This document shows positions 1 through 64,000 of a DNA stretch of 64,000 nucleotides, piece by piece. The stretch's first letter is position 1; every line of letters starts with the position of its first letter. This DNA comes from Gonatopus flavifemur. Taxonomy: Eukaryota; Arthropoda; Insecta; Hymenoptera; Dryinidae. The notes below the pieces were generated by a model that worked only from the letters and a program-made list of their open reading frames with translations, did no database searches and had not been told where the DNA came from. Where the stretch lies: contig JAFFJZ010000007.1 of assembly GCA_018340375.1 (NCBI GenBank), forward strand, positions 372,001 to 436,000. The letters run 5' to 3'. Both the position numbers and the translations under genes were made by a program.

Positions 1-325
1 GAATTCAACTTCGAATTTTGGATTATTGTCTGGATACATGAGCTTCAAAAAAATGGTTTCCAAATTTTTATTGTTTTCAAAAAGTTGAATACGTTCAAAA
101 ATATCCACAGGTAGGGGAGCGTACACTGATATAGATGCACGAAAAATGAAGTCATGTGAGTTTGTAAACAACTCTCTTTGTATTCAAAATTTTGCTCAAA
201 CATAACAGAATGATGTTCCATTGTTATCATAAACTAGTATTGTCGCTACATGGAGAAAAATGCCGCTCAAAAATATATGACTTTTCCTCACTCCTTTAGT
301 AAACTGGAAACAGAAAGGTTTGTAC
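1..325. other. Unassigned AT-rich sequence
   Basis: I see no gene, repeat family or RNA here. Short open frames exist but have no recognisable motif and behave as chance frames in AT-rich DNA. Confidence 0.5.
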
Positions 326-478
326 AAGGGCGTATCCAGACTTTTCTTTGGGAGGGGTCCACATATATACATATATATATATTTATATGTATATAAAATA
401 TATAGATATATAGAAGAGGAAAAGTTCAAAAATTGGGGGGGGGGGGGAGAGGTTTCGGATCCCCTGGATACACCCTTG
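326..478. repeat. Short foldback repeat with a G13 run
   Basis: The two ends are inverted copies: CAAGGGCGTATCCAG on the left and CTGGATACACCCTTG on the right. The middle is TA-rich with a run of 13 G at 435-447. This is a small non-coding foldback of MITE type; no target duplication is clear. Confidence 0.55.
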
Positions 479-711
479 GGTTTGTAAGATGAATTTTTTT
501 ATGAAAATACGAAAGATTACGGATATTGTAAAGGAAGTGATGAGTAGGATTAAAATTTTAAACGCTGAATATCTAAATTTCACCATACGCTTCATGAAAT
601 TCAACTTTCAGTGATTAAAATTTGAATTCTACTCCTTACTTTCCCTACAATATTCATAATCTCCTGTATATCTATGTGAAAATTCATTTTACAAGCCTTC
701 ATGTTTCTACC
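479..711. other. Unassigned spacer
   Basis: AT-rich sequence between two foldbacks. Nothing recognisable. Confidence 0.5.
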
Positions 712-1065
712 CGGGGAAAAAAGTTTTGATCTGACTAGATCTGAAATTTCACCAGATCTGATCAGATCTAATTATATCTGAAAAACTGCAATTTTAGCTT
801 GTATTCATCTACATACATGTTCAAATTTGCATTCATAGATGAGAAGATATCCGAAAACTTTTGTTGATTTTGCAATCAAATGCTCATCAAGATCAAATGT
901 GACTTTCAATTCAGATACATTCAGATCTGTTCAGATTTAACCAGATCTAACCAGATCTAATCAGATCTAATCAGATCTATTGAGATCTGAATCAGGTATT
1001 GTCGGCCAAAATTGAGATCTAATCAGATCTGATGAGATCTAATTATATATAAACTTTTTTCCCCG
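712..1065. repeat. Foldback element with an AGATCT-decamer array
   Basis: The terminal inverted repeats read CGGGGAAAAAAGTTT at the left and the reverse complement at the right end. Both arms carry many copies of CAGATCTAAT-like decamers, densest at 906-1045, so the element can fold on itself. It has no coding capacity. A shorter relative with the same AGATCT-type arms lies at 48082-48261. Confidence 0.7.
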
Positions 1066-1609
1066 AGTATAGTTTGCTAAAAAAAAAAAATAAGAAAAAA
1101 TCATATATTTTCGAGCGGCATTTTTCTCCCTGCATTGATGCATAGGAAAGAAATCTGTTACGGAAATATTACCCAAAGTTGAATAAAAAAAAGTCTTTGA
1201 TATACTACTCTTTTCTACACACATTTGTGAAATACATTTTTGCATAGGTTAGGAATAAGATACTTGGTTTACATGAAGCATTTCAAGAACATTCTGATAA
1301 AGTATTATAATGGGTATAAACAAAGTTCTCAAAACGTTCCTCACAACATAACAAATGAATGTTCTCAAGAAGTTTGGAAAACGTACTCTTAAAAGCCGAA
1401 ATCTGCAGAACTATTGACAGTTTCAATGCTGTTTGAATATACCAAATGAAGAGAGTACCAAACTGTACAAAATCAATAAAAAAATATCATGAACACTTGA
1501 AAGAACAGAGTACATCTATCTCCAAATGAGAATATCAACAGAAGTCTCAACTCCGTAATTGAATACTATTATCATTGGATTGATTTCTATTTAATATCAA
1601 ATAACTTAC
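1066..1609. other. Unassigned AT-rich sequence
   Basis: No supported gene or repeat. It is probably intronic or intergenic; the candidate short exon at 1610-1662 abuts it. Confidence 0.4.
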
Positions 1610-1662
1610 CGAAACCAGCAAAATTTGTTCCAACAATGGCCTCATTGAATTCAATTAAATCA
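1610..1662 (-). CDS. Candidate 53-bp internal exon (weak)
   Basis: On the minus strand a 53-bp stretch lies between an AG at 1663-1664 and a good donor GTAAGTTA starting at 1609. One frame reads through as SDLIEFNEAIVGTNFAGF. The peptide is less biased than its surroundings, but the acceptor lacks a pyrimidine tract and I do not recognise the protein. It could be a chance splice-like pair. Confidence 0.2.
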
Positions 1663-1856
1663 CTGTTCGAATTTTTTTTTATTGAAGATGAGTGAACAGG
1701 TATTTTAGATAGTATGATAGACACAAATTGATTTCCTATGGGCAGCTTTGTGACTGTTGATAAACGATTGCAGTGCCATAAATAGGATAGAATATAATAT
1801 CAACAATATAAATCCAAACCAGGGTACATGAACTCAAAAGAAACTTTTCAGAACTA

Positions 1857-1958
1857 TCCTCAGCGCCATCGTATGGAGGGGCGTTAGAAATAATTTCACA
1901 TAGACCTACTACCACATGTGATGAACTTCCGATGGTCTTCCGTTCGATGGCGTTGAGG
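1857..1958. repeat. Small foldback of about 100 bp
   Basis: The left end CTCAGCGCCATCG and the right end CGATGGCGTTGAG are inverted copies, and the pairing continues inward through ACCTACTACCACATG. Non-coding, MITE-like. Confidence 0.45.
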
Positions 1959-2179
1959 TTGAGAGAGTTTGAAAGATCTTATTATAGGGCTTTTCATCAT
2001 ATAATGAGCGCAAGCGCAGTAGCCATATTAAACCAGCGCTAATTCAAAAGTTTCGTACTGTGTCGGTAAATATTGGCTGAGAATTGGCTGAGAAAGCAAT
2101 GTTACCTGTACAAAACAATGAATTATCGGGAAAAATCATTGATGAGGCTTCACTAGTATAATACCGAGTTGGAAACAGT

Positions 2180-2324
2180 GATGCCAGTGTTCCCTAGAAA
2201 AATCTTCAGATTTTTCGTCATTGGTCATTTCTTTCCAAATTGAGCATATGATTGGCTGGTTTGACAAGAAATGACCAATCATCAGATGCTGAAGATTTTT
2301 CTAGGGAATACTGGCAACGCTGGT
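2180..2324. repeat. Small foldback MITE
   Basis: The left arm, starting TGCCAGTGTTCCCTAGAAAA, is the inverted copy of the right arm, ending TTTTCTAGGGAATACTGGCA. The arms are about 50 bp with a short loop. The minus-strand open frame across it is a by-product of the arms. Confidence 0.65.
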
Positions 2325-2617
2325 TGGAAAGGTGGTTCAAGTGCCACGGACGTCCTGAAAAAGGAAAATTCGTACAGATAACATAATTCAAACAATTCAT
2401 TTTTCAATTAAGACACTTATTCTTTTCTTATATTTTTGTTACTTTTTTATAATAGATATAGTTTGTTCATCCTTTGTTCATTTTAATTATTATTTCACAG
2501 ATGTTTTAAAATGTTTGTTTACAAAAAACAGTACGAAAAAAATGGCCGATACTGGCGCATGCGCATAAAAAACTTTCTGATGAAAAGGCCTGTTGAGTTC
2601 ACGCCCCTTGATGTCGC

Positions 2618-2714
2618 GGTGGATCCCGCAAATTGTCTATTTCTCTCTTCTCCATCCTTTCTTAACCTGCATACTTGAATGGACGGAGAGAAAGACAGAC
2701 AACTTGCCGGATCC
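2618..2714. repeat. Hairpin with GGATCC ends
   Basis: The left arm (from TGGATCCCGCAAATTGTC) and the right arm (to GACAACTTGCCGGATCCG) pair imperfectly over about 38 bp. Non-coding. Confidence 0.45.
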
Positions 2715-2897
2715 GCCGCTGCTCTGATGCAAACTCCAATCACTGGAGACCGTCTACGTATAAATGCATGTTTATCTATGATGTACTATAGCATATTGAT
2801 ATTGATCTTAGAGATTTATAAACCCTACACTTTAAAAAATATATGTAAAATACATAAACTTGGGTTCCTCAAAATGTAAAATTACACGATAAATCAT

Positions 2898-3186
2898 CCC
2901 AGACAGCACATAAGAATTCCCAAAGAATTCTAAAAATAAAACTCCTCAAGAACTCTTTCAGAAGACAAAGAGTTTCTCAACAGTTTCAAAAAGAATTCGA
3001 TTCGTCAGACTTTTACGAGTTCTTTTGAAATTCATAAAGAAGTCTTATCGAATTTTAAAAGAACTCGCAAATGTCTGACGAATTGAATTCTTTTCGAAAC
3101 TCTTTAAGAACTCTTCGTATTCTAAAAGAGTTCTTGAGGAGTTCTCCCTCTAGAATTCTTTTGGAATTTTTCATGTGCCGTCTGGG
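2898..3186. repeat. MITE with CCCAGACAGCACAT termini
   Basis: This is a 289-bp foldback. The left terminus is CCCAGACAGCACATAAGAAT and the right terminus ends CATGTGCCGTCTGGG. The arms are AAGAATTC/AAGAACTC-rich and pair along most of their length. No open frame of interest. Confidence 0.7.
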
Positions 3187-3209
3187 ATAACAATATTTTA
3201 TCATGAATT

Positions 3210-3712
3210 CCCGAAGGGAACATGAAGCTTCAGCGAACGTTCAGATTAGATCTGTATAGATCGGTCCAAAGCTTCACAGGAGCTCACTTTTAGATTCACA
3301 AACGTTTCACAAAGGTTTTACGAACGTTGAAATGTCCGCCTCGAAATACTTTCAAGGAAGATAGATTGAACGTTCATGAAGGTTCATCGAAGGTTTGATG
3401 AAGCTTTACAAAAATATCTATACTTATATTAATTTCCGTTAATTCAGATTAATAATCATTAATTATTAATTATCAAAAATTAATGGAAATTAATATAAGT
3501 ATAGATATTTTTGTAAAGCTTCATCAAACCTTCGATGAACCTTCATGAACGTTCAATCTATCTTCCTTGAAAGTATTTCGAGGCGGACATTTCAACGTTC
3601 GTAAAACCTTTGTCAAACGTTTGTGAATCTAAAAATGAGCTCCTGTGAAGCTTTGGATCGATCTATACAGATCTAATCTGAACGTTCGCTGAAGCTTCAT
3701 GTTCCCTTCGGG
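3210..3712. repeat. Foldback family F1, copy 1
   Basis: This is a nearly symmetrical 503-bp foldback starting CCCGAAGGGAACATGAAGCT and ending with the reverse complement. The arms are about 230 bp and rich in AACGTTC and GAAGCTTCA motifs, with a TTAAT-rich loop. A half copy lies at 8000-8274 and a diverged full copy at 48893-49395. Confidence 0.8.
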
Positions 3713-3836
3713 TTATGACAATTTTACAATTTTATGTATGATTCCATTAAAATTCATGGTGATTCCATCAGATTTGGGGAATTTATATAATGAATCATTG
3801 GTAATGTTTTTCATAAATATCCCGTACAGGGTGGGC

Positions 3837-4098
3837 CTTCAATACACCGAATCGTTTTTGTACCGAATGTTCATTATACCGAAAATTCATGTTCCGAACG
3901 CTGATAGACCGATGAATTATTATGCCGAATGTATCCGATTGGATGAAAACTGCAATTTCTTATGGATTATATAAGAATGAGGAATCTGATTGCTTTCGGC
4001 AAAACAAACTTTCGATCCATCAACGTTCGGACCATGAATTTTCGGTATAATGAACATTCGGTGCAAGAATGTTTCGGTGTATTGAAGGCCCACCCCCG
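3837..4098. repeat. Tc1/mariner-type MITE with TA duplication
   Basis: This 262-bp foldback is flanked by TA on both sides (3835-3836 and 4099-4100). Its ends CAGGGTGGGCCTTC and GAAGGCCCACCCCCG resemble the CAGGGTGGGGC ends of the DD41D elements in this window, so that transposase group may have moved it. The arms carry repeated CCGAATG-type motifs. The overlapping 90-94 residue open frames are artefacts of the arms. Confidence 0.75.
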
Positions 4099-4492
4099 TA
4101 CAGCACATTTCTTCGTCACCTCTACGTCGCTTCTTCGTTTCTCCACCTTGTATCCAAGCACTCCAAAGACTGATGTCTTTATTTTGAGACGTTGCTGTGT
4201 CCCCTCTCCAAACCTTTCGCTTGGGAACCTTTTGGACATATTTTGAAAGTGAATACAGAAACGTCTTAGAGTAAGATATTAGTTTTTGCAGGGCATCTCC
4301 CTTTTATCCACCTATAGTTTCCACGGAAATGCAACGTAGACATCGGTGGATGTGCCGTTAGGAATATTACCTATAATTTATTACTTAAATTTCTAAAATC
4401 TGTTGAAATTACCATGAATTATAATGAAATTATAGATAAAATTGTGAAGTAAAGTGTATTGTGAAATTGTTAAGTTGATTTATACCCTTAGT

Positions 4493-4592
4493 AAAATTTA
4501 CTACATTCAGGACCAAAACACTCCATTTTCACTCCAAATTTTTGGCGTGAGAATGGAGTGTTTCGGTCCTAAATGTAGTAAGTTTTGTTGAA
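4493..4592. repeat. Hairpin of about 100 bp
   Basis: The arms TTTACTACATTCAGGACC and GGTCCTAAATGTAGTAA, plus an inner pair around CACTCCATT, form a strong hairpin. Probably a short MITE. Confidence 0.5.
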
Positions 4593-5159
4593 GGTAATGA
4601 AATATTGTTATGATTTATTGTGTAATTTCACATTCTAAGGAATATAAGTTTATGTAATTCAATCTATATTTTTTAAAGTGTAGAGAAAATGAATAAATAC
4701 ATAAATCTCCTCTTTGGACACACATTTGTATACACAGAAACAAAATTCTAACGCAGATCGTATGGAATGTTCCTATGTTTCCCAACAGCTTGAAGCTATA
4801 CGTATATATTTACAGCTTTTATATATTTTAGATACCCGAATTAATTATGATTCCAAAGCATGCACTGAGAAATCCTTTAGTTACAATAACCGAAAACGAT
4901 ATCAATTATAAAACAAAACCTGAATTGCTTGAATTGAAATATTCAGTGTTTGGTATAAGCATGTTTTGATGATTACCGCTAAAATCTAAAATCACTACGG
5001 AATGTTCTTAAAACATTCTAGGGCTAATGTGAGAAATTTCATGATATGACAACTCCTCAAATATTCAGTTTCGAATTTCACGACTTTGTCTTTTGCAGCA
5101 AATCATCCGACTTCATCAAATCTATGATTTTGATTGATTTTTTCGAAAATGTCGTGATT
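4593..5159. other. Unassigned AT-rich sequence
   Basis: Nothing recognisable apart from short AT repeats. A 65-codon frame at 4714-4911 shows no motif. Confidence 0.4.
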
Positions 5160-5232
5160 TCCCCTGACTTAATTTTATATTCCCTGACTTTCCCTGACCA
5201 ATTTCATATTCCCTGACTTTCCCTGACTTTCA
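5160..5232. repeat. TTCCCTGACTTT tandem repeat
   Basis: Five to six near-tandem copies of a CCCTGACTT core occur in about 70 bp and are followed by TGGCAACCCTG. This is a low-complexity repeat. Confidence 0.6.
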
Positions 5233-5532
5233 AGGTTTGTGGCAACCCTGCTTTTTCATTGAAAACGAGAGATAAGAAATTGGGTTCTCAGTGCATAAAG
5301 TTATCATCCCTAGTGGAAATGAATCATACCCCATATATGATTTCGATTAAACATATATGTCACCCGTATATGAAAAATTTTCAGTATTCATCGTACATGG
5401 TTTAAATGTGACTCATACACAGTAAAAAGTAAAACTGAAAGTGATCCCTAATATCAGCTTAAAAATGCAGCCAAAAGTAGCGCCTATTCCAACTGAAAGT
5501 AAGCAATGAAAAAGACTGAATTTGAGTCAATC

Positions 5533-5588
5533 CCATCTTACTTTGGAAATTAAGATGGAATTCTATCTTAATTCCAAAGTAAGATGGA
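5533..5588. repeat. Near-perfect 56-bp palindrome
   Basis: CCATCTTACTTTGGAA on the left is the inverted copy of TTCCAAAGTAAGATGG on the right, with almost no loop. Confidence 0.7.
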
Positions 5589-5676
5589 ATTAACTGAAAT
5601 GAAATCACTTTGAAATGAAATCAGGAAAGTTTTAGAATAGTTCACGTTATACTTCAATAAGTTACTCTGGAAAATT

Positions 5677-7921
5677 GAGGTGCCGGGAAGAATAACTCGC
5701 TTAGCGCTCGGAACGCATCACAAATTTGATCCAAACGGTCCCGTCGGAGGTCGAAAAAAAAAGTCGGAATTTTGAAAATTAAAAAACACTAGGTCATAGA
5801 GCTTGAAAAAACAAGGCCAGTGTCCCGTTACTATTTTCTTCTAGGATGAATAGTTTCCGAGGAAAAAAATTAAAACTACACATTTTTTCATACCAAAAAT
5901 CAATGTTTTCCAACATTAAACTCGTTGGATCTCATTCATTTTTCGGCGAATCGGAATAAAACTTACAGATTCTGATTTGTGAGACTCCACCGAAGACGAC
6001 AATGTCGAAGAAATTTGTAAAAATTAATAATAAATTAATTAATTTTTCATTCGAAGTAAAAATCACGTGTTTTATGCTTTGCATTAAAAAAGTGTCGGGG
6101 GAAGTATGAGATACAAAAAACTTCCAGCGACAAAGTTGTTCGCTAAGGTATGGATAAACTTTTTGGGAAGTTCCAGATCGATTGGATTATTAGTTTGCAA
6201 AATACAGGGATTCATTTGTTAGCGCGCAACGGAAATCTATCACGATTATGCGTCTTTTACCGGGTGACTATCAGGGTCCGTAGGAAAGATTGTATTCACT
6301 CACTTTTTCAACTTGAGATGTGTTTTTGGGTCGGAGAATTCGAATATCCAACTATTTTCACGAGAATTCATTTCCTTCATCCATTTTTTTGTTATAAAAA
6401 ATTTGATTGGAGTTACAGAAAGAATAACTCGCTTAATGCTTGAAATCACGTGGAAGAGTGATCATATTGGGCAATGAAAACAAGTAGGTGGGAACAAGTA
6501 TTAAAAAATATACATATTCAGATTCTTGTAAGTGAAACTTCCTATTTTTACACATATTTCTCAAGATGAAAAACATTCTCGGTATCAAATCAATAGTTTT
6601 GAAAACACACCTCACGATTACTCAGTCGTTTGTTAGCGAAATCGAATGCTATTTTCAGGATGTGTGCTCAATAGTATATCAATTATCACCAACTACGAGA
6701 TTTTGTGAAAAGCATAATGTGTTGAATTTTATTCAATCACAAATCAATGCTAATCGAAAATTACGTTTCACGTACTTCGAAGAAAAGTATCGAAAGAATT
6801 TGTCCTACCACTGTAAGAAATATAACGAGGAGAATACTCGTAGTGCATGAGAATTCCGATCCTACGATGTTTCTCGATTTCTTTTTACATTAGTGCTGCC
6901 GACACAATTCGATTTTCATTTGTTTACAAACTGCTGGATTCAACGTTATTATCACGGTGTCGTATTACATTAAATGTAATCGTGAAGTATGTTTTCAAAA
7001 CTATTGATTTGAGACCGAGAATGTTTTTCATCTTGAGAAGTATGTGTCAAAATAGGAAGTTTTACTTACAAGAATCTGAATATGTATATTTTTTTTTAGT
7101 ACTTCTTCCCACCTACTTGTTTTCATTGCCCAATATGATCACTCTTCTACGTGATTTCAAGCACTAAGCGAGTTATTCTTTCTGTAACTTCAATCAAATT
7201 GTTTATAACAAAAACATGGATGGAGGAAATGGAATCTCGTGAAAATAGTTGGATATTCGAATTCTCCGACCCCAAAAAACATCTAAAGTTGAAAGAGTGA
7301 GTGAATACAATCTTTCCTACGGACCCTGATAGTCCCCCGGTAAAAGACGCATAATCGTGATAGATTTCCGTTGCGCGCCAACAAATAAATCCCTGTATTT
7401 TGCAAACTAATAATCCAATCGATCTGGAACTTCCCAAAAAGTTTGTCCATATCTTAGCAAACAACTTTGTCGCTGGGAGTTTTTTGTATCTCATACTTCC
7501 CCCGACACTTTTTTAATGCAAAGCATAAAACACATGATTTTTACTTCGAATGAAAAATTAATTAATTTATTATTAATTTTTACAAATTTTTTCGACATTG
7601 TCGTCTTCGGTGAAGTCTCACAAATCAGAAACTGTAAGTTTTATTCCGATTCGCCGAAAAATGAATGAGATCCAACGAGTTCAATGTTGGAAAACATTGA
7701 TCTTTGGTATGAAAAAATGTGTAGTTTTCATTTTTTTTCTCGAAAACTATTCATCCTAGAAAAAAATCCTAAACGGAAGCTGACCTTATTTTTTCAAGCC
7801 CTATGACCTAGTATTTTTAATTTTCAAAGTTCCGACTTTTTTTTCGACCTCCGACGGGACCGTTTGGATCAAATTTGTGATGCGTTCCGAGCGCTAAGCG
7901 AGTTATTCTTCCCGGCACCTC
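5677..7921. mobile_element. Giant foldback element (2.2 kb)
   Basis: The two ends are inverted copies beginning GAGGTGCCGGGAAGAATAAC. Pairing continues for roughly 900 bp per arm (about 5677-6620 with about 6980-7921), at moderate divergence, around a unique centre of about 360 bp. A related submotif AATAACTCGCTTA occurs both at the termini and in mid-arm, so the arms may be composite. A plus-strand frame at 6566-6850 (94 codons, ending TRSA) covers the end of the left arm and the centre. It has no motif I recognise and may be a remnant of a lost gene or chance. Confidence 0.75.
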
Positions 7922-7999
7922 AATTACGGGTTTTTACTCTGGAAACCTGGAATTCTCAGGGAATTTCTGGGAAACTATTTTGTCGCCACCCTGGAATAA

Positions 8000-8274
8000 T
8001 CAATTAATTAATAAACATAAATTAATATAAATTAATATAAGTATAGATATTTCTGTGAAGCTTCATCAAAGCTTTGATGAACCTTGGACCAACGTTCCAT
8101 GTGTGTTCCCCGAAAGTATTTTGAGGCAGACATCTCAACGTTCGTAGCACCTTTCTCAAACGTTTGTGAATCTTTAACTTTTGAAAAACTTGTGAAAGTT
8201 AACTTTTATGAACCTTCGACCCGATCTATACAGATCCAATCTGAACGTTTGCTGGAGCTTCATGTTCTCTTCGG
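8000..8274. repeat. Foldback family F1, half copy
   Basis: The TTAAT-rich centre and the right arm match the F1 element at 3210-3712, ending CATGTTCTCTTCGGG. The left arm is absent. Confidence 0.7.
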
Positions 8275-8293
8275 GTTATTATATACGGCAAGT

Positions 8294-8718
8294 CCCAGAT
8301 AACATCGGAAGTCTTCTGGATGTTTTAGCAACATAACTCAAGTTCTGGGTGTCTTGGTCTCCGGGAAGTAGGTTTTGATATGTTCAGAGAACCTCCATTT
8401 TCAGTGCACCCGAATACGCTCCCGGTAGTTTTTTTTCATCTGACACGAAACGTTCTTATTATGTTTTCCCAACGTATTTTCATGGAAACTAACCTTTACA
8501 AACATATCTGTAGCACCGCAGAACTTCATTGACACCTTTATTGAACACGTCCCCAAAACGTCGCTTGTTGAAGATGAATAGAACATTACGGAACATTTGT
8601 ATGTCTCTGGGACATACATGCGACGTTCTTAGAACGTCGTGGGACCTCATTTGAACGTTTTCTTTGTGAGCAAGTACGTATTGTGAATGTTTAGAGAACC
8701 TCCCGATGCTATCCGGGG
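8294..8718. repeat. Foldback with CCCAGATAACATCGG ends
   Basis: The left end CCCAGATAACATCGG and the right end CCGATGCTATCCGGGG are inverted copies. The interior has repeated AACGTCC, GAACGTT and GGGAC motifs. No supported gene; the frames at 8401-8815 follow the repeat. Confidence 0.5.
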
Positions 8719-8781
8719 TATGATTCACAAACTGGGAAACTTTCGAATTGATCAACTTTTTGTCTCCCGCAGTAAGGAGTT

Positions 8782-8895
8782 TTCTCGCCGAAATAGTTTT
8801 TTGCTGAATGGACATAAAGTGACAATCTCTAGTCGTTTCCTAGTGATCTCTAAAAGCAACTAGCGATTGTCAAATTATATCCATTCGGCGAAAAG
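8782..8895. repeat. Hairpin MITE
   Basis: The arms TTTCTCGCCGAA and TTCGGCGAAAAG, with inner arms ATGGACATAAAGTGACAAT and ATTGTCAAATTATATCCAT, form a hairpin of about 114 bp. Confidence 0.55.
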
Positions 8896-9594
8896 ATTCC
8901 CAACAGTCCTCCCCACGAACCTTAAAATTACTCAATTCCTGAAGAAAATTTAATTTCTCTTATTATTTTTTTCAAACACAAAAATAAGATGGGTTGATTT
9001 TTCAAATTGGAGAGGGAGCCATATATAAGTATGAATAAAAAACGAATGTCCTGATCCAACATTTCCGTCTCCCTTATCCAATCCGAATTTTATGATTTCT
9101 TTTTAGCAAGAATGAAATTTTCTCGAATTCCCAGAAATTCAGTAGATCTTTTCTCATAAAACTTTCATCTCAAATTTTTCTTATTCTTGCAGAAGTGATG
9201 ATGGTAGGGAGTCAAAAGTTCCAAAACTGTGGTTCCACTCTAAAAGTTCCAAAAACTTGTTTGGCCCACAAGACATTTTGTCCAATAGTTCTTGGTTCCT
9301 AATTGAATTCTATTCACATTATAGACTTTTGGATTGGAGTATCCTTGGCAACAAGTCAACATGATAATAAACATTAAACCAATCAACGCTGTACGCCAGA
9401 AGCTGTCAAGAACGAATAACGTGTCTGAGGGATGGCATAATCGTTTCCAAATCGTTGTAGGGCGTTATCATCCAAGTTTATATGATTTTTTTAACTGACT
9501 TACAAAAAGAGCAAGCAGATAGTGAGAGTATGTTGCGACAACTGGGCCTCAGCCAGAAAATAAAGGAAGCTCGTGCATCTACTCAACAAAAGCA
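8896..9594. other. Unassigned sequence
   Basis: No gene or repeat boundary that I can support. Composition is ordinary AT-rich. Confidence 0.4.
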
Positions 9595-9898
9595 CACGGA
9601 GAAAATGTATTGACGGAAGATTATCCAAAGTTGGGTAAAACGGGGACATAGTGGCATTCCTGCAGAATTTAAAATCCGGTCGATTTCATTTTACTCAACT
9701 GCAGATGAGAATTCATTCAGATGTTTTTCAACAGTATTCAATTTGTGAAGATAATAAAAACATTCGAATTTATTTTCACCTGTAGTCGAGGAAAATGAAG
9801 TCAACCGGGTTCTCAACTTCTCAGGAATACCATTATGTCCCCGTTTTACTCAACTTTGGGTCATTTTTCCCCAACATATTTCTCCGTGCAGATGAACG
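9595..9898. repeat. Foldback with CACGGAGAAA termini
   Basis: The left end CACGGAGAAAATGT and right end ACATATTTCTCCGTG are inverted copies. Inner arms with ACGGGGACATA and TATGTCCCCGT also pair. The 61-codon frame starting at 9795 is part of the repeat. Confidence 0.6.
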
Positions 9899-10600
9899 AA
9901 TTTTCAACATAGTTCCTAATTATGAAGAATATGTTGAAAAAAGATTATATCATTGTCTATTTAAGAACGATTGGATATAATTTGCATTTCTGACTACCAA
10001 TCTTCTTTCGGATCTGGTTTCTTTTGAATCTTTCATAGTGTTGAGGAATATGTACTTTTGTAGAAATATATCATTGGAACTATTGTTTATTGGAACTTTT
10101 CCTTGGAACTATGGGGTTGAATCAAATCTTTTGGAACTTTGGTACCCCAATCGTGGTGATCATTTTATAACTCGACCTTATTTCTTTCGCAATAAAAAAA
10201 AAAAACTACACTGTGAAAAATTTCTATAGGGAAATTCCTATTTATATATATATATATATGTAAAGTAATCAACACATACACACGTACTTGTCCGGAAATT
10301 TATTATGAAATGGTAGTGAAAATCACATACAGTTTGGAATCGTTAGTCACACGGAGAAAAAAATGGCGGGATGATCCCTTGCGAGCTGTCGGTATAATAA
10401 AACCACGCGACCTCAGAGGTTATGTTCTAGCGTCACAATGGACCGATAGCAGCGCCTTCACGTGATTATTTCAACTAATGTAGCCAAAGAGTGATTGCGA
10501 GGAACGCATGGGATTTTTCCATGTGTGTTTTCAAAACATATTTTTGAAAACACGGTCGAGATATGATATTCATTCATAAACCATATTGAGCGTGTATATA
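9899..10600. other. Unassigned sequence with a TA microsatellite
   Basis: Contains a TA dinucleotide tract near 10241-10259 and CACGGAGAAAAAAATGG near 10353, which resembles other foldback ends, but no second end is clear. Confidence 0.4.
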
Positions 10601-12632
10601 CAGGGTGGGGCATTTAAAGTGTCGCGGGCGTTTTTTCCAAGAATAAAATGAGATACGAGAAAATTTTTCGGACAAAAATTGTAGGGTATCGAGGGGGACA
10701 TCCGATGGTGGCCTTGGCTTTGACCTCAAATCTCATCTTCAAGGGCATTCTGAGGTCAACTCTTGTTTTTTAAATAGCATCTCATATTTTTTACTGCAGA
10801 TTTGGATTCTAGGTCAAAAACCAAGAAACTTTTGTCTGAACCATTTTCCTGAAATCCGCAAAGATGGCGCTCTAATCGATATTGTTCCATTTTGAATCTG
10901 ACATTAGAATAACTCGAAAACGAAGGGTCTTGGAGGAGAATGTTCCGGACAAAATTTGCCTGATTCCAAGGGGGACCCCTTGAACTGAAACGGAGGTGAT
11001 GGGGTATAACAGACAAAACACAACACATTTCAATCGTCTACATCACTTGGATAATTTTAATGCAGTAGATGCTCAAAATGATGGCCTTCGACTTCAATAC
11101 ACATTTCAAAACGTTTTACAAAAGATTGCTGAACTCGTGCTAAAATATCTTCATTGATGCTCGCGCATGCATTGATGATTCGTTGACGCATATTCTCAGG
11201 TGTAGTCGGTGCTTGTTGATAAACTGTATCTTTTATGTATCCCCATAAAAAAAAATCTGGAGAAGTAAGATCCGGAGAACGGGCAGGCCAATGAACTGGT
11301 CCACGACGTCCTATCCATCGTCCAGGATAATCTCTGACCAATATTTCTCGAGCTGTGACTGCATAATGGGACGGACAACCATCGTGTTGATACCACATAT
11401 TCAATCGTTCCTGAATAGGTATGTCTTCAAGTAATGTTGGAAGTACTTGATCTAAGAAATGTCTGTACTTCTCTCCATTTAGCGTATCTGCAATGAAGTA
11501 CGGTCCAATTACTCGAGATCGAAAAATACCACACCAAACATTCACAGCCCATTGTCTTTGATGCTCTACTTGACGTAACCATCTTGGATTTTCTGTCGCC
11601 CAGTAATGCATATTATGTCGATTTACTTGACCATGATTGGTGAACGTCGACTCATTAGAAAATAATATGTTGATGAAGTTGTTATTGTGCATTTGCGCTA
11701 GACCCCATCGACAAAACTGTACACGATTTTCGAAATCATCACCGTGAAGGTCTTGATGCAAACAAATGTGATACGGATGGAATTTGTGACGTTTCAGTAT
11801 TCGAAGAACACTTCTTCGAGAAATTCCCGAATGGAGTTCAATTTCACGAGAGCTCACGTGTGGATTATTGGCTACTGCAGCTAGTACATTAACTTCCGCA
11901 TTTTCTCCGCTAACAGTTCTCATTCGATGTCGTTTTTCCCTTGTAACACTTCCCGTTTCTGAGAATAATTTTGTAATGCGTTGAAAATACCTAATGGATG
12001 GCGTTGTTCTTTCAGGAAATCGTTCTGCATACAAGTCATATGCTTGTCTGGGGTTCTTATGCACTTCACCGTAAATGTAGATCATATCGATCTTTTCAGA
12101 AACCGTGTATCGGATATCCATGATTTTCAATTTGTCATAAACCAAGTGATAATCAAATGTAACTGACAAACTGACTTTCAAAATCGTGAATTTTCACTGA
12201 ACCCCGTCGTTTGTTTACATCGCGTGACCTCTGAATGGTGGTAATGTAGACGATTGAAATGTGTTGTGTGTTGACAACTTTTGTACGAAACATTCTTTTG
12301 CAAGACCCTTCGTTTTCGAGTTATTCGAATGTCAGATTCAAAATGGAACAATATCGATTAGAGCGCCATTTTTGCGGATTTCAGGAAAATGGTTCAGACA
12401 AAAGTTTCTTGGTTTTTGACCTAGAATCCAAATCTGCAGTAAAAAATATGAGATGCTATTTAAAAAACAAGAGTTGATCTCAGAATGCCCTTGAAGATGA
12501 GATTTGAGGTCAAAGCCAAGGCCACCATCGGATGTTCCCCTCGGTACCCTACAACTTTTGTCCGAAAAATTTTCTCGTATCTCACTTTATTTTTGGAAAA
12601 AACGCCCGCGACACTTTAAATGCCCCACCCTG
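10601..12632 (-). mobile_element. Complete Tc1/mariner-superfamily element, DD41D type, copy 1
   Basis: The element is 2032 bp and flanked by TA (10599-10600 and 12633-12634). The termini are CAGGGTGGGGCATTTAAAG and its reverse complement. The inverted repeats are unusually long: about 446 bp on the left (10601-11046) and 390 bp on the right (12243-12632). The left arm carries about 60 bp that the right lacks. One transposase gene fills the space between. A second copy of exactly the same length lies at 52261-54292. Confidence 0.92.
11057..12181 (-). CDS. DD41D transposase, 374 residues, first catalytic Asp replaced by Asn
   Basis: The N-terminal part (about residues 20-110) is a helix-turn-helix region of the type found in insect DUF4817-like proteins, followed by a second HTH around SGISRRSVLRILKRH. 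The catalytic core has HDG in WYQHDGCPSHY and the final Asp in RSPDLTSPDFFLWG; 41 residues separate these two Asp, which puts it in the DD41D (rosa/visitor-like) branch by spacing. The position that normally holds the first catalytic Asp reads FSNEST, so Asp is Asn here. The frame is open from end to end. The true start could be the internal Met of MDIRYTVSEK, about 20 residues downstream, as the family core begins there. If the Asn is real, the protein could bind termini but should not cut. Confidence 0.88.
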   Translation of the reverse strand: MKVSLSVTFDYHLVYDKLKIMDIRYTVSEKIDMIYIYGEVHKNPRQAYDLYAERFPERTTPSIRYFQRITKLFSETGSVTREKRHRMRTVSGENAEVNVLAAVANNPHVSSREIELHSGISRRSVLRILKRHKFHPYHICLHQDLHGDDFENRVQFCRWGLAQMHNNNFINILFSNESTFTNHGQVNRHNMHYWATENPRWLRQVEHQRQWAVNVWCGIFRSRVIGPYFIADTLNGEKYRHFLDQVLPTLLEDIPIQERLNMWYQHDGCPSHYAVTAREILVRDYPGRWIGRRGPVHWPARSPDLTSPDFFLWGYIKDTVYQQAPTTPENMRQRIINACASINEDILARVQQSFVKRFEMCIEVEGHHFEHLLH

Positions 12633-12929
12633 TATATATATACATATATATGAGCAGTCGTCTGATGGCTACATTATATGTATGTAGTGTATAAATACAT
12701 ACATACATACATATATTCATCAAAATATGTTTTACATGAATGTTGATTTGATATTCTACACCCATATACATTCAAATAAAGTGCAGATGTCTGGAAATGA
12801 TTCCGGGAGTTCATGAATAAGCAACCAATATTCCTGAAATTTTTTTTATCAAACTCAGTCTCACTAGTATTCATTTTATAAGCTTATAAATAATTACAAT
12901 TCATAATAATATTTCAAATAATCAATCTA

Positions 12930-13185
12930 CACTGAGAGAAATAATTAATATCACCAGCAACATATTTTCATGTTTGCAGAAATCCGTTTCTCAAGAAATA
13001 TGTGTCCTTGATACAAGGAAATTTTTTCTGAAGCTAAGAATATTATTCTTGAATTGGATAAATATTTTCTTAATTCAAGAAAATTTTTCTTGGGCCTACA
13101 ACATGTCAACTGTTTACCAGAATGTGTAGTCTTGAAAAAATTCAAGAATGCATTTTCCTGATATTAGTAATTATTTCTCTCAGTG
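12930..13185. repeat. MITE with CACTGAGAGAAATAATTA termini
   Basis: This 256-bp element is flanked by TA (12928-12929 and 13186-13187). Its left end CACTGAGAGAAATAATTA and right end TAATTATTTCTCTCAGTG are perfect inverted copies. The arms are rich in TTCTTGAA and TTCAAGAA motifs. Non-coding. Confidence 0.8.
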
Positions 13186-13252
13186 TAGTTGCAACAATTT
13201 TTTCTGCATTTTTTTATTTATAAACAGGGTGGTAATCTCAATACTTCGATTA

Positions 13253-13640
13253 AGGGGATACCAGCGATCCCCGCTGATGCAACCCGCCATACAAGCTTAC
13301 CGACTGAGTAAACATTTTCTCGGCAAGAATACTCTGAATTGAATTCATGAAGAAGTATGGATTTTTCAGGAATCAATCTTCAATCCTTCATCTACTGCTG
13401 TACATCGCCCGAATTTGGAATTCCGAAAAAAAAATTTGTGTTACTGACTGAGGAAAAAATGTTTCTTCGAAATTCAAAATTTGAGCGATGTACAGCAGTA
13501 GATGAAGGACTGACGATTGATTCCTGAAAATTTCATACTCCTTCATGAATTCCGTTCGGAGTATTCTTGCCGAGAAAATGTTTACTCAGTCAGTACGCTT
13601 GTATGGCGGGTTGCATCAGTGGGAATCACTGGTATCCCCT
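13253..13640. repeat. Foldback MITE A (AGGGGATACCAG termini)
   Basis: This 388-bp element starts AGGGGATACCAG and ends CTGGTATCCCCT, with arms of about 150 bp. It interrupts the 3' end of the minus-strand transposase relic: the frame of that gene runs into MITE sequence and picks up an artificial C-terminal tail. Confidence 0.75.
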
Positions 13641-14819
13641 CAATGTTCACTAAATATTCTGTATTATTATTGTCTGAACACACGTGGAAAGCATAGTAAT
13701 GACTATTGAAATAGAGCGTACCTGAATTCATGAAGAAAAAAACTTCATTACCCATGAGAATAATATTTTGTGTCGTCCCTAATTCAACACCATTATCAGT
13801 TAATCTAATAATGTATACAGTACCAACTGAAAATTTCTTACTCAAGATTGAACCGTGGAAATGATTTCTCAAAATTTTGCATTGTGATTTTTTTATTAAT
13901 TGGTCCTAAAGTAACATCACTGGTTTTAAGGGGAGTGAATTTCAACTTGTAGCACAACTGCAGTTGTTTCGTAATAGCAATTGTATATGGTAAGTTACTA
14001 CTTAGAGTGGTGCCTAGAACTGCTTCTTTCAATTTCTTGTTCTCCCTTTCAAACTTCAACGTAGAAAAAAATATACGTGTACCATTTAATAACATTATTC
14101 GTACATAATCAGTTGATGAATGTTTTTTTGGTTTCAATAATCCAAACAGCTTCATGTAAAGTGGATGATGTTGTTTTACCAACTTAGTCACACTTAGAAT
14201 TTGTGATTCAGTTAAATTGTGGTTGGTTAAAACTCCAATAATATGTCTAAGGTACAAGTATAATTTCCAGTACTCATTGTTGGCAGGTATAAATTCACCG
14301 ATCATCAAATATAGATATCTAATTAAACACGATGATTCTGTCGCAGACTGTTTGATTTTTATTTTTCTTCCTCCTTTAGACTGACTAAAGAATATTGGTC
14401 TAGCTTTATTCATTCTTTCGACATCGTTATATGGAAAACTCTCAATTCTATTATTAATCAGTTCAAGAGAAACAATGTTGTTTCGAATTAAGGCTTGCAA
14501 AATTTTCTCCAGGTCATGTCCAACAACTCCTTCATATAAATCGTACATCAGATCAACGGAAAGGTTCTCGCGAATGTGGAAATCTTGGATATCATTGAAC
14601 ACGCAATTTTCTCTCATCCCGGTTGATAACTTATCAATGTTAAGTAAATCGGATTCATGAGATGATTTTTTGCTCAGAATACTTTCATATTCGACTGCCA
14701 GTACTTGACAAACGGCTTTCTTAGCATAACAGAATCTACAAAACTGATTCGCTATGAAACTTTCAGAAAATCCACAAATGGAATTCAACCCCAGATCATC
14801 TCCTAAAACCAAAACACAA
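13641..14819 (-). pseudogene. DNA-transposon protein relic, C-terminal part
   Basis: The minus-strand translation carries the block LGDDLGLNSICGFSESF followed by a C-x2-C pair (FCRFC), then VDLMYDLYEG and a long alpha-helical C-terminus. This pattern is typical of large 'uncharacterized' insect and fish proteins that behave as DNA-transposon products; I cannot name the superfamily with certainty (a CMC/EnSpm-like group is one guess). It is open from 14819 to about 13850, then shifts frame into VYIIRLTDNG and ends at MITE A. Its 5' end is cut by MITE B. The preceding part of the same protein lies at 16783-17517, with some tens of residues apparently missing between. Confidence 0.7.
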
Positions 14820-15968
14820 CCCACACAGACAAAGAGAGCTCTTTTAGATATCTAAAAGATGTCTCTGAAAACTGCAAGAGCTCTTGCAAGACCTTTCCAA
14901 AAGATCTCTTTTCGTGAGCGAAAAGATGTCTTATGCAACACCAATAGATATCTCTTAGTTGTCTTCCAGAAATCTAAAAGACATCTTCAAGAAATGTTTC
15001 AGAATTCTCAATGATTTCTTGAAGATGTCTTTAAGAGCTCTTGAAGAGATCTTAAATCCTTCTTGAAGAATTCTTAAATCCCTCCTGAAGACTTTCTGAA
15101 GAACTCTCAAATATCTCTTGAAGATTTCTTGAAAGTATTATTAAAATGTCTTGACTAAAATATTAAAATATCCATAACCATACGAATTCATTCATTATTT
15201 TGATTTATTAATTTGAATAGAGGCTTACCAAAACATATGAGGTGTTTGCATATAATTCGAATGCAAAAATACTTCAAGCATTTTTCATGCATGTATATAA
15301 CCTAAATTCAAAATATTTCAACATTCAATTTCATTCACTTGAATCTGAATTTTGATACATTCTATCTTGCACAAAAATGTGAAATTTGATGGAAATTCAA
15401 TTCACGTACGTACATAAAAAATAAAGTACAATGAATAAAATAATAAATTGATATTCCTCTAATATATAATTCTGCATAATGATAGGTTAGTTTTTGCGAA
15501 TAGGATCATTCGCTACAAAACAAAATATATTCTTGTAATGTAATTGGTTACACGTTTCTTTTCTGCGCCAATACTTTTATTATCCAGTATTGGATCTTGA
15601 ATGTTTATGTTTATATAATTAATATTGCACAATATCATCGGCGTCGTCGTTCCTCACTGCACACGTGAAACAAATGCGCTGGACACTGTGAATAACTATA
15701 CGTGAATTACTGCAATGTCCTCTCTAATTCTCTTCGATCCAATTGGTCTATTGGGATTGTTCTAAAAGTGCTCTTGAAGATATCTTCAAGAAATGTTTAT
15801 GAGTGTTCTTGAATATATCTCAATTACAGTTGTCTTATAGAACTCGCGCAGCGAGAGATCTTTCATACATTTCTAAAAGACATCTTTAAGATGTCTTTTA
15901 GAAATGTCTTGAAGATACATGAATTCAGGACTCTTTCAGACGTCTTGAAGAACTGCTTGCTGTGTGGG
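14820..15968. mobile_element. Foldback element B (CCCACACAG termini)
   Basis: The termini are CCCACACAG and CTGTGTGGG. About 280 bp at each end are built from AAAAGATGTCTT, TCTTGAAGA and AGATATCT motifs that pair between arms. The centre (about 15190-15770) is AT-rich and non-coding. On its right it joins exactly onto a truncated mariner; on its left it joins onto the transposase relic, so its insertion or a later deletion removed sequence from both. A related fragment is at 42240-42475. Confidence 0.6.
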
Positions 15969-16708
15969 CAGCCATTTCAAAACGCCTGAAAGTCATGGGA
16001 ATGATTCAGGAACAAGAAAATTGGGTACCGTACGAGTTGAAGCCGAGAGATGTTGAACGACGTTTGTGTGTTTGTGAACGGCTGCTTGCAAGGCAAAGAC
16101 TGAAGGGATTCCTGCATCGCATCGTGACTGGGGACGAAAAATGGGTTCATTACGATAATCCCAAGCGCAGAAAATCATGGGGATATCCCGGCCATGCTTC
16201 CACGTCAACGGCCAAACCGAATATTCACGGTTCCAAGGTTATGTTCAGTATTTGGTGGGACCAGCTCAGCGTAGTGTATTATAAGTTGTTAAAACCGACT
16301 GAAACAATCACAGGCGATCGTTATCGAACACAATTGATGCGTTTGAGCCGAGCATTGAAAGACAAACGGCCGCGATACAACGAGGAACATGATAAAGTGA
16401 TCTTACAGCATGACAACGCTCGACCTCATGTTGCGAAAGTGGTCAAGACATACTTGGAAACTTTGAAATGGGAAGTCCTACCCCACCCGCCGTATTCTCC
16501 AGACGTTGCTCCCTCGGAGTATCACTTGTTCCGATCAATGGCACACGGCCTAGCTAACCAGCACTTCCGGTCTTATTGAGGAGTAAAAAATTGGATCGAT
16601 TCGTGGATCGCTTCAAAAGATGACCAGTTTTTTCAACGCGAAATTCATATGCTGCCCGAAAGATGGGAGAAAGTAGTGGCCAGCGATGGACAATACTTTG
16701 AATCGTAA
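15969..16708 (+). pseudogene. Mariner transposase, C-terminal two thirds, with stop and altered triad
   Basis: Similarity starts at AISKRLK and covers the linker motif NWVPYEL and the whole catalytic domain: GDEKW (first Asp), QHDNARPH (second Asp) and YSPDVAPSEYHL, where the last Asp is Glu. An in-frame TGA at 16577-16579 interrupts the C-terminus, and the frame then continues to TAA at 16706-16708. The N-terminal HTH region is gone. It is a different mariner family from the one at 18105, judging by terminal repeats and residues. Confidence 0.85.
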
Positions 16709-16780
16709 ACGTATAACCAGTTTTTTACAATAAAGCCTCGAATTGCGGAAAAAACGGTGGAAGCAAAGTTATACACCCAA
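15969..16780 (+). mobile_element. 5'-truncated mariner fragment
   Basis: The 3' part of a mariner ends at 16780 with a terminal repeat ending ATACACCCAA and a following TA. The 5' terminal repeat and the DNA-binding half of the transposase are missing because foldback B lies directly against the remnant. Confidence 0.85.
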
Positions 16781-16782
16781 TA

Positions 16783-17517
16783 CATTGTCCATTCTTTAAA
16801 ATAAAAAAACAATGGGGCGGCAAACAAACTAAGGAAACATACACACCCCCTAATTTTTGTTCTCCCGCGTGGCTAACTAACGGATTACCGGTTTCAAATT
16901 CATCATAATAAATATATAATGGGTAAAGTAATCGCTCGATAGCTTTATGGTAATATTTATTTCGCCATAATTTCCCTTGAACAAAATTTGATAGGGTACT
17001 TTCATCCTGCAAAAAGTTTTTGATAATAATTTTGCATTTCATGAAATAAACCAGGAACAGAGAAAATTTTACTCAAAGTTTTTGGAAAAGATACGTGTGT
17101 GTCATAAATAGGCTAATGCTTTACTTTAAAGTTTTTAGAATTAGAGTCATCGTATAAGATATCCTGTCTTAATTCGAATAATTCAGGTGGAACATAAGAA
17201 CTTTCTTGTTCGTACATCTTGAAACGGTTATGCTCAAAAGAAAATTTTGAAAAAATATTCTTACCCTCGTTGAGAATGTACTGAGCTTCATAATATGTTT
17301 CATTATCTGTGATAGGTTTCAATTTAATTTTCATTTGGCTTTGTAAAAAAGGAATTATACAATCTAATATTCAACCGTAAGATTTTTCAATGACTAAATT
17401 CATAGCTTTTCTCGATAATAGTGGGTTCTTGTATAATTCACAAGTGAAACGTAAAATTGATTTGTCTAGTATTTCTTCACTCATGATATTTCCAAAACTG
17501 AAACTATCTGCAGCCAT
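16783..17517 (-). pseudogene. DNA-transposon protein relic, N-terminal part of second protein
   Basis: A plausible start Met lies at 17515-17517. Reading down, pieces in shifting frames include EEILDKSILRFTCELYKN, then FLQDESTLSNFVQGKLW, then YIYYDEFETGNPLVSHAG and LGGVYVSLVCLPP. These blocks are in the order expected for the protein whose C-terminal part lies at 13641-14819. The reading is interrupted by stops near 17370 and 17110 and ends at the TA where the mariner fragment inserted (16781-16782). Confidence 0.6.
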
Positions 17518-17688
17518 TTTGCTTCAATCACTTGTATTATTTCACCCTTCAAGTTCAAATGCAAACGTACATTGAATCGCAAACGTATAATTGCCTAAAA
17601 ATTGCCTATATATACAAAGTTTTCCTTTGAAACTATTTCAACGTTTTTGAGAGAAAATAGAACCACTCAACAGAGTAATATTGAATAT

Positions 17689-18103
17689 TTATGAACGATT
17701 TAGAGCGTCAATTAGGTCCGAAACGCTTTTGTACAAGTCAGTTACTATAAATTTGTATGCTTCTTTTTCTAAAAATTGCCAGACATAGCAAGAAACATGA
17801 GATCTCGTGGGAAACTTTGTAGCATTGGAAGCAAAGATCAACTGCAAAAATCGTTAATTGCACTTGATATTTCGCTCATCATCTAAAATAACATAAGTTG
17901 ATGAAATCTTACTCAACGTGGGACCCTGTATAACTACATATGGTTGGGGATCAGTTGATGATTCACATAAATACGTTGTAGATTTTTCCTCACTTCATTC
18001 AAAGATTCTTTCAAATTATTCGTTTCCTGGGAAAAATATTAACAAAAACAATTCTATCCATCTTTATTGTTCCGAGATTATTGAAAGTTCCCTCAAAAAT
18101 ATT
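17689..18103 (-). pseudogene. DNA-transposon protein relic, C-terminal part of first protein
   Basis: The minus strand carries the block QPYVVIQGPTLSKISSTYV followed, after a frame change, by WQFLEKEAYKF and a stop at 17689-17691. Both blocks are hallmarks of the companion 'uncharacterized' protein found in the same insect transposon families. The complete mariner at 18105-19385 separates it from its own N-terminal half. Confidence 0.55.
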
Positions 18104-18104
18104 A

Positions 18105-19385
18105 TTAGGTGTACAGATAAGTTTCCGCGGTTTGTCAAAAGATGGCCCCACCAGAAGGTTATGGAGAAATTGTCAGATGTAAAACGTAATATCCCAAGTT
18201 TAGTCATCTGGCAACACCATAACCTTAAAGTACTAGTGATTCCGTATCAGCATCACGTAATTTTTTTCGTGCAAAAATGTCAAGTTTTATTCCGAATAAG
18301 CATCATTTGCGGGAACTTTTGATTTACTTCTTTAATGTGAAAAAATCTGCAGCTGAGGCGCATCGATTGCTTCTAGAAGCATATGGTGAAGCTGCTTTAA
18401 GTGAGAGAAGTTGTCAGGAATGGTTTCAAAAGTTTAAAAACGGTGAGTTTGACGTTAAAGACAAAGAACGCAGTGGAAGGCCGAAAGTGTACGAAGACAT
18501 GGAATTAGAAGTACTATTGGAGGAAGATTCGTCCCAAACGCAAAAAGAACTTGCACTTACTCTACAAGTGACTCAACAAGCAATTTCACATCGTTTAAAA
18601 TCGTTAGGAATGATTCAAAAACAAGGAAATTGGGTTCCATATGAACTAAAGCTGAGAGACGTTGAACGCCGATTATGCATGAGTGAAATGCTGCTTGCCA
18701 GGAATAAAAAAAAGAGTTTTTTGCATCGTATATGGTGACGAAAAATGGATTCACTGCGATAATCCAAAGAAGAGAAAGTCATGGGTTAAGCCCGGCGAAC
18801 CATCAACATCGACAGCTAAGCCGAATATTCATGGAAAAAAACTCATGCTGTGTATTTGGTGGGATCAGCTTGGTGTCGTGTATTATGAATTGCTGAAACC
18901 AAGCGAAACCATTACTGGAGCTCTCTACCGAACACAATTGATGAGATTGAGTCGGGCACTTAAGGAAAAACGCGCCCATTACTACTCCAGACACGACAAA
19001 ATTATTCTTTTACACGATAATGCTCGTCCACATGTTGCGGCGCCGGTAAAAACATACTTGGAAACACTCAACTGGGAAGTTTTACCCCACCCGCCGTATT
19101 CACCAGACTTAGCCCCTTCTGATTATCACCTGTTCCGGTCGATGGCACATGGTCTGTCTGAGCAGCGCTTCACATCATACGAAGACACCAAAAATTGGGT
19201 AGATTTGTGGATAGCGTCAAAAGATGAAGAGTTTTTTCGACGGGGTATCCGAATGTTGCCAGAAAGATGGGGAAAAGTAGTGGCAAATGATGGAAAATAC
19301 TTTGAATAAAACGTAATGTACTTTTCCTTTACAATAAATTCCTAATTTTTTATAAAAAACCGCGGAAACTTATTTGTACACCTAA
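18105..19385 (+). mobile_element. Near-complete mariner element (DD34D)
   Basis: The element is 1281 bp and flanked by TA (18103-18104 and 19386-19387). The terminal repeats are TTAGGTGTACAGATAAGTTT and an inverted copy ending TTGTACACCTAA. Length, termini and single gene are those of a canonical mariner. It is inserted in the minus-strand transposase relic, so it is younger than that gene. Confidence 0.95.
18277..19309 (+). pseudogene. Mariner transposase, one frameshift, triad intact
   Basis: The N-terminal part has the paired HTH region (AHRLLLEAYGEAALSERS, then SQTQKELALTL), the NWVPYEL linker, and the catalytic motifs GDEKW, LHDNARPH and YSPDLAPSDYHL, so all three Asp are present. The frame breaks once, at about 18732, just before GDEKW, where a 5-nt deletion would explain both the lost residues and the shift. 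Counting those 5 nt the gene would encode 345 residues, the normal mariner length. The rest is clean, so inactivation looks recent. Confidence 0.93.
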
Positions 19386-19387
19386 TA

Positions 19388-20897
19388 TAAATGCAAATGA
19401 ATACCTTGATATGATTTATGAAAGTATCTAAAACTTCACTCATCTCCGGGTACCAGCTTTTTGCGATTTTTGATTTTGCTGACTTCTTCACTATTTTTTT
19501 GAATAAACATGGTAATAGAACTAATGCTAACACTTGAACATCAGAGGGAAAATTGATGTTTGTCATTGTTTTTGCTTTTTGCCAAGGCAATGATTTTATC
19601 TGCTAATGCTGACCAGTTTTTCATGAATCAGTCTTCTGTTTTACCAAAAAATGTACGAGAATCTGTTCGAACCTGGAACAAACAGTAGTGTGTATCACAT
19701 ATTCTATTACTAATTATCTCTGATGAGGATAGAGTACATGAAATGTGAGATATATATCATTCAATATCTGGGATCATTTGAGGAACTCACCAAAAGATAT
19801 CCAACGGATCAAGAAAGATTTGGAAAAGTCTTCATACACGTAGTAATCGAAATTTTTTAAAAAATTAATTTTTTCTCCGGTTGAAACTTGTTGCCATTTT
19901 TCGATGTAATCATCATGTACAGTGGGTGGCCAAATTATTAGGCCACAATTGAGATTATTGAGATTACTCCAAAGTTGAATATCTCAGTGAAAAATTATCG
20001 TAAGGAAACAAATGAATACGCAATTTCAAGGACAAAGTCTACTCTTTGAGCATCATTTGACCTCTTTGGTCTATCATGTTTGCCCGACAACCTACATCGC
20101 ATTAAGTATGAGCATTTTGCTCGATATTTCCTCAGTTTTTCAAACAGAAGGAGCTCGCAGGAAGATTAAAACATGGAAACACGAAAATAAACATTTTGTA
20201 GAGAATTTCCTCAGCTCCAAAACGCTTTTTTTATTTTCCTGGTAGAGTCATTTTCAGCGGAGTTATGTCATGTTTTATGACTTGTAATTTTGAGACGGTT
20301 AAGGGAACAAAAAATTTCCTTGGAGGAAAAAGTTTTGTTTTAAGATGTATTATACGCAGAAAATACTTTTGAAAGCAATCAAAAACCTCTCGAAGTATTT
20401 TTTTTTCGTATAATACATAGCAAAACTAAACTTTTTCCTCCAAGGAAATTTTTTGTTCCCTTAACCGTCTCAAAATTACAAGTCATAAAACATGACATAA
20501 CTCCGCTGAAAATGACTCTACCAGGAAAATAAAAAAAGCGTTTTGGAGCTGAGGAAATTCTCTACAAAATGTTTATTTTCGTGTTTCCATGTTTTAATCT
20601 TCCTGCGAGCTCCTTCTGTTTGAAAAACTGAGGAAATATCGAGCAAAATGCTCATACTTAATGCGATGTAGGTTGTCGGGCAAACATGATAGACCAAAGA
20701 GGTCAAATGATGCTCAAAGAGTAGACTTTGCCCTTGAAATTGCGTATTCATTTGTTTCCTTACGATAATTTTTCACTGAGATATTCAACTTTGGAGTAAT
20801 CTCAATAATCTCAATTGTGGCCTAATAATTTGGCCACCCACTGTATAATATCCTCAGTAGCTTTAACATCTTCAAATTCTTCAGAAAAACAAGGCTC
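19388..20897 (-). pseudogene. DNA-transposon protein relic, N-terminal part of first protein
   Basis: An exon-like start at 20897 follows a good acceptor (TTTTAATTTCAG on the minus strand) and reads EPCFSEEFEDVKATEDII up to a TA at 20844-20845. The 924-bp palindrome interrupts it there. Beyond the palindrome the reading resumes as DDYIEKWQQVSTGEKINFL, and further on as INFPSDVQVLALVLLPCLF and WYPEMSEVLDTFINHIKV, with frameshifts between. It then meets the mariner at 19385. The order agrees with the QPYV-type companion protein. The family name is uncertain. Confidence 0.55.
19920..20843. mobile_element. 924-bp near-perfect palindromic MITE
   Basis: The element is flanked by TA (19918-19919 and 20844-20845). 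Its ends CAGTGGGTGGCCAAATTATT are inverted copies. The two arms mirror each other with constant offset around 20381.5 over more than 400 bp, with very few mismatches, leaving a centre of about 80 bp. Each arm yields the same 77-residue open frame (20012-20245 plus, 20518-20751 minus), which is a mirror artefact. The termini fit a Tc1/mariner-superfamily element. Confidence 0.88.
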
Positions 20898-22005
20898 TGA
20901 AATTAAAATGAATAATCAATTAGAAAATTACTGAAGTGAAATCTAGGATTGGAATTAGAATTATTTACCTATCGATGAACACTTCCTTTTGTTGGCTGTC
21001 AGGTTTATTAATCCTACGCAGTGAGCTTTTTCTCTTATTGTTGTATAACTTTGACATAAACAGCCATGCGCATTATATGCGCATTTTTATATTCGCGTTT
21101 TGGTTCGGTGAGTGTAACAACTTTCTTTTAAATATGCTCGGAACAATTGATGGAGACTTTCAGCAAACTCTTCGAATCTTTTTGCACTTATACTATACAA
21201 AAAAAGTTTTGTTTAATCATCACAGAACTCAGTAAATGCGTTTCTGTGAATTCATGTAAAAATGAATAGTTCCATATATTGCTGAAATTTGAATGGTTTG
21301 TCGGAACAAATTTTGTACAAAATATGAAAAAATCTAATTCTAAATTTACAAAGGTATATGAAAGCTGATTCTCTCGAACGAAATATGAAGATTATACAAG
21401 TGATGGAAAAAAATGGAGATACATCAACACTCCAATGTTTAGGTTTTCAACTATGAATTTGTTTCATTCAACGAGTTGAACTTCAACGAGATTGATTTTA
21501 CTCACTCATATGAACGTGTGCGTTTGATTTCGTGATACACAATAAGTTTTGAAACTGAACGTGAAGAGAAAAATGTTCGATGTATGATTTCAGTTAAATT
21601 TTGCTCCAAACTCGGGGGACCTTTTTGGTTGTGCGCGTGTGTGTGTGTGTGTGTGTGTTCCTATTATCCGATCGTTATGAAATTTTTACCACAGTCATGT
21701 GCAGTGTCGATATTGGTCCCATATAAGTTTTAACCTGATCGTTACAGGAGAACGGGAGGAATGAGGGGGAATGTTCTGCAAATTCGTGATTTTTGCGACC
21801 ACGTTCCGGTTATGATCCCATAGTGCTCCCATATAAGTTTCATCACAATCGGTTGAGAAAAGTGGAAAAAGAGTCTTCAGCAATCTGCATTATTTAACTA
21901 TGTTTTCAAAAGTTCAATCATAATTGATTGATTAGGAACGAGGAAGCCGTGTGCCAATTGGCAAAGTTTTTTCTAGATTTTCTTGATTTTATTCATGATC
22001 TTATA
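20898..22005. other. Unassigned sequence with a GT microsatellite
   Basis: Non-coding as far as I can see. It includes a (GT)n tract at 21636-21658. The provirus target site lies at its end. Confidence 0.45.
21636..21658. repeat. (GT)n microsatellite
   Basis: About eleven uninterrupted GT units. Confidence 0.9.
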
Positions 22006-22009
22006 AGAT
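22006..22009. other. Target-site duplication AGAT, left
   Basis: AGAT directly precedes the left LTR and is repeated directly after the right LTR at 41040-41043. A 4-bp duplication is the usual size for gypsy-type integrases. Confidence 0.85.
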
Positions 22010-22191
22010 TGTCACGTCCAGAGATATTCGAAGAATATTTCTTTCAATGACATATGGAAGGGATTAATATGAAATATCAATACCTAAAAATATAAGTTCC
22101 CCTATTTTACGTCATGGACAAGGATGGGGAGAAACAGAACAGTTGAAAAAGGAAAGTTGAAATAACGACAGTGAATTACAATAAAAACAAT

Positions 22192-22197
22192 TTTATT
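22192..22197 (-). terminator. Polyadenylation signal AATAAA overlapping a stop codon (3' LTR)
   Basis: On the minus strand the last codons of the 131-residue ORF read GAA TAA, and the following bases complete AATAAA, so signal and stop overlap. Cleavage would fall near 22170 and set the R/U5 boundary. Inference from sequence only. Confidence 0.65.
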
Positions 22198-22588
22198 CAG
22201 AAAGACATTTGAATAAATCGATATAAGATCGTTCGTTTTCCGTCAAACTCAACAATTTCAGATCAGAGTCTGAGATTTCAGTATATTTACCTAGTAATGA
22301 AATACAATTTATGCAATCAAAAAACTCCTTATTACTGATTCGACAACTATTGCATTTATCGATGTGATAGAATTTCTTGATTAATCTAGCCTGATATTCT
22401 TCTAATTTTTGTATTTTCTTTAATATATATATCTGGAGTCGATTGGATCGAGAGGTATTCCTTTCCAAAGATTCGAGGAGTCGCTTCGAAACCTTATTAT
22501 TAGACTTATTCTTTTCTATTGATTTGTTAATCAATTTAATCTTTTCATTCACGAAAATAAGTCTCTTGAATATCTCTAGATCCAACAT
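22193..22588 (-). CDS. LTR-encoded ORF-b, 131 residues (3' LTR copy)
   Basis: The ATG lies at 22586-22588. The first 85 residues are Lys/Glu/Leu-rich and predicted coiled coil. Then comes the zinc-type pattern CNSC-x9-CINC followed by SLLGKYT. The C-terminal 55 residues align without gaps to ORF-a (22635-22982) with 19 identities by my count, including all four Cys and the LL-x-KYT motif, so the pair arose by duplication. The protein is the same in both LTRs. I recognise no named family; nucleic-acid or protein binding through the Cys cluster is plausible. It is the second ORF after the LTR promoter and its stop overlaps AATAAA. Confidence 0.72.
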   Translation of the reverse strand: MLDLEIFKRLIFVNEKIKLINKSIEKNKSNNKVSKRLLESLERNTSRSNRLQIYILKKIQKLEEYQARLIKKFYHIDKCNSCRISNKEFFDCINCISLLGKYTEISDSDLKLLSLTENERSYIDLFKCLSE

Positions 22589-22634
22589 CGAGAGAAAATA
22601 TAAATATATGAAAAGAAGGTGAGGAAGAATAGAA

Positions 22635-22982
22635 TTAGAACAATGATTTATTCATATGAATGTGCACCAATTCCTTACGTGTTAAATTCATTTGCTCTAA
22701 CTCGTCACTGTGGAATTGAGTGTATTTTTCCAATAAATCTACACAACGTTTGCATTTGTAAAATTCTACCTTGGTTAATTTACAAATACGACATCTATTT
22801 ATTTGTCTCTTTTCCAATACTTTGTAAGATTGTTCACAAGATTCTAATTTCTTCCTTTCCTTCCTTAAACCACACCAGATTTTATAAGCTATTTTAGAAT
22901 CTAAATTATTTCGAAGCAACTTTGTTTCTCGGATCTTGATACGATCTTTTAAAAGCTCAATTTCAGGTTTTAATTCATTCAT
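22635..22982 (-). CDS. LTR-encoded ORF-a, 115 residues (3' LTR copy)
   Basis: The ATG lies at 22980-22982. Residues 1-65 are highly charged and coiled-coil-like (ELLKDRIKIRETKLLRNNL). They are followed by CRIC-x9-CKRC, then DLLEKYT and an acidic tail. It precedes ORF-b by 46 nt in another frame, so expression of both from one RNA would need splicing, reinitiation or separate transcripts. The sequence is the same in both LTRs. It lies about 760 nt downstream of the inferred start site, inside R. The function is unknown; small cysteine-rich accessory proteins of complex retroviruses are an analogy only. Confidence 0.72.
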   Translation of the reverse strand: MNELKPEIELLKDRIKIRETKLLRNNLDSKIAYKIWCGLRKERKKLESCEQSYKVLEKRQINRCRICKLTKVEFYKCKRCVDLLEKYTQFHSDELEQMNLTRKELVHIHMNKSLF

Positions 22983-23058
22983 ATTCCATTACTAGAATAC
23001 ATACATGGTCTTGTTTGGTATTACTTTAACTGTTATAGTCTCTAATTAACAGTTGCGA

Positions 23059-23280
23059 GATTCCAGCCAACTGAATTTCCCACAACTACCAATTTTTGAC
23101 ATTCAAACAATTACTCGTGTGATTCCAGCCAACTGAATTTCCCACGAATAATCGTAAGTGAGTTAAATTTGGAATTACCAATTAATATGTGAGACTCCAG
23201 CCAACTGAATTTCCCACACAATTAATTGGTGATAGACTCAATTGACATCTGAGAAATTCTAGCCAACTAGATTTTTCCAA
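23059..23280 (-). repeat. Four-copy repeat in R (3' LTR), about 62-bp spacing
   Basis: TTCCAGCCAACTGAATTTCC occurs at about 23061, 23123 and 23196, with a degraded fourth copy near 23256. The copies sit just upstream (minus strand) of ORF-a, in the transcribed leader. Confidence 0.8.
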
Positions 23281-23460
23281 GTAGTCAATTTTCGTCACTA
23301 TGGGGTTGAATTTTAGAAGACAATGTATTCGAATATGAGATGAAACAAAGTTGCTCAATACACAAATTGAAATGGAATTATTACGATTTCTTCACTCAGT
23401 CAAATTTTCACTTACGAAGAGAAAATCCAAAATATGGCACAATAATCCTTGGAAGAAACA

Positions 23461-23680
23461 CAAAATATTTGAAACACCTTGAAAAAGAAGTACAAAATAT
23501 TTCTAACACTTTTGAAAAGAAACACAAAATATTTCTAACACTTTGGAAAGAAATACAAAATATTTCTAACACTTTGAAAAGAAATACAAAATATTTCTAA
23601 CACTTTGAAATGAAATACAAAATATTTCTAACACTTTGAAATGAAATACAAAATATATCTAACACTTTGAAAAGAATTTA
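23461..23680 (-). repeat. 31-bp tandem repeat in R (3' LTR)
   Basis: Seven copies of a 31-bp unit with the core CAAAATATTTCTAACACTTT have period 31-32. The period is half that of the neighbouring 62-bp repeat. A plus-strand 86-codon frame across it is an artefact. Confidence 0.85.
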
Positions 23681-23741
23681 ACTTGAACACTTTGAAATTT
23701 TGTAAGAAGAACGTTGAGCGCGAGGTGAAAACTGGAGCGGA

Positions 23742-23776
23742 GACTGACTTTTGGGCCCAATGCATGGGTTTTTATA
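23742..23776 (-). promoter_or_regulatory. Core promoter in 3' LTR: TATA box and TCAGTC initiator
   Basis: On the minus strand TATAAAAA occupies 23776-23769 and TCAGTC occupies 23747-23742. The first T of TATA is 31 bp before the initiator A (23745), the spacing expected for insect TATA/Inr promoters. In this LTR it would drive the LTR genes on their own. Confidence 0.75.
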
Positions 23777-24089
23777 CCATGAAAATCCATCATGGTGGAC
23801 TTGTTTTTGTAGATTAGAAAATGTACTTTGATCTATCGATGATGAATCCATGAACTGTCCTTATGACGCATCACAAGTACATGGTGTTCACTCGACGATG
23901 TCTTATCTATCGCGTGAAGTTTGGGTGAAAGTTCGCACTACAGTCTAGAATACGTGAAATGAATTTCACGATTGAACATTCTTTAATAGCAAATGAGTAC
24001 CAATTATTCTTATATAGTAAAATGTGTTATTTAATTTATTCGTTTGCTGGAAAGTATGTTCAATGCATTTAAAAGGAACGAGAACGTAT

Positions 24090-24710
24090 AATATATATAT
24101 ATATATTGAATATGAATATGTATATAGAATATTTATGCGTGAATATGTACATTGAATATTATGTAGAATATTCGTGTACGAATATGTATATGGAATACTA
24201 TATAGAATATTCACGTATGAATATGTACATTGAATATTACGTAGAATATTCATGTACGAACGTGTATATTGATTACTATATGCAATACTTACGTATGAAC
24301 ATGTATATGGAATATCATAGAATATCTATGCATGAATATGCACATCGAATATCTCATAGAATATTCATGTACGAATATGTACATTGAATACCATATAGAA
24401 CACTCACGTATGAATATGTATGCATGAATATGCACATTGAATATTTTGTAAAATATTCACGTGTGAACATGTATATAGAATATTATAGAATATTTATGCA
24501 TGAATATGTACATTGAACATTATGTAGAATATTCATGTATGAATATGCATATTGAATACAAATATGTATATTGAATATTGCATAGAATATGCATATGTAT
24601 GTCGAACATTGCATAGAACATGCACGTTGTGTATTACATAGAATATGCACATCGGACATTATAGAATATTACATAGAATGCAAGATATTCACATGAATAT
24701 GAATATTGAT
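24090..24710 (-). repeat. AT-rich degenerate tandem array in U3 (3' LTR)
   Basis: Some fifteen degenerate units of roughly 40 bp have the core GAATATGTACATTGAATATT alternating with TAGAATATTCATGTACG. The unit contains GAATATTC-type dyads. It sits upstream of the promoter, in the position of an enhancer or insulator. The 93-95 codon frames across it are artefacts. Confidence 0.8.
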
Positions 24711-24779
24711 CATTATATTTATGTGTGAAGCATAAGTGTAACATGTTTATAATTAACGAAAAAAAACGATTTCGTCACA

Positions 24780-24788
24780 CCTCCGCCC
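24780..24788 (-). other. Polypurine tract candidate
   Basis: The minus strand reads GGGCGGAGG directly before the TGTGACG start of the 3' LTR. It is short and has one C, but it is in the required place for plus-strand priming. Confidence 0.55.
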
Positions 24789-24830
24789 GTGTTTGACAAA
24801 ACTTAGGAGAAGTTTTGGCACAAACCATGT

Positions 24831-25019
24831 TTATATTAGTCCATATGGTCGTTTACCAATCGAGTTTTCAACAGGTTGATTGGTTTGTTCATCATTAGCG
24901 TTGTTTGTGTTGAAAACTGTTCGAGGTTTCTTTGTACGTAGATTCATTGGTGTATATAGTTGTTGATCTCCCACTGGAGCGGAACAGGTAGGTTGGGTCG
25001 TGTTAATCTCTGGATACAT
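24831..25019 (-). CDS. Short ORF overlapping the env 3' end, 62 residues
   Basis: It starts inside the last codons of env in another frame and ends before the polypurine tract. The product is polar and Pro/Thr/Asn-rich (QLYTPMNLRTKKPRT) with no membrane segment. It may be a separate small protein, or an alternative cytoplasmic tail of env displaced by a frameshift; the shift needed has the opposite sign to those in gag-pol. I cannot decide. Confidence 0.4.
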   Translation of the reverse strand: MYPEINTTQPTCSAPVGDQQLYTPMNLRTKKPRTVFNTNNANDEQTNQPVENSIGKRPYGLI

Positions 25020-27003
25020 GTTGTTTTGCCTTTGGGGTTCTTTTTACGATGGTCACCTTTTCCTCGTCTAAGACAAATTTGACCTGTCTAAGAGGAATTA
25101 CTTCGTCGTATGTTTGGTTTGACCTGGTGGTTTGACTGGTACCTGCGGTCTGGTTACCACCTGTAGTTCGTGGATCTTCAGTTGGTCGTCCCCTGGCCAA
25201 ATGTAAAAGAAGATTTGTCAACGAGTCCCAGATTGATCCCAATAAAAAGACAGAGCAACCATAGATTGAATGCAATGCATAGGCATGGATTATGGTATCT
25301 ATAGCGGCTTTGGCTAATTTGAAGCAGAGATACACTCCAAATAATCCTGCGGTGGCTGAACCGAATGTAATAAAAGAATTCCAGATTTTATTGAAAGTCG
25401 TTTTAGCGATCTTCTGGAGTGCTTCTTCGTCCAACAGGTGCGTCATTGATAAACCTGTTGTAATTATTGGTTGTCCAGTCATCCCTCTAGCAACGGTATT
25501 TAATACAGCTGATCGTTCGATTGGAAACATAATATTTTCTCTCAATCGTTCTAAGTCTTCGGAAGAATAGATTCCGCTTGTTGCTAAATGTTTTGGATTA
25601 ATATATTTCCATGTTGGTTTGGTCATCGGCTTCATTTCTATTGGTGCAATGGTGAGTGTTGGTTGTGGTGTCATTTTGTACCATCCGTCTTCTAGGAAGT
25701 ACATTGGAGAAACAAACGAATTGCAATCGATTTGCGTTCCAATTTTCGTAATTATGTGAGTTCTGGGCTTTAAGAACATGCTGTTGTTATTCATCTTGAT
25801 AGGTAATTCGTGGTAACATTGTTCTGTTCTGTGAGTCACTACTTCGACGGGTATACATTTGATTATATGAACAACTTCTCCAGAAGGTACAGCCATATAC
25901 CCTGAATTTTTGATTAAATGGAACGCAAATTCATCCGGTGAATGAATTGCGTTTGTCAGAGCGTTTCTCAACACTTGTTGTTCCAACTGACATCTGTGTA
26001 ACAACATATCTCTGTACAAGCTGGTCATTTGTGTACGAATATGTCTCTCAACATACACGAATTTGGAGTTTAGGTACGTGAATATGTCGAGATTTTCTGT
26101 TTCGGTTCTTTTGGCTTTGGCGAAAGTTTCTCCTTTTTGAGTTTCTAATATGAACAGTTTGGGATGTTCTGTTCTGATGAGTGTGTAACCACAGATCATC
26201 TGTTCTCCGACTTTCGATAGGACGAAGGTTGTCCCTTGAGTCGCTACGGAGTATATTACACTTGGATCTCCGGCTTGGTCTTCAATTTTGTTGGATAATC
26301 CTTCGTAAATAATGTCATAATCGGAGAATCGGCATACATCTTGCGAACTTGGTGTCCAATATGTATATCCGTCCTCCATATCAGTGCAATGTCCGTCATT
26401 GTAATGGCAAGTGAGGCCAGTGTGTAATTTCAATTTGTTGTTATCCAAATCTACGACAGCGCGATATGATTTTAATGTAATTTTTACCAGCGCCTGTACT
26501 ATAACATCTTCCCATGTTCCATACGGGTCGGAATATTGGGATCCGGAACAAGATCCATCACTGGAGATGCTTCCAGCCAACGTGGAATGTCTTATGTTGG
26601 TTTGGTTGATTTTTAATCCAGTGATTACGTTGTTGTGCGTTAGGTACAAATTGCCAGTGTTATGCATCTCGTCGCATTGGGTGGCTCCGACTTCTTGCAT
26701 ATATTCAGCGAATCCATTGTTGACTGCTTTTGTGTATGAAAACGTTCCACATCTGGATATAGTTCTTTGGATAGTCATTTTACATTGTCTAACCAAAGTC
26801 CTATCGTATTTAGACAGCTGCAGCAATTGTATGGGTAGGCTCGTTACGTTGGATTTTGTTTCTTTAATTTCGCATTCACCAACATTTATCAGAGATATCG
26901 TGGTGATATTCAGATTTGGGGTTCCACAATCGTATCCAATTAGTCCGAAGACGACGAAGTTTCTCATCAAGATGCAAAAGATGAAAGCTCGAACTATTAT
27001 CAT
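25003..27003 (-). CDS. env: Envelope glycoprotein, 666 residues, chuvirus-type
   Basis: An intact frame. Residues 1-22 form a signal peptide, after which the mature protein starts YDCG. The ectodomain has about twenty Cys and many N-x-S/T sites (NIT, NVT, NQT). I see no furin-type RxxR site followed by a hydrophobic fusion peptide, which argues against the baculovirus F-like envelopes of classical errantiviruses. Residues about 542-603 hold two hydrophobic segments, including ALHSIYGCSVFLLG, then a 63-residue tail. From memory of the families, overall length, the YDCG start and the C-terminal membrane region fit glycoproteins of chuviruses (negative-strand RNA viruses), which other LTR elements have captured. 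That assignment is inference; the class as a surface glycoprotein is firm. Confidence 0.85.
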   Translation of the reverse strand: MIIVRAFIFCILMRNFVVFGLIGYDCGTPNLNITTISLINVGECEIKETKSNVTSLPIQLLQLSKYDRTLVRQCKMTIQRTISRCGTFSYTKAVNNGFAEYMQEVGATQCDEMHNTGNLYLTHNNVITGLKINQTNIRHSTLAGSISSDGSCSGSQYSDPYGTWEDVIVQALVKITLKSYRAVVDLDNNKLKLHTGLTCHYNDGHCTDMEDGYTYWTPSSQDVCRFSDYDIIYEGLSNKIEDQAGDPSVIYSVATQGTTFVLSKVGEQMICGYTLIRTEHPKLFILETQKGETFAKAKRTETENLDIFTYLNSKFVYVERHIRTQMTSLYRDMLLHRCQLEQQVLRNALTNAIHSPDEFAFHLIKNSGYMAVPSGEVVHIIKCIPVEVVTHRTEQCYHELPIKMNNNSMFLKPRTHIITKIGTQIDCNSFVSPMYFLEDGWYKMTPQPTLTIAPIEMKPMTKPTWKYINPKHLATSGIYSSEDLERLRENIMFPIERSAVLNTVARGMTGQPIITTGLSMTHLLDEEALQKIAKTTFNKIWNSFITFGSATAGLFGVYLCFKLAKAAIDTIIHAYALHSIYGCSVFLLGSIWDSLTNLLLHLARGRPTEDPRTTGGNQTAGTSQTTRSNQTYDEVIPLRQVKFVLDEEKVTIVKRTPKAKQHVSRD

Positions 27004-29707
27004 TTTGATGATAGTGTCGTTCTGAAAGCATAATGAGTTACTTTTGCCTTGGATGTGCTTTTCGTTTATATATATATTTTATGTTAAAAGTAGATTTGTT
27101 GCTAATTTATTTCTTATATAATTATATCTTCTAATTGGTTAGTCATTAATATGTATATATATATATATATGGGTTCTAATTTGATTATTCTATAGAAGGT
27201 TATATCATTTATATCTATTTGTTGTTGATGACATTTAAAGTTGTAAACTATATGATACATATATATATATATATATATTGTATTTTAGTATGATTTTTCT
27301 CTTTTTCATTTATATCCTCAATGAGTCTAGTTCAATTTTTCATTGACCCATCTCTTTGGAGTGTGCAGGTAGTAAGAAGAGCATAGTATTTTACTCCATT
27401 GACCTGCAGTAGTCTCTTAGTTGGATATACTCTGACTCATATCGGTCTGTTTGTAACCTTTGTTGATTCATTCATTGACTTTCTCGAGGAAAGTGGTAAT
27501 TGAATCGATTATTGGCTCTATTTAGACCTCATTGAACACAGGTGTTCATTGCGCGTTCAGGATCAATTGAGAGTTTCATTATGATGAATGATTATTTGAT
27601 TCCAAGTGAATGGATGAACTTACATAGATATGTAAATTCATGCATTCAAGACTTTGCATTATTTTTGGGTTTCACGTGGAGTTTTTTCTCTCCCCTTTTT
27701 TTGGTCCATTGAATTCAAGAAGAAATTAATCATAATTTGTTCTCGATTATCAGGGCACTTTGTTTTCTTGTCATATTGTGGCTGTTTTACGAGTCACAGA
27801 GACGAGTCACGTTTTGTGATTTGGATGTAGGATTTAATTATAAAATAGAAGAATTGAATATCGAATTTTTAGCATAAGATAAAGAAAATTGTTAAACTTA
27901 ATATTTGAATATTAAATAGAATTTGGATATATATAGAGTTTGAATATGAAACCTTAGACATAAAGTTTGAGTATGAAATTTCGAAATTTGAACATGAAAT
28001 TTGGATTAAAAAAAAAAAATCCTGAATATAAAAGCTTAGATATAGAGATTGAGCCTAAGATTTATGCTTAAAATTTGAGCTTGAATAAAAAAAAATTCGA
28101 ATATAAAATTTTGAGTATAAGATTCTTATGCGAAATTTGGAATAATAAAAAAAATTGAGTATAAAATATATATACATATATATAGAATTTGGAAATTTGG
28201 GTATACAAATTTTGAGTATAATATTTATATATAAAGTTTGAGTAAAAAAAAAAAAATGGTGAGTATGAAATTTAAAATTCTCGTAAAAAAATTTTTAATA
28301 TAATATTCCTATATAAAATCCGAATATAAAATTTGTGAGTATAATATTCCTATATAAATGTTGAAAATTTGAATATAAAAATTTGAGTACAATATTTCTA
28401 TATAAAATTTGAGTATAATATTCCTATATAAAAGTTGAAAATTTGAATATAAAAATTTGAGTACAATATTTCTATATAAAATTTGAGTATAATATTCCTA
28501 TATAAAATTTGAATATAATATTTCTTATATAAAATTTTGAGTATAAAATTTGAGTATAATATTTCTATATAAAATTTGAATATAAAAATTTGAGTAATAT
28601 TTCTATATAAAATTTGAGTATAAAATTTGAGTAATATTTCTATATAAAATTTGAGTATAAAATTTGAGTACAGTATTTCTATATAAAATTTGAGTATAAA
28701 AATTGAGTACAGTACTTCTATATAAAATTTGAGTATGATATTTCTATATAAAAATTGAGTATAAAATTTGAGTATAATATTTCTATATCAAATTTGAATA
28801 TAAAAATTTGAGTAATATTTCTATATAAAATTTGAGTATAAAATTTCAGTACAATATTTTTATATAAAGTTTGAGTATAAAATTTGAGTATTTGAATGTG
28901 AGATCTTGAATAAAAAATATATATAGATTATTTGATTATATATGTTTGAATGAGGAGTTGAATACAAGTTCATAATTTTGGAATGATGTATTGAAATGGG
29001 TTAGAAGTGTTTATCGAACGATTTTATATTGGTCCGATGATCCATCAAGTCTCTTACAGTGTATACCAGTTCGAGAACTTTTATATGGCTCATTGACTCA
29101 ACCTTTACAGAAAAGGATGGCTTATACGGACTGCCTATATGCATAAGAGAGAGAAAGGGCATGTTTCAGGATCTTTCTATTGAATCGGTCGCGCTGATTC
29201 ACAACTTCGTCGTGTCGATGCTGATCATGACCAATCCTTTCATTTCAGTCCACTGTTTTTTTTTATACATACATTCGTTTTCTCCCTTTTCTTGGATTAA
29301 GGAAAGTGAGGAGAGGGTAGGGTTTGATTCGAGAAAACAAAAAAAAATGAAGTGATGTTCAAATTTTTGGTTACAGTTAATTCACATAGATCTCAAAATT
29401 TATGTTTAATTTTTGTTCAACATCGTTTTATTATATGAACACGAGTAATATATAAGTGTGAGTAAAAAAATATATAATTGTGTGGTTTTATAAAAAATTT
29501 AATGTAAGATAAAAAAATGTTCGTATGGGGGATTTTGGTTATACTTCGTTATGATTTACTTTATAGTTTCAAATTTTATTGGGGAGTTGAACATAAATTA
29601 GTCACGTTAGGGTTCTTGTCGAGTAGCTTCTCACAAAAATGGCACTTCCCGGATGAAACTTTTGAGGAACCCCTTTGGGCCAGCAGGGTGTATGACCGAA
29701 TACACAC
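27004..29707 (-). repeat. Repeat-rich spacer between ORF-c and env
   Basis: 2.7 kb without a supported gene. 27060-27300 has several TA tracts. About 27890-28910 is a degenerate tandem array whose unit is close to TTGAGTATAATATTTCTATA, with period about 25-28 bp and some thirty copies. 28911-29707 is non-repetitive, and its plus-strand frames (29059-29355, 29517-29780) have no motif. The spacer may hold splice signals for env. Confidence 0.7.
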
Positions 29708-30118
29708 TCAAATAAGATATTGCTGGATAGTCAACTGTTGTTGCCAATCTAATGTTGGCATAAAAATTTCCTCATACTGATTCAGCAGCATTTCTAATTC
29801 GGGGTGCTCCTTGCACATTGGACAGTGGTTGATTTGCGTTCGGAAAATCAACTGATCATAGCATTTTACACAACACAGTTCGTATATGTCTTTATCAGAT
29901 TTTCTTACGACATGTTTCTCGCTGTATTCTTCACATTGCCTCTCTTCATTTTCTACACACCATCCACATATTATTCTATTCCTCTGGTGATGATATCTAT
30001 ACACTACAGTGTCTCCCAAATGGAAACACCATGGCCCGTAACTTTGATCATTGAATTTCCTTTTGCGGTTCGATGAATCGAAAAACTCGTTTAAATCGAG
30101 ACCCACTGGTAGAATCAT
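29708..30118 (-). CDS. ORF-c, cysteine-rich protein, 136 residues
   Basis: It is open upstream to 30145, but the first ATG is at 30116-30118. Cys pairs occur as CGWC, then CCVKC, then HCPMC, spaced like a RING or treble-clef zinc module (the last two pairs are C-x2-C-x12-C-x2-C), followed by HPELEMLLNQYEEI. The final part loosely recalls the CxxC-x9-CxxC-LL-x-KYT of ORF-a and ORF-b, so it might be a distant third relative. It lies between integrase and env, 302 nt after the pol stop. It is a probable accessory gene of unknown role. Confidence 0.6.
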   Translation of the reverse strand: MILPVGLDLNEFFDSSNRKRKFNDQSYGPWCFHLGDTVVYRYHHQRNRIICGWCVENEERQCEEYSEKHVVRKSDKDIYELCCVKCYDQLIFRTQINHCPMCKEHPELEMLLNQYEEIFMPTLDWQQQLTIQQYLI

Positions 30119-30419
30119 TCTGATTATTAGGTTTTTCACACACACAAAAAAAAAATGATAATAGTTGTGATTTTCGACAGTTAACAGGAGAACTTTGTTA
30201 TCCTGTATGATTTTTTAATGTTCGTATGGATTTTCAGAAGTTGGATTTGGACTGATGTCACTCTTCGGAAGTCGGATTCAAACTGATGGGCTGAGGGTTG
30301 TTCTAGTCTTGTTTTCGTTTAAAGAAAATAGGAAAATCCTGTACTTTGGATGTACAGTCATCGTTTGTTTGTACTCTTAGTCCTTCGGAATGATTCATCG
30401 GTCGAAGATAATTTGGGTT

Positions 30420-31500
30420 TTAAGTGAGTTCGATACTCGTAGGGATGACTCTATCCAACGATATTATTTTCTCTTTGTTTCCGATTTGTAGTTTAACATT
30501 TTTATCGTCTATGATTTCTAGAATTTTGTAAGGCCCTTCGTTTGGGTCACTCAATTTTCCAACCTTAAGTCCCTTACGTAGAAAAACATATTGGCCAGCT
30601 TCTAATTGACATGGGTTGACTTTCTTGTCGTAATAGTGTTTTGCACGGGTTTTTGCAATCTCTAAATTTTCCTGGTTTCTTTTTGTAACTCATCCAATCT
30701 AACTATCAGTCGTATTAAGTAATCGTTGTAAGTAACCAATTGCTCAAAATCAGGTAGTGGTTGACTCGAAGGTATCATTGCCAATTTTCCAAAAACTAGT
30801 TCGTAAGGAGTGTGATTAGTGCTTTCATGTATGCTAGTATTATATGAAAAATAGCTAACTCAACCCAATCGTCCCATTCTGAATCTTTATGTATATACTG
30901 TCTCAGGTATTCCACTAGGACTATATGAGTTCTTTCTAGTGATCCGTTGGTTTGTGGATGAAAAGCTGTAGTTTTTATCTGGCGAATGTTCAATCTTTTG
31001 CTAAAATTTTCATTAGATTTGAAAGAAAATTAGTCCCTTGATCAGTCAATACTATTTTTGGAGCTCCATAAATGCAAACAAATTTTTTGAGAAAAACGTC
31101 GGCAATAGTTTGAGCGGTAGCATCTTTCATTACTGCTGCTATGCAATATTTAGTGAGTAAACACTGCATAGTTAAAATGTATCGATTACCGTGGTTTTGT
31201 GTAGGGGGAAAAGGGCCTACAACATCCAGTGCGATTTTTTCAAAAGCAGTGCAGGGTGAGTCCGTGATTGCCATGGGTTGTCTGATTTTTCTGCGTGTGA
31301 GCTTTTGAGCTTACATTGGAGACATTGCTGGATGTGATTTTGTATGTCTTCTTTCATATATTCCCAGTAATAGTTGGTTCTGATTCTATTATAGGTTTTG
31401 CTCACTCCTTTATGTCCACCTATGGACGATGCATGAGCTTCTTCAATAATTGAGTTTCTTTCCGTTATTGGAGGTTTGATCACAATTCCCAAGCAGAACG
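30420..31500 (-). pseudogene. pol: Pol: integrase with zinc finger, core and GPY/F module (frameshifted)
   Basis: The N-terminal HHCC finger appears as AHASSIGGHKG and CLQCK. The catalytic core shows LDVVGPFPP (first Asp), LTDQGTNF (second Asp) and HPQTNGSLERTH (Glu). The C-terminal part has the GPY/F motif GPYKILEII and ends with a stop at 30420-30422. Frame changes occur near 31280, 30990, 30850 and 30675; all have the sign of one missing base and all lie at or beside a short homopolymer. All catalytic residues are present. Confidence 0.88.
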
Positions 31501-32640
31501 TGATTTTCATGGGCACATTTCTCAAAGTTAATTTGAGTTGTTCATTGATTACTCTCCAAGAAATTTTGTTATTCAATTCTATCCTGGAAACGCTCAAACT
31601 CGAAATGTTATTTCTGATTGTTATTTCTCGTAATTCTTGGAGTGAATTTTGTAAATTATTTAGGATTTCTTCTGAAGTTGGAATATTTTCTATAGGCAAT
31701 ACACATGAACCCATATACCATTTATTTCCTTTCATCACTGCTTTACAGGTACCCAATTCCATTGGTCCAAAATAATCTATATAATATCGTTTTGAAAATT
31801 GATACGTTATTTCATCTATTGGTTTTCCTGCTTCATCTAGGAAGAATAAATAATTGTCCTTCCTCATCCATAACTGGTCCCTACTTTCATAAATATAGTT
31901 TCCAGCACTATTATTTTGTATGATTATATCTTCAATCATATTTTCATTGATTGTTGATTTGTCTGAATCAGAACCATCATTATCTACTATTAGATTTTCG
32001 TTAATTGTTGACTCGTCTGACTCAGAATCGTCATTATCTACTGTATCAATGTTGCTGTGATTTATAGGATTGGGAAGTTGTATGTCTTTTGATATTTCGG
32101 ATCTATCAGAGGGTTTTTTGATTGATTTTGGTGTTTTAAACGTTGCATTTTTTATCATGTCATTTCCTGAGTTAGATTGTTTCCGGTCTATTTTTGACCT
32201 CCGTTTTTTCTTCAATTCTAATTCCTCTCTATACTGTCTGCCTTCCTCTGTTAACTTCTTTGTTCGACAAGAACGTCTAGGTTCGATTTCGATCATTTGG
32301 TCATTTTCCTGGTGACTCAATGTCAACACCTTTGTCTCATCATCCGAGGGAAAGGTTTCACGTATGGGTCTGCATTGATGAGTCATCTTTCTACTTTCGT
32401 CGTCGGTACCCTCATTATCTCTTTGTTCGCGAAAACCGTCAGTGTCTACCGTTGCAGGTAATAAACCTTTGTTTATGAATGAAGTTCGCGTACTATTATA
32501 AGGGTTCGGTTCGATCTTATTGAGGTATAAGGTTTTCACGTATTCGATGGTGTCTAATGAATCCTCGTGTACCTGTCCTTTGTATTCAGGGGGCTCTTCA
32601 TTTTCCTGAATAGGATTTCGAGACAAAGCGTCGGCATTAA
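31500..32640 (-). CDS. pol: Pol: long linker between RNase H and integrase
   Basis: About 380 residues lie between ADALSRNP (end of RNase H) and the integrase finger. The first half is polar and basic (RRSCRTKKLTEEG, LKKKRRSKIDRK). An acidic block is duplicated: DNDDSESDESTINEN, then DNDGSDSDKSTINEN. The second half (YYIDYFGPMELG through VPMKITFCLG) is more globular and corresponds in position to the extra domain that errantiviruses carry here. The frame is open throughout. Confidence 0.7.
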
Positions 32641-33100
32641 CATTTGTTTTACCTGCTTTGTAGATCACATCGAAATCGTATTCTTCTAGTTTGAGTCTCC
32701 ACCTGGTCAGTCGAGAGGTTGGGTCCTTTGCTGTACGCATCCAAACCAAAGGTTTATGATCCGTTACAATAGTGAATTTACGACCGTACAAGTAAGGTCG
32801 AAACTGATTCACACAATATAGTATTGCAAGTGCTTCCTTTTCGTATGTGCTGTATTTGCATTCATTGGTATTTAAAAGTCTAGACGTATAGGCGCAAGGT
32901 TGATCCTTACCTATGGACCTTGACTCAATATTCCAGCGATTGCATAACCACTAGCATCGGTCGTCAATACAAAAGGCTTCGAAAAATCTGGATATTGCAG
33001 TACAGGTTCTTTGCAGAGTTTCTGTTTCAGAGTTTGAAAAGCTTTTTCCTGTTCTTCATTCCATTGAAAAGGCTCATCTTTTTTCAAAAGTTTAGTCAAA
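32640..33100 (-). pseudogene. pol: Pol: RNase H domain (frameshifted)
   Basis: TTDASGYAIAGILSQG gives the first Asp, YEKEALAILY the Glu and TDHKPLVWM another Asp of the RNase H site; WRLKLEEYDFDVIYKAGKTN is the typical C-terminal stretch of gypsy RNase H. Frame changes near 33105 and 32915 separate it from reverse transcriptase and from its own second half. Confidence 0.88.
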
Positions 33101-34475
33101 GGGAGAGCAGTTTTGAAAAATTATGGATGAATCTTCTGTAATAACCGGCTAGTCCTAAGAATTGCTTGATGTTTTTAGCGTTTTTGGGCTTAGGGAATTT
33201 TTCGACGGCTTCTAGATTCTTATGATTTGGTTTCAGGCCGTTTTCTGTAATTTGATGTCCTAGGTAAGAAACTTCATGTTTCAAAAATTCACATTTATCT
33301 GGTTGTAATTTCAAATTTGCTTGTCTTAATCTTTGGATTAAATTCAAATATTTCTTACGATGTTCCGAGAGTGTTTTTGCATAAATAACAATATCGTCTA
33401 AATAAACAAATAACTCTATTCCCTGTAATCCAGTTAAAACTACATCCATCAGATGTTGAAATGTAGCAGGAGCATTTCTTAACCCAAATGGCATTCTTGA
33501 AAATTCATAATGTCCATGTGGAGTGGAAAATGCTGTTTTGTGTCGATCCTTTTCGCTCATTTTTATTTGATGAAAACCTGAAGCCAAATCAAAAGTGCTG
33601 AAATATTTCGCACTGCCTAGTTGATCTAAAATTTCGGTGATATTAGGCAATGGATATGCATTCCCTATTGTTTTTTCATTTAATGCCCTAAAATCTAAAA
33701 CCATTCGCCACCTTTTATTTCCTTGTGAATCTGGTTTTTTAGGGACTATCCAAACCGGTGTATTATATGGTGATTGTGAGGGTTGGATAATTCCATCGTT
33801 CAATAGATCATTAACTTGTTTAAGAATTTCGTCTTTAAGTTGAGGTGGATATCTATATTGTTTTGTAATAATAGGTTGCTCATCTGTCGTGGATATTGAA
33901 TGTTCTATAAGATTTGTGCAAGTCAATTGATCTCCTGGTATGTGAAACAAATCTAAGCTTTCCTTGATTAAAATTTCAACCTCTTTTTGTTCCTCTGTAT
34001 TTAAATGATCTAATCGTAGTGATTCCATGGTTCGTTTCAATCTATCATCGTCTTGGATAGTGAATATTTTTCCTCTAGTAATTTTCTGAGAACATCTTTT
34101 CTTTCTTCCACACTTTCTATTGTTATTATTCAGGAATGGTGAACTTTCATGGATTTTCTCGACTTCGTGTATAATTAACTCTGGGGTAGTTAATTCTATT
34201 TCTCCATTCGTAGTGTTTATGACTGGTAAGTAGGTATAACCGTTACAGTTTTTAACTATTGCATTTCCAGAATAAACTCCTTCGACAGATTTTAGTCGAG
34301 GTAAATATCCTTCACGTAAGTGAGTATTCATCAATTTAACATGAATAATTTTTCGAGTTCGTGGAGCAATCTTATGAATTTGAGTTTTATTCAAAAAGGG
34401 TATCTTTGAATTATTTATTTCTAAACAATTTATCTCCCAGTTCAATTTAGCTCTGTGCTTTGCAAGAAAAGATGT
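33096..34475 (-). CDS. pol: Pol: reverse transcriptase
   Basis: The fingers and palm run from VWIVPKKPD through RMVLDFRALNEKT, FSTFDLASGFHQI and PFGLRNAPATFQ to the catalytic LFVYLDDIVIY. The connection KPNHKNLEAVEKFPKPKN and FLGLAGYYRRFI follow. This order and wording are those of Ty3/gypsy elements close to errantiviruses. The frame is open for about 450 codons. Its 5' edge joins protease by a frame change near 34490. Confidence 0.93.
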   Translation of the reverse strand, partial: TSFLAKHRAKLNWEINCLEINNSKIPFLNKTQIHKIAPRTRKIIHVKLMNTHLREGYLPRLKSVEGVYSGNAIVKNCNGYTYLPVINTTNGEIELTTPELIIHEVEKIHESSPFLNNNNRKCGRKKRCSQKITRGKIFTIQDDDRLKRTMESLRLDHLNTEEQKEVEILIKESLDLFHIPGDQLTCTNLIEHSISTTDEQPIITKQYRYPPQLKDEILKQVNDLLNDGIIQPSQSPYNTPVWIVPKKPDSQGNKRWRMVLDFRALNEKTIGNAYPLPNITEILDQLGSAKYFSTFDLASGFHQIKMSEKDRHKTAFSTPHGHYEFSRMPFGLRNAPATFQHLMDVVLTGLQGIELFVYLDDIVIYAKTLSEHRKKYLNLIQRLRQANLKLQPDKCEFLKHEVSYLGHQITENGLKPNHKNLEAVEKFPKPKNAKNIKQFLGLAGYYRRFIHNFSKLLSL

Positions 34476-34762
34476 TCCAACTATCCTGTCCTGTTCGATG
34501 GGAAATCATCTGGTACCACATGGAATTTGGTAACATTTCCTAAGAAATTTAGTAATATTTTGCCTAGGGTTGGCACAATGTCGGTAGAAATTCCTGATAG
34601 GTATAATATCTCACTAGAATCTATATCGGTTTTTCCTTGAATTATTGATTTCTTTATTAGACATGGACCAGCACCAGAATCCAGTAAAAATATAGTTGGT
34701 GAGAAAAGAGTGATGCAAATGGATGGTGAATCACGTTCGAGGGTTAATTTGACACTTGTGGT
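34476..34762 (-). CDS. pol: Pol: aspartic protease
   Basis: The active site reads FLLDSGAGPCLIKK, with the catalytic Asp codon at 34679-34681. The protease frame overlaps the gag 3' end and is displaced by -1 relative to gag, as in gypsy elements that make pol by -1 frameshifting. I found no obvious slippery heptamer. It ends VVPDDFP, where a one-base frame change leads into the reverse transcriptase frame. Confidence 0.8.
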
Positions 34763-35610
34763 ACTATCTCTGGTTCGTCTTGAATCACTGTTACTCGATT
34801 GTGGCTCGAATTGCTCGCCTCCCGTGTAGGGAGGCTCCGTGAGTTTCCCGGAGTTTGTTGGTTCGAGTTTGACCCACGCATTTGGGTTCCATTTGTGAAT
34901 CTATCATTTGGATTACGGTACGCGTTTTGATTTTGAAAACTGGTTTGACGTCGTTCATTATAACTGGATTGTATATTCTGGTTCTGGTATTGATATTTAC
35001 GGCAGTTATTTATGGTATGTCCGAAATTTCTGCAATATCGGCATTGAATATTCGAATAATTCGTATTCGGACGATAATTATTCTGATATTGATTCGTGGT
35101 TCTAAGGTTATTGAAAAATCGATCGGACAATTTGCAATTGACTGCTAAATGTCCCGTATTTCCACATTTTGGACATGGTTTGTTTATCCTACAGTCTTTT
35201 GCCTCGTGGTTCATCATTCCACATATTTGGCACTTTTTGATTACTTGTGCAGTTTTAATAGAAGAATAAAATCTGCATTCATCGGCCATATGCCCTATTT
35301 TCTTGCAAATTTGACAAATTTCTTTGCTACGAGTGAAGGAATTTGATCTGTCATTTAGATTTCTACATATTTTCGCATGGTGCCCAGTTTTGTGACATAG
35401 TTGACATCTGATTTCGTTTTTGTGGCTTGATGAGATACTATTGGGATCTGATTTATTCCCTTTACAATTACCGGACAATTCAGTGCTTCGTGATCCCCTT
35501 TTTTACAGATGACACATTTTGATTCGCTCAAAGCTAAACTTCTTAAGGCCTTTTGAGTAGAGGTTTCATTCTCCAAATCAATGGCTTCTGGTCCAGCCTT
35601 ATTTAAGTCA
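34744..35610 (-). pseudogene. gag: Gag: nucleocapsid region with six zinc knuckles (frameshifted)
   Basis: Five CCHC knuckles lie in one frame (CQLCHKTGHHAKIC, CQICKKIGHMADEC, CQICGMMNHEAKDC, CPKCGNTGHLAVNC, CRYCRNFGHTINNC). A sixth (CVICKKGDHEALNC) lies in the preceding frame; a frame change near 35465 separates them. The tail is Asn/Gln/Arg-rich. Six knuckles are many for the group, where one to three are usual. Confidence 0.85.
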
Positions 35611-35616
35611 GTTTTT

Positions 35617-36546
35617 TCATTTATTCGAGACTAATTTCTGAATCCAATCCTCTGATAAATGCCTTACAACACGCTGATTCGATCTCGGTTTTCTTTGCAT
35701 GAGAAATTTGATTTTGATTCTCGTTTTGTGAGCTTCGATAATTTGTGATCCCAAACTCCTAACCCTATTGAAAAATGTCGCTACATTTTCGTCGGTCCTT
35801 TGATATAATTGAGATAACTTTCCTATCAATTCAATACTAGATTGACGAGTTGCATATATTCCCTTTAATACTAGTAATAATTCGTCAATTGTGTCAGGAT
35901 TGGCAGTTCTGGCAGTTTGTAATGCTCCATCACGTAATTTAGATCTTATCAGAGTTGTCAAGTGTTTTTCAGATTCAGGGTTTATCAAATTTTTCGCATC
36001 CGTGCAGGCTGCTGCGAACTCTTGATAACTACTGCTTTCTGGGCCACCAGAATATGTTGGTATCAAAGAAACGGCTTCATGCAACCTTATGTATACCGGC
36101 GGATTGGCCATATTGTTGGTATTATTCTCTAATCTTGATTGAAGGGAAAATTGCAAATCGCTTGAGATTTCCAGTAGTTCTAATAGGTTGTTTCCCTTTA
36201 AATCAATTAGATTTGTGTTAACGGGGGTGCAATTTAATTGAGGTGAATCGTTATATGGAAACAAATTACTTGTTTGTTCTAATGATTCAGTAGAAAAATT
36301 TAATTCACGTGCTACTCGAGAAGAACCAGGAATTTCAACAAAGTTTTTTACAATATTTGGTTGTGGGTTATCGCTTAGATTTTGATTTTGGTTTTCTGAT
36401 TTTTTGGGTGAATGTTGCAATTTATTTCTCGGTTTAAAGGGATCTATGGGTTCTGTATTATTCTGCGAAGTTCCTGGGAATAAGACTTGTAATTTGTCTT
36501 CTTCGTTCAAATTTTTAGTTTGGCTTCGTAGAGTGGGTCCAGACAT
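35617..36546 (-). CDS. gag: Gag: matrix/capsid region
   Basis: The ATG lies at 36544-36546 (MSGPTLRSQTKN). Residues 1-145 are polar and low in complexity. From about 150 the capsid-like part begins (LHEAVSLIPTYSGG) and continues through ENVATFFNRVRSLGSQI. After about residue 275 the frame is lost: the conserved continuation, with the hallmark AFIRGL, lies in another frame near 35650, and a second change near 35630 leads towards the knuckles. The last 30 residues of the open frame are therefore not genuine. Confidence 0.85.
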   Translation of the reverse strand: MSGPTLRSQTKNLNEEDKLQVLFPGTSQNNTEPIDPFKPRNKLQHSPKKSENQNQNLSDNPQPNIVKNFVEIPGSSRVARELNFSTESLEQTSNLFPYNDSPQLNCTPVNTNLIDLKGNNLLELLEISSDLQFSLQSRLENNTNNMANPPVYIRLHEAVSLIPTYSGGPESSSYQEFAAACTDAKNLINPESEKHLTTLIRSKLRDGALQTARTANPDTIDELLLVLKGIYATRQSSIELIGKLSQLYQRTDENVATFFNRVRSLGSQIIEAHKTRIKIKFLMQRKPRSNQRVVRHLSEDWIQKLVSNK

Positions 36547-38237
36547 TTAAAATTCATTTCTTTCTAAGGTGTTAAAATTTGAAATAATTCTCCGAAAATC
36601 AATTGTTGACTTGGGTTCAGCTGTTCAACATTAATAAGTTGCTCAATTTGAATCGTTAGGATATTCCTGTTAAGAAGATAGTTGCTCGATTTTTGATTAT
36701 CCCAAAAAAAAAAAAAAAAATGATTGTTTGATTTTCAATTGTTCGAATATAATTGCTCAATTCCTGGTGAAAGAATAATTGCTCATATTTGATTATTTGA
36801 GATCATTTGTTCAGATTTAAATCTTGAGAGAACGATTGCTCAATACTCGAACGCTAAAGAGTAATAATTGCTCGAAAATAATTGCTCGATTTTATTTTTG
36901 TTTACTTGGAAGACGAATGCTCGATACTCAGTTGCTCGAAAAATGATTGCTGAAAATTTGCTCGATTTTATTTTTATTTACTTGGAAGACGAATGCTCGA
37001 TACTTAGCTACTCAAGAAAAAATTATTGTTGAAGATTTGCTAGAAAACGATTGTTTGATTTTATTTTGTTTGGTTGAAAGACGAATGCTCGATTTTCAAT
37101 TCATTTATTTGAATCAATTGCTCAAAGTTCCATTAAACTGAACAAAATTACTCAATACTACTCGAAATAGCTCGAATTGCTCAGAATTATTGGTAGTTGC
37201 TGAAAATTATTCAGAATTACTGAAAATTACTCGAAATAGCTCAGATTGTTCAAAATCATTCAAAGTTGCTGAAAATTATTCAAAGTCCTCAGAATTACTC
37301 GAAAAATTCAATTATTTAATGTTCCTGAGAATTATCAAGATTGCTCAAATTTGTCCAAAATGCTCAGAATTGCTCAAGGATATTCTGAATTTGCTCGAAG
37401 TTATAAAGATTGTTGGGAATTATTCAGGATGATGCAAAATTATTCAAAATTTGAGCGAGGTTCGATTCGACCCGAAAATTGATTGAATTTGTTTGAAATT
37501 GCTCAGAATTCAATTTGATGCTTGAATACTTGATTTGGTTTGTTTCAATAGGTTGAACTTTGATTTTCTTTGGTTTGATTGTTCAGAGATTTTTGATTTT
37601 ATTTAATATACCTAGACTTGCTCGGAATTTCATTGTTCAGAAAAAAAACCATCTGATTTTTTTTTACTCAAAATTCACTTGTTTTGGTTTAACTGTTTAG
37701 GTTATTAAAAATTTCTCAAAGTTACGCGAAGATTTTCAAAATTGCTCAAATTATTTTATTTGCTCAAAGTTTAATTTGTCTCGATTTAATTGTTCAAATT
37801 TGAATTCAATTACTCATGAAAGAATATTTTGACTTTCATTTATTTGGTTGATCTCGATTATTTTTGATTTATTGGGAAATCATGAATGCGTTTTTTGACT
37901 TTGTTTGAGACCGTGACTTTGGTTGTACACTTCCTTTTTTATAGTTGTACCGTAGAATGCGTCTTTAACTTTGTCTGTAACCGTGACTTGAATTCCCAAA
38001 AGATGACTTGGATGTAGTTTAATTCGTTTGATTAATTATTCAAATGATTTGGTCTGTTTCAGAAGTTTCATTTAGTTGGATGATTGGGAATCGGAATGAG
38101 TTTTGAACATTCACCTTCAGTTTGTTTCTCGAATTATATTGATTCGAAAGTTTCATATGGAAAGTGTGTTATTTGAGTTCAAAATAAAAAGGAGAAAAAT
38201 AGTATGCAACTCTACTTTTCCAATGTTCTGTTTGTTC
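36547..38237 (-). promoter_or_regulatory. 5' leader with dense TGCTC motif array
   Basis: The 1.7-kb leader between primer site and gag holds no gene. From 36600 to 37770 the plus strand carries about 22 copies of TGCTC, mostly as ATTGCTC(A/G), including a 75-bp tandem unit (GGAAGACGAATGCTCGAT) repeated three times near 36905-37090. In gypsy the same position holds a protein-bound insulator, so a protein-binding array is a reasonable guess. Confidence 0.6.
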
Positions 38238-38255
38238 GTCCTACCGACTGCGCCA
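38238..38255 (-). other. Primer binding site, tRNA-Ser
   Basis: The minus strand reads TGGCGCAGTCGGTAGGAC, which matches the 3' end of insect tRNA-Ser (CCA plus acceptor stem) in all but the last base as far as I recall. It lies 14 nt inside the 5' LTR. Confidence 0.8.
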
Positions 38256-38451
38256 AAAATTTTACCCTATGTCACGTCCAGAGATATTCGAAGAATATTT
38301 CTTTCAATGACATATGGAAGGGATTAATATGAAATATCAATACCTAAAAATATAAGTTCCCCTATTTTACGTCATGGACAAGGATGGGGAGAAACAGAAC
38401 AGTTGAAAAAGGAAAGTTGAAATAACGACAGTGAATTACAATAAAAACAAT

Positions 38452-38457
38452 TTTATT
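38452..38457 (-). terminator. Polyadenylation signal in 5' LTR, overlapping the ORF-b stop
   Basis: Identical to 22192-22197. Genomic RNA must read through this copy, so it either has to be ignored near the cap or it yields short LTR-gene transcripts. Confidence 0.6.
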
Positions 38458-38848
38458 CAGAAAGACATTTGAATAAATCGATATAAGATCGTTCGTTTTC
38501 CGTCAAACTCAACAATTTCAGATCAGAGTCTGAGATTTCAGTATATTTACCTAGTAATGAAATACAATTTATGCAATCAAAAAACTCCTTATTACTGATT
38601 CGACAACTATTGCATTTATCGATGTGATAGAATTTCTTGATTAATCTAGCCTGATATTCTTCTAATTTTTGTATTTTCTTTAATATATATATCTGGAGTC
38701 GATTGGATCGAGAGGTATTCCTTTCCAAAGATTCGAGGAGTCGCTTCGAAACCTTATTATTAGACTTATTCTTTTCTATTGATTTGTTAATCAATTTAAT
38801 CTTTTCATTCACGAAAATAAGTCTCTTGAATATCTCTAGATCCAACAT
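38453..38848 (-). CDS. LTR-encoded ORF-b, 131 residues (5' LTR copy)
   Basis: Identical in protein to the copy at 22193-22588: N-terminal coiled-coil half, CNSC-x9-CINC cluster, SLLGKYT. In this LTR it lies upstream of gag in the proviral RNA leader, between the promoter and the primer site. Confidence 0.72.
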   Translation of the reverse strand: MLDLEIFKRLIFVNEKIKLINKSIEKNKSNNKVSKRLLESLERNTSRSNRLQIYILKKIQKLEEYQARLIKKFYHIDKCNSCRISNKEFFDCINCISLLGKYTEISDSDLKLLSLTENERSYIDLFKCLSE

Positions 38849-38894
38849 CGAGAGAAAATATAAATATATGAAAAGAAGGTGAGGAAGAATAGAA

Positions 38895-39242
38895 TTAGAA
38901 CAATGATTTATTCATATGAATGTGCACCAATTCCTTACGTGTTAAATTCATTTGCTCTAACTCGTCACTGTGGAATTGAGTGTATTTTTCCAATAAATCT
39001 ACACAACGTTTGCATTTGTAAAATTCTACCTTGGTTAATTTACAAATACGACATCTATTTATTTGTCTCTTTTCCAATACTTTGTAAGATTGTTCACAAG
39101 ATTCTAATTTCTTCCTTTCCTTCCTTAAACCACACCAGATTTTATAAGCTATTTTAGAATCTAAATTATTTCGAAGCAACTTTGTTTCTCGGATCTTGAT
39201 ACGATCTTTTAAAAGCTCAATTTCAGGTTTTAATTCATTCAT
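38895..39242 (-). CDS. LTR-encoded ORF-a, 115 residues (5' LTR copy)
   Basis: Identical in protein to the copy at 22635-22982. It would be the first sizeable ORF of the proviral transcript, about 760 nt after the start site. The coiled coil is followed by CRIC-x9-CKRC and LLEKYT. Confidence 0.72.
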   Translation of the reverse strand: MNELKPEIELLKDRIKIRETKLLRNNLDSKIAYKIWCGLRKERKKLESCEQSYKVLEKRQINRCRICKLTKVEFYKCKRCVDLLEKYTQFHSDELEQMNLTRKELVHIHMNKSLF

Positions 39243-39318
39243 ATTCCATTACTAGAATACATACATGGTCTTGTTTGGTATTACTTTAACTGTTATAGTC
39301 TCTAATTAACAGTTGCGA

Positions 39319-39540
39319 GATTCCAGCCAACTGAATTTCCCACAACTACCAATTTTGACATTCAAACAATTACTCGTGTGATTCCAGCCAACTGAATTTC
39401 CCACGAATAATCGTAAGTGAGTTAAATTTGGAATTACCAATTAATATGTGAGACTCCAGCCAACTGAATTTCCCACACAATTAATTGGTGATAGACTCAA
39501 TTGACATCTGAGAAATTCTAGCCAACTAGATTTTTCCAAG
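39319..39540 (-). repeat. 62-bp-spaced repeat in R (5' LTR)
   Basis: Four copies, as at 23059-23280. Confidence 0.8.
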
Positions 39541-39719
39541 TAGTCAATTTTCGTCACTATGGGGTTGAATTTTAGAAGACAATGTATTCGAATATGAGAT
39601 GAAACAAAGTTGCTCAATACACAAATTGAAATGGAATTATTACGATTTCTTCACTCAGTCAAATTTTCACTTACAAAGAGAAAATCCAAAATATGGCACA
39701 ATAATCCTTGGAAGAAACA

Positions 39720-39940
39720 CAAAATATTTGAAACACCTTGAAAAAGAAGTACAAAATATTTCTAACACTTTTGAAAAGAAACACAAAATATTTCTAACAC
39801 TTTGGAAAGAAATACAAAATATTTCTAACACTTTGAAAAGAAATACAAAATATTTCTAACACTTTGAAATGAAATACAAAATATTTCTAACACTTTGAAA
39901 TGAAATACAAAATATATCTAACACTTTGAAAAGAATTTAA
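39720..39940 (-). repeat. 31-bp tandem repeat in R (5' LTR)
   Basis: Seven copies, as at 23461-23680. Confidence 0.85.
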
Positions 39941-40000
39941 CTTGAACACTTTGAAATTTTGTAAGAAGAACGTTGAGCGCGAGGTGAAAACTGGAGCGGA

Positions 40001-40035
40001 GACTGACTTTTGGGCCCAATGCATGGGTTTTTATA
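40001..40035 (-). promoter_or_regulatory. Proviral core promoter in 5' LTR
   Basis: Minus-strand TATAAAAA at 40035-40028 and initiator TCAGTC at 40006-40001; the start A would be 40004, 31 bp from the TATA T. Confidence 0.75.
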
Positions 40036-40349
40036 CCATGAAAATCCATCATGGTGGACTTGTTTTTGTAGATTAGAAAAATGTACTTTGATCTATCGAT
40101 GATGAATCCATGAACTGTCCTTATGACGCATCACAAGTACATGGTGTTCACTCGACGATGTCTTATCTATCGCGTGAAGTTTGGGTGAAAGTTCGCACTA
40201 CAGTCTAGAATACGTGAAATGAATTTCACGATTGAACATTCTTTAATAGCAAATGAGTACCAATTATTCTTATATAGTAAAATGTGTTATTTAATTTATT
40301 CGTTTGCTGGAAAGTATGTTCAATGCATTTAAAAGGAACGAGAACGTAT

Positions 40350-40970
40350 AATATATATATATATATTGAATATGAATATGTATATAGAATATTTATGCGT
40401 GAATATGTACATTGAATATTATGTAGAATATTCGTGTACGAATATGTATATGGAATACTATATAGAATATTCACGTATGAATATGTACATTGAATATTAC
40501 GTAGAATATTCATGTACGAACGTGTATATTGATTACTATATGCAATACTTACGTATGAACATGTATATGGAATATCATAGAATATCTATGCATGAATATG
40601 CACATCGAATATCTCATAGAATATTCATGTACGAATATGTACATTGAATACCATATAGAACACTCACGTATGAATATGTATGCATGAATATGCACATTGA
40701 ATATTTTGTAAAATATTCACGTGTGAACATGTATATAGAATATTATAGAATATTTATGCATGAATATGTACATTGAACATTATGTAGAATATTCATGTAT
40801 GAATATGCATATTGAATACAAATATGTATATTGAATATTGCATAGAATATGCATATGTATGTCGAACATTGCATAGAACATGCACGTTGTGTATTACATA
40901 GAATATGCACATCGGACATTATAGAATATTACATAGAATGCAAGATATTCACATGAATATGAATATTGAT
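40350..40970 (-). repeat. AT-rich degenerate tandem array in U3 (5' LTR)
   Basis: Same array as 24090-24710. Confidence 0.8.
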
Positions 40971-41039
40971 CATTATATTTATGTGTGAAGCATAAGTGTA
41001 ACATGTTTATAATTAACGAAAAAAAACGATTTCGTCACA

Positions 41040-41043
41040 AGAT
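41040..41043. other. Target-site duplication AGAT, right
   Basis: Matches 22006-22009. Confidence 0.85.
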
Positions 41044-41091
41044 TATCAAAAGCTCGCCTTTACCAGTCTCCAATAGCACATGATACGCATT

Positions 41092-41375
41092 CCCAAGCAG
41101 CAACAGAATTTCAAAGTATATGCGAAACAGAAACGTTCGTAGAATGTACGAATGAGATACGAAGAACATATAATGGACGTTCATAGAATGTTCGAATGAG
41201 ACTATTTTAAATATACCTAGAACGTACGTAGTACATTCGAAATGTACGATATTCATTCAATCGACGTTCGATTGACATACCATCGTATATTCGATTACAT
41301 ACATTCCATTCGAGTGTGCATAGAACATATTTCGAATATTCATAGGACGTTCATAGTATATTCTGGTGCTGCTTG
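41092..41375. repeat. Foldback MITE with CAAGCAGCA termini
   Basis: The left end CAAGCAGCAACAGAAT and right end ATTCTGGTGCTGCTTG are inverted copies. The arms are built from ACGTTC, ATTCGAA and CATAGAA motifs. Non-coding. Confidence 0.6.
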
Positions 41376-42062
41376 TGTTGTTGCCCTGCCGATTTGCAGT
41401 GATTGTTTCTATAACGAAAACATTTTCTTAATAAAAAGAGAACTGAATTCAATTTATAATTCTCACACGCTAATGTACACATGAATGATTGAAATGAAGC
41501 ACATAAGTTAAGGGAGATGACGTAAAGATACATGAAGAATATGTCAAGTCAGAAAAATTAACCATCAAATTATTTTGCCAAATGTATCTCTAAGATCAGC
41601 AGTTTTGAGGTTATGAGTGCATATGGATAACACTTCAAATGTATTTGTAATGATTTGTAAATACGATTTTGTAACCTTGCAGTGCTAGCACTAAAAGTAA
41701 CGAATCTACAAGTCACAATATTTTGCAAATTATCGAACTTCTCACGCTGAATTTTATGTACGGCCTTCGTGTACGGTGATGTTATTAAATTCTCATTCAC
41801 ATTTACTAATGAGTTGTTTTTCAATAACAGTGAGAGAAAAATAATTCAAAGGGATCTATGATATTCATCAGACACTAACGATCACTTAGTTCAATATATT
41901 TCACCAAATTCATTAAACTGTTTAAGTTTTAGGCACAATCAATTTATCTTATATTTGTATATGTAATAAACACCTTGTTCAAAAGATCACTTTTACTCTG
42001 AAAATATACACCGCTGACATTATATCTCACTATGTTATATTGACAATTGTGAGCACCGTCAT
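41376..42062. other. Unassigned sequence
   Basis: No gene or clear repeat. The frames present have no motifs. Confidence 0.4.
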
Positions 42063-42235
42063 CAAATTGTCCGTATGGCTCAGGTCATTAAAGCGTAGGT
42101 ACGTCGTGAAATGTCCGGGTTCGAATCTCGCAACCCCAAGAATCTGAATTGGAGTAAAATTTGTAGGACTGAGAGGGGGATCAACAGAAAAGAAAGGAGG
42201 AAGAAGAAAAAGAGGGGAGAATGTGTTTTATGCAC
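42063..42235 (+). repeat. tRNA-derived SINE candidate
   Basis: TGGCTCAGGTCATTAAAG resembles a pol III A box, and about 35 bp later GGGTTCGAATCTCGCAACCC contains a good B box inside a short T-arm-like stem. No complete cloverleaf or acceptor stem is visible, and a purine-rich AGAAAGGAGGAAGAAGAAAA tail follows. This fits a SINE head better than a tRNA gene. Confidence 0.45.
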
Positions 42236-42239
42236 GATT

Positions 42240-42475
42240 CAAGATTTTTCTAAGATATTTTTATGAATTCTTCAAGACATTTCTAAGACTTGATCGAATA
42301 CGTCTAAAACATCTCTTCCGCAAGACCTTTTTGAGATATCTTAAACTTGTCAAAATCAGTCGCGTAAGACATCTTTTGGATTTCTAAAAGACATCTTCGA
42401 GACCTTTTTGCAAGACATCTTTCAAAATTGCGAGATATCTTCCAGATATCTGAAAGATGTCTATTTGTTTGATTG
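42240..42475. repeat. Relative of foldback B
   Basis: TCTTCAAGACATTTCTAAGA and AAAAGACATCTTCGAGA motifs match the ends of the element at 14820-15968. No terminal repeat pair is clear. Confidence 0.45.
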
Positions 42476-42810
42476 AGTACTAGAAGAAGGTGCTGATGAA
42501 CTCGACACATTTACACCACGCATTTCGACATCTGCTCCAAACACACTTGAAAAAGCACAAAAATTCATACAACACGTTTAAAAAATGCAACAACATGTTT
42601 TATAAATGTCAAATTGACGAATTGCAATCACATCGAAGTGAGGTTAATTTAATTTCAATTTATTTTACATCGTTACACACGTACAATTTATTCAAGATAA
42701 TACCTTATTATTATCCATATTGTTCGAATCACTTTGTGTTTCACTCGTTGGATAGTTAATTAAATTCATTCCGGTTTTACACACAAGACATATAAAAACA
42801 TTCTTCACTC

Positions 42811-43090
42811 CCCAGCCAACCATGGATTGGTTGTAATCATTGGTCAATTTGATTGACTCCAATGACATTTGCTAATAATTGATCAATTATTTGGGAATTA
42901 TGTAGGATCTTTGTGCGCATGTTCATTCATTGGATAACAATTGATCGAAAATGGATCATTTTTGAAGGGCCAATTGTTGGTCGCTAATGCGGACATAGAA
43001 CAGGACAATTATTGATCAATCTCGTGGTCCATAGAATTGACCAAAAACTGATCATTCAACATACGTCGATAATCGAAAATCTGGAAATGT
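42811..43090. repeat. Partial repeat, CCCAGCCAACCA end
   Basis: Starts CCCAGCCAACCATGGATTGG and contains many AATTGATCAAT and TTGGTC motifs. A same-orientation relative at 45391-45662 shares the internal block around GGTCGC...CGGACA and has the opposite end (TTGGTTAGCTGGG). Each copy keeps a different end. Confidence 0.5.
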
Positions 43091-44039
43091 AAAACATCAC
43101 TTATTTTCTATCGGTAATATGGAATTTCGCATTGGTCATGTCATGTTAAAAGGATAGAATTATTTATTATGCATTGTTTATTACAAAAAATTGTTGTGGT
43201 TTATCGATTCATTCATCTCCGTCGTATCAGTGATCGCAACTTATTCAAATTTTATATTATTCATGGCGCGGTAAAATTGTCGCGATGAATTGAGATTATT
43301 CAAAACCTCAATTTCGGTTTGAATTTCAATTTCGGAGCATGGATGCAAATTCCTATTAATATTATAACTTAGTGAACCGATTGAACTCCATTCCAATCAA
43401 AAGGTGTGGTTTCGTGTGATAATTTCTATTTGAATTAGCGATACGCAAATTGCGAATAATTATATATTATAATGTTAAATGAACGGATTCAGTTTCACAG
43501 TGCCGTCGTCACAGTTTTGAAATGAAAAAATTCAAAACATTTAAAAAACATTCTTTTACACTGAAGTTATTATATTAGTATTTTGAAGTGATTCGAAGTT
43601 TTATAGTATATATCAATCAATAACGAGTTATTGACAGTGTTGCCAGGTGCTGAAAAAAAAATTCTTCATCTTGAACACCAAAAAATCTTCAAATTTCTTC
43701 AGTTTTGTATTTAGAAATCTCCCAAAAAATCTCCGTTTTGAGACTCAACAATCCTCAAAAATCTCCCCTTCTTCACTTAAAAATCTGCCGAAAATTATTC
43801 AGTTTTCTAAAAATGAATTCAATTTAATTCTTCGTCATGTGCCCGAATTACAAATTCAAAATCATGGTTTAAATCAGCTACTGGGTCCTTTTATACGATG
43901 GAAAAGTTCTATTAATGGTTTATCAACGCTTTTGGATCGTATGAGACATCCGCCAGCTGATTTATATTATGATTCATGATCCATCATTCGGGCATATGAG
44001 CATTCAGGCATGTGGCATTCGGGGCTATGACACCCTACT
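43091..44039. other. Unassigned sequence
   Basis: A 110-codon plus frame at 43647-43979 is Lys/Ser/Phe-rich at first and lacks a recognised motif; I do not call it a gene. Confidence 0.4.
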
Positions 44040-44720
44040 ATCGAAAATTAGGAAATTTTCTTCCAATTTTTCAAAGAAATTCAGGAAGATTCAGAGGAAT
44101 TCAGAGAAATTTCAGGGAGAAATAAATTGAGGGGAATTTTTGGTTCAAGATTCCAGAGGAATTCAAGAAGTTTCAGAGAAATTCAGAGACCCGGAAATCA
44201 GGAAAAATTGACCATGGAACTTTTTAGAAAGATTCAGGAAAATTCAAAGAAATTCAGAGAGAAATGAATGAAGTGAAATTTTTGGTTCAAGGATTCGGAG
44301 GTATTCAGGAAGTTTCAGGGAAAATCAGAAACCCCAACTTGGCAAAAATTGAGTACGGAACTTCACAGAAGGATTCAGACAAATTCAGAGTGAGCTTTGA
44401 ATTCTCAATATTTGAAATTCGGAGAGATTTAAAGAGATTCAGAGGAACTCAGAGAAATTCAGAAAGATTCAGGCAAATTTAGAGTACGCTTTGAAATCTA
44501 GTTACATAAAATTCTGACACATATGCAAGAGATTCAGAGGAATTCAGAGAGATTCAGAAGAACTCAGACTGTTTCAGAGAAATTCAGCATGAGCTTCGAA
44601 TTGTCGATAAATCAAATGCTGGAGAGTTCGGAAAGATTCAGGAAGATCCTGAGGAAATCCTAGATTTCCATTAGAAAATTGAGAGAGATTCAAAGAAAGT
44701 TGGAGAGATTCAGGATGTAT
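44040..44720. repeat. Degenerate ATTCAGAGAAATTCAGAG array
   Basis: About forty degenerate copies of an 11-bp unit (GAAATTCAGAG / GATTCAGGAA) are spread over 0.7 kb. The purine-rich strand is the plus strand. Frames through it are artefacts. Confidence 0.75.
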
Positions 44721-45390
44721 GACTATCTGACAGGTCTCTCACTTGGTCTGAAATTGCTTTGAATCTCTCTGAGGAATGTCTCAAAATATAGAGAGATTCA
44801 GAGAGATTTTTTTCACCAGGGGAAGTTCGGGTGAATGACACTTCCGGTATACTGATGTCTACACGGAGAAATTTAGTGAGGCAAATTTCTTCAGTAGTGG
44901 GGATAATTGTGTAGATGGCCATTTGTATGAGATGAAGTTGAAGTAACGGAAGTATATGTGCTCATAAGAAGCTATATATTCTTCTTTCCCTATTCCAAAT
45001 GGCGGCTCCCACCACATATTTATCCCAGCTTCACAAACTATGGTATGGCATACTCGCCATGCCAGGTTGATGATTTTCCAGCGTATCTCATTGGTCATTC
45101 TTATCAAGTGAAGAATTTGATTGTTAGAACTATGAGGAAAAATTCTGATCTGGCAATCTTATAGAACATTTCTGTAGTTTCGAAATGTTTAGATCAGCAA
45201 GTTTTTAGGAGAATCTATCTGAAAGCAACCTTCTTAACCAAAAGAACATCAAGAATTTCAGTTTTTCAAGATTGCTGAAAGGACAACAAAGAATCTTCAG
45301 ATTCACTCAATATTTCTTCTTCTCTTCAGATTATCCTTGGAAAAACTTTTTTTCTTCAGATCTGAAGAAAAATCTTCAGACCTGGCAACC

Positions 45391-45662
45391 CTGGTTATTG
45401 GTCAATTTTCGATCATTCTCAAACCAAAATAATTGTCCATCAATTGCCAAATCATGGGTCATATTATTTCACAGCTCATGGCAGCACCTATGTCCATGCC
45501 ATTGACCAAAGATTGCCCTGCAATTGGGAAATCCAATGGTCCACTGAAATTGATCAATTATTGGTCGCCGATTCGGACACAAAAATGGACAAATATTGAT
45601 CAATCCCATCTAATTTTATTGGGTAATAATTGACTAGTTATTTCTCAGCTTTGGTTAGCTGG
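45391..45662. repeat. Partial repeat, TTAGCTGGG end
   Basis: Relative of 42811-43090 in the same orientation, ending TTTGGTTAGCTGGG. Confidence 0.5.
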
Positions 45663-45709
45663 GTCATTCCCTCATTTCGGTCAATATTTATCTTATGACT
45701 TCAATGGAC

Positions 45710-45820
45710 GGATGGGGGCCAAATTAACAAAAAGTTGGTTGAAAAGAGAGATACGTCACACTCTCTCCTTTCAAACACTGATTTCGTTGATTTGCCTTTT
45801 CGTTGATTTGGCCCCCATCC
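45710..45820. repeat. Hairpin with GGATGGGGGCCAAAT ends
   Basis: The left end GGATGGGGGCCAAATTAAC pairs with the right end GATTTGGCCCCCATCC; the element is about 111 bp. Confidence 0.7.
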
Positions 45821-47213
45821 CAACGGACTTAATGTAACGAACGAATAGAGAAATTCTATTCGATGGGTATGAAAACACCGTGGTATTTACGTATACGATT
45901 ATCGCATGATGACGCTAGACGAAAGGTAAGAAATGACAGCAACGTCTCTACGTTAATACTTGCGTGGGACTTTATTGTCGTCGTGCGTGCGATGATTCCG
46001 CCATTTTTTTCTCTGTGCAAATTTATGGGAAATCTCTTACACATGCTAAATTGATTTCCCATCCAATGATTGGAATTTTCCAGTTGCTGTGTACAGAAAA
46101 ATTCTAATTATTTTTCACAGTGCAATTTACTTGTTGTCTAATGCTAATCTATAATATTTGTCCAATAAACAACAAAGCGTTAAGCAGCAAGTAAGTCAGT
46201 CTTCCATCATTGTGACACAAATAATGTTCAGTTATGAAGTAATTACTTCTTTTGCAAAATATAAAATATATGATGAATAAAAGTTAAGTGAAAAAATATG
46301 TACAGAATTTCTTGAAATTTGAGAAAATTTCGTTTTTGTTAAAAAAATTATAAGGCTCTAATCAAATATGGGAGATTCAAGTGTTGCATGAGAACATGCG
46401 TTTTTTTAATTACTTGTATTTGATAGGGGAGAGTGGGGCAAGTTTTCTATAGGGGCATGTTTTCCAATGTGTTATAATTTCTTAGGATGCTGGAAGAGCG
46501 CGCTGCTGGATGAATGGTCGTGAGTAGTATCATCTAAGGTACCATTCACGGCAATATCAGGTTAATAGCTGCTTTCATCATAATAAGAGAACTGTTTTTA
46601 CGATTTTGTCGTTGGTGAGTAAACTTTACATGTGTTCATTCAAATTGAAAAAAAACATACTTACGTTATTCTGATTGTTTTGGTTGAATATGTGTTCATA
46701 AACAAAAGTCCCCTGAATCGAATGATGTGATAATTTTCGTAAATTACTCGCGTCTTTACGATTTTAACCTAGTTCCAAGTTGAAAAACGATGGTGGGGCA
46801 AATTTTCCAACGTGACACGGGGCAAATTTTCTCACGAAGAGAATTTGTCCCGGTCTCAAACAAGTGATTTTAGAGTGTTGCAAATGCATTTCTTATATTA
46901 TATGATTAGTCTTCGCGATTTTAGGTTAGTTTAGAGTTGGAAAACAATGATAAAGCAATGTTTTTCACTGCGGAAAATTATCTCAGTCTCAATCAAATTG
47001 TTGTAACGTATTACAAGCAAATTTATCGAAAAAGATAAGCAAATATTATTCGATATGATTTATCATTAAGTTTACACAGATTACGGATGGTTCGAAATTA
47101 TAAAAGGAAAAATGGATTAGATGTACACGGTGTCACAGATGGGCTCACGAAAAATGTTCAAGTGGAAATTTATTATTTTTCGTTTGTGTGAATTGTAATA
47201 GCGATTGTGATGA
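45821..47213. other. Unassigned sequence with GTGGGGCAAATTTTC motifs
   Basis: Between 46430 and 46990 several copies of GGGGCAARTTTTC occur in both orientations, suggesting a decayed foldback. I see no gene. Confidence 0.4.
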
Positions 47214-47782
47214 CGCCCAAATGTGTATTGCCTATAATGACAATGGGCCCCAGGCTGGGTCCATCCTCTTTAACCCAGTATTGGGTAATGACGATGGGGC
47301 CCATGTTAGCTCAATCTTGGCCCTGTTGTGCTTTCCCATATAATTATAGTTGAAAAAACATGGAGATAATGAATCTCAGTGAGGGCACATTTGAACTCGG
47401 CCCCAAGTTGGACCAGCGTTAGGCCAAGATTGGAGTGAATTTATATCCCGAGCATGTGTGTACAATCCTCAGCGTGTAAGAATGTTGGTCCCACTCTGGC
47501 CCAGTCTTGGGCCCATATTGGCAGGATGGGCCCATGCTGGCCCGGGGTGGGCCCCATGGTATATAAATGCTAGGGATTTTACAATTTCAAAACAAAAAGG
47601 AAGGGGCAGTATTGATTGCCTAGTCTGGGTTCATGCTGGGCCCGTGGTGTTGACAATTTTCGGGCAAAGCAATACGGCCAAGCTGGGAACGATGTTATCA
47701 TCCCAGGGTTGGTCCCACGTTGGGTAGCATGGGCACCCACCCTGGGCGTAGATGGGGCCCGCCGTCAATACACACTTGGGCG
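47214..47782. repeat. GC-rich MITE with CGCCCAA termini
   Basis: The ends CGCCCAAATGTGTATTG and CAATACACACTTGGGCG are inverted copies. The interior is full of TGGGCCCA-type palindromic units (GGGCCC, TGGCCC) and is far more GC-rich than the window. The 89-codon frame at 47458-47727 is made of these units. Confidence 0.7.
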
Positions 47783-48081
47783 ATGATTGTTGAACGCATT
47801 TTCTATCATGTAATTCAATCAAGTCATTGCTTTCTGTTCTTCATACTTTTGCTTACTTCTCATGTACTGCATTCGTTATTCCGTTTCCCTACATCACATG
47901 TACCCCCTATTGTTATTGATTTCCAAATAAAAAATGGAATAAAATACTCAATTTGGATTCGAACTTCAATTTCTTATCTATTTTTGGCGATTTTGAATGA
48001 GTGAGAAAATTCGCCCCCATATGGTTCGAACGCAAAGGACTTCACCGCCCCGGGCGCAAGCCCTTTGATAATTCAATGTTT
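47783..48081. other. Unassigned sequence
   Basis: Nothing supported. Confidence 0.4.
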
Positions 48082-48261
48082 AACCAGGAGAAAATGCTTA
48101 GATCTGATGAGATGTCAGATCTGTTCATGTATATATTCAGATCCTAAATTTGTCTCTATCTAATCGTATGAAATTTTGTGTATCTTTCATACATGAACAG
48201 GTGTGATCATATATGAGCATTCTTGATGATGTATGATTAGATCTAAACACTTCTCAACCCT
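48082..48261. repeat. Small foldback with TTAGATCTGAT arms
   Basis: The left part AGAAAATGCTTAGATCTGAT and right part GATTAGATCTAAACACTTCT are inverted copies, related in motif to 712-1065. Confidence 0.55.
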
Positions 48262-48892
48262 ACAAACACGATTTTAGGCATTTCAAAGGGTCAGTAATGG
48301 CTCTTCATCAGCATTGCAGGATCATCAGCGGCCCATTTGAACGCCAGTAATCATTGTTTGTGGGAAAGTAGTCACAGAATGTTGCATGTATAGAGTAGCC
48401 TTCCAAAGTAGTTGATCTACAATGAAAAAAATTTCCAGAAAATGTTATCAATCACATAGTTTTTTTACTATTATTAAAATATTTTGTTATGATAACCAAA
48501 TTTTGTTACCACAACGAAACATTTTTTTCAGTGTAAGTGATCAATCATCAGCTTCTCAACCAATCAAAAAGGTTGAAAAATGATCCGGATCACCTTGATC
48601 GGCTACTTTGAAACGCCCCATACTATGCACGTTTATAGTATATCCAAATGTACTACGAACATTCATAATACATTCACAACGTTCGGATGCTACTTGGGTT
48701 TTGGCATCATTGTAAAAATGAAGTCTGAACCTGTTCGCATTTTAATTTCAGACAATGCTTTTTCCATTGTGACGACGATTGTGTTTTCGGCTTAATTTGT
48801 TTGCATCATAGATTCAGTCAAGAATTGAGCTGGATTTAAGACTTTCTTTTTACAGTGATTCATAAATCAGTTGAGTCGTGAATGCTGAAAAT
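48262..48892. other. Unassigned sequence
   Basis: Includes fragments reminiscent of the CAAGCAGCA MITE near 48630-48700 but no defined element. Confidence 0.4.
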
Positions 48893-49395
48893 CCCGAACA
48901 GAACATGAAGCTCCGGCAAACGTTCAGAATAGATCAACGTAGATCAGCCTGAAGTTCCGTTGGAGCCAACTTTTAGGTTCGTAAACGTTCAACGAAGTTC
49001 AGATGAACATTGGCATGTCCGCTTGAGAATGGTTTCAAGAAAGGTTCTTAGAACGTTTCTTAAAGATTCTACGAAGATTCATTTGATCTTCAATTCAGCA
49101 TATTTCAGAGAAAATTACAATTATGATTATAATTTCCTTTATTGTTCATTTTGTCGTGAAAAAACACATTGTTGGAAAAATGTTATATCGAAAAATTTAA
49201 ACTCCAGTGAATCTTTGGTGAATGTTTAATGAACGTTCAATAAACCTTCCTTGAAAGTATTCTCGAGCAGACATTGTAACGTTCATCAGACCTTCGTCGA
49301 ACGTTTATGAATCTCAACTAGAGCTCCAACGGAGCTCCAGTCTGATCTATGTTGATTTATTCTGAACGTTCGTCGGAGCTTTATGTTCTCTTCGG
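48893..49395. repeat. Foldback family F1, copy 3 (diverged)
   Basis: Starts CCCGAACAGAACATGAAGCT and ends GAGCTTTATGTTCTCTTCGG. Layout and arm motifs match 3210-3712, but the loop is a different AT-rich sequence (about 49090-49190). Confidence 0.7.
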
Positions 49396-50169
49396 AATGT
49401 TTACATCTGATCATATATCATCATGCTTATTCATGTATGGAAATACCCTAAATGGTCATTATACTGTACTATTATTATATAATCAGATGGAGACAAATTT
49501 TGGATCTGATCATGTATCATCGGACCTGATGGAATCTGGTATTAAGATCCAAACGTTTTTCCTTAGGTTAAAAAAAGCCCTGCGTTCTGAATTTCTTGAA
49601 TCAGCATCTATACAGGGAGAAAATTTTGTGGTATAAATTGTAACAAAAATGTATTAAATATTACTATGTTTTTGTAAAGTTGGACCATACTGACATTACG
49701 ATGAATATTGCTATGATAATGATTGAAATTACGGTACAATGCAGTAAAGTTGGACACAAAACAAAGAAGAATCACAATTTCCCTTCCGTGAAAAGAGATG
49801 CTCGTGAAGTATTTAAAAATCAACGTTGAGTGATTTCGGTCAGTGTCAGTATAGTCCAACATTACAAAAGAATTATAGTAATCGATACTACAAAATTCTC
49901 TGCGTGTATTCTTACTTGTATTCAACACTTCCTTTTATACGCATCTCACTCAGGAAAATCAATTCGTATTGTCCTGTATGCTCGGAAAAATTTTGAAGAA
50001 TCAATGTTTTGAAAGAATTTGAAACTCCAAGTTTTATGCCGGAGACCTAAAAGTTTGGGCATCTGACTTGGATTTTTTCTGGTAAATGTGTGGCCTTGAG
50101 GACAACTGTCTATCAACTGGAAATTTCGAATTTCTAGAAGAAATGTTTCTCAATACAACCTGTTATACA
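49396..50169. other. Unassigned sequence
   Basis: No recognised gene or repeat boundary. Confidence 0.4.
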
Positions 50170-50357
50170 CGCACTGTGAAAAATAGTCGGAATATTCCTA
50201 GATCCAGGGCGCATTAATTTTCTATCAATCATATGGAATTTTTGCGATATTCAATGGTAAATTGCCAAGAAAATACGGTAAATTTCTGAGCTGTCATGCA
50301 TTAATTATATAGATAACGTACATGTATGTTAGAATTACTATAGACATTTTTCAGTGT
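50170..50357. repeat. MITE with CACTGTGAAAAAT termini
   Basis: The left end CACTGTGAAAAATAGTC and right end GACATTTTTCAGTG are inverted copies. CACTGTGAAAAATTTCTATA near 10208 may be another end of this family. Confidence 0.5.
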
Positions 50358-51340
50358 ATACTTATATCACTTGAATTCATGTTTCAAAGAAATGTCTTGG
50401 TAATAAATCCAATGTATCGAAACCGTGTGAGCATTGTCCCAAAACCTGTGACTTGATGAAATACGTACACAAATAAATGTAATATCCGGATCCTAAAAGA
50501 ATGTACTCAGAAATCACAATACTAATAAATCCTTCAAATAATTCTTGCGCATGAAATAAAAATTGTTTGTGCATATGTAAAACAAAAAGTTGTTTCCGTC
50601 TTTTTCTCCTCTAATGCAATAATCTTGTTGTTTGTTGGTGATATAAAAGAATAATGGTTGAGGTATATATCTAGGAACCTTGGTACTTTAGCCTAGACAA
50701 ACTCAAGCTGGAGACCCAACCAAGTACAACATACCTTCTTTGAAGTATCCGCCAGTTTCGCTTTCTCGTGTCCGAGTTACCGACAAAAAGCGTGGCATGA
50801 ATATTCATATACTAAATATGGTGTATATATACACGTATACGTGTATATACATATATATGCATACATAAACGATGATTACTTCCCAAATTGTATGAAGTCG
50901 CCATCTTGATTGCAACTTAAAAGATATCCGAACGACACTTTAATTTTTATTAGCATATTGAAAGGTGAATAAACAACTTTTAGACAAGTCAAGTGAAACC
51001 ATGAAAAGAATATATTCTTTGATTGGACAAGTTTGTAAGCGGAACTTGAAATTTTTCACACTTCAATTTATGATTCTTCAAAATTGACACTTCATGAATT
51101 CAAGTGTTATTTTACCTTCCTTCATAAATATTATTCGCACGACATGATATCCCGTTTGCTTACAGCACAAGACACACGTGTATCATTTGTCTTCCTTCTT
51201 TTCCAATATGTGTTCATTCGTACATACGTATTGTATAAACACGCACACACATACCATGTACACATCTTTTCATCCATTATGTGTCGTCGGATTTCGAAAG
51301 ATTGTATCGTATAATCTTTGAATGTAACGATTTGTTGTAG
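50358..51340. other. Probable intron or intergenic sequence upstream of the Wnt exon
   Basis: Contains a palindromic TA/CG microsatellite near 50820-50860. I looked for an upstream Wnt exon and found none I could support. Confidence 0.45.
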
Positions 51341-51464
51341 GCGGTGAGCGCGGGTGCTAGGCTGGCAATAGAAGAGTGTCAACATCAATTCAGATCGGCG
51401 AGATGGAATTGTTCAGTCAGCCCAGAGAATCCGGACAATATTTTTGGTGGCGTAATGCTAGTCA
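51341..51464 (+). CDS. Wnt-family exon, 124 bp
   Basis: Between an acceptor (TTTGTTGTAG, ending 51340) and a strong donor (GTAAGTAC, starting 51465) the frame reads [18 protein letters not shown], then [25 protein letters not shown]-x-ECQ-x-QFR-x2-RWNCS is the signature of secreted Wnt ligands and includes two of their conserved Cys. The exon starts in phase 0 and ends after the first base of a codon. Wnts are lipid-modified ligands of Frizzled/LRP6 receptors. The subfamily is not decided by this one exon. No other Wnt exon is visible in the window, so flanking introns are long and transposon-filled. Confidence 0.88.
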
Positions 51465-51944
51465 GTAAGTACTTGTAAAACATATTTGATTCGTCTTCAC
51501 GTTCAAGGATCCCATCACAAACCTCCGCCTCTCATTCCAGAATGAGTCGAAGAAGCAAGAATTTCTGTATTCAGAAAGGGTTTCACGCGGGAGTTATTTC
51601 ATACCACAATGGAAATGAACCATATATGTGACATATATGACCAAATATACCTCATATATGGTTTTACAGATTCGTATATAACGCCTATATAATTCACATA
51701 AGGGCGATATATGGCCATAAAATCTCAAATATGGAGTTGTTTAGCCTATATATGGATCATGTTTGGTTCTTATATGGATCGAATACTCATATAAGAATTT
51801 TATACGACCACATATGTATCATATATGTGCCATCTATGAATTATATATGATTTATATAGTAAAAAAGGATTATGTATGGTCTATATATGATTATTGAAGT
51901 TTATATAAGTATTATTGAAATTTATATATGCACATATATAGTTA

Positions 51945-52103
51945 TATACTCTCTAAATCCGAATCAGTGAAAAGCACTGAGAATCAGTGAATTCCACTGA
52001 CCAACCAGTGCTAAGTCGTCCACTGTGGACGACTTAGGACTGATTCGCCAGTGAAATTCACTGATTCTCAGTACTTTTCACTGATTCGGTTTTGCAGAGT
52101 ATA
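51945..52103. repeat. Foldback with CCGAATCAGTGAAAAG arms
   Basis: The arms from CCGAATCAGTGAAAAGCACT to CTTTTCACTGATTCGG pair over about 60 bp; the centre GTCGTCCACTGTGGACGAC is itself a perfect dyad. Flanked by TATA on both sides. Confidence 0.75.
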
Positions 52104-52260
52104 GTGGTATATATGGAATTTGAAATAATTATATATGAAAAGAATTATTCAGATTTTTTGCTATATATAACAATTCAAGTTTTTGTATATAGCTCCATAT
52201 ACAACTATATATGTCCTTATATAAATCTTAATAATACTTATATAAACTTCAATAATTATT

Positions 52261-54292
52261 CAGGGTGGGGCATTTAAAGTGTCGTGGGCGTTTTTTCCAA
52301 AAATAAAATGTGATACGAGAAAATTTTTCGGACAAAAATTGTAGGGTATCGAGGGGGACATCCGATGGTGGCCTTGGCTTTGACCTCAAATCTCATCTTC
52401 AAGGGCATTCTGAGGTCAACTCTTGTTTTTTAAATAGCATCTCATATTTTTTACTGCAGATTTGGATTCTAGGTCAAAAACCAAGAAACTTTTGTCTGAA
52501 CCATTTTCCTGAAATCCGCAAAGATGGCGCTCTAATCGATATTGTTCCATACTGAATCTGACATTAGAATAACTCGAAAACGAAGGGTCTTGGAGGAGAA
52601 TGTTTCGGACAAAAGTTGTCTGATTCCAAGGGGGACCCCTTGAACTGAAACGGAGGTGATGGGGTATAACAGACAAAACACAACACATTTCAATCGTCTA
52701 CATCACTTGGATAATTTTAATGCAGTAGATGCTCAAAATGATGGCCTTCGACTTCAATACACATTTCAAAACGTTTTACAAAAGATTGCTGAACTCGTGC
52801 TAAAATATCTTCATTGATGCTCGCGCATGCATTGATGATTCGTTGATGCATATTCTCAGGTGTAGTCGGTGCTTGTGGATAAACTGTATCTTTTATGTAT
52901 CCCCATAAAAAAAAATCTGGAGAAGTAAGATCCGGAGAACGGGCAGGCCAATGAACTGGTCCACGACGTCCTATCCATCGTCCAGGATAATCTCTGACCA
53001 ATATTTCTCGAGCTGTGACTGCATAATGGGATGGACAACCATCGTGTTGATACCACATATTCAATCGTTCCTGAATAGGTATGTCTTCAAGTAATGTTGG
53101 AAGTACTTGATCTAAGAAATGTCTGTACTTCTCTCCATTTAGCGTATCTGCAATGAAGTACGGTCCAATTACTCGAGATCGAAAAATACCACACCAAACA
53201 TTCACAGCCCATTGTCTTTGATGCTCTACTTGACGTAACCATCTTGGATTTTCTGTCGCCCAGTAATGCATATTATGTCGATTTACTTGACCATGATTGG
53301 TGAACGTCGACTCATTAGAAAATAATATGTTGATGAAGTTGTTATTGTGCATTTGCGCTAGACCCCATCGACAAAACTGTACACGATTTTCGAAATCATC
53401 ACCGTGAAGGTCTTGATGCAAACAAATGTGATACGGATGGAATTTGTGACGTTTCAGTATTCGAAGAACACTTCTTCGAGAAATTCCCGAATGGAGTTCA
53501 ATTTCACGAGAGCTCACGTGTGGATTATTGGCTACTGCAGCTAGTACATTAACTTCCGCATTTTCTCCGCTAACAGTTCTCATTCGATATCGTTTTTCCC
53601 TTGTAACACTTCCCGTTTCTGAGAATAATTTTGTAATGCGTTGAAAATACCTAATGGATGGCGTTGTTCTTTCAGGAAATCGTTCTGCATACAAGTCATA
53701 TGCTTGTCTGGGGTTCTTATGCACTTCACCGTAAATGTAGATCATATCGATCTTTTCAGAAACCGTGTATCGGATATCCATGATTTTCAATTTGTCATAA
53801 ACCAAGTGATAATCAAATGTAACTGACAAACTGACTTTCAAAATCGTGAATTTTCACTGAACCCCGTCGTTTGTTTACATCGCGTGACCTCTGAATGGTG
53901 GTAATGTAGACGATTGAAATGTGTTGTGTATTGACAACTTTTGTACGAAACATTCTTTTGCAAGACCCTTCGTTTTCGAGTTATTCGAATGTCAGATTCA
54001 AAATGGAACAATATCGATTAGGGCGCCATTTTTGCGGATTTCAGGAAAATGGTTCAGACAAAAGTTTCTTGGTTTTTGACCTAGAATCCAAATCTGCAGT
54101 AAAAAATATGAGATGCTATTTAAAAAACAAGAGTTGATCTCAGAATGCCCTTGAAGATGAGATTTGAGGTCAAAGCCAAGGCCACCATCGGATGTCCCCC
54201 TCGGTACCCTACAACTTTTGTCCGAAAAATTTTCTCGTATCTCACTTTATTTTTGGAAAAAACGCCCGCGACACTTTAAATGCCCCACCCTG
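52261..54292 (-). mobile_element. DD41D element, copy 2
   Basis: 2032 bp, exactly the length of copy 1 at a constant offset of 41660, so no net indels separate them. Arms are 52261-52706 and 53903-54292. The right flank is TA (54293-54294) and the left flank is TT, so one base of the TA duplication has changed. The other arm of the host foldback shows the unoccupied site, reading TATATATGATTATTG. Confidence 0.92.
52717..53841 (-). CDS. DD41D transposase, copy 2, 374 residues
   Basis: Open from end to end. It differs from copy 1 at three residues that I see (Tyr for His in the EKR-MRT stretch, Pro for Gln after DTVY, His for Arg after ENM). It shares the Asn at the first catalytic position (FSNEST), while HDG and SPDLTSPD are intact. 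The same interpretation applies: good DNA-binding part, doubtful catalysis. Confidence 0.88.
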   Translation of the reverse strand: MKVSLSVTFDYHLVYDKLKIMDIRYTVSEKIDMIYIYGEVHKNPRQAYDLYAERFPERTTPSIRYFQRITKLFSETGSVTREKRYRMRTVSGENAEVNVLAAVANNPHVSSREIELHSGISRRSVLRILKRHKFHPYHICLHQDLHGDDFENRVQFCRWGLAQMHNNNFINILFSNESTFTNHGQVNRHNMHYWATENPRWLRQVEHQRQWAVNVWCGIFRSRVIGPYFIADTLNGEKYRHFLDQVLPTLLEDIPIQERLNMWYQHDGCPSHYAVTAREILVRDYPGRWIGRRGPVHWPARSPDLTSPDFFLWGYIKDTVYPQAPTTPENMHQRIINACASINEDILARVQQSFVKRFEMCIEVEGHHFEHLLH

Positions 54293-54393
54293 TATATAGA
54301 CCATATATAATCCCTTTCCACTAGGGATGTGTGTTTAAAAAGGGTTTACATATGGACCATATATAAATCATTTTTACTAGGGTATTTCCATTG

Positions 54394-55339
54394 AGCATGA
54401 AAATTATGAATTATACACTCGGTACAGAAAATAGTGAACCAAACTCCGCACAGCAATTGGATACAATCAAATGTAATGCTTACTTGACTCAATGAGATTT
54501 GTAGTTGGCTCAACTATACATACTTGAATGAACCTTGTATTCAAATTGAGTTAATAAAGGATTGTGTTTGAGCGTACTCAACTGTCATGCATAGTTGAGT
54601 GTACTCTGTTGTCAAATCCTGCTCAACCCATATAACAACTCATCGGTCTCAAATACTCATTCTTTCAAATACACAAATCAAATCTCCTAAACCTTGATGC
54701 AATTAAATCAACATTCAGAAAACCGCATAGATGCCCTGCTTAAAAAAATTCACAAAATCTGACGAAATGAAATGTCATGGGATTTGGTCAGAACATTGTG
54801 CAAGAACCCTAGTAGAAATATAATCAGTTTTCCCAATTACTGATGAGGCACCGATGATGAAAAATTAATCAGGAAAAACTGACCCCTAACTTATTGGGAA
54901 CTGATTTGACAAACATGATCATTCAAATTCATATAAAATTGATCAAATTCTGACAAGCTATTGCCTTTATTCACAAGAAACATCATTAGCATAAATGTTT
55001 ATGAAAAATATTCGGTTTAAAGAACATATTGATCGTTATTGAAGTCATATATTTCAATTGAAGAAGTACACCTATTTTAGATATCTGTCTCGACCGAAAT
55101 TCGAAGTATTTCAAAGAAATTGAATTGAATTGGTTCGAATTGTTTTATGCTGGTTTTGCTGTATCAAATCAATGAAACTTAATCTCAATAATTCTGAAGA
55201 GTATATGCACATAACAAAGCTACCTTGGAAATTACCTGCGTGGAGAAAAAAAGTATGGAAGAGAGTCTGGCTTGTATTGCCACAGGCCGTTTCCCATACT
55301 AGTTTACAGATGATGAAATGAGGTGGGTATTGATATGTT
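54394..55339. other. Unassigned sequence with a small foldback
   Basis: Around 54818-54915, AATCAGTTTTCCCAATTACT pairs with TATTGGGAACTGATT to give a hairpin. The frames at 55111-55347 have no motif. Confidence 0.4.
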
Positions 55340-56060
55340 GGTAACATTTTCGTCTCAGAATACGTATTATCAAATCGTTCTTCATCTTAATTTATTTGCG
55401 TATGGCAAGAGTATGGGAATAGAAGTTTGAGGAAAGAGAATGTTCAATTTCCCTGGCATCATGGGCAAATTAAAATGGTACATATTAATGCAGTGGAACA
55501 ATATGGGGTTCGAACTCAGAAGCAATCTTCGTCTCGGAATCCATACTGTGCAATTATGGGGATATTTCAAATGGAATAATTGATAGTATGGCATAAGTAT
55601 TGAAGAAACATATGAAATGAATTGAATAAGTTTCCTGGAATCAGTCGATATGCGAGACTTCTTTGAATATTGTTATTTGAATATTATTATTTGGATATGG
55701 GCAGAGTATGGAATTGAAAATTCAGTTACAACTGCGTTTCAGAATCTATATCACGCAATTATTACGAAAGTTTATCCGTATTCATACGGGGATGGCGAGG
55801 GTATGGGAAGCCTTTATCGCAAGAGGAAAACGTGGAATCTCTCTCACATCATTCGGTGTACAATACATCTTCGAACATTATCATCCAGATCGGACAAAAT
55901 ATGGGAACAATACGGAATTCAAACTCAAGAGAAATTTTATTCTCGGGATCGATAATGTGCAGATATTTAGATACTTTCATTCAAGTTGGTAGCAGTGCGG
56001 CAAGAGTATCGGAATAACGTCATTGGAAGATCCGTAATCTTGCTGACCCATTCAGTATAT

Positions 56061-57571
56061 GGGCATATGCGAAAATATTCTTCCCTTAGCGGTCCACGAT
56101 TTGGGAAAAATTTTTTTGTCAAGCACACCTACTTAACATAGTGAAATATGTTCATTGAGATCCAAATAATGTACTTCAACGGCTAAACACGTGATTTGAG
56201 GTGACGGTCGCTGGGTACATCGCTTTTTATCGAGAATTTCCGGTTTTTCGGGCTTTAAAGCTATCCAGCATCTTTACACGGGGGAGCACAACTCTCCAAC
56301 TTGCTGCGAATTGTTGTCAGACGTCTAGAGAATGTTTCCTGACGGTGCAACAGAAAATCGACGGATGATGCCTCCGAGAAAAACGGGGTTTTTATGTTTA
56401 AATTTCGAAACTTCGCCCAAAAATTCTGGAAAAATTCGAGTGGACTCTCTGATGAGAGATACAACTTTTTTGTTCCTGACATCTTTTTGATTCCGAGCTT
56501 CCTTCTTGAGTAAAAAAAATAAATAACATGAAAAGAATCAGATTTCAGCTCGATATGGGCGCGCAATTCAAACCTGCAAGATTACACTGTCTGGATGGAT
56601 GGAGATTGTTGATGAGAGGTCTCGCAAAGATTTTCCGGTATTTTTTCCGCCTCTCAGTGGCATAAGCTGCCGAATTATTGTTTTGGTAAGAATTGTTTTC
56701 TTTGTATTTCATTCTAAAATACACATATTAATTTTTAGAAATTAGTAGATAATTGAAATATGATGGTAAGTGATTTCATGAGGAGTTGATTGAACAAATT
56801 ACTTTTCCCATTTGCAAGATGTAAACTCAATAAAAACAAAAAGAATAACAATTCAAATATCTATTAATATGGGCCTATAAATCAGAATCATAAACAACAC
56901 AATTCCCGGCTGCTTCTTCCACGTATTCATGTGTCCTCCTTTCGTCATCATTCAGGGCTCAGCTTATGCCGCCACTGAGGGGCTCAAAAATACCGGAAAA
57001 TCTTTGCGAGGCCTCTCATCAACAATCTCCATCCATCCAGACAGTGTAATCTTGCAGGTTTGAATTGCGCACCCATATCGAGCTGAAATCTGATTGTTTT
57101 CATATTATTTCCTTTTTTTTACTCAAGAAGGAAGCTCGGAATCAAAAAAATGTCAAGAACAAAAAAATTGTATCTCTCATCAAAGAGTCCACTCAAATTT
57201 TTCCAGAATTTTTGGGCGAAGTTTTGAAATTTGAACATAAAAAACCCGTTTTTCTCGGAGGCATCATCCGTCGATTTTTTGTTGCACCGTCAAGGAACAT
57301 CCTCTAGACCTCTGACAACGATTCGCACGAAGTCGGAGAGTTGTGCTCCCCCGTGAAAAGATGCTGGGTAGCTTTAAAGCCCAAAAAACCAGAAATCCTC
57401 GATAAAAAGCGATGTACCCAGCGACCATCACCTCAAATCACGTGTTCAGCCGTTAAAGTACATTATTTGGATCTCAAAGAACATATTTCACTATGTTAAG
57501 TAGGCGTGCTTGACAAACAAATTTTTTCCAAATCGTGGACCGCTAAGGGAAGAATATTTTCGCATATGCCC
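56061..57571. mobile_element. 1.5-kb foldback inserted in the tandem array
   Basis: The left end GGGCATATGCGAAAATATTC and its inverted copy at the right bound arms of about 620 bp (56061-56680 and 56950-57571) around a unique centre of about 270 bp. ATAT flanks both sides, and an intact array unit at 58321-58360 shows the undisturbed site CAGTATATAATACTC. Mirrored frames of 101 and 80 codons in the two arms (56261-56566, 57065-57307) are copies of each other and may descend from a lost gene. Confidence 0.8.
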
Positions 57572-58439
57572 ATATAGTACTCTTCTGAATGTTATCTGAT
57601 TGATTGAAAGGAATATGGGCACAGCATGGGAATCAAACTTTTCTCACAACTTTATTCCGAAACTGATATTGACCAATTACTGCAACATTTTCATCCAAAT
57701 TGATTCGAGCATGGCAAGGGTATGGGAATATTGTATTGGAAGGGAGAAACGTACAGTTGCTCTCAGATCATTCGTATGCAATATTCCATTCAACTGCTGT
57801 CTTTCGTTTGAATGGGGAATATGGCGACAATATGGGATCCAAAATCTGTAGGAATCTTCGTCCCGGAATCCATGCTGTGTAACTATTGAAATATTTCTAT
57901 TCGTGGGATAGGCAATATGGCGCGAGTATTGGCATAACATCTAGAATGAATTTAGCAAGTTTGCTGGAACCATGCAGTGTGAAATAATTCTTTCAAGATT
58001 ATCATTTTTATGAAATGGAATATGGGCACAGTATGGAATTGGAACTTCAGTCACAATTCCATCTCAAAATCTATATTCATTCGAGTATGGCAAGGGTATG
58101 GAAAGAGTATATTAGAATGGAAAAGCGTATACCCTCTCTCAGATAATCCAGTGTAGAATGTTATCATCCAGATCGGATGGAATACGGGAACAATACGGGA
58201 TTCAAATTCAGGAGAAATCCCATTCTCAGAATACATGTGCAGATATTGAGATACTTCCACTCATATCAGTGGTAGTATGGGAAGAGTATTGGAACAATGT
58301 CAGGAGAAAAATGAGTAGTCTTGCTGACCCATTCAGTATATAATACTCTCCAGAATCTTGACTTCTTGGTTGAGCAGAATATGGACACAGTATGGGATTG
58401 CAACTTCAGTAACACTTCGATCTCAAAATCTATATTGTT

Positions 58440-58640
58440 CACTTTGGTTGAAAAAGTCCATTGAATTGTATTGACTAATGAGATTCAATACAAACTTTGC
58501 AACGGGAAATGACCATTCAAACCCATTATAACCCACCGGAGATCGGTTTTTGAATGGGTTCAATGAGTTTGAATAATCATTCCTCATTGCAAATTTTTTA
58601 TTACTCAATGAGATCCAATAGCCGCTTTTTACTAGGGCAA
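58440..58640. repeat. Second insertion in the tandem array
   Basis: About 200 bp with CCATTGAATTGTATTGACTA and TCAATGAGATTCAATAC-type motifs split an array unit after CTCAAAATCTATATT. Confidence 0.5.
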
Positions 58641-59130
58641 TTATCGCAACAGTTTATTCATATTCATTCGGATATGGCAAGGGTATGGAAGTTCCATGTT
58701 GGAAGGGATAACTCACAAGCTCTTTCAGAGTATTTGATATATAATATTTTTTTTAATGATTCCATGATGTTCATATGGAATATGGGGACAATATGAGATT
58801 CAAACTTTGGAGGAATTTCCTTTTTGGAGAACACGCTGTGCAACTCTTGAGATATCCGCGTTCATTTCAGTGGCAGTAATACGGCAACATTATTATGGAA
58901 ATATGATAAAGCCAACCAATCAGTTACTGCAACACGGGGAAAAAAGTATTGCTGGCATAACAAGCAGGTCTGCTACTATAGCGCCTACAAAAAAACATTA
59001 GCTGAAAGAGTAAGAAAAATGATTGACACAACTACATTTTTTTGTTGACATGAACAAATTTGTTAACAGGACTAACGTCTTAGCTGCTAGAGTGAATATT
59101 TTTGCGAGGACAACAAATTTCTTTTTAGGC

Positions 59131-59180
59131 ACTATAGTAGCTATAGCAGTAGCAGTAGCAGTAGCAGTAGTAGTTAGAAA
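59131..59180. repeat. (GTAGCA)n-like microsatellite
   Basis: Six to seven AGCAGT / GTAGCA units. Confidence 0.8.
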
Positions 59181-59220
59181 ATACTCTCAACGCGATAAAA
59201 ACAATATTACTAGAAAACTA

Positions 59221-59906
59221 TTGTATGAATGTGAATAAGGACAAAACAAAATTCATGATTTGTACAACCGCGGAAACATCAAGAAGAACGAAAATCAAAA
59301 TAGATACAGAGACAATTCAGCGAGTGAGAGAATTTAAATATCTAGGGAGCATAATTACAGAAAACGGTAAAAGCGAAAGAGATATAAGAGCAAGAATAGC
59401 ACAAGGAAAACAGGCGTTCCACCAACAGAAACAGTTACTGTGTTCGAAGACTATTAGCTTAGCAGTAAGGAAGAAATTCTTGAAGAGTTACGTTTGGAGC
59501 ACAGCATTATATGGTTGCGAAACTTGGACAATTGGAAAAACGGACCAACGAAGACTTGAAGCTTTTGAAATGTGATGCTATAGAAGGATGCTCAGAGTAA
59601 AGTGGATAGGGAGAGTGAAAAATGAAGAAGTACTTGAGGAGGTAAATTAAAAAAGGAGTCTCGTGAGACAGGTCGTGGAGAGAAGAAGTAATCTGATAGG
59701 ACCCGCATTAGAGCATTATAGCTTATTGAAAACAATATTGGAAGGAAAAATGAATGGTAAAACTCGAAAAGGTAGACCTAGATTAAGTTATATGAAGTAA
59801 ATCATACAAGATAAGGGTTGTCGTAGATATGCAGGAATTAAACGGTTAGCGGATAATAGACAGGCTTGGAGGATTTCATCAAACCAGTCATAAGACTGAT
59901 TACTTC

Positions 59907-59937
<31 letters not shown>
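59221..59937 (+). mobile_element. 3' end of a non-LTR retrotransposon (RTE-like)
   Basis: The translation gives the end of a LINE reverse transcriptase: FKYLGSIITENG, IAQGKQAF, LKSYVWSTALYGCETWT, then after stops WIGRVKNEEVL and KTRKGRPR. This wording is typical of LINE copies that annotators often label craniofacial-development-protein-2-like. The frame from 59225 stops at 59575 and continues with further stops. The 3' end is a (TGA)n tail at 59908-59937, as in RTE-type elements. The 5' end is truncated. Confidence 0.88.
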
Positions 59938-60799
59938 GTAGCAAGCCATTTTTTCTCCGTGAATCAGTTACGGGGGTTTCACAATTAATTCTGTTAATTA
60001 TAATTACAACGTCAAAATAAGCAGTTAAGGTGATGGTAATCAAATAATTGGCTGGATTAGGTTTAACCAACGAATTGATTACCGTAACCATACATTTTTC
60101 TCTGTGTATAAACTTTGTCATTGTATTCTCATAGTGTGGAATACGCACAGCATTATTGCAGGAAGATACTTGGAAACTTTTGCCTGTTCCTTCGCAACAA
60201 GGAAGATACTTGAAGTGTTTGCTTACTCTTGCGTTCAAAAAGGTTCAATATATGAATATTATATGATTTTGAGTTCTTGTAATCCATTAACATCACGCAA
60301 AGTTATTTTTATTATATCCAAGTCCAACCAATTTTCCGAAACTTTCATGTCCAAGGGAATGAATTTATGTTAAGAATACTCAATGTTACCAAAGTTTGAA
60401 ACGTTCATTGAAATGAATTAGTAATCGAATACACAATATGCAGGTGTTGAAGATAAAAAATCTTGCAGTCCATTCTTGGAACGATGTTTTCAGTTCCCAG
60501 GAGTTGATTTGGACAAATAAATAACGATGATTTTCGAGATTTATTGAATGTAAATTTTTGTTCCGTTTCTATGAATGACTCGGGTGAACGAATTTTTCCA
60601 AATTATGTATAAATTACATATCATTTCGGGTATTCTCTCACTCGGGGATCCAAATTCCAACAACTTGAGTATACATTGATGTTTAAGATATCTTACATCT
60701 ATCCCATCATTTCCGAATGGATTGAATTTCCTACATATATTCATACACATGTGAAGACAATTTATTGTCCAGACTGAAATAAGCGAAGTACATTGTGGC
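59938..60799. other. Unassigned sequence
   Basis: Possible MITE ends (TTTTTCTCCGTGAATCAG and CATTTTTCTCTGTG near 59950 and 60092), otherwise nothing. Confidence 0.4.
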
Positions 60800-60932
60800 T
60801 GGGGCTATAATGCGATTCAATGTGATTTTACATGAAATTTGTATGAATCTTCGATCCATACTGTATACAAATTTATAGAAACTTGATACAAATTTTATAT
60901 AAAATCACATTCAGTCATATCATAGTCCCAGC
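60800..60932. repeat. Foldback of about 130 bp
   Basis: GGCTGGGGCTATAATGCGA pairs with TCATATCATAGTCCCAGC, and the inner arms around TGTGATTTTA also pair. Confidence 0.6.
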
Positions 60933-61270
60933 TCTGAACTACATGAAAATTCCAAGTGGATGTGTAAGGGGTGACTCCGACAACTGTCGGTTTTCCGGAT
61001 CTCGAATTTTGAAGTGAATTGTGCGCCAAATGATACCTATACCTTATAATGAAACGTAAAACCAAATACCAGTCCGTACTGAGCATATGATTGGTATTTG
61101 AGGTGGAAATAAAGTGAATGAATATATTTATATATGAAATATATCAAAAATATTGAAACATATGTGCATATTATACATACAATCACTATTATATGCATAT
61201 ATCATTTAAGAAAGGTCAAACGTGAGACTGAATTTGGGGTCATTTTTTGATGTGATATACTTCATAGGTA

Positions 61271-61935
61271 CCAGGTGTAGAAGTATGAAACCGGGATTTC
61301 CCTACACATGGCACTAGCGATCAGTTTAGGTACCCTAAGACCACGTCTTCAGCACCATCACATCCCCCGAACAGCTGATGAAGATTCTCAACACAAAACA
61401 ATAGAAGTTCTGTACACCCGTAATTGTTTCATAACCTTAAACATGTCGAGATTTGTGCCTACAAACTACGATCTGCGGACAGCATTGGCTTTTTGTTATC
61501 ATTTGAAGAAAACTGTTGCAGAATCACATCGAATGCTTGACGATGCTCATGGTGAACATGCCCTTGGGGAAACACAGTGTTTCGAGTGATTCAAAGAATT
61601 TTGAAGTGGTGATTTTGACGTGAGAAACGAAGAGCGTGGGAATCCACCGAAAAAGTTCGCTGACGACGAATTACAAGCCGTATTGGATAAAGATGATACT
61701 CAAACTCAACAAGGACTCGCGGATCAACTAAATTTGACGCAAAAAGTCGTCTCCATTCGTTTAAAAGCCATGAAAAAGATTCGGAAAGTGGGGAAATGGG
61801 TTCCGCATGAACTGAATGAAAGACAGCAAGGAAATCAAAAAACCACTTGTGAAATGCTGTTCGACAGATACGAAAGTAGGTCATTTTTTCATCGAATTGT
61901 GACGAGTGATTTGGAATTGTGACTGATTAAAAGTT
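61271..61935 (+). mobile_element. 5' fragment of a third mariner family
   Basis: Starts after a TA (61269-61270) with CCAGGTGTAGAAGTATGAAA, a typical mariner terminal repeat different from those at 16780 and 18105. Similarity is lost after about 61920, so the catalytic half and the right end are missing. Confidence 0.8.
61443..61920 (+). pseudogene. Mariner transposase, N-terminal half
   Basis: From an ATG at 61443 the reading is MSRFVPTNYDLRTALAFCYH, with the HTH region AESHRMLDDAHGEHALGE. Two stops near 61587-61605 are followed by FADDELQAVLDKDDTQTQQG, KWVPHELNE and FFHRIVTSD. The expected GDEKW is damaged and the protein ends there. Confidence 0.85.
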
Positions 61936-62052
61936 GTTCGTCGCACAAACCATGTATCATCGGGAATTTAATCGCCTACGGGTCCATAAATGTCACATGA
62001 GAAAAAAAGTGCTGAAGAATCCCGAACTAAATAAATGTACCGTTAATTTTTG

Positions 62053-62290
62053 ATATAAGGTAGATGACCCCATTTATGAACGCGACCCCTTTAATGAACA
62101 TTTTGGTTTTTGATTCATAGTACTTTTCATTTAGTGCCTTAATTTCATCCAAGCATGACTGACTGGATACTAAATCAACCGCTGTTATGTAAATAAATTC
62201 AGAATAATATGCCATAGGAAAGATATAATAAATAAACGATGGTTCGCTAATGGGGGCTAAGGTGTTCATTAATGGGGCCGGTTACCTTAT
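62053..62290. repeat. Foldback MITE, ATAAGGTA ends
   Basis: The left part ATAAGGTAGATGACCCCATT and right part AATGGGGCCGGTTACCTTAT are inverted copies with inner TTATGAACGC/GTTCATTAATG pairs; about 238 bp. Confidence 0.65.
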
Positions 62291-62619
62291 TTCATTCATA
62301 AATGCATACAATGTTGGAGAATTAAGAAACAGAATTTATTGTAAACTACTCCTGATATTCAAACTAACGGCAATTCAGATGATTGCAAATGATTGAAAAA
62401 AAAGTTTCAGTCTCCGTTATTGAACATCTTTTGCTAGATTGTGTACGCATAATAGATTATTTTGTTAACGTGTACGAATTATGGAGGATCAACTTTTCTT
62501 TACGATCACTTGCTGCTTTGAGCTTATATTAGATAAAATTAGATATACGAATTTGAAGATTACTTTCACTCCGAGATATTTAATGATTGCAATTATTGCT
62601 TGTTAAAAAATATCCCACC

Positions 62620-64000
62620 CATGAAGAAGAACAAAATTATGGTTGTTCATCTGAAGATGCAAAAATGGAAAATATTTATGATCTCTCCTCATCAAAATCA
62701 GATGAATTAAGTCTTCTTGAACCTCAAGAAAATATTGAATGCGTCGAAAGTATTTATGATTAGTTATCAACCAAAAAAATGAGGTAATACTTTTTACAGA
62801 TTGATATTGAATCTGGAGAGGAGTTGGAAGAATATTATGGTGCTGAAGACACTGATAATGGTGAATATTTAGATGGCTGTCTAAATTGAGATGTTGCATC
62901 TAATGAAGTCATTGAATTGCGTAAATGAGCAATTGATTGTAATATTCATCCAACTCATTTGGACAAATTATTGCACATTTTACGAAAACGTTTACTTCTC
63001 ACTCTCCCAAAGTCGTCGAAGACATTCCTCAACACAACTTCTGCCGAATACGAAATTCAAAATTGAGACAATGGCACATTTGTCTATTTTGGCATTGAGC
63101 AGGGGTTAGCAAATGTGAATACTGAAATCCATGATGATTTTATAAACCTCATCATAAATATAGATGGAACACCCGTTTATAAGTTCGGTTCAGAACAATT
63201 ATGGGTAACATCTGCTAAAGTAGATCACAAACCAGATATAATACAAACCTTCTCCTGTTGCAATATATTGTGGCGAAGAGAAGCTCACTGTTCATTCTTC
63301 TTGAGATAAATTTATTTCTCAACCCAATTTTTTGCAAAAAAAATAATAATTGATGGAAAAGAACTAAAAGTTGGTATCAAATGTTTTACATGCGATACTC
63401 CGGCTAGGGCATTCGTAAAGTGTTGCAAAGGACACTCCGGTTACTCTTCCTGTGAAAAATGCACTATACGTGGAAAATCACTGGAAAAGACAATAGTGTT
63501 TTTATCTGGTAATTATGCGGAAAGAACTGATATCTCTCTTCGCGAACAGGAACAAGCTGCTCATCATACTGATGTATCTCCTTTGTTACGTGTTGCTCCA
63601 CCAATTGATATGGTTAATCACTTCGTATTAGACTTTATGCATTTTTGCTGTCTAGGAATTATGAAAAAACTACTTGGATACTGGTTGTTGAACAAAAAGT
63701 TTTAATTGAATCTTTACAACAGACAATTGTTATCTCAAAGATCCGAAAATATGTCAGCTCAAATTCCTTTCGAATATCAAAGAAACACAAGATCATTATT
63801 GAAATTCTTCTCTCAATTGGAAGCAACTGAATTTAGATTTCCACTTCTTTATAGTGGGCCTTCATTATTCAAAAAATTGATTCCAAAAGAATTGTATACA
63901 CATTTCCTTTTGCTTCATGCTGCATGTCGATTGTTATCATCTGATGAGTACGCATTACCATTTCGAACAAATGCAAAATTACACCTTCAATTTGTTAAAC
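62620..64000 (+). pseudogene. DNA-transposon protein relic, running off the window
   Basis: Frame-shifting translations follow the order of a known kind of insect transposon protein: an acidic N-terminus; a block around IHPTHLDKLLHILRKR; LIINIDGTPVYKFGSEQLW; then FTCDTPARAFVKCCKGHSGY with C-x2-C; PPIDMVNHFVLDFMHFCCLG; and near the end NTRSLLKFFSQLEATEFR. These are hallmarks of the same broad class as the 13.6-20.9 kb relic, but the sequence is a different family and on the other strand. At least four stops or frameshifts lie between 62770 and 63720. The superfamily is not certain. Confidence 0.75.

Follow-up and report, generated by a model that had tools for sequence, protein, structure and literature searches.

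Two selected genes and a predicted hairpin array within the long terminal repeats of a Gypsy-type element from Gonatopus flavifemur

Long terminal repeats (LTRs) are ordinarily non-coding. LTR-coded genes are rare, and their best-known case is MMTV sag, most of which lies in U3 according to the available text of PMC4667437. Within the window (the whole stretch of 64,000 nucleotides of the Gonatopus flavifemur genome that was analysed here), each LTR of a retroelement contains two adjacent open reading frames, ORF-a and ORF-b. The locus raises the question of whether these frames are genes and, if so, on what their products might act.

The element and its coding capacity

The element and all of its features given below lie on the minus strand of the window. 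The 5' LTR (38270-41039; locus L001; TGTGACG...CGTGACA) is followed by a primer binding site (PBS; TGGCGCAGTCGGTAGG, 38240-38255), while the 3' LTR (22010-24779; locus L004) is preceded by a polypurine tract (PPT; 24780-24791), which reads CACGGGCGGAGG in the window copy and AAAGGGGGGAGG in four other copies. Each LTR is 2770 bp long, and the TG...CA ends together with the target duplication AGAT (ATCT/AGAT at the 3' LTR) mark these repeats as real LTRs. They are identical in 2768 of 2771 aligned columns (99.9%), the differences being one substitution and two one-base indels, none within ORF-a or ORF-b; the insertion is therefore recent. U3, which is among the least conserved parts of the LTR, contains in both copies an imperfect tandem repetition with units of about 39 bp (40367-40858 and 24107-24598).

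TG...CA LTRs, a target duplication of 4-6 bp, a PBS and a PPT, as found here, are features of the Ty3/Gypsy type (Metaviridae), and the reverse transcriptase stretch (33096-34505; RVT_1) is closest to Ty3 among solved structures, to which this comparison was limited (4ol8, 5e-59). The Pfam domains recognized in pol are RVT_1, RT_RNaseH and Integrase_H2C2, with RNase H placed before the integrase. The first open stretch of gag spans 35617-36546 and continues in other frames in the window copy. The env gene (25003-27003), which is open over 666 aa, encodes a fusion glycoprotein of the Jingchuvirales/Monjiviricetes (PF24664 Monjiviricetes_fusion, E 3.9e-238). On these sequence features we classify the element as a young representative of the Ty3/Gypsy type with a chuvirus-type env. 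A search of the genome yielded at least 67 env relatives, 67 of its 375 candidates having been scored; they fall into groups of about 91-100, 82, 61-67 and 44-48% identity.

The accessible part of PMC10084718 records no clear case in which a Gypsy element had captured a chuvirus glycoprotein, and gypsy elements with type III glycoproteins are mentioned in the part seen of PMC13172572. The window holds a Gypsy-type capture of a chuvirus env with both LTRs, a target duplication and an open env. A chuvirus-like env in a Gypsy-type element is shared with the Gypsy elements carrying type III fusion glycoproteins, whose description, in its accessible part, contains neither LTR genes nor hairpin arrays (PMC13172572). 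Anakin, a BEL/Pao element, has likewise captured a chuvirus-type env, but its LTRs are about 670 bp long, compared with 2.77 kb here, and the window reverse transcriptase is, among solved structures, closest to Ty3; LTR-coded genes are not mentioned in the portion of the Anakin description available (PMC7642597).

In the window copy the gag and pol region (30420-36546) is broken into several frames despite the 99.9% identity of the LTRs, which may reflect an assembly error or very recent decay; env and both LTR ORFs, unlike gag and pol, are open. An additional Cys-rich ORF of 145 aa, without a convincing Pfam match, is located between pol and env (29708-30145); it resembles the LTR proteins weakly, and an hhalign probability of 2.2 does not support kinship with them. 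Elsewhere in the window, two near-identical 374-aa ORFs with flanking inverted repeats were observed (11057-12181 and 52717-53841), which we take to be mariner/Tc1-like transposases.

ORF-a and ORF-b: paralogy, copies and selection

ORF-a (131 aa) is located at 38453-38848 in the 5' LTR and at 22193-22588 in the 3' LTR, and ORF-b (115 aa) at 38895-39242 and 22635-22982, respectively. In agreement with a preliminary description of this DNA, the two frames lie side by side and are letter-identical in both LTRs, so that each provirus carries them in two doses. The cysteine motif CxxC-x9-CxxC and the motif LL-x-KYT, claimed there for both products, are present in both, and BLASTP returns exactly the 19 identities that had been counted over the last 55 residues (E 4e-11). 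The gapped local alignment of the two proteins scores 130, compared with 39 +- 7.5 for shuffled sequences, none of which (0 of 2000) scored as high; their relatedness is therefore not due to chance. Judged by their alignment, ORF-a and ORF-b are diverged tandem paralogues.

Both products are basic (pI 8.7-9.5, computed for seven copies of each). As regards the coiled coil given for both in the preliminary description, their AlphaFold2 models predict two long helices before the cysteine region, with low confidence for ORF-a (mean pLDDT 59) and moderate confidence for ORF-b (72). Of the motif cysteines, three occur without exception in 14 of 14 diverse members, and the fourth in 13 of the 14; zinc is a possible ligand of the four residues. 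Structure prediction followed by Foldseek, proposed earlier as a check on the cysteine cluster, yielded the models, while the ORF-b model gave no match at E <= 0.001 in the PDB and BFVD. No convincing homologue of either protein was found in Pfam, PHROGs, the PDB, a protein collection or viral contigs. The best Pfam scores of the two ORFs were far under the cut-off (13.5 of 27 bits and 11.2 of 26 bits), and in this Pfam scan no sequence relation to a described protein family, such as MMTV Sag, was apparent. Similarity to the mitochondrial protein bL32m was also sub-threshold (E 0.31 and 0.16). Among 14 members scanned, the single-member weak Pfam matches (the best being Baculo_DNA_bind, an ssDNA-binding family, E 0.0002), a PIN_TASOR match in three members (best 0.0017) and the best PHROGs match, in one member (0.0084), were taken as chance, because they are not common to the members.

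Searches of the same 636-Mb assembly yielded at least 60 matches to the LTR DNA (40 of 407 candidates scored) and at least 150 to the ORF-a protein (150 of 469 candidates scored), identity among the ORF-a matches listed ranging from 100% down to the level of ORF-b. We read 47 loci, taking the 30 that matched best in DNA, 5 more from the ORF-a matches and 12 diverged loci of our choice; ORF-a is intact in 37 and ORF-b in 32 of these, in a set that is neither random nor independent (it includes LTR pairs, L016 and L017 have the same flanks, and a few loci are cut or without the region). Both ORFs have been retained by diverged subfamilies of the LTR, and they occur in solo LTRs as well as in LTR pairs. 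Solo LTRs with matching 4-bp duplications make up 14 of 30 LTR rows (13 distinct flanks, since two rows share theirs), and both ORFs are intact in 10 of the 14, which bears out the proposal that the genes remain in solo LTRs. Full-length LTR pairs with matching duplications were recognized in L001/L004, L002/L005, L003/L007, L009/L010 and L012/L013. At C342, where ORF copies lie 26.7 kb apart and are 75-81% alike in pieces, the status of a single LTR pair is unsupported. At four diverged loci (L065, L066, L068 and L070) a second ORF-a-like paralogue occurs in tandem, and in L070 the two ORF-a-like paralogues are fused in one frame of 278 aa.

Codon models gave an omega of 0.37 for ORF-a (26 distinct sequences; 2dlnL 96.5) and 0.34 for ORF-b (21 distinct sequences; 2dlnL 62.1), and omega = 1 was rejected for both. 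The ORF-a set drops L065 (second paralogue) and L070 (fused frame), and a run including them gave 0.39 and 0.36. For the near subfamily the values were 0.43 for ORF-a (18 sequences, 2dlnL 19.2, p 1e-5) and 0.62 for ORF-b (15 sequences, 2dlnL 5.0, p 0.026), the latter indicating weak selection; post-insertion decay weighs more in these two estimates. We quote the codon-model omega because NG86 is lowered by transition bias: its low values of 0.1-0.2, considered alone, are partly a product of strong bias (kappa 3.8-8.9), and neutral simulations give NG86 medians of 0.60-0.66 and 0.44-0.58. The near-subfamily LTR ORFs show a transition excess (kappa 7.6 and 8.9), for which cytosine methylation of the copies or editing could be responsible.

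Sampling of intact ORFs biases omega slightly downwards, for which the neutral simulations allow by forbidding stops. At most 13 of 1000 simulations were as low as observed in 9 of 10 aligned pairwise comparisons (a set that leaves out L059, whose sequences are of unequal length and unaligned), the exception being ORF-b of L024, for which 193 and 288 of 1000 were as low, so that it does not fall under the neutral expectation. Among ORF-a variants found in more than one copy, synonymous changes prevail (10 N, 23 S), in contrast to the singletons (40 N, 26 S; Fisher p 0.006); in ORF-b the direction is the same without reaching significance (14 N/16 S versus 34 N/23 S, p 0.27). Such a pattern is that of genes under selection during replication of the element and decaying once inserted. 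The preliminary description had named dN/dS near 1, or frequent stops in otherwise young LTRs, as evidence that would speak against genes. Neither was observed, although broken copies do occur, young ones included (ORF-a is broken in L003 and L012).

The possibility that these are chance ORFs is ruled out by omega, paralogy and the conserved cysteines. It is also very improbable that recently captured fragments of host or viral genes are merely hitch-hiking in the LTR; such an origin would agree with our finding no homologue that traces an older one, but the frames are intact in many subfamilies, have omega well under 1, and display tandem paralogy and conserved cysteines, and hitch-hiking is contradicted by the selection tests. 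ORF-a and ORF-b are thus almost certainly selected genes residing inside the LTR.

The predicted transcription unit and its hairpin array

The LTR carries a TATAAAA box (40029-40035; kept in 34 of 35 copies) and, with TCAGT 29 bases beyond it, an initiator-like TCAGT(CTCC) at 39998-40006 (TCAGT kept in 33 of 35 copies), the predicted start of R. An AATAAA signal overlaps the ORF-a stop codon (38452-38457; present in 32 of 33 copies covering the site) and marks the predicted end of R. The exceptions are L025, without TATAAAA and AATAAA, and L015 and L027, without TCAGT. Transcription predicted to run from the initiator to just past AATAAA would place both ORFs between these signals, hence probably in R, and would make the LTR alone a gene unit. 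The leader from the initiator to the ORF-b start (764 nt), which includes 31-bp tandem repeats (family D2; 39708-39997), contains 5 ATG triplets where 13.9 are expected (0 of 500 shuffles as low), and its first 480 nt contain none compared with 6.9 expected. Such clearing suggests that ORF-b is reached by scanning.

Between these repeats and ORF-b we identified an array of four predicted hairpins (1, 39501-39543; 2, 39439-39481; 3, 39367-39409; 4, 39306-39348). Their tip is UUCAG-UUGG-CUGGA, hairpin 1 having a close variant, and their lower stems vary in sequence and mostly stay paired. All eight diverged leaders read (L080-L087) have arrays at the same place, before ORF-b, with three other types of tip: AACATTGATTCCAAGGATC in L080 and L086, AATCGTCATTGGTGTCGAG in L081, L082 and L085, and AAACATCATTGGTTGAGAAT in L083, L084 and L087.

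Covariation was analysed in three of the four tip classes, that of L080 and L086 being left out. In the main test, performed on 28 chosen units, 92.5, 95.7 and 87.5% of the cells are paired, compared with 29-49% in slid registers, and in each class none of 500 shuffles reaches either the paired cells or the covariation score observed. The other two measures are weaker: as many pairs changed on both sides were seen in 8, 19 and 23 of 500 shuffles, and as many further pair types in 55, 29 and 106 of 500. In a rerun with all 41 units of the same classes (21, 12 and 8), the pairing of the lower stems was equalled in 0, 0 and 1 of 1000 arm swaps; in the first and third class the units had been found by tips that include the upper stem, so that there the test is blind for the lower stems alone.

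Generic hairpin counts in the leaders are mostly not above those of shuffles; the case for the hairpins rests on the repeated tips with covarying stems. When motifs with a fixed 2x1 internal loop were sought in seven of the diverged leaders, none turned up, because the tips there differ. Rfam gave no match at gathering score within the window, and a sub-threshold match to snR11 over 39413-39586 (E 0.007, 23 bits versus 42) is not believed.

Taken together, the anatomy of the LTR, the selection on its genes, the covarying stems of three tip classes, their linkage and the parallel divergence across subfamilies form the observed basis for a model in which we place about half of our confidence, namely that the LTR is a stand-alone regulatory cassette, whose two small proteins would bind RNA hairpins of their own element and control its expression. 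Transcription from the initiator to AATAAA would include both ORFs at both ends of the genomic RNA; ORF-b would be translated by scanning and ORF-a by re-initiation or from a second mRNA. The proteins, with zinc bound by the four cysteines of each, would act in trans, and the effect of binding might be activation, export, packaging or repression. The hairpins could instead serve translation, dimerisation or packaging and be bound by host factors or Gag, and, since proteins and hairpins form one linked block, their co-divergence is also expected from linkage alone.

Small basic element-coded proteins with a structured RNA target are exemplified by Tat/TAR and Rev/RRE of HIV-1, TAR being located in R. 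The covarying hairpins of the predicted leader would be the counterpart of such a target. The likeness is one of logic only, binding of the hairpins being predicted here; moreover, Tat and Rev are encoded outside the LTR, have one target element each and are without any sequence relation that we found to the window ORFs. The cassette would represent a second route to element-coded regulation, besides that of the vertebrate complex retroviruses.

With MMTV sag the window element shares a protein gene within the LTR, duplicated with every provirus (PMC4667437, in the part available). However, sag is a superantigen gene in the U3 of a vertebrate betaretrovirus, whereas the present case concerns a Ty3/Gypsy-type element with two tandem paralogues that are predicted to lie in R, to be helical and Cys-bearing, and to be accompanied by a hairpin array. 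Our searches of open-licence papers brought up no report of protein genes in the LTRs of insect or Gypsy elements. LTRs are usually treated as non-coding control DNA; here they carry selected genes, probably with RNA targets, and a solo LTR may therefore function as a regulatory gene and be more than a scar, which matters for annotation, host silencing and the way in which related elements interact. The putative protein-RNA pair is directly testable, several natural versions of it being available within one genome.

Diverged relatives and exchange of the LTR

An env relative 67% identical to that of the window (C26, locus L090) is followed by a PPT and then by 17 tips of the ACTCGCG type, 10 of which have stems of at least 8 bp, compared with 0.4% at random positions (many of the tips are tandem copies, and about eight stems are distinct by eye). 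Next come an ORF with CEEC-x9-CPTC, recognized by the family profile (E 5.8e-8), and AATAAA; the PPT upstream and the AATAAA downstream constitute the LTR context seen for this ORF. The combination of a hairpin array and a Cys protein therefore probably extends beyond the subfamily of the window. Beside a 47%-identical env (L091, G000:C392:1003250-1007250), at about 2412-2777, we observed an ORF of helical appearance that contains CxxC and follows a splice-acceptor-like TTTTTCAG; its match to the family profile is not significant (E 0.42).

Two closer relatives permit comparison of the LTR with env, the comparison being based on env, the LTR ORFs, promoter, U5 and tips. The LTRs of that on C207 form a genuine pair, with 99.7% identity over 994 bases; its PBS is the same as in the window, and the two env genes agree at 93.4% of 1001 DNA positions (dN 0.011, dS 0.338). 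Its ORF-a and ORF-b are, by contrast, saturated at synonymous sites relative to those of the window, from which it follows that the LTR block is older than the split of the env genes. Identity of the promoter and U5 to the window is 0.67 and 0.83. The tips of the hairpins are not the same either, as seen in the sister copy L080 (the leader stretch of C207 itself, L089, being read only to its promoter). On C392, an env 93.0% identical to that of the window (dS 0.334) lies near an ORF-a of only 51% protein identity and a third tip class. We infer that this env and these ORFs belong to one element from their position, the U5 end not being found in the 250 bases past ORF-a. The mismatch in age between LTR and env of C207 is most simply explained by recombination between element lineages.

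These comparisons bear on a rather doubtful, though not far-fetched, alternative, according to which the LTR proteins are accessory factors directed at the host (for example at its silencing or antiviral defence) and the hairpins an unrelated cis element, for instance for packaging or translation. Divergence of the proteins between subfamilies is strong (dN 0.26-0.54 relative to the window ORFs), its contrast with the low dN of the C207 env would fit an arms race, and MMTV sag provides an example of an LTR gene acting on the host (PMC4667437, in its accessible part). However, synonymous sites of the C207 LTR ORFs are saturated too, and much of the divergence is thus explained by age or exchange and not by adaptive change. 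The adjoining of hairpin array and genes in all nine leaders read would also be left unexplained. The preliminary description had put forward both regulation and the countering of host defence; the former is favoured by the hairpins and by the promoter and polyA signals, while nothing was found for the latter.

In lambdoid phages, imm regions are known as exchangeable immunity blocks. A comparable arrangement, in which the LTR proteins repress elements with matching hairpins and swapping of the block provides escape from relatives, is quite unlikely in our judgement. It would account for the combination of closely similar env genes with saturated ORFs and different tips on C207, and with a strongly diverged ORF-a and another tip class on C392. 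Nevertheless, promoter and U5 of C207 have diverged as well, so that exchange of a whole LTR or differing rates also fit the data, and the C392 case depends on its status as one element. A broader version, which we consider unlikely, regards each LTR as a portable circuit made up of a promoter, a hairpin array and one to three fast-diverging RNA-binding proteins of a new family, recognizing only their own array. Kept in solo LTRs and exchanged between elements whose env is nearly identical, the circuit would serve for recognition and immunity and determine which elements regulate each other, as a retroelement counterpart of the phage regions.

The regulatory cassette model, in which the proteins would act in trans, is touched on by a further group of copies. 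Eight LTR copies match the LTR query to about position 1763 and again from 2353 (2464 in L023), with about 110 bases in place of about 590, so that the bodies of both ORFs are missing; they still align to the leader and U5, and the promoter aligns in most. Among these, L023 was read: it is a solo LTR flanked by a target duplication, in which at least one hairpin unit is kept and so are codons 1-35 of ORF-b. Loss of the ORFs with retention of a hairpin, as read in this copy, is what would be expected of derivatives served in trans.
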